DNA of 37,920 nt from an uncultured Pelagibacteraceae bacterium (lineage in GTDB: Bacteria; Pseudomonadota; Alphaproteobacteria; Pelagibacterales; Pelagibacteraceae), in the NCBI GenBank assembly GCA_902592935.1, contig CACJGD010000009.1, forward strand, positions 1-37,920. Reading direction: 5' to 3'. Of the stretch, positions 1 to 37,920 are shown in pieces. Numbering within the stretch: position 1 is the first letter of the stretch; each line of letters begins with the position of its first letter. Position numbers and translations under genes: made by a program. The notes under the pieces were generated by a model. The model worked only from the letters and a program-made list of their open reading frames with translations, made no database searches and was not told the DNA's origin.

Positions 1-950
1 CAAATGCTTGTGGAAAATTAGTTATAGCCGAACAAAACTGGGCATCTGCCGAGTTAATGGCGAACGTTGATAAAATCATTCTCGAAGAAGGATATGGATG
101 TGACGTAGAATTAGTGCCTGGTGCTACAATGCCTACATTTACCTCAATGAATGATAAAGGAACACCTGACATGAACCCTGAGCAATGGGCAAATGCGGTT
201 TACACTCCTTTGAAAAAAGCGGTAAGTGAAAAAAGATTAATTATTGCAAATAAAGCTCCAATTACCGGTCTTGGAGAAGGTTGGTGGTTGAATCCAGCAG
301 CTTTAAAAAAACACCCAGAACTTAAAGGAATGACAGCTGTTCAAATTTTAGAACGTCCAGATTTGTTTCCTGATAAAGAGGACCCATCAAAAGGTGCTTT
401 CATGGGATGTCCAGCGGGTTGGGGATGTCAATTAGCTAATGCAAATTTGTACAGAGCATTTGAAATGGAAAAAAAAGGTTGGAAACTTATTGATCCAGGT
501 TCAGCTGCAGGTTTAGATGGTTCAATTGCTAAAGCGTCAGATTCTGGTGAGCCATGGTTTGGTTATTATTGGAATCCTACATCAATGGTTGGAAAATATA
601 ATTTACAACCAGTTGATTTTGGCGTTCCTTTTGCAGGAAGAGATAATTGGGATAATTGTATAACTCTTGCAGAACAAGATTGTGCAAATCCAAAACCAAC
701 AGCTTGGACAAAATCTGAAGTAAACTCAATTGTAAGTGCTAACTTTGCTAAAACTGGTGGAAAAGATGTGCTTAAATATGTTGAAAGCAGAACTTTTCCA
801 GGCACAGTGATGAATGGAATGTTAGTTTACATGGCTGACAACCAAGCAAAAGGTTCTGATGCTGCTGTTGAGTTTTTAATAAAGCATGAAGATATTTGGA
901 CTAAGTGGGTATCTTCAGACGCTGCAAAAAAAATCAAAAAAAGTTTATAA
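1..950 (+). CDS. ABC transporter substrate-binding protein, OpuAC/ProX type (5' truncated)
   Basis: The reading frame is open from base 3, so the gene starts upstream of the window and the ATG at 57 is internal. The first visible residues (NACGKLVIAEQNW) look like the start of the mature domain just after a signal peptide, so perhaps 20-30 residues are missing. Family: periplasmic binding proteins for glycine betaine, choline or proline betaine (OpuAC). It is rich in aromatics suited to a cation-pi cage (EGWW, PAGWGCQ, GYYWNP) and has several paired Cys. It presumably delivers a quaternary ammonium or sulfonium compound to the permease that follows. No ATPase gene lies between here and 4029, so the ATPase is probably upstream. 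A hairpin separates it from the permease gene. The ligand cannot be told from sequence; the MetF and GcvT-type genes downstream suggest a methylated compound that is demethylated after uptake. Confidence 0.85.
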   Translation, partial: NACGKLVIAEQNWASAELMANVDKIILEEGYGCDVELVPGATMPTFTSMNDKGTPDMNPEQWANAVYTPLKKAVSEKRLIIANKAPITGLGEGWWLNPAALKKHPELKGMTAVQILERPDLFPDKEDPSKGAFMGCPAGWGCQLANANLYRAFEMEKKGWKLIDPGSAAGLDGSIAKASDSGEPWFGYYWNPTSMVGKYNLQPVDFGVPFAGRDNWDNCITLAEQDCANPKPTAWTKSEVNSIVSANFAKTGGKDVLKYVESRTFPGTVMNGMLVYMADNQAKGSDAAVEFLIKHEDIWTKWVSSDAAKKIKKSL

Positions 951-963
951 TTAACTTTAAATT

Positions 964-988
964 ACGAGCCTATTTAATATAGGCTCGT
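964..988 (+). promoter_or_regulatory. Intercistronic hairpin between binding protein and permease genes
   Basis: A perfect 10-bp inverted repeat (ACGAGCCTAT / ATAGGCTCGT) with a 5-base loop lies 13 bases after the binding-protein stop and 14 bases before the permease start. No T-run follows, so it is not a textbook intrinsic terminator. Such hairpins commonly protect the 3' end of the binding-protein mRNA or partly attenuate downstream transcription, giving an excess of binding protein over permease. That role is inferred. Confidence 0.6.
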
Positions 989-1002
989 AAAAATTAATAT
1001 TT

Positions 1003-1887
1003 ATGGAATTTTTTACTGAATTTCCAGAACTGGGAAGAAGATCCCAAATGGAGCTAAGAAAGGGTATAGACTTAGCTTTTAGAAATTTTTCAAAAGAATA
1101 TGGAGATAATATAGAAGCATTTTTTGATCCATTATTATTTTTTTTAGTATCATTAGAAAAATTATTATTATCTACACCATGGATAATAATTATTGGAACA
1201 ATTTGTGGATTAGCCTGGTTAGGTTCAAGAAGTTGGAAATTAGTTGTAGGAAGTGCAATTGCTTTTTTATTAATTGGTTATTTTGGAATGTGGGAAGATT
1301 GTATGGCAACAGTTGCTATTATAACTGTTTGTACAATTATTTGTATCGTCGTTGGAATTCCAATAGGAATTGTAATGGCTAGATCTTCTAGAGCTGAAAA
1401 AGCTATACTTCCTGTATTGGACATGATGCAAACAATTCCTAGTTTTGTTTATTTGATCCCAATTTTGATGTTGTTAGGTATTGGAAAAGTTCCGGGATTA
1501 ATCGCTGTTTGTGTCTATGCAGTTCCTCCAATTATTAGATTAACCAATCTAGGCATTAGAGAAGTAGATAAAGAGACTTTGGAAGCTAGCGAAGCTTTTG
1601 GAGCAACAACAGCACAAAAATTAAAATCTGTTCAAATTCCACTTGCTTTACCAACTGTTTTTGCTGGTGTAAACCAAACCATAATGATGGCTTTAGCTAT
1701 GGTAGTTATTGCTTCTATGATAGGTGTGAAAGGCCTTGGTGTACCAATATTAAGAGCCGTTTCTAACCAATATTTAGCTCTTGGAATGATGAATGGATTG
1801 GCAATAGTTGCTCTCGCAATTGTCTTTGATAGGGTCACTCAAGAATATGGAAGAAGGATCCAAAAGCATAGAGGCCAGATAAAATAA
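1003..1887 (+). CDS. ABC transporter permease, ProW/OpuAB type
   Basis: A 294-residue inner-membrane permease of the BPD_transp_1 family. The N-terminal ~50 residues are soluble and charged; hydrophobic segments follow from about residue 55. The cytoplasmic EAA loop that contacts the ATPase is visible at about 193-215 (EASEAFGATTAQKLKSVQIP). The segment DMMQTIPSFVYLIPILMLLG is characteristic of glycine betaine/proline permeases. It pairs with the binding protein just upstream, across a hairpin spacer. The start at 1003 is the first ATG and has no clear Shine-Dalgarno. The cognate ATPase is not in this part of the window; the ATPase at 28170-29201 belongs to the other transporter, though sharing cannot be excluded. 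It is followed by a 62-base gap and then the MetF-like gene. Confidence 0.88.
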   Translation: MEFFTEFPELGRRSQMELRKGIDLAFRNFSKEYGDNIEAFFDPLLFFLVSLEKLLLSTPWIIIIGTICGLAWLGSRSWKLVVGSAIAFLLIGYFGMWEDCMATVAIITVCTIICIVVGIPIGIVMARSSRAEKAILPVLDMMQTIPSFVYLIPILMLLGIGKVPGLIAVCVYAVPPIIRLTNLGIREVDKETLEASEAFGATTAQKLKSVQIPLALPTVFAGVNQTIMMALAMVVIASMIGVKGLGVPILRAVSNQYLALGMMNGLAIVALAIVFDRVTQEYGRRIQKHRGQIK

Positions 1888-1949
1888 TAGATACTTTGTT
1901 ATATCGAATTTTCTAGACTCATATTTCAAAATAAATAAATATCTTCACT

Positions 1950-2678
1950 ATGAATTTTTCATTGGAAATAGGACCTAAAACTGAAGTTGATACAGTACCA
2001 GCATTGTCTGATGTTTACATTACAATGCTACCTGGAGGTGATTACAGAGAGACTGCTGATAAAGCAGTAGAGCTTGTAAAAAAAGGATTTAACCCTGTGC
2101 CTCATTTTCCTGCTAGATCAATGCATGATGAAAAAGAACTGAAAGATTATGTTTCTATATGCAAAGATGGAGGGGTAAAGCAAGCTTTAATTATTGGAGG
2201 TGGAAGAGAACCAGCTGGTAAATTTGATAGTTCATTTCAACTTTTAGAGACAGGGTATTTTGAAAAAATGAAAATAGGAATTGCTGGACATCCCGAGGGG
2301 AGTCCTGATATATCCGACTCAGAATTAGAAAAAGCTATGATAGATAAAAAGCCTTATGCTGATTACATTGTAACACAGTGGTTACTGGATCCTCAGCCTA
2401 TTATAGATTTTATTTCTAAGCAAAGCGTACCAGTGCATGTGGGAATTACTGGGCCATTAAAAATATCTAGCTTAATCAAATTTGCTAATATTGTGGGGGC
2501 AAAAAATTCCTTAAACTTTCTTAAATCTAATTTTAGTAAGGCATTGGATTTATTGAAACCTAAAGACCCTAATGATTTAATTGGGAAAGTTAAATCGCAT
2601 ACTGATAACTTCCACATTTATACATTCGGCGGCTTGAAGGAAACTAACAAGTGGTTGAAGGAGAATAGTTATGTCTAA
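1950..2678 (+). CDS. Methylenetetrahydrofolate reductase-like protein (MetF family, short variant)
   Basis: A 242-residue protein with MTHFR-barrel features: an N-terminal Glu-containing strand (LEIGPK, E6, matching the FEFFPP strand with the catalytic Glu of MetF), LPGGDYRET at 27-35, and GHPEGSPD at 113-120, matching the A-Y/H-P-E-x-H motif. It is about 50 residues shorter than usual MetF. At the LRGD position it has GGGREPAG (84-90), with Arg where E. coli MetF has a flavin-site Asp. The likely role is oxidation of methyl-THF to methylene-THF, or a related folate step, next to the THF-dependent demethylase. Its 3' end overlaps the next gene by 8 bases (ATGTCTAA), so the two are probably translationally coupled. 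A metF gene next to a GcvT-type demethylase is also known for the vanillate demethylase LigM. It may not be the housekeeping MetF. Confidence 0.75.
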   Translation: MNFSLEIGPKTEVDTVPALSDVYITMLPGGDYRETADKAVELVKKGFNPVPHFPARSMHDEKELKDYVSICKDGGVKQALIIGGGREPAGKFDSSFQLLETGYFEKMKIGIAGHPEGSPDISDSELEKAMIDKKPYADYIVTQWLLDPQPIIDFISKQSVPVHVGITGPLKISSLIKFANIVGAKNSLNFLKSNFSKALDLLKPKDPNDLIGKVKSHTDNFHIYTFGGLKETNKWLKENSYV

Positions 2679-4029
2679 AGAATTTGACTATACTAAAGTA
2701 CAACATGTTACTTCTGTTGATCAATCAGATAGAGAAGTACCATACAATTTAAGACAAAGTGGGCCAACTAAAGTTGAATTATTAATTTCAACAAGGGTAA
2801 GAAAGTCACCTTATTGGCATTTATCAATGCAGGCTGGTTGTTGGAGAGCAACTGTATACAATCGAATTTATCATCCAAGAGGTTATGTAAAACCTGAAGA
2901 TGGTGGTGCAATGGTTGAGTACGATGCAATTGTTAACCATGTAACAATGTGGAACGTTGCTGTTGAAAGACAGATAAGAGTTAAAGGTCCGGATGCAGAA
3001 AAATTTACTGATTACGTTATAACCAGAGATGCAACAAAAATTTCTCCTATGAGAGCAAGATATGTAATTTTATGTAATGCTTATGGAGGAGTTTTAAATG
3101 ATCCAATCCTTTTAAGAATTTCAAAAGATGAATTTTGGTTTTCATTATCAGACTCTGATATTGGAATGTATTTACAAGGCGTAAATGCAGATGGAAGATT
3201 TAATTGCACAATTGAAGAAATAGATGCATGTCCAGTACAAATTCAAGGTCCTAAATCAAAAGCTTTAATGCAAGACCTTTGCGGAGACCAAGTTGATTTT
3301 GATAATATGCCTTTCTATGGATTAGCAGAAGCAACAATAGGCGGAAGAAGTTGTGTTATTTCTCAATCTGGTTTTTCAGGTGAAGCTGGTTATGAAATAT
3401 ATTTAAGAAATGCAACTTTGTATGCTGAAGATATGTGGAATGCAGTTCTAGATGCAGGAAAAAAACATCAATTAATGGTTATTGCACCTGCACACCATAG
3501 AAGAATTCAAGCAGGTATTCTTTCTTGGGGACAAGATATGGATCAACAACATAATCCTTTTCAGTGTAATTTAGGTTATCAAGTTTCATTATCTGGTAAA
3601 GGTGAATGGAATAAAAAGGCTGATTATGTTGGTAAAGCTGCTTTGGAAAAAATGGGAGCGGATATAAAAGCCGGAAAAAAACCATATAAACTTCAATTGG
3701 TTGGAATGGAGTTAGGTGGTAAACCAATAGACGATTATGCGCCTGACTTTTGGTTAGTTTCACCAGAAAATGGAGGAGATCCAGTTGGATTTATTACCTC
3801 ACCATGGTGGCATCCAGAAAAGAAAACCAATATTGCTATGGGATACGTACCGTTTGATGGAACTTTAAACCCTAATGGATTTCCAAAAAATAAAGTTGGA
3901 ACTAAGTTTAAAATTCATCTTCCAGAAAAATACTCGGATACTCCAGGAACACCTGTAGATGCTGTAGTTGTGGATATTCCATTCAAAGAGTCTTTTAACG
4001 CAAATACAAGAGAAGTTGTAAAAGGCTAA
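2671..4029 (+). CDS. GcvT/DmdA/LigM-family tetrahydrofolate-dependent demethylase, substrate unknown
   Basis: A 452-residue protein of the glycine-cleavage T-protein fold. Visible landmarks are WNVAVERQIRVKGPDAEKF near 90-110, a beta-rich middle with VQIQGPKSKALMQDL, the SQSGFSGEAGYEIY segment typical of the family's folate site, the RRIQAGILSWGQDMD segment, and a C-terminal barrel from about residue 340. It is larger than DmdA (about 370 residues) and nearer the length of LigM (about 470). Such enzymes move a methyl group from an S-, O- or N-methylated substrate to THF. It overlaps the MetF-like gene by 8 bases and shares an operon with a betaine-type transporter, so its substrate is probably what that transporter imports. 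DMSP, glycine betaine or another methylated osmolyte are all possible. I would not call it DmdA without alignment. Confidence 0.8.
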   Translation: MSKEFDYTKVQHVTSVDQSDREVPYNLRQSGPTKVELLISTRVRKSPYWHLSMQAGCWRATVYNRIYHPRGYVKPEDGGAMVEYDAIVNHVTMWNVAVERQIRVKGPDAEKFTDYVITRDATKISPMRARYVILCNAYGGVLNDPILLRISKDEFWFSLSDSDIGMYLQGVNADGRFNCTIEEIDACPVQIQGPKSKALMQDLCGDQVDFDNMPFYGLAEATIGGRSCVISQSGFSGEAGYEIYLRNATLYAEDMWNAVLDAGKKHQLMVIAPAHHRRIQAGILSWGQDMDQQHNPFQCNLGYQVSLSGKGEWNKKADYVGKAALEKMGADIKAGKKPYKLQLVGMELGGKPIDDYAPDFWLVSPENGGDPVGFITSPWWHPEKKTNIAMGYVPFDGTLNPNGFPKNKVGTKFKIHLPEKYSDTPGTPVDAVVVDIPFKESFNANTREVVKG

Positions 4030-4037
4030 AATTTACT

Positions 4038-4066
4038 AAGGGGGAGCTAATTTCAGCTCCCCTTTT
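4038..4066 (+). terminator. Rho-independent terminator after the GcvT-like gene
   Basis: An 8-bp GC-rich stem (GGGGAGCT / AGCTCCCC), extended by one G-T and two A-T pairs, with a 6-base loop and followed by TTTT. It starts 9 bases after the stop at 4029 and closes the transporter/MetF/GcvT unit. Confidence 0.9.
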
Positions 4067-4074
4067 CAATTCTA

Positions 4075-4185
4075 ATGACCAAAAGTTTTCTAATAGCAGT
4101 TTGCATTATCATTGCTATTGCTTTAATAATATTTCCATTAATTGTTTCTTATAAGGCTCAAAAAAATAAAAATAAAAAAAATTAA
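4075..4185 (+). CDS. Small single-span membrane protein (36 aa)
   Basis: An ATG at 4075 opens 36 codons ending in TAA at 4183-4185. The product is MTKSF, then a strongly hydrophobic stretch (residues ~5-25, rich in Ile/Ala/Leu), then a Lys/Asn-rich tail: a one-helix inner-membrane peptide by appearance. Its stop overlaps the start of the Yip1-family gene by one base (TAATG), the usual sign of coupled translation. This supports it being real despite its size. The product is not recognised; a helper or subunit of the Yip1-like membrane protein is inferred from the coupling. It begins only 9 bases after the preceding terminator, so its promoter must overlap that terminator or read-through occurs. 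Confidence 0.55.
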   Translation: MTKSFLIAVCIIIAIALIIFPLIVSYKAQKNKNKKN

Positions 4186-4730
4186 TGTTTGCTGAATTTT
4201 TAAATATAATTTTTAAATCAATAAAATTAGACAAAACTCTTTATTCGGACAATAAAAATTTTGGAGAAGCTTCAATATACTTTGCTGGGATTATAATGAT
4301 ACTAGATGGTATTGCTGGGGCAGTGGCGGCGAATACGATTATTAAAACAGCTATCGCAATGTCTGGTCTAACTGCAATAGTTACTTGGCTAATATGGGCA
4401 ATTTTTATTTTTGTAATTGGAGTTAAATTATTTCCTGATAAGCAAACTAAAGTTTCGTTCAAAAAAGTTTTAACAGCAGTTGGTTTTGCTCATGCCCCTG
4501 GTTTATTAAGATTTTTTGCAGTCACACCAGATTTAATGATACCAATAATTTTTCTTACTCAGTTTTGGATTTTTGCAGGTTTAATAATTTCAACTAAACA
4601 AATATTAAGTTTAAAATCTAATTTTAAATCTTTTGGGATTGTCCTTTTATCATTTTTAATTATTGCATTTTTATCTATCTCATTTGTGATGAGTAGAATG
4701 AATATGCTTCCTGTTAGTCAAATTAGTTAA
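4185..4730 (+). CDS. Yip1-family integral membrane protein
   Basis: A 181-residue protein that is almost entirely hydrophobic, with about five membrane segments (residues ~30-50, 55-80, 95-115, 118-138, 148-170). The pattern fits the Yip1 domain of small bacterial membrane proteins, including the KVLTAVGFAHAPGLLRF segment near 97-113, which resembles the family's conserved Y/F-A-x-x-P motif. Its biochemical role is unknown in bacteria. The start at 4185 overlaps the stop of the 36-residue gene. Its stop overlaps the convergent minus-strand gene ending at 4727 by four bases. Confidence 0.65.
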   Translation: MFAEFLNIIFKSIKLDKTLYSDNKNFGEASIYFAGIIMILDGIAGAVAANTIIKTAIAMSGLTAIVTWLIWAIFIFVIGVKLFPDKQTKVSFKKVLTAVGFAHAPGLLRFFAVTPDLMIPIIFLTQFWIFAGLIISTKQILSLKSNFKSFGIVLLSFLIIAFLSISFVMSRMNMLPVSQIS

Positions 4731-4894
4731 AGTGGAAAAATAGTCTTAGATACTTTACAAGATTTACATATTTTAAATCCAGTAAGAATTAAATTTTGAG
4801 TAACACTTTCGTCCTCCTCTTTGCATTCGTCACAAATATTGTTTAATTCTTCAGTATCTAACTTTAGATTTTTTTCATCAATTTTATCAATCAT
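4727..4894 (-). CDS. Small CxxC/CxxC protein (55 aa), putative zinc ribbon
   Basis: On the minus strand an ATG at 4894-4892 opens 55 codons to TAA at 4729-4727. The product has two cysteine pairs, C21-x2-C24 (CDEC) and C43-x2-C46 (CKSC), 18 residues apart: the layout of a minimal zinc ribbon or rubredoxin-like knuckle. The N-terminal half is acidic. The start overlaps the stop of the DUF3726-like gene by 8 bases, and the gene fills the space exactly up to the convergent Yip1-family stop, so it is very likely real. It is last in the operon that runs from 8151. Function is unknown; metal binding is inferred from the cysteines. Confidence 0.65.
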   Translation of the reverse strand: MIDKIDEKNLKLDTEELNNICDECKEEDESVTQNLILTGFKICKSCKVSKTIFPL

Positions 4895-5498
4895 TATCAG
4901 TCAAACCAGCACCTGCTGCACCCTCTTTTAAACTGTCACTTTCCTCTACAAAAGTTTCTTCAGATAACCTGTATAAATTATTCCATTCATCGTCTGTAAA
5001 GTTATCTTCATTTTCAAGGAGATTTACTTCAATTATCTTTGCTATTTTCGGAAATTCTTGGTCAATAAAATTTGAACTAATATTTACATTTAAATTTAGT
5101 AAAATTTTTTTATCATCTATTTTTACATAAATTTTTTTTCCAATAATTTCTGATGAACGACTTATAAAGGAAATAAAAATTATTGGATAAGCAACATTTT
5201 TAAATTCAATTTTTTTTAAATTTTCTAAAACATTTATTTGATCTAAAAAACTAGTACCTAAAGTAATTGGACAATAAGAATTGTTTGATGAAGAGTTATT
5301 TTCACTAATTAAATTTAAATTTTCAAATTTACTTTTATTTTTTTCATTAAAATATTCATTAAGATGCTTAATACCTGGTAAACTAAATAGCTCTAACAAC
5401 CTTATACTTTTTCCTGTCTCCTCGGAAACTCCCCAAGAGTAGCCCGCTGCTTTTGAAGCTCTTTTAACTGTAGTTTCAATTTCACTCAGTGATTTCAT
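4887..5498 (-). CDS. DUF3726-like protein
   Basis: A 203-residue protein. The N-terminus (LSEIETTVKRASKAAGYSWG, then VSEETGKSIRLLELF) matches what I recall of DUF3726, a family of unknown function in alphaproteobacteria. The middle (~60-75) is a Ser/Asn/Glu-rich spacer, followed by a hydrophobic beta-rich stretch (YPIIFISFISRSSEIIG) and an acidic C-terminus ending GAAGAGLTDND. No signal peptide or catalytic motif is evident. Its start codon at 5498 shares a base with the end of the 554-residue gene, and its stop overlaps the small CxxC gene by 8 bases. Such tight packing implies the proteins are made together and may form one complex. The function is not known. Confidence 0.6.
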   Translation of the reverse strand: MKSLSEIETTVKRASKAAGYSWGVSEETGKSIRLLELFSLPGIKHLNEYFNEKNKSKFENLNLISENNSSSNNSYCPITLGTSFLDQINVLENLKKIEFKNVAYPIIFISFISRSSEIIGKKIYVKIDDKKILLNLNVNISSNFIDQEFPKIAKIIEVNLLENEDNFTDDEWNNLYRLSEETFVEESDSLKEGAAGAGLTDND

Positions 5499-7162
5499 TA
5501 ATAAATATTGGTTTTATATACCCACTGCTCGTCATAACTTTTTAGCTCATTTGGAAGTGGAGCTCCTTGGAACATACAAATTCTTAACCATTTGTCAGAT
5601 CGTGGATCAAATTTTAATGCCCCAAAAAAAGATAATTTTAGTCTAAGCATATCAATTGGCATTAAATCTTTACCAATTGTATTATCTTGTATTTCTGAAT
5701 AAGGAAATTTTTCTACAATAAACGCTCTCCTTACAACATGTCTTAACTCAGAATTTGATGTTAAAAACTCAGCAATAGTTAAACTATTTTTTGAGACTAA
5801 TAATTTGTCATAAAGTTTTTTTATGTCTCTTGCTATTGCTAAAGGCTGTTCTAATTCTGATCCATGCTCTTCAAAACGGTCCGCCAATCTAGGTTCCTCT
5901 TTATTTTTTGAAATAAACCAAAAGTTTTTATTATTTTCTTTTTCTTCAAAATTAATATCTAAAATGTTTGGATACTTTGCTTCGATGATATTACGCAATT
6001 CTTCAACTTTTCTATACGTTGGAATATTAAAATATTTTTCTTCATCTGAGCTCATTTTTTTTACCAAAGGATTTACAATACTGTTATAGGGTTCCATCAT
6101 TATTGAAACAATGTATTCAATACATTCCTCACAAGTATTGTCCTCTAACCATTGATATATTTTATTAAAAGGATATTCGATCTCAAAATTAAAATCTTTG
6201 TCTATAAAATTTAAAAATTTTTCAACATCTTTTAGTAATGATGAGATTTTTTTTTGTTGATATTCGCTATCAGTATTCCAGCTTGTAATATTTCTTAATG
6301 ATTTTTTTACACAATCGATAAATAAATTGCTATCTTGACTTTTTACATCTTTGATTTCTCTAATTTTTTTAAGTGCTTTTTCTCTACTTAAAATCCAATT
6401 ATTTAATAGAGTTGGGTGATTGACTATGAATGGTGCCATGCCCAAGCCTGTAGAATTACCAATTCCCAAGTTTTTACAAATATTATCATCCAGCTTAACA
6501 GCTGTTTTTGGATTTTTATAATAAGCAACATGATTAACTTGATCAAAAGTAAATTGTCTTACTAGATAAACCAACATCATTTCTAATCTAAATGGACCAT
6601 TAATTTCTTCACGATTTTTAATTCTAAATCGATCAGCAAGACCAAATTTACCTGAGCCATATACTGCTGTAGTCCTATATAAATAGCCTACTTTTGATAA
6701 TAAGTTTAAATCTGGTTGCTTACCTTTGCTCAAACTTTCAACAACGTGATTGTAAATTCTTACTGATTTGTTTGCTCTCGATAAAGTTAATTCTTTATAA
6801 GAAAGTCTACCAACTTCTTGTTTTGGAACTTCATTTTTTAATCTTTCAATGTCTTTTTTTTTAGGAACCCCATCATGTAATGTAAATGCTGCATCCCATT
6901 TTGTTGCAATTACTCTATCTGATCTTTCTTCATCTTTGATTTCATTTGCGAAACAAACTAAAGAATAAACTCTTTTATTTTTTTTAAATGAATAAACAGC
7001 TTCTCCAAAACCATTTTCATTTAAATTAAATAAATCTTTTTTATATTCCCACTCTTTAAATTCATTAAGAAAACTTCTTAAAAAAGATAATTTTGATTGA
7101 TGAAAAGATCCTAACCTGGATAATTTCATTATCTTATTTGGGTCTCTTAATTCAACTTTCAT
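5498..7162 (-). CDS. Conserved hypothetical protein (554 aa), second gene of M19-like operon
   Basis: I do not recognise a characterised family. The protein is soluble-looking, with no signal peptide or membrane helix. It has conserved-looking Gly-rich and polar motifs: VYGSGKFGLADRFR at about 168-181 and LGIGNSTGLGMAPF at about 230-243, the latter resembling a nucleotide or cofactor loop. RLEMMLVYLVRQFTFDQVNH lies between them, and a CEEC pair is at about 338-341. The middle third (240-330) is Lys-rich and helical. Its start is two bases after the stop of the M19-like gene and its stop shares a base with the DUF3726-like start. Given the dipeptidase-like partner, a role in catabolism of an amide- or peptide-like compound is possible but is only inference. 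Confidence 0.7.
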   Translation of the reverse strand: MKVELRDPNKIMKLSRLGSFHQSKLSFLRSFLNEFKEWEYKKDLFNLNENGFGEAVYSFKKNKRVYSLVCFANEIKDEERSDRVIATKWDAAFTLHDGVPKKKDIERLKNEVPKQEVGRLSYKELTLSRANKSVRIYNHVVESLSKGKQPDLNLLSKVGYLYRTTAVYGSGKFGLADRFRIKNREEINGPFRLEMMLVYLVRQFTFDQVNHVAYYKNPKTAVKLDDNICKNLGIGNSTGLGMAPFIVNHPTLLNNWILSREKALKKIREIKDVKSQDSNLFIDCVKKSLRNITSWNTDSEYQQKKISSLLKDVEKFLNFIDKDFNFEIEYPFNKIYQWLEDNTCEECIEYIVSIMMEPYNSIVNPLVKKMSSDEEKYFNIPTYRKVEELRNIIEAKYPNILDINFEEKENNKNFWFISKNKEEPRLADRFEEHGSELEQPLAIARDIKKLYDKLLVSKNSLTIAEFLTSNSELRHVVRRAFIVEKFPYSEIQDNTIGKDLMPIDMLRLKLSFFGALKFDPRSDKWLRICMFQGAPLPNELKSYDEQWVYKTNIY

Positions 7163-7164
7163 AA

Positions 7165-8151
7165 TTAAATTGATTTATAAAAATTGTACCAGTTATTTCC
7201 AAGTATTCCATGTGTCTCGGTATCTGAAAAGCCTACTTTTTTAAGACCTTTTTCAATATTTAAGAACCCTCTTGCATCAAGAAACCAATCAGGTTGTTTT
7301 GGAAAACCTGGTTTATTTTTCGAACCTTCGCCAAAATTTATACTTTTAGACCAAGAACCATTTCTCATCCATTCAACAACAGTATCTGGATGATCTAAAC
7401 AAAGATCTGATCCTATTCCTATTTTTTTTACATCCATTATTTCAACAGTTTTAGCAACCATTTCACAAAAACTATCTAGAGTACACTTTGTATTATCTTT
7501 TAAATGATGAGGGTATAACGATAGCCCTAACATGCCACCACTATCACTTAAAATTTTTAATAATTCTGAAGATTTATTTCTTTTAGCTGGATGCCAAAAA
7601 GATGGATTTGCATGTGTTATGGCAATTGGTTTTTCACTTAACTCAATTGCATCAAGAGTACTTTTTTCAGCAGAATGTGACATGTCAACTACAAGGCCAA
7701 CTCTATTCATTTCTCTTATAACCTCACGTCCAAAATTAGTAACACCACTATCTACTTTTTCATAACAGCCTGTTGCTAGCAAAGATTGGTTATTATAAGT
7801 AAGTTGCATAAACCTACATCCTAATTGATGAACTTTTTCAACTAACTTTATGTCGTCTTCAATTGGCGAACAATTTTGAAAACCAAAAAATATTGCGGTT
7901 TTATTTTCTTTATTAGCTTTATCAATATCTTGAACATTCTTACCATGTAAAATTAAATCAGAGTTTTCATTAAATAATTTTTCCCATTTTTTTATTTCAA
8001 GTTGTAATTCGTCAAAATCCTCATGGTATACAATGGTAACATGGACAGCATCTAAGCCAGCAGATCTATTAATCTCAAAGATTTTTCTAGACCAATTACA
8101 GTATTGAAGATTATCTATTTTATAATTCATACTATGTATAACTCTAATCAA
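7165..8151 (-). CDS. Membrane dipeptidase (M19)-like amidohydrolase with altered metal site
   Basis: A 328-residue protein of the renal-dipeptidase-like TIM-barrel family. VDMSHS (H159) and ITHANPS (H180) match the two conserved His-containing strands of M19, and IGSDLCLDHP (D249) matches the late Asp strand. The N-terminal H-x-D zinc motif expected near residues 10-25 is absent; the protein begins with KIDNLQYCNWSRKIFE. The position of the bridging Glu (EGG in M19) reads FQN (Q92). It may therefore bind one metal or none, or act on an unusual substrate. No signal peptide is seen, so it is probably cytoplasmic. It is the first gene of the four-gene minus-strand operon and diverges from purE across a 73-base gap. 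Confidence 0.75.
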   Translation of the reverse strand: MIRVIHSMNYKIDNLQYCNWSRKIFEINRSAGLDAVHVTIVYHEDFDELQLEIKKWEKLFNENSDLILHGKNVQDIDKANKENKTAIFFGFQNCSPIEDDIKLVEKVHQLGCRFMQLTYNNQSLLATGCYEKVDSGVTNFGREVIREMNRVGLVVDMSHSAEKSTLDAIELSEKPIAITHANPSFWHPAKRNKSSELLKILSDSGGMLGLSLYPHHLKDNTKCTLDSFCEMVAKTVEIMDVKKIGIGSDLCLDHPDTVVEWMRNGSWSKSINFGEGSKNKPGFPKQPDWFLDARGFLNIEKGLKKVGFSDTETHGILGNNWYNFYKSI

Positions 8152-8224
8152 TATGTATTTTAAATACTATTAATTTTATTGAAATTTTAACTTAATTTTG
8201 AAATAAACAGATTGATCAATTTTC

Positions 8225-8716
8225 ATGAAAAAAAATAATAAATTAAAAGTTTCGATAGTCATGGGAAGTCAATCTGACTATAAAATAATGAAACTAGCGG
8301 AAAAAACTCTAAAAAAAATTGGAGTTTCATTTGAAACAAAAATTATATCTGCTCACAGAACACCTAAAAGAATGTACGAATATGCTGCAAAAGTTGCTCA
8401 AAATAATATAGGAGTAATAATTGCAGGCGCAGGAGGATCTGCTCATCTTCCAGGTATGATATCAGCACTTACACATGTGCCAGTTCTTGGTGTTCCTGTA
8501 GAAAGTAAAAAGCTTAAAGGGTTAGATAGCTTGTTATCAATAGCACAAATGCCCAAAGGAATACCGGTTGGAACTCTTGCTATAGGAGAAGATGGTGCTA
8601 TTAATGCTGCTTTGTTAGCTGCAGCAATAATTGCCAACCATAATCCAGATGTTCTAAAAAAACTTAAAAATTTTAGAACTTCACAAACTAAATCTGTGAA
8701 GATAAGTCCAAAATAA
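8225..8716 (+). CDS. purE: 5-(carboxyamino)imidazole ribonucleotide mutase
   Basis: A 163-residue class I PurE, which converts N5-CAIR to CAIR in purine synthesis. Visible hallmarks are the GSQSD phosphate-binding loop at 14-18, SAHRTP (catalytic His44), and AGAGGSAHLPGM followed by PVLGVPV. The length is normal for the family. The C-terminal tail (RTSQTKSVKISPK) is a little longer than core PurE. It is one base upstream of purK, the partner that makes N5-CAIR, as in many bacteria. Confidence 0.95.
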   Translation: MKKNNKLKVSIVMGSQSDYKIMKLAEKTLKKIGVSFETKIISAHRTPKRMYEYAAKVAQNNIGVIIAGAGGSAHLPGMISALTHVPVLGVPVESKKLKGLDSLLSIAQMPKGIPVGTLAIGEDGAINAALLAAAIIANHNPDVLKKLKNFRTSQTKSVKISPK

Positions 8717-8717
8717 A

Positions 8718-9764
8718 ATGTCTGAAATTACTCTTGGAATCATTGGCGGTGGTCAACTTGGAAGTATGCTTGCGATAGCTGCTAAAAAATTAAATATTAA
8801 AACTATTATTTATTGTGATGATACAGATGCCCCAGCTCAAAATTTTTGCAATCAATTTGTTACTGGAAATTATGAGAATAAAGAAAAAATATTAGAATTT
8901 ATAAATCAAGTTGATTTAGTCACTTATGAATTTGAAAATATCCCATTTGAAACATTAAATGAAATTAATAAATTTAAGCCTGTTTTGCCAAAACCTTCGG
9001 TTAATAGATTGATTCAACATCGACTAGCTGAAAAAGATTTTGTTAATAAATTAAATATTAGAACAACCAGGTATGTTTCAATTGAAAAAAAATCTGACAT
9101 AGATGCTTTAGAAGATTTTTTACCAGGTATTCTTAAAACAACAACACTAGGATATGATGGCAAAGGTCAATATCCAATAAATTCTAGTAATGAACTTAAT
9201 TTATTAAACATAGATTTTTCAAAAGGATATATTCTTGAAAAACTTGTTAAATTAAAAAAAGAGATTTCAATTATCATTACAAGATTTAGTAATAACAAGT
9301 ACGAGATTTATGAACCAATCGAGAATATGCATGAAGATCAAATTTTAAAATATTCAAAAATTCCTGCTGAAATAAATGAAAAAATTTTTAACCAATCTAA
9401 AGATTGGGCTATGCTAATAGCTGAAGAACTAAAATATGTTGGAACTTTATGTGTAGAATTTTTTATCGATAGAAACGATAATCTTTATGTTAATGAGATC
9501 GCTCCAAGAGTACACAACTCAGGGCATCTTACTATAAATGCCTTTAATGTTAGTCAATTTGAAAACCACATAAGAGCTGTGTGTGGCTTAGAACAAATTC
9601 CTTTAAAAAAAATATCTAATGCTAAAATGATGAATTTGCTTGGTGATCAAATTACTCATTATAGAAACATGCAAAAATTTAATGATAACGAATTTTTTTT
9701 TGATTATTTAAAAAAAGATATAAAAGAAAAAAGAAAAATGGGTCATATCACAACTTTAGTATAA
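8718..9764 (+). CDS. purK: N5-carboxyaminoimidazole ribonucleotide synthase
   Basis: A 348-residue ATP-grasp enzyme that makes N5-CAIR from AIR, bicarbonate and ATP. The N-terminal LGIIGGGQLGSML (6-18) is the classic PurK glycine motif. The ATP-grasp centre carries LKTTTLGYDGKGQ near 139-151, and the metal/ATP site VEFFIDRNDNLYVNEIAPRVHNSGH lies near 241-270. The start is one base after the purE stop. The stop abuts the ATG of the GNAT gene (TAAATG), so all three are probably one transcript. Confidence 0.95.
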   Translation: MSEITLGIIGGGQLGSMLAIAAKKLNIKTIIYCDDTDAPAQNFCNQFVTGNYENKEKILEFINQVDLVTYEFENIPFETLNEINKFKPVLPKPSVNRLIQHRLAEKDFVNKLNIRTTRYVSIEKKSDIDALEDFLPGILKTTTLGYDGKGQYPINSSNELNLLNIDFSKGYILEKLVKLKKEISIIITRFSNNKYEIYEPIENMHEDQILKYSKIPAEINEKIFNQSKDWAMLIAEELKYVGTLCVEFFIDRNDNLYVNEIAPRVHNSGHLTINAFNVSQFENHIRAVCGLEQIPLKKISNAKMMNLLGDQITHYRNMQKFNDNEFFFDYLKKDIKEKRKMGHITTLV

Positions 9765-10232
9765 ATGTTAAAATCAATAGAAGGTAATTTTGATAATCCA
9801 GAAGTTAATGAGCTTCTAACCAAACATTTTGTTGAGCTTAGAGCTGCTTCTCCAGAGGGAAGTGCTCACGTCCTAGATATTCTTGGTTTAAAAGTACCAT
9901 CAATTAAATTTTGGAGTTTATGGGACGACGATAAACTGATCGGTTGTGGTGCTTTAAAATTTTTAGATAAAACTCATGGAGAATTTAAGTCTATAAGAAT
10001 TCACGATAATTTTAGAAACCAAGGCCAAGGAATTAATGTAATCAATCATTTAATCCATGAGGCTAAAAAGCTAAAAATAAAAAGATTAAGTATCGAAACA
10101 GGAGCAGGTGATTTTTTTATACCAGCAAGAAAACTTTTCAAAAAAACTGGTTTTACCGTGTGCGAACCTTTTGCACACTATAAAGAAGACATCAATTCTG
10201 TTTATTTAACTATGCTTATTGACGAAATTTAG
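9765..10232 (+). CDS. GNAT-family N-acetyltransferase
   Basis: A 155-residue single-domain GNAT protein. The acetyl-CoA pyrophosphate loop appears as FRNQGQGINVINHL (Q/RxxGxG/A type, about residues 85-98), preceded by the beta-strand GEFKSIRI. The segment SIETGAGDFFIPARKLFKKTGF (about 109-130) is the C-terminal motif B region often seen in the YsnE-like subgroup. The substrate is unknown. It starts immediately after the purK stop, which suggests co-transcription rather than a shared pathway. The next gene, the cold-shock gene, has its own leader. Confidence 0.8.
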   Translation: MLKSIEGNFDNPEVNELLTKHFVELRAASPEGSAHVLDILGLKVPSIKFWSLWDDDKLIGCGALKFLDKTHGEFKSIRIHDNFRNQGQGINVINHLIHEAKKLKIKRLSIETGAGDFFIPARKLFKKTGFTVCEPFAHYKEDINSVYLTMLIDEI

Positions 10233-10293
10233 TAAATTATTTTAATTGTTGATCTATTTTGTTGACAAAACCCAATAAAATCTAAAGAAAGCC

Positions 10294-10319
10294 AATATTA
10301 CTTAATTATAAGTAATATT
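10294..10319 (+). promoter_or_regulatory. Palindrome in the cold-shock gene leader
   Basis: A perfect inverted repeat, AATATTACTT and AAGTAATATT, with a 6-base centre (AATTAT), lies 29 bases before the cold-shock ATG. It could form an AU-rich hairpin in the mRNA leader, whose stability would depend strongly on temperature, or be an operator. Its position fits post-transcriptional control of cspA-type genes. The role is inferred. Confidence 0.4.
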
Positions 10320-10348
10320 TAAACATAACAAAAAGTAAGAAGATAAAT

Positions 10349-10555
10349 ATGAGTCTACAAGGAAAAGTAAAGTGGTTCAATCCAACCAAAGGTTTTGGTT
10401 TTATTGAAAGAGAAGATAAAGAAAAAGATGTGTTTGTACATGTTTCAGCAGTAAGAGACGCTGGTATGAACGGTTTAGATGAGGGTCAAGCTTTGACTTT
10501 CGATGTTGAAGATGGTCCTAAAGGTCCTTCAGCAGTTAACTTAAAAACTGCATAA
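10349..10555 (+). CDS. CspA-family cold-shock protein
   Basis: A 68-residue single OB-fold protein that binds single-stranded RNA and DNA. RNP1 is KGFGFIE (14-20) and RNP2 is DVFVHVSAV (~28-36). The N-terminal GKVKWFNPT is standard. The length is typical. A purine-rich ribosome site (AAGAAG, 10337-10342) sits 6 bases before the ATG. The 116-base leader holds a palindrome, and a 13-bp hairpin follows the stop. It probably acts as an RNA chaperone; being an isolated copy with its own leader, it may be expressed constitutively or on cooling. Confidence 0.95.
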
Positions 10556-10567
10556 TTTCACACTTCC

Positions 10568-10617
10568 TATTGGCTGAAAAATTTTATTTTAAGAATATAT
10601 TTAATTTTCAGCCAATA
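10568..10617 (+). terminator. Long-stem hairpin after the cold-shock gene
   Basis: A 13-bp perfect inverted repeat (TATTGGCTGAAAA / TTTTCAGCCAATA) begins 12 bases after the cold-shock stop and has a 24-base AT-rich loop. No clear U-run follows (CCTTATTT). It is probably the 3' end or a stability element of the short cold-shock mRNA rather than a strong intrinsic terminator. Confidence 0.5.
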
Positions 10618-10694
10618 CCTTATTTAATAACAACCTTTAAACACATTTATTAATTATGGATTTAAATTAAAAAATTAATAAATTAATCAAAATT

Positions 10695-11441
10695 ATGATT
10701 GGAATTTTGGGTGGAATGGGAACACAGGCTGGTCTTGATTTTTGCAACAAGCTTGCTGTTCTGAATAGAGGAAAAATTGATCAAGAGTATCCATTATTTT
10801 TACTTTATAATAAATCAAATATTCCTGGTAGACCTGAGTCTATAGGATCTCAAACAAAAAATCTTTCAAACAAATCTACAAATAAAACAAGTAAAGTAAA
10901 ATATAATAAAGTTTTAAAGAGTTTGCTCAAAGGTTGTAAGCTACTAGAAAAAAATAAATGTAAATTTATAGTTATTCCTTGCAATACAGCTCATTATTGG
11001 TTCGATGATTTACAAAAAAAAATCAATATTCCAATAATCAATATGCCAAAAGAAGTTTTCAGATTTACTAAAAAAAAATGTAAGATAAACTCAAAAGTTG
11101 GTCTGTTAGCAACTGAGGGTACTCTTAAAACTGGAGTTTATAAAAAAATTTTTGAAAAAGATTATCAATTAATAGAGCCTTCTCAAAAAATACAAAAATT
11201 GTCAGTTAATAAATCAATTAAAATGGTTAAAATGGGTAATGTAAAGGCTGCAGCAAAAGCAATTAAACCAGCAATTGATTCCTTAATTAAAATGAAATGT
11301 AAAAAAATTATTTTAGGTTGCACGGAACTCCCTATCGCGATTTTTGCATTTAAATCATTTGAAAATGTAAAATCCTCAAAAGTATTTTTAGACCCTAACT
11401 TAATTTTGGCTCATTCAGCTATGGTTAAGCATAAAAATTAG
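10695..11441 (+). CDS. Aspartate/glutamate racemase family protein
   Basis: A 248-residue member of the cofactor-independent Asp/Glu racemase superfamily. The N-terminal GILGGMGTQAG (3-13) is typical of aspartate racemase. The two catalytic cysteines are visible as PCNTAH (C96) and GCTELP (C209), both in their canonical settings, so the enzyme should be active. Likely reaction: L-aspartate to D-aspartate or a related racemisation. A Lys/Ser/Asn-rich insertion at about 53-72 follows the IPGRPESIG segment. The following unknown gene starts 3 bases after the stop, so the two are likely co-transcribed. Confidence 0.85.
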   Translation: MIGILGGMGTQAGLDFCNKLAVLNRGKIDQEYPLFLLYNKSNIPGRPESIGSQTKNLSNKSTNKTSKVKYNKVLKSLLKGCKLLEKNKCKFIVIPCNTAHYWFDDLQKKINIPIINMPKEVFRFTKKKCKINSKVGLLATEGTLKTGVYKKIFEKDYQLIEPSQKIQKLSVNKSIKMVKMGNVKAAAKAIKPAIDSLIKMKCKKIILGCTELPIAIFAFKSFENVKSSKVFLDPNLILAHSAMVKHKN

Positions 11442-11444
11442 CTT

Positions 11445-11885
11445 ATGCCTAATAAGACTGAAAAGCCATATGTGTTAAGAGCTGCTGAATTTGTTTATTC
11501 AAATATAATTGAAATAAAAAAACAAAACCCTGAAATCAACAATATACAGGCATTTGAAATTTTTATGACTACTAAAGAATATGAAGATTTAAGTTCTGGA
11601 GAATTTCACGATAAATGGTTTTTGGAACTTAAGAAAAATAAATTTATTGACGCGATTACTAAAAAAAAAATTAATGAAGAAACTTTAAGACTTTTAGAAC
11701 TTCAAAAAGATTCAATGGTTAAATTTTTAATGAAAATACCTAAGCTTTATTACACTAAAAGTCATTTTCCATTAGAAATTTCACAAAGAGCTTTCGATCA
11801 TTTATGGAGAGTTTGTGAAAGCTATGAAATGTGGTGCAAAGAAACTAAACAAGAAAACCTAATATATCTAAAAATTATTGATTAA
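11445..11885 (+). CDS. Hypothetical protein (146 aa)
   Basis: No family recognised. The protein is soluble and helical-looking, with many Lys/Glu, a hydrophobic C-terminal half (FLMKIPKLYYTKSHFPLEIS) and RVCESYEMWCKE near the end with two Cys. There is no signal peptide, membrane helix or catalytic motif. It is placed 3 bases after the racemase gene and overlaps the convergent minus-strand gene by 11 bases. Base and codon use look like its neighbours. Function unknown. Confidence 0.6.
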   Translation: MPNKTEKPYVLRAAEFVYSNIIEIKKQNPEINNIQAFEIFMTTKEYEDLSSGEFHDKWFLELKKNKFIDAITKKKINEETLRLLELQKDSMVKFLMKIPKLYYTKSHFPLEISQRAFDHLWRVCESYEMWCKETKQENLIYLKIID

Positions 11886-12267
11886 TATTATTTAAATTAA
11901 GTTTTAATCTAGTGACTGTTATTCGTTTCTTGACTAATTTTTGTAAATTTTGATTTTCTAATTTTTGTCTAGTAATTTCTATTCTTTTTTCAACTAATTG
12001 TCGCAAATCTTCATTTAATGAATTGTTTTTCTTAATTTCTTCTTTAATTAAATTTTTATTTATTTCCTCTTTAATTAAAGTCAGGGAATTTTTTCCAGTT
12101 TCTTTTTCTATACTTTGATTAATTATAAATTGTGCTCCTGCTTTATAGATATTACCTGAAGTAAGAACTGTCATACCTGGACCAAGAATTGAAAAAACTG
12201 AAATAAAACCTGTTAAAAAGAAAAATGATAGGATAATTGTAAAAATTCTTAATAACTTTAAGATCAT
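11875..12267 (-). CDS. Membrane-anchored coiled-coil protein (130 aa)
   Basis: The N-terminal ~30 residues are one hydrophobic segment (LKLLRIFTIILSFFFLTGFI), a membrane anchor or uncleaved signal. The rest is charged and helical. The C-terminus contains a near-duplicate block: LRQLVEKRIEITRQKLENQN followed directly by LQKLVKKRITVTRLKLNLNN, each about 20 residues, preceded by Lys/Glu-rich NKNLIKEEI and KEEIKKNN units. This suggests a repeat-built amphipathic coil facing the periplasm or cytoplasm. No family recognised. It is a stand-alone gene, convergent with the racemase-linked unknown. Confidence 0.55.
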   Translation of the reverse strand: MILKLLRIFTIILSFFFLTGFISVFSILGPGMTVLTSGNIYKAGAQFIINQSIEKETGKNSLTLIKEEINKNLIKEEIKKNNSLNEDLRQLVEKRIEITRQKLENQNLQKLVKKRITVTRLKLNLNNINQ

Positions 12268-12362
12268 ATTAAAAACTTAAATGATTTGTTATTTTATTTC
12301 TACTTCTAATTTGTTCATTATAGGTATTTATATGATTTTAGTTTATTTATTTATTTAATAGA

Positions 12363-13211
12363 ATGATTAAGACTTTACCTTTCATATTTATAATTCTATG
12401 GTCTTCCGCATTCATAACAACTAAGCCTATTATAAATGACAGTGATCCATTTGCTGCATTAGCCTTTAGATTTTCTTTAGTTGCTTTCGGTTTTTTTGTA
12501 TTTTCTATTTATTCAAAACAAAAAATTTTAGTTAGTAAAAGAAATTTTTTTGAATCTTTTTTTAGTGGTGTCTTATTTCATGGTTTTTATCTTGGTGGTG
12601 TCTTTTACTCAATTTCAATAGGTATGCCTACAGCAATAGCAGCACTAATTGTAACACTCCAACCAGTTCTCACAAATGCGTTGAGCGGTCCAATATTAAA
12701 TGAAAAAGTATCAGTAAAACAATGGGCTGGAGTTTTATTAGGATTTGTGGGCGCAGGACTAGTATTAGGTTTTGATGTTGGTTCTAAAATACCGACAGCT
12801 GGATTGATCGCAACAACAATCGCGTTATTAGCAATTACATTTTCAACTTTATGGCAAAAAAAATTAAGTAATAACTTGCCTTTGTCTGTAAGTAATATGA
12901 ATCAAGCTATTGGTGGATGTATATTTCATGTATTAATAACTATTTTATTTGTTGATCCGTATATTGATTTCTCAAAAACATTTATCATTGCAATGAGTCA
13001 TCAAATATTTTTGGTATCATTTGGTGCATTTACAATATTGATGTATTTAATTAAAAATAACTCAGCAAGCAAAACTGTTTCTATATTTTTTTTAATTCCA
13101 GCAACATCTGCTTTTATGGCCTGGCTCTTCTTAAATGAAAGTTTAACTAGCTTAGATCTAATTGGATTTCTTATAACTTCTATAGGCGTTTATATTGCTA
13201 CGAGAGATTGA
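12363..13211 (+). CDS. EamA/DMT-superfamily transporter
   Basis: A 282-residue inner-membrane protein with about ten hydrophobic segments in two EamA-type halves (residues ~5-130 and ~145-280). The N-terminal ILWSSAFITTKP is the family's usual first helix, and PTAIAALIVTLQPVLTNALSGP in the first half resembles the conserved end of an EamA repeat. The second half ends FLNESLTSLDLIGFLITSIG, again typical. Members usually export amino acids or other metabolites; the substrate here is unknown. The gene stands alone, convergent with the sox operon 10 bases away. Confidence 0.85.
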   Translation: MIKTLPFIFIILWSSAFITTKPIINDSDPFAALAFRFSLVAFGFFVFSIYSKQKILVSKRNFFESFFSGVLFHGFYLGGVFYSISIGMPTAIAALIVTLQPVLTNALSGPILNEKVSVKQWAGVLLGFVGAGLVLGFDVGSKIPTAGLIATTIALLAITFSTLWQKKLSNNLPLSVSNMNQAIGGCIFHVLITILFVDPYIDFSKTFIIAMSHQIFLVSFGAFTILMYLIKNNSASKTVSIFFLIPATSAFMAWLFLNESLTSLDLIGFLITSIGVYIATRD

Positions 13212-13221
13212 GGATTTAAGG

Positions 13222-13809
13222 TTATATAGATTTAAAGCCAAACTCTAGAGATGCATCTGTAATGGAGTGATAAAAAGATTCTCCAAAACTTCTTAAAGCA
13301 AACAGTCTTACTTTGTCTGGATTTTCATCTAACCTATCAACAGTGAAAGCTATTCCATTATAGGTTGAATTTATTGAGTTGTTTTTTTCTAAATTATTAA
13401 AATTAAAAGGACATCCTTTTTTTAGAACTTCCATTGTTTCTTGTCCTTCAATTTCAATTATTGCTCTTGAATGTGATAAATCTGTTACAGCAAAATCTGT
13501 ATCTTTAAATTGTTCTATAACATTTTTAATTAAATCTTTTTTTGTAGATACTAAAAGCCAGTTATTTGGACCATTCCACAAAATCCTTGTATTCTGATTA
13601 AATACTACACTTAATGGTTCATTTTTTAATTTTAACTCATCAATATCAATACCATCATATGAAACTGAAGAATTTTTATACTGAACAATTTGAACAATTA
13701 GTAAATTTTTAATTTCAGAAATTTTAAGTAACTCTTTTTCGTTTTTACCTTCATGATCTCCAAATTGACCTATTTTATGAACGTGTTCTAATGCAGAAAT
13801 TAAACTCAT
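13222..13809 (-). CDS. soxG: Sarcosine oxidase gamma subunit (SoxG-like; MgdD-like possible)
   Basis: A 195-residue small subunit of the heterotetrameric oxidase, related in fold to the first domain of GcvT. Conserved-looking segments are [11 protein letters not shown] near 78-90 and [16 protein letters not shown] near 110-125. It is last in the order B-D-A-G. Its ATG overlaps the soxA stop (ATGA, 4 bases), giving coupled translation. The subunit is structural and helps present the folate domain. Whether the complex oxidises sarcosine or N-methylglutamate is open (see soxA). Confidence 0.85.
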
Positions 13810-16802
13810 GATCTAACCCTTTCACCTTTTGGATCTACATAGTGTGATGAAACTATCTCAACAGGGATTACTTTATTTTTAAGTGGTGACATTGCAAATA
13901 ACTTTTCACCGATCATATTTTTTCCATCTTTAAGTATTGCTAAAGAAAAAGGATTGTCATATTCGACACTCCAGCATGATGCGGAGATATGCCCTAATTT
14001 TGGATTTGGCAATCGAGCTTTATCATCTTTAACTAAATGAGAGCCTTCTGGAATACTTGTTTTTTTATCCAACGGTACTACCCCTACTATTCTTTGTCTA
14101 TCTTCAGCAATGAATGCAGATCGTTGTAGTGATCTTTTTCCAATAAAATCTTTCTTTTTACTAACAAGACCCTCTAAAGCATTATCGTATGGAATTGTTC
14201 TGCCATCAAGTTCTGATCCAGCAACATGACCCATTTCAATTCTGAGAGTTGATAATGCTTCTGTTCCATATGGTTGTATTTTAAACTCATCACCAACTTT
14301 CATTATTTTATCCCACATAAAGTTTCCATTATCAGACTCAACATTTACTTCATAAGCAAGCTCTCCTGAAAATGAAATTCTAAATATTCTTGCTTTCACT
14401 CCAAACAAATCCCCCTCAATGTAACCCATAAAAGGTAAGCCCTCGTTTGATACATCAGAACTAGGAAATAATTTTTGTAATAAATCTCTTGATTTGGGTC
14501 CAGCAATAGCTGCTCCTGCCCATTGTTCTGTAGTTGAAACTACATTTACATTTAGTTCAGGCCAAACCAATTGCAAATAGTACTCTAAATGTGAAAGAAC
14601 ATTTGCTGCTTGAGCTGTAGTTGTAGTCATATGATAATGATTTTCTGAAATTCTTGTAGTTGTTCCATCATCCATAACAATTCCATCTTCTCTTAACATT
14701 ACACCGTATCTAGCTTTACCAACTGGTAGTTTTAGCCATGCATTGGTATAAACTCTATTTAATAACTCTGCTGCATCAGGACCTTTAATATCAATTTTTC
14801 CTAAAGTTGTTACGTCACAAACTCCAACATTTGTTCTCACATTTTTAGCCTCTCTTTTAGATGCCTCAAATAAATTTTCATTTCCTCTTTTGTAATACCT
14901 TGGTCTTAACCAAACACCCGCATCAACAAAAACTGCATTATTTTTTTCATGCCATTCATGCATTGGTGATTTTCTGGTTGGTTTTGAATGTTTTCCAACT
15001 TCTCTTCCAACAATTGCTCCAATAGAAACTGGAGTATATGGAGGTCTAAAAGTTGTATGACCTACTGCAGGAACAACTTTGTTTTCAATTTCAGAAACTA
15101 GCTGAAGACCATTTAAATTACTTGTTTTGCCTTGGTCTGTTGCCATGCCAAGAGTGGTATATCTTTTAACGTGTTCAATAGATCGATAACCTTCTCTTAA
15201 AGCTATTTCTACATCGGATACTGATACATCATTTTGAAAATCTAAAAATCTTTTATAATTTTTACCTTTTGGCAACGGGACACACCAAAACTTATCATGT
15301 TGAGAAGATTTCTTTTCAACTACATTTGGAATAGCTACCTCATTATCTTTTTTTGTAATTTTTTTTGATATTTCACTTCCTGCTGTAAATGAAGTTTTTA
15401 GAGTTTCCTCAAGCGAAAATACTCCATTGGCTGCACCTAAAGTAGTTTCATTTTGCTTTGATTGCCCAGGAACAAATGCATCAATTTCTTCTTTAAACTT
15501 TGTTTTATTTCCTGATTGTGAAGCTAAATGAATAGTTGGTGTCCAAAAACCAGAAACGCAAATACAATCACATTGTATATTTTCTATTTTACCTAGTTGT
15601 TTTTTATCTTCAGAAATACTCGCAATATCTGCAGATTTAACTTTTTTATATCCTTGTGCTGCAACCACAACATAAGAATTCTTTATATTAATTCCCAAAT
15701 TTTTTGCTTCATCGATTATTTCTGAATCAGGATTATTTCTTGAGTCTAAAACAACCGGATCTACTCCGTGTTTTTTAAATTCAATTGCTGTTTCGTATCC
15801 ACTATCATTATTTGTAAATACCAATGGTTTTTTTCCAACTAAAACACCATATACTTTTAAATATTCTTTAGCTGCTGAAGAAAGCATAACTCCTGGTGTA
15901 TCATTATTTCCAAAAACTATTGGTCTTTCAATTGATCCGGAAGAAATTAAAACTTCTTTAGCACGAATATACCATAGTCTTTTATTGGGGTGATATTTTT
16001 TAGTTTCAGGTAAATGATCGCTAACTTTTTCCGACATCACAAGCATATTGTGATCATAGTAACCAAAAATTTGAGATCTATTTTTTACAACAACATTTGG
16101 CATTGTTTTGAGTTCTGCAATTATTCCCTCGGCCCAATCTTTTCCTGATTGATTGCCAATATTGACATCGCTAGTTAGTAAAGATCCACCAAATCTTGGT
16201 TTGTCTTCAGCTAAAATTACTTTAGCTCCATTTTTTGCTGCAGCATATGCGCTAGCTAATCCTGAGGGTCCTGATCCTGCAATTAATAAATCACAATATT
16301 CATACTTATGTTCATATCTTTCATTATCATGCTTTGTTGATGCTACACCTAAGCCAGCTGCTTTTCTAATAAATGGTTCGTAAATTCGATACCAAAAACT
16401 TTTAGGCCACATAAAAGTTTTATAATAAAATCCAGCTGGTAGAAAAATTTTTAAAAAATTATTTATTGCTCCAATATCAAAATTCACGCTCGGCCAACAA
16501 TTAACACTTTTAGCCTCTAAACCCTCAAAAAGTTCTTGCTCCGTTGCTTTAATATTAGGTTCTGTTTCACCATTTCTATAAAGTTGAACTACAGCATAAG
16601 GCTCATCTACACCTGCACCAAAGAAACCTCTAGGTCTGTGATATTTAAAGCTCCTTCCTACTAAATGAACTCCATTTGCCAATAAGGCTGATGCTAAAGT
16701 ATCGCCTTCAAAACCAAAGTAAGTTGTGCCATTAAACTTAAATGATAACTTTTTATCTCTATTTAATAATCCAACATTTTCAATTCTAAAAGCTTGTGAC
16801 AT
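13806..16802 (-). CDS. soxA: Sarcosine oxidase alpha subunit (SoxA-like; MgdC-like possible)
   Basis: A 998-residue large subunit. Order: an N-terminal Fer2_4-like domain (~20-110, [17 protein letters not shown]), an NAD-binding flavoprotein domain starting [11 protein letters not shown] (GxGxxG at 176-181), and a C-terminal GcvT domain (about 610-985, with [21 protein letters not shown] and [15 protein letters not shown]). In sarcosine oxidase the imine or formaldehyde from demethylation passes to THF in this last domain, giving methylene-THF. N-methylglutamate dehydrogenase (mgdABCD) has the same architecture, and the window also holds gmaS- and mgsA-like genes, so either activity is possible. 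The start overlaps the soxD stop by one base. Length is normal for the family. Confidence 0.9.
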
Positions 16803-17071
16803 TAGGCAACTTCCTCATCAGCTTTAAAAGTTCTGAAAATTTCATGGGTTGCAGTATCTCTCTCAACCTTTATCCATTGTCTACATCCAGAAATATGTTG
16901 CCACAGCTCTAAATGCTTTCCTCTCAAACTTTTTCTATTATAAACGAAATCATCCCATTCTTGATCAGAAACTTCTTTATTAAGCTCAGGTCTTTTAACA
17001 CTCGCGTCTCCACCGTATGAAAATTCATTTTGAGATCTCATTCCACAATGTGGGCAATTTATATAAAGCAT
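16802..17071 (-). CDS. soxD: Sarcosine oxidase delta subunit (SoxD-like; MgdB-like possible)
   Basis: An 89-residue small zinc-binding subunit. The ligand set is visible as C6-P-H-C9 at the N-terminus and H59-x3-C63 (HISGC) near the C-terminus, as expected for the family. Length is standard. It sits directly between soxB and soxA, abutting the soxB stop and overlapping soxA by one base. It stabilises the interface of the tetramer. Confidence 0.93.
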   Translation of the reverse strand: MLYINCPHCGMRSQNEFSYGGDASVKRPELNKEVSDQEWDDFVYNRKSLRGKHLELWQHISGCRQWIKVERDTATHEIFRTFKADEEVA

Positions 17072-18328
17072 TTATGATATCCAAGTTTTAGTACCAAGTC
17101 CTTTTTCATCAATAAGATTACCTGTACTAAATCTATTTAAACTATAACCAGCATTTAATTCATGAACTCTGTCTTGTGCAATCGTATGAGCAAATGTCCA
17201 ACCCGAAGCAGGTGTAGCTTTAAAACCGCCATAACACCATCCACAATTTAAATATAAACCTTCAATGTGTGTTTTATCAATTATAGGTGATCCATCCATT
17301 GACATATCCATAATACCGCCCCATGTTCTAAGCATTTTTAATTTACTTAAAAACGGCATCATTGCTATTCCTTCAGTTAATACATGTTGCAATGTTGGCA
17401 GATTTCCTCTTTGAGCGTAACTGTTATAACCATCAAGATCACCACCCATTACCATCTCGCCTTTGTCTGATTGACTTACATAAAAGTGTCCTGCACCAAA
17501 CGTAACTACATTATCTAAAACTGGTTTTACTGGTTCAGAAACACATGCTTGAAGTAAATGAGTTTCGATTGGTAAAGTCATGTTTAATTTTTCTGCTAAA
17601 ATATTTGTGCTTCCAGCAACACATATACCAACTTTTTTAGCTTTAATATTTCCTCTTGAAGTTCTTATTCCTTTTATTTTACCAGCCACAACATCAAAAC
17701 CTGTTACCTCGCAGTTTTGAATTATGTCTACACCCATAGAGTCTGCTTGACGCGCATACCCCCAAGCAACTGCATCATGCCTAGCAGTTCCTGCACTTGG
17801 CTGCATTAATCCTCCAAAAATAGGAAATCTTACATTTTCAGAAAAATCAGCCATTGGAATTATCTCTTTAACTTGTTCTCTATTAAGTAAAACTGCATCA
17901 ATTCCATTTAATCTCATTGAATTTCCTCTTCGGGCATATGCATTCATTTGAGCATCTGAATGCGCAAGGTTAATAATTCCTCTTGGAGAAAACATTACGT
18001 TGTAATTTAAATCTTGACTCATCTTTCTCCATAAATCCATTCCAAACTCGCTGAAAAGACCATTTTCATCATGCATATAATTTGATCTAATTATCGTAGT
18101 GTTACGTCCAACATTTCCACCACCTATCCAACCTTTTTCTATAATTGCTACATTGGTAATATTGTGTTCTTTGGCTAGATAATAAGCTGTAGCTAGTCCA
18201 TGGCCTCCACCACCTATGATTACAACATCATATTCCTCTTTAGGTGTTGGGTCTTTCCACGCCAAATCCCAATTTTCATGGTTAGAAAAAGCGTTTTTAA
18301 CTAAGTTAAATATAGAATATTTTTGCAT
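17072..18328 (-). CDS. soxB: Sarcosine oxidase beta subunit (SoxB-like; MgdA-like possible)
   Basis: A 418-residue FAD-dependent DAO-family subunit that performs the amine oxidation. YDVVIIGGGGHGLATAYYLA gives the FAD dinucleotide motif (GGGGHG at 39-44). GNVGRNTTIIRSNY (71-84) is typical of the subunit. H184 in ARHDAVAWG matches the position where sarcosine oxidase beta carries covalent FMN. First gene of the B-D-A-G operon, transcribed divergently from fhs with a 130-base AT-rich gap. It is related to, but clearly different from, the stand-alone flavoprotein at 34160-35488. Sarcosine against N-methylglutamate specificity is unresolved. Confidence 0.9.
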   Translation of the reverse strand: MQKYSIFNLVKNAFSNHENWDLAWKDPTPKEEYDVVIIGGGGHGLATAYYLAKEHNITNVAIIEKGWIGGGNVGRNTTIIRSNYMHDENGLFSEFGMDLWRKMSQDLNYNVMFSPRGIINLAHSDAQMNAYARRGNSMRLNGIDAVLLNREQVKEIIPMADFSENVRFPIFGGLMQPSAGTARHDAVAWGYARQADSMGVDIIQNCEVTGFDVVAGKIKGIRTSRGNIKAKKVGICVAGSTNILAEKLNMTLPIETHLLQACVSEPVKPVLDNVVTFGAGHFYVSQSDKGEMVMGGDLDGYNSYAQRGNLPTLQHVLTEGIAMMPFLSKLKMLRTWGGIMDMSMDGSPIIDKTHIEGLYLNCGWCYGGFKATPASGWTFAHTIAQDRVHELNAGYSLNRFSTGNLIDEKGLGTKTWIS

Positions 18329-18458
18329 TGTATAATTTTATAACAATCAATTTAAATAGTGCTTATTTTTTTTATATATATTTTTTAGAAGTTTCCAAAA
18401 ATACCAAAAAAGGATAAGAAGTCACAGATAAAAAAACTTTTAATTTATTTGATTATTT

Positions 18459-20141
18459 ATGGCTGAAGTAAAATCTGACATTCAAATAGCTCGAGAAGCT
18501 AAGATGCAACCCATAAAAGATATTCTGTCAAAAGTTGGAGTACCAGATGAAAATTTTGCTTTTAGTCCAATGGGCAGACATATAGCTAAAATAAATCTGG
18601 AATATTTAAATACTCTTAAAAAAGAAAGTGGCAAACTAATTTTAGTTACTGCAATTACCCCTACTCCAGCAGGTGAGGGTAAAACTACAACCTCAGTTGG
18701 TTTAAATGACGGTTTAAATAAAATTGGAAAAAAATCAATTGTCTGTTTAAGAGAACCAAGCCTTGGACCTTCTTTTGGAATGAAGGGTGGAGCTGCTGGC
18801 GGTGGTTATGCACAAGTAGTACCAATGGAACAAATCAATCTTCATTTTACTGGTGACTTTCATGCTATTACGTCCGCTCATAATTTATTGTCTGCATTAA
18901 TTGATAATCATATCTATTGGGGCAACAAACTTAATATTGACGTTAGAAGAGTTGTTTGGAGGAGAGTAATGGATATGAATGATAGATCCTTAAGATCAAT
19001 AATTGTTGATCTTGGAGGAGTAGCCAATGGTTATCCTAGACAAGATAGTTTTGATATCACTGTTGCATCTGAATTAATGGCTATTTTTTGTTTAGCAACA
19101 GATCTAAAAGATTTAGAAAATAGAATTGGCAATATTACAATTGGATATACAAGAGATAAACAATCGATTTATGCAAAAGATTTAAATGCACAAGGTCCAA
19201 TGACTGTTTTGCTTAAAGAAGCAATAAGACCAAATGTAACTCAAACTTTAGAAAATAACCCAGCAATAATCCACGGTGGCCCTTTTGCAAATATAGCTCA
19301 TGGATGTAATTCTGTGATCGCAACTAAAGCAGGACTTAAATTAGCTGACTATGTTGTAACAGAGGCAGGATTCGGAGCTGATTTGGGAGCTGAAAAATTT
19401 CTGGATATTAAGTGCAGAAAATCTGGTCTTAAACCAGATTGTGTTGTCATCGTTGCAACTATAAGGGCACTGAAAATGCATGGGGGAGTTGCTAAGGAAG
19501 ATTTAAAAAAAGAAAATGTATCAGCTCTAAAAGAGGGAATGGTAAATTTACGAAGACATATAAATAATATTAGAAAATTTGGATTACCTGTTACTGTTGC
19601 TGTTAATCATTTTATTACGGATACAGAAGATGAAATGAAAACTTTGTTAGATTTCTGTGAAACACAGGGTGTTAAAGCTTCTAAATGCACTCATTGGTCA
19701 AATGGAAGCGAAGGAACTATTGAACTGGCTAAAAATGTTACAAAAATTTGTGAAGATAAAAAAGATACATTTAAATTTTTATATGAGGATAAGCTTCCTT
19801 TGTTCAAAAAAATAGAAAAAATTGCGCAAGAAATTTATAGTGCCTCTGAGGTGGTAGCAGATACAAAAGTGAGACAACAATTAAAAGATTTTGAGGAAAA
19901 AGGTTATGGTAAGCTACCTGTTTGCATTGCAAAAACTCAATATAGTTTTTCAACAGATCCGAATTTAAAAGGTGCACCCACAGGACATGTTTTGCCTGTG
20001 AGAGAAGTAAGACTTTCTTCCGGTGCTGAGTTTATCGTTGTTGTGTGCGGTGAAATCATGACAATGCCAGGATTACCTAGAGTTCCTGCAGCAGACTCTA
20101 TAAAATTAAATGAGAAAGGTGAGATTGAAGGATTATTCTAA
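18459..20141 (+). CDS. fhs: Formate-tetrahydrofolate ligase
   Basis: A 560-residue enzyme that interconverts formate + THF + ATP and 10-formyl-THF. The P-loop [16 protein letters not shown] lies near 67-82, followed by [19 protein letters not shown] (about 98-116), both diagnostic. [20 protein letters not shown] near the C-terminus is also conserved. Length matches the family. In a one-carbon-oxidising bacterium it can run toward formate, yielding ATP from methylene-THF made by the sox, Tdm and GcvT-type enzymes nearby. It is divergent from soxB, and its last 9 bases overlap the end of the convergent amidotransferase gene. Confidence 0.97.
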
Positions 20142-20921
20142 TCCAAGATAATTTAACCAGTTCTCTAATTCTCTCATTCTTGAAATTTTATCTAGTTTTT
20201 TATTTTCTCTTTCAATATGCTCGATATGACTATCGATCTCATTCTGATCTTTAAAAGCCCCTCTTTCTAACAATCGTTCTTTTCTAAAAATAATCAAATT
20301 AATCATTTTATTATAAGTAATCTCAGGGTGGTATTGGAGGCCCCATATATTACAGTTACCAACTTTAAAATTTATTCCTTGAACATTGTTTATTGAGTTT
20401 GAGGCTAATAAAATTGAATTTTCTGGCATTGTTACTACTTCATCAAAATTAAATGCTGGTGTATTAAATTTTTTATCTTTATTTTTATAAAGTGGATGAT
20501 TTAAACCATTTTCATTAATTTCTATATTTGATGCAATACCTCTATGAGATCCTTTTGTCGCTTTTTTTACTTCTCCTCCTGCTGCGGTCACAGCGACTTG
20601 CATACCCCAACAAATAGCTAGAATTTTTTTGATTTTTTTCTGACACTCTTTCATGAAATCAATTTGTCTTTTTATTTCTGGAGTATTATTATAGATGTTT
20701 AAACTGCTTCCTCCCCAAATAAGACCATCATAACTTTCGAGTGTATCTATATTTTTATCGATATTTTCATCTGAAGAAGGATTAATCACGTGGGTTTCTA
20801 ATTTATCTGTAAAATACGCTAAACTATCTTTAAGGCTTTCTGTATGTGTTTGAATTCCAGCTACAGAAAAACTTTGATTTTCTTCTTTTAAGTTTCCTTC
20901 TACTATCAATATTTTTTTCAT
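20133..20921 (-). CDS. Class I glutamine amidotransferase-like protein
   Basis: A 262-residue protein with a GATase-1 domain. The nucleophile elbow is AICWGMQ (C104) and the His-Glu pair is QYHPE (H198, E200), so the catalytic triad is complete. [12 protein letters not shown] (67-77) and KGSHRGIA (123-130) are further family landmarks. A C-terminal helical extension (~210-262) is Glu/Lys-rich. It stands alone, without a synthase domain, so it may hydrolyse a gamma-glutamyl compound rather than feed ammonia to a partner. Its start shares base 20921 with the end of the alcohol dehydrogenase gene, so the two are coupled. Substrate unknown. Confidence 0.8.
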
Positions 20922-22078
20922 TAAAATAATTCTCCAGAAATACTTTTTATATACATTTCTTTTAAATCATTTTGACTTAATTTTTTGGGATTTCCCCCTG
21001 TTGATGGATCTTCAAATGCCATTAGGGAAAGTTCATCTAAATCAATATTATTGCAATCCATTACATCTGACAATTTATGTGGAATATTTAAATTATGTCT
21101 TAATTCTAAAATCCAATCTAAAAAACTATCAAAATTTTTATTTAAATTAAGATAATCACAAATCGATATTATTTTATTTTCAATTGAGGATTTATTAAAT
21201 GTTAAGACATATGGCATAAATATTGCGTTAGATAAACCATGATGAACATTAAATTTACCATTTACAGGATGACTCAATGAATGAATTGCTCCTAGTCCTT
21301 TCTGAAATGCAGTCGATCCCATTGAAGCTGCAGATAGCAAATCCATTCTTGCATTAACATCTTTTCCATTTTTAAAGGCTTTAATTAATGAATTTTTAAT
21401 TAGTTTCATTCCTTCTATTGCCATACCATCAGCCATTGGATGGTAACCTGGTGCACAAAAAGCTTCTAGATTGTGCGCTAAAGCATCCATTCCAGTTGCT
21501 GCAGTTAATCTTGGAGATAAATCTATAGTAAGCAAAGGATCTAAAATCACAATTGAAGGTAGCATTTTAGGATGAAAAATAATTTTTTTTGCACCAGTTT
21601 CTTTGTTGATAATTGCAGATGCTCTTCCAGTTTCTGATCCAGTTCCAGCAGTAGTAGGAATTGCTATGATTTTTGAAATTTTAGAACTGTCTGCTCTAGT
21701 CCAATAATCACCAATATCTTCAAAATCCCAAAGGGGTCTAGATTGATTACACATAAATGCTATAGCTTTTCCAACATCTAGGCCACTTCCTCCTCCTAAA
21801 GCTATTACGCCATCACAGCTCGAAGTATTATAAACTTCAACACCTTCCTCTACGTTTTCTCCAATTGGATTTCCCGTAAAATTAGAAAAGGTAGTTAAAT
21901 TTTTAAAACTTTTTTTTAAATTTAATATTATATTTTTTATAATATCTAAATTAATTAAATCTTTATCAGTTACAAATAATGGGTTTGAGATACCTAGCTC
22001 TTTACAAGCCAAAGATAAATCTTCAATTCTTTTTTCTCCTATCCACATAGTAGTGGGATAATTCCAATTAAAACCCAT
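20921..22078 (-). CDS. Iron-containing (type III) alcohol dehydrogenase
   Basis: A 385-residue Fe-ADH. The NAD-binding loop GGGSGLDVGKA is at 95-105 and TTAGTGSETG at 142-151. Metal ligands are in place: D198 and H202 (GMDALAH), H266 (AIHSLSH) and H280 (HHGLSN). Type III ADHs oxidise short alcohols or reduce aldehydes. In SAR11 an enzyme of this type has been linked to methanol oxidation, which would yield formaldehyde for the THF pool; I infer but cannot prove that here. First gene of a two-gene unit with the amidotransferase, and divergent from tmm across 77 bases. Confidence 0.9.
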   Translation of the reverse strand: MGFNWNYPTTMWIGEKRIEDLSLACKELGISNPLFVTDKDLINLDIIKNIILNLKKSFKNLTTFSNFTGNPIGENVEEGVEVYNTSSCDGVIALGGGSGLDVGKAIAFMCNQSRPLWDFEDIGDYWTRADSSKISKIIAIPTTAGTGSETGRASAIINKETGAKKIIFHPKMLPSIVILDPLLTIDLSPRLTAATGMDALAHNLEAFCAPGYHPMADGMAIEGMKLIKNSLIKAFKNGKDVNARMDLLSAASMGSTAFQKGLGAIHSLSHPVNGKFNVHHGLSNAIFMPYVLTFNKSSIENKIISICDYLNLNKNFDSFLDWILELRHNLNIPHKLSDVMDCNNIDLDELSLMAFEDPSTGGNPKKLSQNDLKEMYIKSISGELF

Positions 22079-22155
22079 AACAAAATATAATTTTATTTTT
22101 TTAAAAATTGTTAGTAAGATATATTTATAAATTTATTAATGATAGGAAAAATTCT

Positions 22156-23490
22156 ATGTCAAAAGTAGCAATCATCGGTGCTGGCCCTTGTGGACTTTCA
22201 ATTTTAAGAGCATTTGAACATTTAGAAAAAAAAGGAGAAAAAATTCCTGAAATAGTTTGCTTTGAAAAACAAGAAAGTTGGGGCGGTTTGTGGAATTACA
22301 ACTGGAGAACTGGTTCAGATCAATATGGAGATCCTGTTCCTAACAGTATGTATAGATACTTGTGGTCAAATGGACCTAAAGAGTGCTTAGAATTTGCTGA
22401 CTATTCTTTTGATGAACATTTTGGAAAGCCAATTCCTTCTTTTCCTCCAAGAGAGGTTTTGCAAGATTATATATTAGGAAGAGTAAGTAAAGGAAATGTA
22501 AAAAGTAAGATTAAATTTAATACAAGAGTTACAAATACTGTTTATAAAAATGATAAATTTGAAATAAGCTACCAGGACAAAGCAAATAATAAAATGTTAA
22601 ATGATACGTTTGATTATGTGGTAGTCTCTACAGGTCATTTTTCTGTGCCTTTTATTCCTGAATACGAGGGAATGAATTCTTTTCCAGGAAGAATAATGCA
22701 CTCACATGATTTTAGAGATGCTGAAGAATTCAGAGGAAAAGATGTAATTGTTTTAGGAAGCAGTTATTCTGCTGAAGATGTGGCTCTACAATGTAATAAG
22801 TATGGCGCTAAAAGTGTAACAATCGGTTACAGGCATAATCCAATGGGTTTCAAATGGCCAAAAGGTATGAAAGAAGTTCATTACTTAGATAGGTTAGAAG
22901 GAAAAAAAGCTATATTTAAAGATGGAACAGAACAAAATGCTGATGTAGTTATTTTATGTACAGGATATCTACATCATTTTCCATTTTTAGATGAAAGCTT
23001 AAAATTAAAAACACATAACAGATTATATCCACCAAAACTTTACAAAGGTGTTGTGTGGCAAGATAATCATAAACTTTTATATTTAGGTATGCAGGACCAG
23101 TTTCATACATTTAACATGTTTGACTGTCAGGGATGGTATGCGAGAGATGTGATAATGGGAAAAATCAAAATGCCTAGTAATGATGAAATAGATAAAGACA
23201 TTAATAAGTGGGTTGCTATGGAAGAAAAATTAGAAAATCCTGATCAAATGATTGATTTTCAAACAGAATATACCAAAGAGCTTCATGAGATGTCTGATTA
23301 CCCTAAAATTGACTTTGAATTAATTAGAAAACATTTCAAAGAATGGGAACATCATAAAGTAGAGGATATTCTGACTTATAGAAACAAATCATTCTCTTCT
23401 CCTGTAACTGGATCGGTTGCACCTATACACCATACTCCTTGGGAAAAAGCTATGGATGACTCAATGAAGACGTATTTAAATCAAAAATAA
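22156..23490 (+). CDS. tmm: Trimethylamine monooxygenase (flavin-containing monooxygenase)
   Basis: A 444-residue FMO that oxidises trimethylamine to TMAO with NADPH and O2. The FAD motif is GAGPCG (8-13), the FMO signature is FPGRIMHSHDF, the NADPH motif is GSSYSAED, and CTGYLHHFPF is typical. Segments such as WGGLWNYNWRTG, YLWSNGPKECLEFADY and FDEHFGKPI are recognisably those of bacterial Tmm. I chose the ATG at 22156 (MSKVAIIG), with AGGA 8 bases upstream; an in-frame TTG at 22108 would add 16 residues absent from Tmm. It is convergent with gpsA. The location near the TMAO transporter and tdm genes supports the assignment. Confidence 0.95.
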   Translation: MSKVAIIGAGPCGLSILRAFEHLEKKGEKIPEIVCFEKQESWGGLWNYNWRTGSDQYGDPVPNSMYRYLWSNGPKECLEFADYSFDEHFGKPIPSFPPREVLQDYILGRVSKGNVKSKIKFNTRVTNTVYKNDKFEISYQDKANNKMLNDTFDYVVVSTGHFSVPFIPEYEGMNSFPGRIMHSHDFRDAEEFRGKDVIVLGSSYSAEDVALQCNKYGAKSVTIGYRHNPMGFKWPKGMKEVHYLDRLEGKKAIFKDGTEQNADVVILCTGYLHHFPFLDESLKLKTHNRLYPPKLYKGVVWQDNHKLLYLGMQDQFHTFNMFDCQGWYARDVIMGKIKMPSNDEIDKDINKWVAMEEKLENPDQMIDFQTEYTKELHEMSDYPKIDFELIRKHFKEWEHHKVEDILTYRNKSFSSPVTGSVAPIHHTPWEKAMDDSMKTYLNQK

Positions 23491-23492
23491 TA

Positions 23493-24521
23493 TTACCAGT
23501 TAATTTCTAGTTTCTGGTTATTGCAAATACATTTAATTACACTAAAAAGTAGAGGAAATTCCTTTTCTTCAAATTCTTTTAAAATTTTTGGTCCTATTTC
23601 GTGAGCTAAATCAGCGCCTTCTACAGTAATATCTTTCATAAATTTCTCCTTAGCCTCTTTAAATAAATGACCTTGGCCTAAATAATATCCCATCTTACTA
23701 TTCCTGCCTCCTGCGGAACTAACATATAAATCTCCTAATCCTGCTAAACCATAGGCAGACTCTTCTTTCCCATTTAATTTTCTAGTTAAAGATTTCATTT
23801 CTGCAAGAGCCTTGTAGGCTAAGGACGCTGCTGTATTAAGAAAATATTTTTTCTTTATTTCGTTGTCGAGTGATTTGCTACTCAAACCTTCCGAGGCTCC
23901 AATTAACATAGAGTAAATATTTTTTGTAGCCGCACACACCTCAACTCCAATTAAATCATCTGAATACTCTGTAGAATAATATTTTGTTGAAATTATTGAT
24001 CCTATATTTTTTACAACATTTATATTTTCATTTGCTAATACAACACTGCTATTTATTCTATTTACCAAACCATTCGCTAAACAAGGTCCTGCTACAGCAG
24101 AAATTTTGGCATTAGCAATTCCTTTTTCTTTTAGAATATTATCTAGTTTTTCTGCTAAAGTTTCAAATTTATTTTCAATTAAAGCTAAACCTTTTGTTAA
24201 TAGCAAGATATCAACTGAAGATTTATAAAATTTGGAGATTTCATTCCCTATCCACTCAATTCCTTTTGAGCTCACCCCAACAACTAAAAGATCGATATTG
24301 TTTTTAATTTCATCATTAAATTCTGAGAATTTTAAGAGTTTTATATTTTTTGGTAGCTGACTTTTTAAAATAGGATGAAAATTATTTGAATTTTTAATTT
24401 CATCAATAACTTTATCTTCAAGAAATGATCCAACTAAAAAAACTTCATTAGAATTATCTGCACAAGGAACAGAAAAAGCAGATCCCATCGCACCAGCGCC
24501 AATAATTACAATTTTTTTCAT
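23493..24521 (-). CDS. gpsA: Glycerol-3-phosphate dehydrogenase, GpsA family
   Basis: A 342-residue NAD(P)-dependent enzyme interconverting glycerol-3-phosphate and dihydroxyacetone phosphate. IVIIGAGAMGSAFSVP (4-19) is the nucleotide-binding motif. LLTKGLALIE, AVAGPCLANGL (GPSxA-like), EVCAATKNIYSMLIGASEGL (the catalytic Lys region) and YGLAGLGDLYVSS follow in the correct order. It is somewhat divergent from housekeeping GpsA. It comes 8 bases after glpK, last in the run that begins with the TMAO transporter genes, so together they could take glycerol to DHAP without GlpD. It is convergent with tmm. Confidence 0.85.
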   Translation of the reverse strand: MKKIVIIGAGAMGSAFSVPCADNSNEVFLVGSFLEDKVIDEIKNSNNFHPILKSQLPKNIKLLKFSEFNDEIKNNIDLLVVGVSSKGIEWIGNEISKFYKSSVDILLLTKGLALIENKFETLAEKLDNILKEKGIANAKISAVAGPCLANGLVNRINSSVVLANENINVVKNIGSIISTKYYSTEYSDDLIGVEVCAATKNIYSMLIGASEGLSSKSLDNEIKKKYFLNTAASLAYKALAEMKSLTRKLNGKEESAYGLAGLGDLYVSSAGGRNSKMGYYLGQGHLFKEAKEKFMKDITVEGADLAHEIGPKILKEFEEKEFPLLFSVIKCICNNQKLEINW

Positions 24522-24529
24522 ATGTTAAG

Positions 24530-26008
24530 CTATGCCAAAGTTTTTCTAATTGCTAGTTTCCATCCTTGTAATAATTGATTTCTCAATGAATTTTTAATTT
24601 TTGGTGAAAAAGCTTTATCTTTTTGCCAAATATTTTTAATTTGATTTAATGATTTAAACTCTCCAACTTGATATCCGGCAAAAAGCGCTACTCCTAATGC
24701 GGTAGTTTCCAATACTTTTGGTCTAATTACTTTTAACTTTATTGTGTCTGATAAGAATTGTGAAAACCAGTTGTTTGCAACCATACCTCCATCAATTTTT
24801 ACTATTCTAGGTTTCAAACCATCTTTGTTCATAGCGTTAAAAAGATCATAACTTTGATAAGCAACGGACTCGACTGTTGCTCTTACTAAACTTTGCCAAT
24901 TACTATCTCTAGTTAAACCTGTAATTAAACCTCTTGCTTCTGGTCTCCAATAAGGTGCACCCATACCGCTGAAAGCAGGAACTACATAGATACCATCATT
25001 TATATTTGATGATCTTGCTATTTTTTCTGTCTCTGGTGCTTTTTTTATTAATTTCATTTTATCTCTTAACCATTGCACGCCAGCGCCAGCTATGAAAATT
25101 GATCCCTCTAAAGCATAAGTAGTCTTATTATTCAATCGATAACATATTGTTGTTAATAATTTATTTTTCGAATTTATTTTTTTAGAACCTGTATTCATAA
25201 TTACAAAAGCACCTGTTCCATAAGTGCTTTTAATTGAACCTTTTTCAAAACAAGTTTGACCAACCGCAGCAGCCTGTTGATCACCTAAAACAGCAGATAT
25301 TGGAATCTCTTTTCCAGTAATTTTTTTATCAGTTTTGCCAAAGTCATCAGCTGAATTTTTTACTTCGGGTAGAATACTCTTTGGAATGTTTAATTTTTTT
25401 AAAATTTCATCGTCCCATTTGTTGTTATTAATATTAAATAACATTGTCCTACTTGCGTTTGTAGCTTCGGTTAAATGTTGTTTTCCTTTAGTTAATTTCC
25501 AAATTAAAAAAGTGTCAACTGTCCCAAATAATAAATTATTTGATTTTAATAATTTTTTAGACTGCTTAACATTATCTAAAATCCATCTTACTTTTGTTGC
25601 TGAAAAATAAGGATCAATAAATAATCCTGTCCTCTTTCTAAAATCATTTTCATATTTTTTATTTTTAAGTATTTTACAATATTCTTGAGTTCTACGATCT
25701 TGCCAAACTATTGCATTATAAATTGGCTTTCCAGTTTTCTTGTTCCATAAAATTGTTGTTTCTCTTTGATTGGTAATTCCAATAGTAATAATATGACCTC
25801 TAATTTTGTTAGCTTTATTAATAACATTCTTAAGTGCTTTAAGGGTTGTTGACCAAATCTCATTAGGGTTATGTTCTACCCACCCATTTTTTGGGAAATA
25901 TTGTTTAAATTCATACTGCGAAACAAATTCAATTTTTCCTTTTGTGTTAAAAAGTATTACTCTTGAGGAAGTGGTACCTTGATCAATAGAAATTATAAAT
26001 TTTTTCAA
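24530..26008 (-). CDS. glpK: Glycerol kinase
   Basis: A 492-residue FGGY-family kinase. SIDQGTTSSRVILF (7-20) is the N-terminal ATP-binding motif, GITNQRETTILWNKKTGKPI and NAIVWQDRRT are typical of GlpK, and ESVAYQSYDL and KIDGGMVANNWFSQFL lie in the C-terminal half. Length is normal (about 500). It phosphorylates glycerol to glycerol-3-phosphate. It is 4 bases after the end of the TMAO-type permease gene and 8 bases before gpsA, so it is probably expressed with the transporter. No glycerol facilitator gene is seen in the window. Confidence 0.95.
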   Translation of the reverse strand: MKKFIISIDQGTTSSRVILFNTKGKIEFVSQYEFKQYFPKNGWVEHNPNEIWSTTLKALKNVINKANKIRGHIITIGITNQRETTILWNKKTGKPIYNAIVWQDRRTQEYCKILKNKKYENDFRKRTGLFIDPYFSATKVRWILDNVKQSKKLLKSNNLLFGTVDTFLIWKLTKGKQHLTEATNASRTMLFNINNNKWDDEILKKLNIPKSILPEVKNSADDFGKTDKKITGKEIPISAVLGDQQAAAVGQTCFEKGSIKSTYGTGAFVIMNTGSKKINSKNKLLTTICYRLNNKTTYALEGSIFIAGAGVQWLRDKMKLIKKAPETEKIARSSNINDGIYVVPAFSGMGAPYWRPEARGLITGLTRDSNWQSLVRATVESVAYQSYDLFNAMNKDGLKPRIVKIDGGMVANNWFSQFLSDTIKLKVIRPKVLETTALGVALFAGYQVGEFKSLNQIKNIWQKDKAFSPKIKNSLRNQLLQGWKLAIRKTLA

Positions 26009-26012
26009 CGGA

Positions 26013-28166
26013 CTACGCTATGCCTAAGTGTTTTTTTCTTTTTTCTACCCAAGTTCTAATCAAATTATCAAAAATCAATCCTATAAACGCAACACAGATA
26101 CCAAGTGTTAATCCAATTCCTGCGCCATTTTTATCTGATAGGGCTTTTAAAATATATTGTCCAAGATCTTCTGTTCCAATAAATGCACCAATTATTACCA
26201 TAAATAAAGCAAAAACTATTGTTTGATTTATACCAAGCATCATGTGTGGAAATGCTAATGGAAACTCAATTTTTGTTAATCTTTGAAGTTTATTTACACC
26301 AGACATTGTTGCGGCTTCATGCAAGCCCACAGGAACACTTCTTAAACCTTCAATTGTGTACCTTGTTGCAGGAATTGTTGCATAAACAATTACTGCAATT
26401 AATACAGAAGTATCTGTAATTCCAAAAAGCATCATTACTGGAATTAGATATACAAATGATGGGAATGTTTGGAATATATCACAAACACCTAGCATAAACG
26501 CTGCTGATTTTTTATTTTGAAAACATAACGTTCCAACTGTAAATCCTATTAAACAAGAAATAACTACTCCAAAAGTTGCCATATATAATGTTACTAGCGC
26601 TCTATCCCACCACGGACTTAGTGCTATAAATAAAGTCAAAGCAGCAACAACTAATGCTGAACGAATTCCTCCAATTAAATATCCCGCTCCAACTGCTAAC
26701 ACTAATGTAGCTACTGCAGGCATTCTTAAATATAAAGCTCTCATCGGCTGAAGCACATCTTGAATTAACCATGTATTGAATGCTTTAATATACACGAAGA
26801 AAGTATCAAAAATCCAATCAACTCCTTTATTCCAAAAATCTGCTGTCGATATTCCTTTGTTATGGGGAATTTCAAACAAATAATTAAAGCTACCTTTGAA
26901 AATAAAAGTCCCAACGTATGCAAGAATTATTCCAATTACGAATGAAGCTGCAAAAAATATTACGTTTTTATTTCTTTGGAAAAATGTCAGATTACCAAAA
27001 TAATCTGTTTGTTTATTTGCCCAAGCTAAAGACATTTTATCTAGAAGAATTGCAATTAAACTAATGCACAATCCTGCTTCCAATGCTAATCCAATATTAA
27101 GTTGGTTCAATGCTAATAATAAATTAAATCCCAAACCTTTTGCACCAATAAATGCAGATATGACTGCCATTGAAAAACAAACCATAATAACTTGGTTAAC
27201 TCCAATTAAAATATCTCGTCTTGCTGTAGGAATTAATACCTTAAGCATTAGTTGCCAATTAGTACACCCGCTCATTCGTCCTGCTTCAATTACTTCCGGG
27301 GGTATGGCTCTTAAGCCTAAAATTGTAAGTAGTATCATTGGTGGAACTGCAACAACCATAGTAATAATTACGGCTGCATGATCACCAACTCCAAAAAGAA
27401 CTAGTGCAGGAACTAATACAGCGTATTGTGGCATGGTTTGCATTACTAAAAGAATTGGGTACAAAGCTTTTTCAACACGTTTACTTTTGTATGCTGCTAT
27501 GCCTAAACCTAATCCAAAAATAAATGAGAGTGGAGCTGCAACAAGTATAAATGAAAGTGTTTGCATTGATGGTTTCCATTGTCCAAATATAGAAATATAG
27601 ATCATTGTTAAACCAGCAAACACAGCCAATCCTTTTCCGCTTAACTTATAAGATAATATTGCTGCTCCAGCAGCGACAATAGTCCAGGGTAGACCTGGTA
27701 ACTCTAACCACGGATATGCGTCTATAAAATCCCAACTAGTAAATGCAACAATAGTTTCTAAACCACCTAATAAAATCTCTCTAATCAATTCAATTAAAAA
27801 GGTCATAAATGCAGTTAAATTTCTACTTACTTGTAAGAGCAGCGGTCGAGTTTTAAACTCTTGGGTATCTTCATTCCAAAACTCCATTGGCATCCATTCA
27901 TTCATTAAGAAGAATAAAGAGTCATTTATCCAGATTGGCAACCATCCAAGTAAAGGAGGTAATCTCCAAAATACATCAAAAGCATAATACCTAACTTCTT
28001 TACCTAAAAAAAAGTAAACACTTTGGTTTGGATCTTTAACAAATTCTGCCTGACCTCTTATAAATTTATAAGTTTCAGGAACGTCAATTGCAAAACATAA
28101 AGCAAAAAATACAATTAATAAAAATAACCATTGGAATAATTTTGGATATTTTTTTAAGTACTCCAT
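26013..28166 (-). CDS. tmoW: ABC transporter permease with two fused permease domains, TMAO type
   Basis: A 717-residue inner-membrane protein that contains two BPD_transp_1 domains in tandem. The EAA loops are visible twice: EAGRMSGCTNWQLMLKVLIP (about 292-311) and EAATMSGVNKLQRLTKIEFP (about 619-638). Each is preceded by the P-x-F/A-V-Y/L segment of glycine betaine-type permeases (MQTMPQYAVLVPALVLFG and FQTFPSFVYLIPVMMLFG). About 11-14 membrane helices are expected. A fused permease of this size fits TmoW of the TMAO transporter. It starts 3 bases after the ATPase gene stop and is followed by glpK. The tmo assignment rests on gene context (tmm, tdm); a glycine betaine system is the main alternative. 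Confidence 0.8.
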   Translation of the reverse strand: MEYLKKYPKLFQWLFLLIVFFALCFAIDVPETYKFIRGQAEFVKDPNQSVYFFLGKEVRYYAFDVFWRLPPLLGWLPIWINDSLFFLMNEWMPMEFWNEDTQEFKTRPLLLQVSRNLTAFMTFLIELIREILLGGLETIVAFTSWDFIDAYPWLELPGLPWTIVAAGAAILSYKLSGKGLAVFAGLTMIYISIFGQWKPSMQTLSFILVAAPLSFIFGLGLGIAAYKSKRVEKALYPILLVMQTMPQYAVLVPALVLFGVGDHAAVIITMVVAVPPMILLTILGLRAIPPEVIEAGRMSGCTNWQLMLKVLIPTARRDILIGVNQVIMVCFSMAVISAFIGAKGLGFNLLLALNQLNIGLALEAGLCISLIAILLDKMSLAWANKQTDYFGNLTFFQRNKNVIFFAASFVIGIILAYVGTFIFKGSFNYLFEIPHNKGISTADFWNKGVDWIFDTFFVYIKAFNTWLIQDVLQPMRALYLRMPAVATLVLAVGAGYLIGGIRSALVVAALTLFIALSPWWDRALVTLYMATFGVVISCLIGFTVGTLCFQNKKSAAFMLGVCDIFQTFPSFVYLIPVMMLFGITDTSVLIAVIVYATIPATRYTIEGLRSVPVGLHEAATMSGVNKLQRLTKIEFPLAFPHMMLGINQTIVFALFMVIIGAFIGTEDLGQYILKALSDKNGAGIGLTLGICVAFIGLIFDNLIRTWVEKRKKHLGIA

Positions 28167-28169
28167 ATT

Positions 28170-29201
28170 TTAACTACCGTTTTTTCTTCCTCCAAAAACT
28201 GTATCAATTATCTTCGAAGGTTTGATTGAACCCACAATATTATTGTTTGAGTCAACTACTCCCACTAAATTATCTTGAGTAAGTATTTTTTCTGCAACAT
28301 TTTCTATAATTTCATCTTTTGATACTTTTAAATCTCCTAAATTATCTTTAGTTGAAGCATCCATTACATCCTCAATAACCAAAACTTTCTCTCTTGGGAC
28401 TTCTTCAGTAAACTTTCTTACATACTCAGTTGCAGGATTTAATACTATATTGGCGGGTGTATCTAATTGTTCTATTATACCATCTTTCATAATTGCTATA
28501 CGATCAGCTAATTTTAATGCCTCATCAAAATCATGGGTAATGAACATGATTGTTTTTTGTAATTTTTCCTGAAGTCTTAAAAACTCATCTTGCATTTCTT
28601 TTCTAATCAATGGGTCTAAAGCAGAAAAAGGTTCATCTAAAAACCATATATCTGGCTCTACAGCTAATGATCTTGCAATCCCTACTCTTTGTTGTTGTCC
28701 CCCTGAAAGTTCTCTAGGAAAATAGTTTTCTCTTCCATCAAGTCCAACTAATTTTACCATTTCCATTGCTCTGTTAATGCTATCTTCAGTATTAGTACCT
28801 TTGATCTGTAGTGGGAAAGCAATGTTTTCAACTACTGTTTTATGAGGTAACAATGCAAAACTTTGAAACACCATTCCCATTTTATTTCTTCTAAGCTCAA
28901 TTAATTCTTTATTGTTTAATTCAAGTAAATCTTGACCTTCTATGAAAATTTTTCCACCTGTTGCATCTGTTAGTCTTGATATGCATCTCAGTAATGTAGA
29001 TTTACCAGAGCCAGATAATCCCATCACTACTAACATTTCTCCTTTTGCAACTTCAAAAGAAGCATTATTAACTCCAACTATACATCCTTTTTCCTGAAAT
29101 GTTTTTGCATCAACATTGCCATTAGATTCTTCAAGCATCTTTTTGGCATTTTCTCCAAAAATTTTATAAACCGACTCGCATTTGATTACAGTCTCAGACA
29201 T
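28170..29201 (-). CDS. tmoV: ABC transporter ATPase, ProV/TmoV type
   Basis: A 343-residue ATPase. Walker A GLSGSGKST is at 61-69, the Q-loop is MVFQSFALLPHKTV, the signature is LSGGQQQRVGIARSLA and Walker B is WFLDEPFSALDP, so it should be active. The N-terminal ~40 residues with a GENAKKMLEE segment and the C-terminal ~60 residues with CBS-like character (LVGVVDSNNNIVGSIKP) are as in ProV of glycine betaine systems, where CBS domains sense ionic strength. It energises the fused permease (TmoW-like) immediately downstream. A 65-base gap separates it from the preceding unknown gene. The tmo name is inferred from neighbours. Confidence 0.82.
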   Translation of the reverse strand: MSETVIKCESVYKIFGENAKKMLEESNGNVDAKTFQEKGCIVGVNNASFEVAKGEMLVVMGLSGSGKSTLLRCISRLTDATGGKIFIEGQDLLELNNKELIELRRNKMGMVFQSFALLPHKTVVENIAFPLQIKGTNTEDSINRAMEMVKLVGLDGRENYFPRELSGGQQQRVGIARSLAVEPDIWFLDEPFSALDPLIRKEMQDEFLRLQEKLQKTIMFITHDFDEALKLADRIAIMKDGIIEQLDTPANIVLNPATEYVRKFTEEVPREKVLVIEDVMDASTKDNLGDLKVSKDEIIENVAEKILTQDNLVGVVDSNNNIVGSIKPSKIIDTVFGGRKNGS

Positions 29202-29266
29202 AAATTGTTTTAAAGTTATATTAAATTCTATAAAATTAAAATGTTAATAATTGTTGCCTTTCCTCG

Positions 29267-29818
29267 TTAAAAATTTTTAATAAAATAAACTCTTGTATCT
29301 ATTCCGGTGCTTAAAAAACTTAAAGCCTCTCCACTTATAGTAATACTTTCATCAACACCTACATTATTTCCACTAACTGTAAAACCTGCAAAACATTTAC
29401 CTTTTTCTTGATCCCACTCTACAAAAGTTTCATCAATTTTATTCCCATTAATTGTATAAAGCTCATGTGCTCTAAAATTTAAGAAATTAGCACCCATTAT
29501 TGCTCTTTGAGGAATTAGCTTAGTAGCTTTACAGACCTGCTCATATACTTCATCTGTTAATTTGTAGTGATCGGTTCCATCAAATGAAACCAATATTCCA
29601 GAAGGTAATTTAGATATTAATTCACTAAGTTTTTTTTCTTCAGCAATTCTTTCTTCCTCTAACTTCATTCTTTTCACCAAATCGTCACCCTGGCCAAAAA
29701 TTCCATTTAAAATACCAAAAGATATAATTACTATTAGAGTAATGAATATAAGACCAATAAATTGTCTCAAAGACTCAGGTAAATCTTTTATTTTATTAAT
29801 ATAATTTTCTTTTGACAT
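29267..29818 (-). CDS. Membrane-anchored protein of unknown function in the TMAO transporter operon
   Basis: A 183-residue protein. A short charged N-terminus precedes one hydrophobic helix (~19-40, QFIGLIFITLIVIISFGILN), then a Glu/Lys-rich helix (~48-68, KRMKLEEERIAEEKKLSEL), and then a beta-rich C-terminal domain of about 110 residues with two Cys (VCKATK and GKCFAGFTV), probably periplasmic. No family recognised. The start overlaps the MORN-protein stop by one base (TAATG), so translation is coupled. It lies between the tmoX terminator and tmoV. It could be a transporter accessory or an unrelated insert. Confidence 0.6.
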   Translation of the reverse strand: MSKENYINKIKDLPESLRQFIGLIFITLIVIISFGILNGIFGQGDDLVKRMKLEEERIAEEKKLSELISKLPSGILVSFDGTDHYKLTDEVYEQVCKATKLIPQRAIMGANFLNFRAHELYTINGNKIDETFVEWDQEKGKCFAGFTVSGNNVGVDESITISGEALSFLSTGIDTRVYFIKNF

Positions 29819-30195
29819 TATTCTTGTAACTTACCGTTTTTCCAAATACCTGATTTTTGTTTTCCATCTGCCCAAGTAAATGTTCCTTGACCATTCATAA
29901 AACCGTTCGCCCACTCTCCTTCATAAGTAGAGCCATCGGGAAATTTTAATGTTCCAATTCCGCTCCAAACACTATTTTTAAATTCTCCTTTATAAATATA
30001 TCCATTTGGCCAAGTCTCTATACCTTGTCCTTCTTTTTTTGTAGAAACCCACTCCCCCTCATAAGTGGTTTTATCGGTGTAAACCCACTTGCCATAGCCA
30101 TTATCACAATTGCCCTCTTTACAGCCCGTGCTACGTGCAAATGCAGAAGAACTTATTAAAAAGCTTAATAATATAAAAAGTAGAAATTTTTTCAT
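29818..30195 (-). CDS. MORN-repeat protein with signal peptide (125 aa)
   Basis: The N-terminus (MKKFLLFILLSFLISSSAFA, 1-20) is a clear secretion signal, probably cleaved after AFA. The mature part contains about three to four MORN repeats (YEGEWVSTKKEGQG, YKGEFKNSVWSGIG, YEGEWANGFMNGQG and a degenerate last one, KSGIWKNG). It has paired Cys in TGCKEGNCDNGYG just after the signal. Likely location: periplasm or outer surface. MORN repeats bind lipids or proteins in other systems; the role here is unknown. It comes just after the tmoX terminator and is coupled to the next unknown gene. Confidence 0.75.
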   Translation of the reverse strand: MKKFLLFILLSFLISSSAFARSTGCKEGNCDNGYGKWVYTDKTTYEGEWVSTKKEGQGIETWPNGYIYKGEFKNSVWSGIGTLKFPDGSTYEGEWANGFMNGQGTFTWADGKQKSGIWKNGKLQE

Positions 30196-30220
30196 GAATT
30201 TAGTTTACACAAAATCATAT

Positions 30221-30254
30221 AAAAAAAAATCCCCCCCAACAAGTTGGGGGAGAT
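30221..30254 (-). terminator. Strong Rho-independent terminator after tmoX
   Basis: Read on the minus strand, a GC-rich stem (5 G-C and 2 A-T pairs around a 4-base loop, extended by 3 more pairs past one mismatch) is followed by a run of nine or more T. It begins 22 bases after the tmoX stop. It should stop most transcripts, leaving the binding protein far more abundant than the transporter genes downstream. Confidence 0.93.
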
Positions 30255-30276
30255 TTTAAATTTTTAACTTTAATCC

Positions 30277-31221
30277 TTATTTAGTAAATGCTTTCCAAAC
30301 TGACTCGTTATCAGCTAACCATTTTTTAGCTGCATCTTCGTGAGTCATTTTGTCAACGTCAACTAAAGCTGCCATTGCACCAATTTGACTTGTAGAGAAT
30401 GACATTTTCTTGAATGTTGCTGCTGCTTTAGGATGAGTTTTTGGAAAATCTTCATGAACGGCTTTTTTCAAATAACCATCTGGAGATCCACATTTTCCAT
30501 CACCACCATCTTCTGGTCTACAACCAGCAGTATATGGAGGGAAATCAATAAATGTGAAACCAGCACCATCCGTAAAGTTCGGCGTCCAGTTGAAGATGAT
30601 TGTTCCTCTTCCTTCTTTTTCAGCTGCTGCTAATTCTGCCCAAAGTGCATCAGCACTTCCAGCAAATTTAACCCACCATAAATCACCTAAACCAAGTGCA
30701 TCAACCCTTTGCGGAATTAAGTCACCATGCCAAGTTTGTGGACCTTCCAACATTCTACCTTTTCCATCTGGTGAATCAGGTGTTGTAAAGTTTTTAGCAC
30801 AATCTGGATTTTTTAAAGCTGTCCAGTCTGGTAAACCTGGGCATAATCCCTTATCAGTAACCCAGTTTGGATATCCCATATCCTCAAGAGTTCTTGCTTC
30901 ATGATCACCCCAATCTAATAAACCACCTTTATCTAAAGCAGTAGTAAAAGATTTACCAAATGCAGATTCCCATACCTCATGAGATATAGTTACATCTCCA
31001 ATTCTAATTGACTCATAAACTGCTTGTGAGTCAGCGTTAACGTATTTAACGTTGTTACCCATACTTTCGAAAATCCCACCAATAACGTAAGCCATTACAA
31101 TTTGACTTGACCAGTTATGAGTTGGGATAACAATAGGCTTCTTGCTATCAGCGTTAGAAATTCCCGCAAAACTTACTACAGAAATAACCAGAGCAGATAG
31201 TAATGATATTATTTTTTTCAT
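30277..31221 (-). CDS. tmoX: TMAO-type ABC transporter substrate-binding protein
   Basis: A 314-residue periplasmic OpuAC-family protein. The signal peptide is about residues 1-24 (MKKIISLLSALVISVVSFAG, then ISNA before DSKK). Aromatic residues suited to a cation cage are abundant (PTHNWSSQ, HEVWESAF, LWWVKFAG, FNWTPNFT). Four Cys (GLCPG, DCAKN, GCRPED, GKCGS) may form disulfides. It is divergently transcribed from tdm and upstream of the ATPase/permease genes, which favours TMAO as a ligand; related glycine betaine or choline binding cannot be excluded. A ribosome site AGAGGGG (31227-31233) sits 5 bases before the ATG. The strong terminator behind it fits high expression. Confidence 0.85.
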   Translation of the reverse strand: MKKIISLLSALVISVVSFAGISNADSKKPIVIPTHNWSSQIVMAYVIGGIFESMGNNVKYVNADSQAVYESIRIGDVTISHEVWESAFGKSFTTALDKGGLLDWGDHEARTLEDMGYPNWVTDKGLCPGLPDWTALKNPDCAKNFTTPDSPDGKGRMLEGPQTWHGDLIPQRVDALGLGDLWWVKFAGSADALWAELAAAEKEGRGTIIFNWTPNFTDGAGFTFIDFPPYTAGCRPEDGGDGKCGSPDGYLKKAVHEDFPKTHPKAAATFKKMSFSTSQIGAMAALVDVDKMTHEDAAKKWLADNESVWKAFTK

Positions 31222-31363
31222 GTATACCCCTCTATTAATATTAATATTAACAGTCTATGACAAAAAGAATAGGTAGGTAAAGAATTATTAGTTCTAAAAA
31301 ATATATATATATTTAAACAATAAAAATGATGATAAAAATTATAAGAATATTAAAAAAATTAAA
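31222..31363. promoter_or_regulatory. Shared divergent promoter region of tmoX and tdm
   Basis: A 142-base, very AT-rich gap between divergent start codons. Next to the tmoX ribosome site are tandem TTAATA-type repeats (31234-31250), and at about 31301-31312 a run of alternating A and T. A TATAAG at 31340-31345 could be a -10 element for tdm, which has no clear Shine-Dalgarno. The nearest regulator candidate is the winged-helix-like protein at 33709. Motif assignments are tentative. Confidence 0.4.
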
Positions 31364-33703
31364 ATGTTAGGAACAAGTAAAGATATTAAATACCCCGGTT
31401 TAAATATTTTACCACCTGGAGTTGAAAGACATGTTGTAAATGGTGGTGCTCTTACTGCTTTTCAAATTTTTCCTGATGATGAAATAGAAATAATCAATAA
31501 TGAAGGAAATCAAACATGCGAGATTATTTGTTTTGATAAACATGGAAACTCAGATGTTGGAATATTAAATCTTAAATCAAACAATGAAAAAAACTTCATA
31601 AGAAATATTCTTGATGGCAATGATGAAACAATTTTAGCTACCAACTATCAATTAAAAAAAAGAAATTTAAAAATTTCTAATTCTAAATCCTCAATAATAT
31701 TTGATCTAGACACAGAGCCTGGTGAAAAAATTAAATTAAAGTCAAAAGATAAATGTTACGCAATATTTGCAGCTCCTGGTAAAGATATGGATGTTACAAA
31801 ACAAAATCCACCAACTGATTTAACTATATTCGTTAAAAGAGCTAAAATTGTTAATGATAAGGAATTAAATGTAATTCCTGATCCTGTTTTCGAGCCTGTT
31901 TATGAAGAGAATATAAAGAAAGAAAGTTGTATATCTTATGAAGTTAAAGAAGGAGATTATATACAGGTAATAAGTCCAACTGGCAGACAATGTTCCGACT
32001 TTGTGGCATTCGATACAAGAAAACTAGAAAAAGGAATTGAAAAAGGATTAGACTGGCAAACCACAAGAACATTCATGGGTAATACTTTCCCAGGACCAGG
32101 TTTGTTCTCTAAATTTTATGACACAGATCATGAACCACTTGTTGAAGTAATAAGAGATACAGTTGGAAAACACGATACTTTTAATCTTGCATGTACTTCA
32201 AAATATTATGAAGACTCAGGATACTTTGGTCATCCAAACTGTTCAGATAATTTAACTGAAAGTATGTCGAAATACGGTGTTCAGAAGCAAAAAGGTTGGC
32301 ATGCAATTAATTTATTTTTTAACACATCTGCTGCAGGATTAAATTCTGTAATTTCTGATGAATCTTATTCAAGGCCTGGTGATTATGTAATGTTTAAGGC
32401 TTTAAAAGATTTAACAATAGGAACAACCGCATGTCCAAGTGATATAGATCCTTGTAATTCATGGAATCCTACTAATATATTTGTTAGAACTTATGACAAA
32501 AATAAAGAATTTAGAAAGTCATTTGGTTTTAGAATGAAAGCAGACTCTGAAAATAAACTTACTAGAAATTCTGGCTTTTATGAAAGAACATCAAAATTAA
32601 CTAGAAACTTTGTTGATGCTAGAGGATTTTGGCTTCCAAATGATTACACCAAACATGGTTTGGTTAATGAGTACAATGCTTGCAGAAATGATGCTGTATT
32701 AATCGATCTATCATCGCTAAGAAAATTTGAAATAATTGGTCCTGATGCTGAAGAGTTAATGAACTACACTCTTACAAGAAATATAAAAAAACTTTCTGTT
32801 GGACAGGTTGTATATTCTGCAATGTGTTACGAAAATGGAATGATGTTCGATGACGGAACTCTTTTAAGATTAAGCGAAACAGGTTTTAGATGGATATGTG
32901 GAGATGAGTATGGTGGAGAATGGCTAAAAGAAATTGCAAAGAAAAAGAATTTTAATGCTATTGTTAAAAACTCTACAGACCAAATAAGCAATGTATCTTT
33001 GCAAGGTCCCAAAAGTAGAGAAATTTTAAAAAAAATTATTTTTACACCACCAACACAGCCTTCGATAGATGAGTTAGGCTGGTTTAGATTTACAATTTGT
33101 AGAATAGAAGAACTTCAAGGTATACCATTAATTGTTTCAAGAACTGGTTATACTGGTGAGTTAGGTTATGAGATATGGTGTCATCCAAAACAGGCACCAG
33201 AAGTTTGGGATAAATTAATGGAAGCGGGTAAAGATGATGGGCTTATTCCAGCTGGGTTTGCAGCTCTAGATAAACTTAGAATTGAGGCGGGTTTAATTTT
33301 ATTTGGTGCTGAGTTTGACGGTGAACAAGATCCCTTTGAAGCTGGTATAGGTTTTGCTGTTCCATTGAAAACAAAAGAAGAAGATTTCATTGGTAAAGAG
33401 GAATTAGTTAAAAGAAAGGCAAGCCCTCAAAAAAAATTAGTAGGATTGGAACTTGCTGGCAAAGAAATAGCTGGTCATGGAGACTGTGTTCATATTGGAA
33501 GATCTCAAGTTGGTATAGTTACAAGTGGATGTTTGTCCTCAACTTTAAATAAAAATATTGCACTTTGTAGAATAGACGTTCAGTACTCTGAGATTGGTAC
33601 TGATGTAGAGATTGGTAAAATTGACGGTCATCAAAAAAGAATTGGTGCAAAAGTAGTTGGTTTTCCTTTTTATGATCCAACTAAATCAAGAGTCAAAGCT
33701 TAA
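31364..33703 (+). CDS. tdm: Trimethylamine-N-oxide demethylase (aldolase), DUF1989 + GcvT
   Basis: A 779-residue two-part enzyme that converts TMAO to dimethylamine plus formaldehyde, with the GcvT part able to pass the one-carbon unit to THF. Order: an N-terminal region (~1-170, GVERHVVNGGALTAFQI), a DUF1989-type domain (~186-370, EGDYIQVISPTGRQCSDFVA, then HPNCSDN and TACPSD, with Cys suited to zinc), and a GcvT domain from ~415 (KFEIIGPDAEELM, VSLQGPKSREILKKI, SRTGYTGELGYEIWC). Length and domain order match Tdm. It is divergent from tmoX and 5 bases upstream of the winged-helix-like gene. It starts at the first ATG, with no clear Shine-Dalgarno. Confidence 0.92.
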   Translation: MLGTSKDIKYPGLNILPPGVERHVVNGGALTAFQIFPDDEIEIINNEGNQTCEIICFDKHGNSDVGILNLKSNNEKNFIRNILDGNDETILATNYQLKKRNLKISNSKSSIIFDLDTEPGEKIKLKSKDKCYAIFAAPGKDMDVTKQNPPTDLTIFVKRAKIVNDKELNVIPDPVFEPVYEENIKKESCISYEVKEGDYIQVISPTGRQCSDFVAFDTRKLEKGIEKGLDWQTTRTFMGNTFPGPGLFSKFYDTDHEPLVEVIRDTVGKHDTFNLACTSKYYEDSGYFGHPNCSDNLTESMSKYGVQKQKGWHAINLFFNTSAAGLNSVISDESYSRPGDYVMFKALKDLTIGTTACPSDIDPCNSWNPTNIFVRTYDKNKEFRKSFGFRMKADSENKLTRNSGFYERTSKLTRNFVDARGFWLPNDYTKHGLVNEYNACRNDAVLIDLSSLRKFEIIGPDAEELMNYTLTRNIKKLSVGQVVYSAMCYENGMMFDDGTLLRLSETGFRWICGDEYGGEWLKEIAKKKNFNAIVKNSTDQISNVSLQGPKSREILKKIIFTPPTQPSIDELGWFRFTICRIEELQGIPLIVSRTGYTGELGYEIWCHPKQAPEVWDKLMEAGKDDGLIPAGFAALDKLRIEAGLILFGAEFDGEQDPFEAGIGFAVPLKTKEEDFIGKEELVKRKASPQKKLVGLELAGKEIAGHGDCVHIGRSQVGIVTSGCLSSTLNKNIALCRIDVQYSEIGTDVEIGKIDGHQKRIGAKVVGFPFYDPTKSRVKA

Positions 33704-33708
33704 GAGCT

Positions 33709-34059
33709 ATGCCAAAAGATAAGAAAACACTCTTAGATTTTTGGGAAGACCAAATGAGACAATCTCATACATCAAGTAATTATTTTTTTAGAAAATCACC
33801 TTCCCATTATCATATGATGTTGCTAGTAATGTCAGCTTATAAAGAAGGTAAAAAATTATCAGTAGAAGAATTAAAAACAAAACTTTTTAAAACTTCTCGA
33901 CCTAAATCAGCCTTGATAATCACTGAGGCTTGTGAGAAAGGATTCTTTAGACTTGAAAAAACTTCAGCAGACCAGAGAATAAAAAATATAATGCCAAGTG
34001 AATCATTTATAAAAGAGTTTAATGATTATTTAGTCACTTTAAAAAACATAAGCTATTAG
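33709..34059 (+). CDS. Winged-helix (MarR-like) protein, putative regulator
   Basis: A 116-residue protein. The N-terminal half is helical (HYHMMLLVMSAYKEGKK). From about 50 the sequence reads as a winged helix-turn-helix: LSVEELKTKLFKTSRPKSAL as helices 2 and 3, ACEKGFFRLEKT as the following helix and first wing strand, and SADQRIKNIMPSESFIKEF as wing and last helix, where MarR proteins have a D-x-R. It is short for MarR (about 140) and could be a half-domain or small adaptor. It starts 5 bases after the tdm stop, so it is co-transcribed with tdm and may control the TMAO genes. That role is inference. Confidence 0.55.
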   Translation: MPKDKKTLLDFWEDQMRQSHTSSNYFFRKSPSHYHMMLLVMSAYKEGKKLSVEELKTKLFKTSRPKSALIITEACEKGFFRLEKTSADQRIKNIMPSESFIKEFNDYLVTLKNISY

Positions 34060-34159
34060 CCAATTTTTAATAAAAATTTAAGTATCTATTTTTTATATAT
34101 AATTTTTAGTTCTATAAAAAATTATATTAATTGCCCCTGCCAAAAAATAATGTTTTGTT

Positions 34160-35488
34160 ATGACGACATTACCTTCGAAAGCTAAAGTGGTTATAATCGG
34201 TGGTGGAATTCATGGTCTTAGTACTGCTTGGAAGCTTTCTGAAACTTACAAAAATCCTGGTGACATAATTGTATTAGAAAAAAAAGATACTGCTGCTGGT
34301 GCAAGTGGAATTGCATGTGGTGTGGTAAGAAATAATTATTTTCAACCAGCAATGAGAGAGTTGATGGCTCACTCAGTTTCTATTTGGGAAAGTGATCCTA
34401 AAGCATTTAAATATAATCCTGTTGGTTATTTACAAATATCGCCTGAAGTGATGCATAAAGATGTTGCAAGTATTTATGAGCAACAAAAAGCAATTGGCTA
34501 TGAGTCAGATTTTATAGAAGGTGAAAAAGATTGTGCAAATTACATGAAAGGTATTTTTGATGATTGGCAAGCACAAGGTATAACTTCTGTTCTTCATGAA
34601 AAAAAAGGTGGATATGCATTCAACAAGGATTCAATTAAAGCACTAGAAAATAAATCTACTTCAAATGGTGTTCAAGTAATGAAGGGAGTAAAAGTAACAG
34701 GTTTTAAAAGAGGAAGTAACAGTCAAGCAGTTACAGGTGTCGAAACTGACAAAGGAAACATTGAGTGTGAACAAGTAGTAATTGGTGCAGGTCCATGGGC
34801 AAGAGATTTTTGGAACATGCTAGAACTACCAAAGACTGCAAATATTTTGGGTAAAGACGGTAAGATACATGAGACTGACATGTGGACATATTGGTTTTTA
34901 CAAGAAGGAGTTATTGGAGTTGAACCAGATTTTTTAAAAACAAATGATGGTAAACAACCACCTGTAGTTCACGTAGACTCTACAGCTCCATTATATTCAG
35001 ACAAAACAAAAAAATTAATTACAGATAAAATTTGGGGAATTTATTACAAACCAGATATTGAAGGTTTAGGAGTACAAGGTGGAACATCTCCTTACATAGT
35101 TAAAAAACATTTTGATCAAGTTAACGTTGATCCTTATGGCTTGGAATCACCTGAGTATCAAACAACAGATGCATTTAGTGAAATGTGGTGCTCAGCATTA
35201 GCTCATTGTCAAAAAAGATTTGAAGGTAAATCTGATTTATATAGAAAAGGACCTTCAGGTGGTCTTGGATGTATGACACCAGACTCGTTTCCAATATTTG
35301 ATAGATTTTTTGAAAATGTTTACATGATTGCAGACGCAAATCATGGTTACAAAATGATTGGTGTTGGAGAGCTTGTTGCAAAAGAAATTCTTGGTACTGA
35401 AAGTGATTTGTTAAAACCATTTAGATTCAACCGTTACGAGAAGGGAGAACTTCACCCTACTTCGAACAGTCCGTTTCCTTGGAGCTAG
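34160..35488 (+). CDS. FAD-dependent oxidoreductase, DAO family, in the methylamine cluster
   Basis: A 442-residue single-subunit flavoprotein. AKVVIIGGGIHGLSTAWKLSE carries the FAD motif (GGGIHG, 14-19). GASGIACGVVRNNYFQPAMREL follows at about 48-70 and is related to the GNVGRNTTIIRSNY segment of SoxB. GGLGCMTPDSFPIFD and ADANHGYKMIGVGELVAKEI near the C-terminus resemble the DAO active-site end. No alpha, delta or gamma partners are adjacent, unlike SoxB. Position between tdm and the GmaS-type gene suggests oxidation of dimethylamine, N-methylglutamate or another N-methyl compound. A 100-base gap containing TATAAT-like sequence precedes it, so it may have its own promoter. Confidence 0.75.
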   Translation: MTTLPSKAKVVIIGGGIHGLSTAWKLSETYKNPGDIIVLEKKDTAAGASGIACGVVRNNYFQPAMRELMAHSVSIWESDPKAFKYNPVGYLQISPEVMHKDVASIYEQQKAIGYESDFIEGEKDCANYMKGIFDDWQAQGITSVLHEKKGGYAFNKDSIKALENKSTSNGVQVMKGVKVTGFKRGSNSQAVTGVETDKGNIECEQVVIGAGPWARDFWNMLELPKTANILGKDGKIHETDMWTYWFLQEGVIGVEPDFLKTNDGKQPPVVHVDSTAPLYSDKTKKLITDKIWGIYYKPDIEGLGVQGGTSPYIVKKHFDQVNVDPYGLESPEYQTTDAFSEMWCSALAHCQKRFEGKSDLYRKGPSGGLGCMTPDSFPIFDRFFENVYMIADANHGYKMIGVGELVAKEILGTESDLLKPFRFNRYEKGELHPTSNSPFPWS

Positions 35489-35541
35489 ACTCTAAGCCTA
35501 GACACAAATAAATTTTTCAGCTACGTTTGGATAAATTAAAT

Positions 35542-35547
35542 GAGGGG
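35542..35547 (+). promoter_or_regulatory. Shine-Dalgarno deciding the GmaS/GlnT-type start
   Basis: GAGGGG lies 5 bases before ATG 35553. An alternative in-frame GTG at 35547 falls inside this motif, so initiation at 35553 is favoured. Confidence 0.75.
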
Positions 35548-35552
35548 TGAAA

Positions 35553-37022
35553 ATGACAGATCTAGAAAAACACGTTAACCAACCGGGACGTTCTAAATTA
35601 GTAAAAGACGTTAGAGCAAAAATTAAAGAGCTTGGTATAACTTATATTTATTTTCAATTTATTTCAGTTACTGGGAGAGTTGTAGGAAAAGGTATCCCAG
35701 CTGACCATTGGGAAAGAACTGCAGAAAAAGGTTTTCAATTAGTTTATGGTTCTACTGCAAACTTATTTTTAGATCGTCATAATAATTACATCGGATACGG
35801 ACCTGAGGCTATGGAGCTTGTAGGAATTCCTGATCCAGAAACTTTTGTTCAATTACCTTGGGATAAAAGAGTTGCAAGAGTTTTCTGTACTTGTTTCAGA
35901 AACAGAGAAGAAAGAGTAAACCCAGGTGGTCATTTAACTTCAGATTGCAGAGGAAATCTAAGAATATTCATGGATGAATTTAAAAAGAAACACGGGCTTG
36001 AATTAAGAGTTGGTACAGAACCAGAAATGATGTGGTTGACTAAAAATGAGGATGGCACACCTTCAGGTAAAGGATTCTCAAAACCTTTCTGTTATCACAT
36101 TGATCAATTCGAATCATTAAGACCAGTATTTATGCAAGTGATAGAATACGCAAACGCTATGGGTCTTGATATGATTCAAGGAGACCATGAAGATGCACCA
36201 GGTCAATTAGAATTAAACTGGACTTATGATAATGTTTTAAGAAACGCAGACAGATTATCTACTTACAGACAAATTTGTGCTCAAGTTGCAAGAGAACATA
36301 ATTTAATTGCTTGCTTTATGACAAAACCATTTATGGGTGTTTCAGCTAGTGGTTGCCATACAAATATGTCTTTATGGAAAGGTGGAAAGATCAAAGTAAA
36401 CAGACTCGGTCATAAAACTTTACCAGGTGTTGAAGGAGTTTTTAGTTACGTTGAGGGTGGAACAAATACTTTTATGCCTGATACAAAAGATATGCAAATG
36501 CCGGGTAAAATTGGTTTGCAATCAATTGCAGGTATCATGAAGCACTTGCCAGCATTAACAGCTCTTGGATCTTCAACTGTAAATTCTTACAGAAGATTAT
36601 GGGATCAAGGATTTTGGGCTCCTGTTTATGCCGATTGGGGATATCAAAACAGAACTTGTGGCTTAAGGGTTTCTGCTCCAGGAAGATTTGAATACAGATC
36701 AGTAGACTCGATGCACAATCCTTATCTATTAGGTGCTGCATTATTAAAAGCTTGCGACGAAGGTATAAGTAAGAAAATGAAACCAGCAGCTCCTGAGTCT
36801 AGAAATATTTATGAAGCTCAAAAAGCTGGTAAAGATGTTAAAAAACTTCCATTAAGTTTGGGTGAAGCTTTAGATAGACTGGCAGAAGATGAAGTAATCA
36901 AATCTGCAATGCCAGATGAAATGTATAAAGTTTTCCATTGGTATAAAAACGATGAGTGGGAAAGATTTCTTGGTGCAACAACACAATGGGATCTGGATAC
37001 TTATCTTGATTGTCTACCGTAG
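35553..37022 (+). CDS. gmaS: GlnT-type glutamine synthetase family ligase, probable gamma-glutamylmethylamide synthetase
   Basis: A 489-residue ligase of the glutamine-synthetase superfamily. Active-site segments are present: EPEMMW, DHEDAPGQLELNW, GVSASGCHTNMSLW, VNSYRRL and RFEYRSVDSMHNPYLLGAAL. The DHEDAxGQxExNW motif is shared with GlnT/GmaS-type enzymes. GmaS joins monomethylamine to glutamate with ATP. Compared with GmaS (about 440-450 residues) it has roughly 40 extra residues, mostly at the N-terminus and the insert near FCTCFRNREERVNPGG. It is 32 bases upstream of an MgsA/GlxB-like amidotransferase, the order also seen in glnT-glxB type clusters. A true glutamine synthetase paralogue or another amine as substrate is possible. 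Confidence 0.72.
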   Translation: MTDLEKHVNQPGRSKLVKDVRAKIKELGITYIYFQFISVTGRVVGKGIPADHWERTAEKGFQLVYGSTANLFLDRHNNYIGYGPEAMELVGIPDPETFVQLPWDKRVARVFCTCFRNREERVNPGGHLTSDCRGNLRIFMDEFKKKHGLELRVGTEPEMMWLTKNEDGTPSGKGFSKPFCYHIDQFESLRPVFMQVIEYANAMGLDMIQGDHEDAPGQLELNWTYDNVLRNADRLSTYRQICAQVAREHNLIACFMTKPFMGVSASGCHTNMSLWKGGKIKVNRLGHKTLPGVEGVFSYVEGGTNTFMPDTKDMQMPGKIGLQSIAGIMKHLPALTALGSSTVNSYRRLWDQGFWAPVYADWGYQNRTCGLRVSAPGRFEYRSVDSMHNPYLLGAALLKACDEGISKKMKPAAPESRNIYEAQKAGKDVKKLPLSLGEALDRLAEDEVIKSAMPDEMYKVFHWYKNDEWERFLGATTQWDLDTYLDCLP

Positions 37023-37054
37023 GTCACAGAAATAGATAGAAAGGGTATAAATAT

Positions 37055-37920
37055 ATGTGTGGAATAGCAGGTTTAATTCATAGAGGGAAATCTTCAAATG
37101 TTGGAAGCGAACTACAAGGGATGCTCCAAGCGTTAAAACATAGAGGAGAAGACTCTACAGGTTACGCTTTATATGGAGATACAGATGGAAAAAATTTCAT
37201 TATGCGTTTTAAAGTTGGAGAAAACGTAGGAGAAGGTAGTTCGTCAGTTATGGAAGATGTTTCTGTTTACGATGAAAGAAAAAAAATTGTAGATGAAACT
37301 CTGGCTGAGATGGGAGCTAAAATAGTTAAAGAAGAGAGAACTCTTCCCTATTCTTTAAGATATGAAATTGATTATAATGTTAAAGACCTTTTAGAATTTT
37401 CACAACGTATAGAAAGTATTCCTGGTGTAGAAATTCTTTCTATGGGTAAATCTTTAGAAGTTATTAAAGACCTTGGAAACGCCAAAATGGTTTGTGATAG
37501 ATATAGTTTAGACAAAGTAGTGGGTACGCATGCTATTGGTCATGCTAGAATGGCAACGGAATCTGGTGTAGATATAAAATCTGCTCACCCATTCTGGGGA
37601 TATCCTTTTAGTGATGTATCAGTAGTTCATAACGGACAGTTAACCAATTATTGGAATAACAGAAGAGTTTTAGAAAACAAAGGTATGAGATTTATGTCTG
37701 AGTGTGACTCAGAATTAATTGCAGTTTACCTTGCTGAGAAAATGAGAGATGGAGCAACTTTAGAGGAAGGGATGAAAGCATCTTTAACAGGTTTAGATGG
37801 TGTTTTTACTTACTTTGTAGCAACAAAAGACTCTTTAGGAATGGCAAAAGATACAATGGCTGCAAAACCTTTAGTTTTATATGAGTCAGATGATTTAGTA
37901 GCTATGGGATCTGAAGAAAT
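37055..37920 (+). CDS. Class II glutamine amidotransferase (MgsA/GlxB-like), 3' truncated by window end
   Basis: ATG at 37055 opens a frame that stays open to the last base, 288 complete codons. It starts MCGIAGLIHRGK, so Cys2 is the N-terminal nucleophile after Met removal. LKHRGEDSTGY (about 28-38), THAIGHARMATES (~153-165), HPFWGYPFSDVSVVHNGQLTNY (~172-193) and SECDSELIAVYLAE are standard class II landmarks. Stand-alone domains of this kind form the amidotransferase subunit of N-methylglutamate synthase (MgsA) or of GlxB-type proteins, whose partners would be encoded beyond the window. Context after the GmaS-type gene supports N-methylglutamate synthesis from methylamine, but the gene end and partners are not visible. 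Confidence 0.78.
   Translation, partial: MCGIAGLIHRGKSSNVGSELQGMLQALKHRGEDSTGYALYGDTDGKNFIMRFKVGENVGEGSSSVMEDVSVYDERKKIVDETLAEMGAKIVKEERTLPYSLRYEIDYNVKDLLEFSQRIESIPGVEILSMGKSLEVIKDLGNAKMVCDRYSLDKVVGTHAIGHARMATESGVDIKSAHPFWGYPFSDVSVVHNGQLTNYWNNRRVLENKGMRFMSECDSELIAVYLAEKMRDGATLEEGMKASLTGLDGVFTYFVATKDSLGMAKDTMAAKPLVLYESDDLVAMGSEE

Follow-up and report, generated by a model that had tools for sequence, protein, structure and literature searches.

Several described systems lie close to the locus reported here. In the trigonelline pathway TgnABCDE of Acinetobacter baylyi, a two-component flavin oxygenase starts the conversion of an N-methylpyridinium carboxylate into an N-formyl intermediate, which then passes through aldehyde dehydrogenase and hydrolase steps. 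For homarine (N-methylpicolinate), Ferrer-Gonzalez et al. are said to have described, in Nat Microbiol in 2026, a catabolic gene set named homABCDER, and the homarine operon reportedly occurs in SAR11. The passages available from the literature present homarine as an osmolyte of marine phytoplankton that Ruegeria pomeroyi draws down within hours, and those of a 2026 paper citing Ferrer-Gonzalez et al. 2026 state that the N-methylglutamate dehydrogenase Mgd takes part in its catabolism, and that an AraC-type gene, tmaR, adjoins mgd. The dgcAB (dimethylglycine) loci in Pseudomonas and in Vibrio have, next to amine-demethylating genes, a dipeptidase gene and one for a hypothetical protein, an arrangement that resembles ours by description; the passages seen name neither of the proteins called U554 and DUF3726 below (PMC12093977, PMC8079746).

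Our locus comes from a Pelagibacter-like (SAR11) genome, in a stretch of 37,920 nucleotides that we call the window. Four tightly packed open reading frames occupy positions 4727-8151 of its minus strand, and encode an M19-like protein (7165-8151, 328 aa from a TTG), a 554-aa protein, U554 (5498-7162), a DUF3726 protein (4887-5498, 203 aa) and a CxxC mini-protein (4727-4894, 55 aa). Their successive spacings of +2, -1 and -8 bases, as given in a preliminary description of this DNA, agree with the coordinates in the list of open reading frames. For the M19-like protein an ATG at 8130 (321 aa) appears a more likely start than the TTG, because several relatives start at the matching methionine. 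The search retained 80 SAR11 loci; 73 of them have all four genes in the same order, and the other seven lack genes only at contig ends. The core of the operon is the trio of M19-like hydrolase, U554 and DUF3726, which recurs across Alphaproteobacteria, large genomes included. U554 was matched in 138/197 genomes of the order and 47/337 of the class, and within the Pelagibacter-like genus in 98 of 117 genomes sampled; one scan each of viral contigs and phage records found no relative. Within the class sample, every genome with DUF3726 (39/39) has it immediately downstream of U554, and it never occurs without U554, while eight genomes have a U554 match and no DUF3726 match, several of these being fragments or distant relatives. 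The proposal that the genes form a single unit is borne out for the trio, which is kept together, and not scattered, beyond SAR11.

In Ruegeria TM1040 the genes run contiguously as SoxBDAG/Mgd-type, HTH, LysR, aldehyde dehydrogenase, M19, BCCT transporter, U554, DUF3726 and Ldh (those comparable with hom being TM1040_RS02315 to RS02345), and Phaeobacter and Aliiroseovarius carry similar sets in a slightly different order; Phaeobacter inhibens DSM 17395 has two sets. These roseobacter loci have five enzyme-type genes and a LysR regulator, as the letters homABCDER would suggest for the hom operon, and have Mgd-type genes linked to them; the Pelagibacter operon would differ from the published set in having no LysR, aldehyde dehydrogenase or Ldh (the latter two belong to the roseobacter cluster and lie outside the SAR11 operon) and in adding the mini-protein. 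Unlike TgnABCDE, neither TM1040 nor Aliiroseovarius has an annotated flavin oxygenase between LysR and Ldh; a literature search on trigonelline gave no pathway paper among the matches listed, and searches on homarine listed one paper that cites its pathway besides others naming the metabolite. We think that the module is the same as the homarine operon that Ferrer-Gonzalez et al. reported in 2026. The wider cluster would fit that pathway, and the earlier statement that the set has no described role is probably outdated. We read the trio, with a probability of roughly 0.7, as the core of a catabolic pathway leading from a betaine with an N-methylated ring, homarine being the likeliest candidate, to N-methylglutamate, in a streamlined SAR11 form. 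If true, this would connect homarine, as a nitrogen source, with heterotrophs that are very abundant in the ocean.

The neighbouring genes bear on the product of such a pathway. In the window, a SoxG-SoxA-SoxB-type operon (13222..18328, minus strand), a candidate Mgd, lies about 9 kb from M19; its soxA and soxB families score over the cut-off and soxG below. By identity (64%) the SoxB is nearest to a gmaS/mgs-linked copy, which in Aminobacter SR38 belongs to a glnT-glutamate synthase-sox block and is itself presumably an Mgd, but a SoxB tree does not place the window's SoxB firmly with Mgd. Further on, a glutamine-synthetase-like gene (35547..37022, plus strand), a candidate GmaS that matches Gln-synt_C and falls below the cut-off of the type III glutamine synthetase model, precedes an MgsA-like gene (from 37055). 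The candidate GmaS is 85% identical to a copy near M19 in a genome of the sister SAR11 family, where mgsABC-like genes follow. On the other side, plus-strand genes at 57..4029 converge on the operon and comprise OpuAC and ProW (betaine-type ABC transporter parts, a possible uptake system), MTHFR-like and GcvT/DmdA-like genes; the MTHFR/GcvT pair is convergent with the operon in 11/12 Pelagibacter loci, and OpuAC-ProW occurs at 3/12. In the sister family, M19 has genes of the N-methylglutamate-pathway type no more than about 0.8 kb away at six of eight loci: an Mgd-type operon at 65 bp in one, gmaS-mgsABC-like genes at about 320 bp in another, and a GmaS-type gene at about 0.8 kb in four, all with a 199-aa reading frame in between and one cut by a contig end. 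The remaining two (G049, G006) yielded no N-methylglutamate gene. An Mgd-type operon, so assigned by inference, is contiguous with the module in the roseobacter records and in genome G027. Among 20 distant loci, nine have betaine transporters nearby (two BCCT matches are weak), which favours the homarine reading, and only two have an Mgd/Sox operon, which speaks against it; in one genome (G315) Pfam detected a DUF3726 that the distant-locus survey had missed. The presence of such genes beside the trio in TM1040 and at those six sister-family loci suggests that the module probably feeds N-methylglutamate metabolism.

A module of this type (uptake, U554-DUF3726, M19, aldehyde dehydrogenase and Ldh, with the N-methyl group going to N-methylglutamate or folate) might serve a different N-methylated betaine (trigonelline, for example, or a compound of the N-methylproline type), a rather unlikely reading. 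Betaine transporters and folate-linked demethylases do recur at the loci, the module is also carried by soil Rhizobiales, and a distant U554 subfamily (23-28% identical) is found with other transporters in Sinorhizobium, Neorhizobium and Variovorax. Against this reading stands the published link between Mgd and homarine, as far as the passages seen go, and a free-methylamine route would need GmaS and not adjacent Mgd-type genes.

If homarine is the substrate, genomic linkage suggests that it would enter through a BCCT or ProXWV-type betaine transporter. A U554-DUF3726 heteromer would then de-aromatise or open the ring, and the M19-like protein would cleave an amide or lactam C-N bond, ring carbon 6 perhaps leaving as formate. 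An aldehyde dehydrogenase would oxidise the resulting C5 semialdehyde and an Ldh_2 reductase would reduce a C=N or C=C bond to give N-methylglutamate, which Mgd would demethylate to glutamate. As a matter of arithmetic the conversion balances free of O2: homarine C7H7NO2 + 4 H2O = N-methylglutamate C6H11NO4 + formate CH2O2 + 2[H]. In favour of this scheme, the roseobacter aldehyde dehydrogenase is nearest to 2,5-dioxovalerate dehydrogenases; against it, that of the sister family is nearest to betaine-aldehyde dehydrogenases, in both cases below cut-off. Also against it, a Rieske oxygenase is encoded nearby at 7/12 Pelagibacter loci and at two Phaeobacter loci, and may account for some of the reactions.

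In this scheme the ring-opening step would fall to the least familiar proteins. U554 forms a conserved family that Pfam does not list: the window copy has no Pfam or NCBIfam match, two of the 31 aligned members give one stray match each (E 0.031 and 0.046), a PDB profile search brought up no credible relative (best E 0.09), and profile comparisons with the cluster Ldh and with DUF3726 gave no match. AF2 modelling with 28 closely related SAR11 sequences gave a model of low confidence (pLDDT 49, pTM 0.30). Both motifs reported earlier are present, and they fare differently: the loop GNSTGLGMAPF is part of a conserved stretch in which G233, G235, N236 and G241 are invariant among 31 sequences, whereas the GSGKFGLADR site varies, with NGKFG in its place in many relatives and, in the distant ones, NGTFG. 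The nucleotide-binding interpretation of this site is not supported, since the motif is not conserved; it is not a P-loop, and the invariant GxGK-type loop of a P-loop nucleotide binder is missing. Across the same 31 sequences no His or Cys is invariant, H249 being nearly so.

The DUF3726 protein earns its label (PF12525, E 1e-22, 80.2 bits against a cut-off of 22.1), and its AF2 model (pLDDT 76.5, pTM 0.76) aligns with 15 Ldh_2-type entries at VIA-align Z 8.0-9.7 over 170-182 residues, the next row having Z 4.0; Foldseek gave E 0.03 or worse. Its N-terminal helices align by profile in the same register as those of the Ldh_2 family (ureidoglycolate dehydrogenase, delta1-piperideine-2-carboxylate reductase), but it is some 110-160 residues shorter, with 5-11% identity and a profile probability of 10%. 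The Ser-His-Gly motif, whose His has a catalytic role in Ldh_2 enzymes and which 10/11 cluster Ldh proteins keep, is missing from the aligned DUF3726 region, and the tail carries a conserved GAGAGL-DND. A PDB profile search with DUF3726 gave nothing credible (best E 1.2), and a literature text search found no paper naming it. On its model, DUF3726 resembles a shortened Ldh_2 fold and is a probable small subunit, U554 being the probable large one. We tentatively suggest, as a possible though doubtful extension, that the pair is a new two-subunit enzyme in which U554 would be a large protein of no recognised fold and DUF3726 a catalytically silent Ldh_2-like partner with a conserved C-terminal tail that completes the active site; the N-methylpyridinium ring would be opened with no recognised oxygenase cofactor, and the distant subfamily would apply such a pair to other substrates. 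The Rieske oxygenase genes near some loci lower the probability of such oxygenase-free chemistry. The U554-DUF3726 pair has no chemistry assigned to it in the libraries searched, and working this out would show how a pyridinium ring is opened.

The third member of the trio is firmly an M19 protein by family (PF01244, E 6.7e-69, 232.9 bits against a cut-off of 26), and its top PDB match is 2i5g (E 9.6e-58), which we take to be PA5396. It shares with renal dipeptidase and 2i5g the same domain over most of its length, two later His (one in 34/35 copies) and a late Asp, but has Tyr in place of the His of the LTHN motif. The unusual metal site proposed from the window sequence extends to the whole subfamily: the N-terminal His-x-Asp, presumably at the classical binuclear metal site, is replaced in 34/34 copies covering it (one more, L131, begins after it), and the bridging Glu is Gln (G-x-QN) in 35/35, the site being placed by alignment. 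We describe it as an M19-like amidohydrolase that, by its sequence, would lack the metal site of classical dipeptidases; many genomes would then need a correction of the label 'membrane dipeptidase' that databases give it. It seems improbable that the trio acts on a modified dipeptide or a cofactor, with M19 a true dipeptidase and U554-DUF3726 a maturation complex: M19 is the top family for the hydrolase and some loci adjoin ABC importers, yet His-x-Asp and Glu, which we take to be the metal ligands of M19 dipeptidases, are replaced, and the neighbouring genes are of betaine and one-carbon type. That a streamlined genome has brought unrelated genes together by chance, as the generally short spacers of SAR11 genomes might suggest, is most improbable, since the trio persists in large genomes with DUF3726 directly downstream of U554 in all 39 cases.

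Co-occurrence across the 117 genus genomes is compatible with the homarine reading. U554 and an unlinked Ldh relative (33-35%) are both present in 87, U554 alone in 11, Ldh alone in 7 and neither in 12, kinship being ignored; for U554 and window-type SoxB the figures are 88, 10, 7 and 12. The Ldh association is the stronger of the two; for SoxB, a distance of only about 10 kb between the genes makes the association weak. SoxB is also present in six of the seven Ldh-only genomes, and in four of the seven SoxB-only genomes (G030, G068, G078, G190) it lies less than 10 kb from the contig start, towards which U554 would be expected. Among the 10/98 genomes with U554 and no window-type SoxB, one (G171) is unsure, with three weaker matches, and six (G036, G086, G128, G147, G157, G194) also have no Ldh relative. 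Eleven genomes have none of the three, and shared ancestry may therefore explain the association.

The four-gene set proposed earlier does not hold as a unit everywhere, as the CxxC mini-protein was absent downstream of DUF3726 in the five sister-family loci examined. It was seen only in Pelagibacter, where 11/12 loci encode it, and had no Pfam or NCBIfam match over any cut-off. Both CxxC pairs are intact in 17/17 aligned copies, and the 55-aa protein is a probable zinc ribbon.

The four minus-strand genes at 4727-8151 are a real, conserved catabolic module, and most likely (we would put it at roughly 70%) the homarine pathway in its SAR11 version. ORF calling in the window bore out the four reading frames and their spacings, with the M19-like hydrolase probably starting at ATG 8130 rather than TTG 8151, and the set as a whole was confirmed. 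The preliminary description had further proposed a complex or single pathway without a described role; this stands as to the conserved catabolic module but probably not as to novelty, the kind of system being probably already in print. The window genome is incomplete (935 kb, 75% complete), and its relatives are Pelagibacter. One search retained 80 SAR11 loci: 73 have all four genes in order, and the other seven lack genes only at contig ends. The 55-aa mini-protein has two CxxC pairs in 17/17 aligned copies; none was found in one sampled genome, G005, nor 3' of DUF3726 in five loci of a second SAR11 family (the sister family). The gene at 4185-4730, which converges on the operon and whose end overlaps that of the mini-protein gene by 4 bases, encodes a 181-aa protein with no credible family assignment; it is conserved as a neighbour in 11 of 12 Pelagibacter loci. 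One Pelagibacter genome has the gene of the 554-aa protein (U554) in two pieces with stops (G192:C4:70183-71836), so either the gene is broken or the assembly is wrong.

Within the order, 138 of 197 genomes have U554: 98 of the 117 of the Pelagibacter-like genus, and 40 that all belong to the sister family. Across the class it turned up in 47 of 337 genomes. DUF3726 (PF12525) occurs in 39 of these 337, every one also with U554, and in all 39 it lies directly downstream of U554 on the same strand, the match ends being 9 to 122 bp apart. Eight class genomes have a U554 match without DUF3726. The pairing points to the two proteins being subunits of one enzyme. A survey of 20 distant loci, each of about 13-20 kb, recovered M19 in 18 and DUF3726 in 17 (one more by Pfam), together with an aldehyde dehydrogenase (ALDH) beside M19 in nine, an Ldh_2-type oxidoreductase (Ldh) in nine, a betaine-type transporter in nine (two of them weak BCCT matches) and a LysR regulator in six.

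Roseobacter and sister-family gene orders place N-methylglutamate-type genes near M19, U554 and DUF3726 in several arrangements. Ruegeria TM1040 has the order SoxB-SoxD-SoxA-SoxG, HTH regulator, LysR, ALDH, M19, BCCT transporter, U554, DUF3726, Ldh, and Aliiroseovarius and Phaeobacter have a similar set, in which the transporter sits elsewhere or, in one record, Ldh does not appear among the listed genes. Among eight sister-family loci, an operon of N-methylglutamate dehydrogenase (Mgd) type lies 65 bp from M19 in G027, gmaS-mgsABC-like genes about 320 bp from it in G093, and a GmaS-type gene about 0.8 kb from it in G083, G039, G035 and G002 (cut by the contig end in G002); the G083 GmaS-type protein and its Aminobacter counterpart share 53% identity. 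A 199-aa ORF separates this gene from M19 in all four genomes. In G083 (L203:6463-7062) it scores 30.5 bits against the Asp/Asn beta-hydroxylase family, whose cut-off is 22.6, and loci L204, L205 and L206 have ORFs of the same length at that position. No N-methylglutamate-pathway gene was found in a scan of the G049 and G006 loci; G049 has a GmaS-like fragment (68 bits) at a contig end. The window's own Sox/Mgd-type operon (13222-18328, minus strand) lies about 9 kb from M19, and the rest of the window (22108-37920) is a trimethylamine region: Tmm passes its curated cut-off, a Tdm-like protein falls slightly short of its own, and there are a betaine/TMAO-type transporter, a SoxB-like oxidase, and GmaS-like and MgsA-like genes.

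A homarine operon, homABCDER, reportedly occurs in both Rhodobacterales and SAR11 and yields N-methylglutamate. The roseobacter set fits this gene count, since five enzyme-type genes and a LysR are seen, and the operon is probably the published one. A 2026 paper assigns Mgd a part in homarine catabolism and puts the AraC-type gene tmaR next to mgd; the TM1040 regulator and SoxBDAG block beside LysR-ALDH-M19 look like that arrangement. According to PMC12817926, Ruegeria pomeroyi draws homarine down within hours. The tie to homarine and Mgd is weakened by the SoxB tree, by U554 genomes without SoxB and by distant loci without an Mgd operon: the window SoxB shares 64% identity with a putative Mgd that is linked to gmaS, and its position in a 14-sequence tree is unsettled; window-type SoxB is absent from 10 of the 98 U554-bearing genus genomes, six of which also lack an Ldh relative; and most distant loci have no Mgd/Sox operon nearby (present in 2/20). 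Pelagibacter genomes have two SoxB types, one at least 85% identical to the window copy and the other, encoded elsewhere in the genome, 57-59%; these are possibly Mgd and true sarcosine oxidase.

Of the 117 genus genomes, 87 have both U554 and a relative of the roseobacter Ldh (33-35% identity, encoded away from the locus), 11 have U554 only, seven the Ldh only and 12 neither, which fits a missing step being supplied in trans. U554 may be absent from the Ldh-only genomes through assembly gaps, as six of the seven have window-type SoxB. Shared ancestry could also produce the pattern, given eleven genomes without U554, Ldh and SoxB alike.

By arithmetic, one ring carbon is lost on the way from homarine to N-methylglutamate, with four waters in and formate and two reducing equivalents out; because this net equation balances on water, O2 is not strictly required. 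ALDH and Ldh would suit the last two steps. The roseobacter ALDH is nearest enzymes acting on 2,5-dioxovalerate, a C5 semialdehyde, and that of sister-family SAR11 is nearer betaine-aldehyde dehydrogenases, both below cut-off; the Ldh fold (PF02615) includes, by a structure title, delta1-piperideine-2-carboxylate reductase. The M19 protein might cut an amide or lactam. With these steps so assigned, ring opening or de-aromatisation would fall to U554-DUF3726, and it is the chemistry of this pair that most deserves further work. An oxidative step could alternatively be carried out by a Rieske oxygenase. Its gene lies near the locus in two Phaeobacter loci and in seven of 12 Pelagibacter loci, in the latter close to an MTHFR-like/GcvT-like operon, as at L207:14261-15490 (distantly like GbcA, 124.8 bits against a cut-off of 670) and L212:16276-17463; none is annotated in the TM1040 or Aliiroseovarius stretches.

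In aligned M19 copies the bridging-Glu site is Gln (35/35) and the His-x-Asp site is Leu and mostly Tyr (34/34), and two later His and an Asp are conserved, apart from an Asp in place of the first His in locus L161; in classical M19 dipeptidases these positions are metal ligands. PDB entry 2i5g has the same GFQN pattern. The model of DUF3726 (203 aa; pLDDT 76.5, pTM 0.76) gave Ldh_2-type entries in the first six Foldseek rows (probability 0.93-0.99, E 0.03 or worse), and in VIA-align, where Z near 8 can be common, Z was 8.0-9.7 for 15 Ldh_2-type entries and 4.0 for the next. That gap, and coverage of 170-182 of 203 residues, lead us to favour a true relation; a profile comparison with Ldh brought the N-terminal helices into register, though weakly (probability 10%, E 0.003). 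Unlike the Ldh_2 dehydrogenases, DUF3726 has no Ser-His-Gly motif, and it is shorter by more than 100 residues; it is thus probably a relative without catalytic activity. The model is of low confidence in the conserved tail of the protein (residues 176-203).

A distant second subfamily, with a U554 23-28% identical to the window's and its own small partner and dipeptidase, occurs in Sinorhizobium (L162:9944-13390), Neorhizobium (L163:9962-13358) and Variovorax (L164:9941-13437), adjoining ABC or tripartite transporters and IclR regulators. In Mesorhizobium ciceri WSM1284 (L166:10022-12423), in a stretch with no annotated M19 gene, a U554-like gene with a small partner is flanked by ABC transporter genes.
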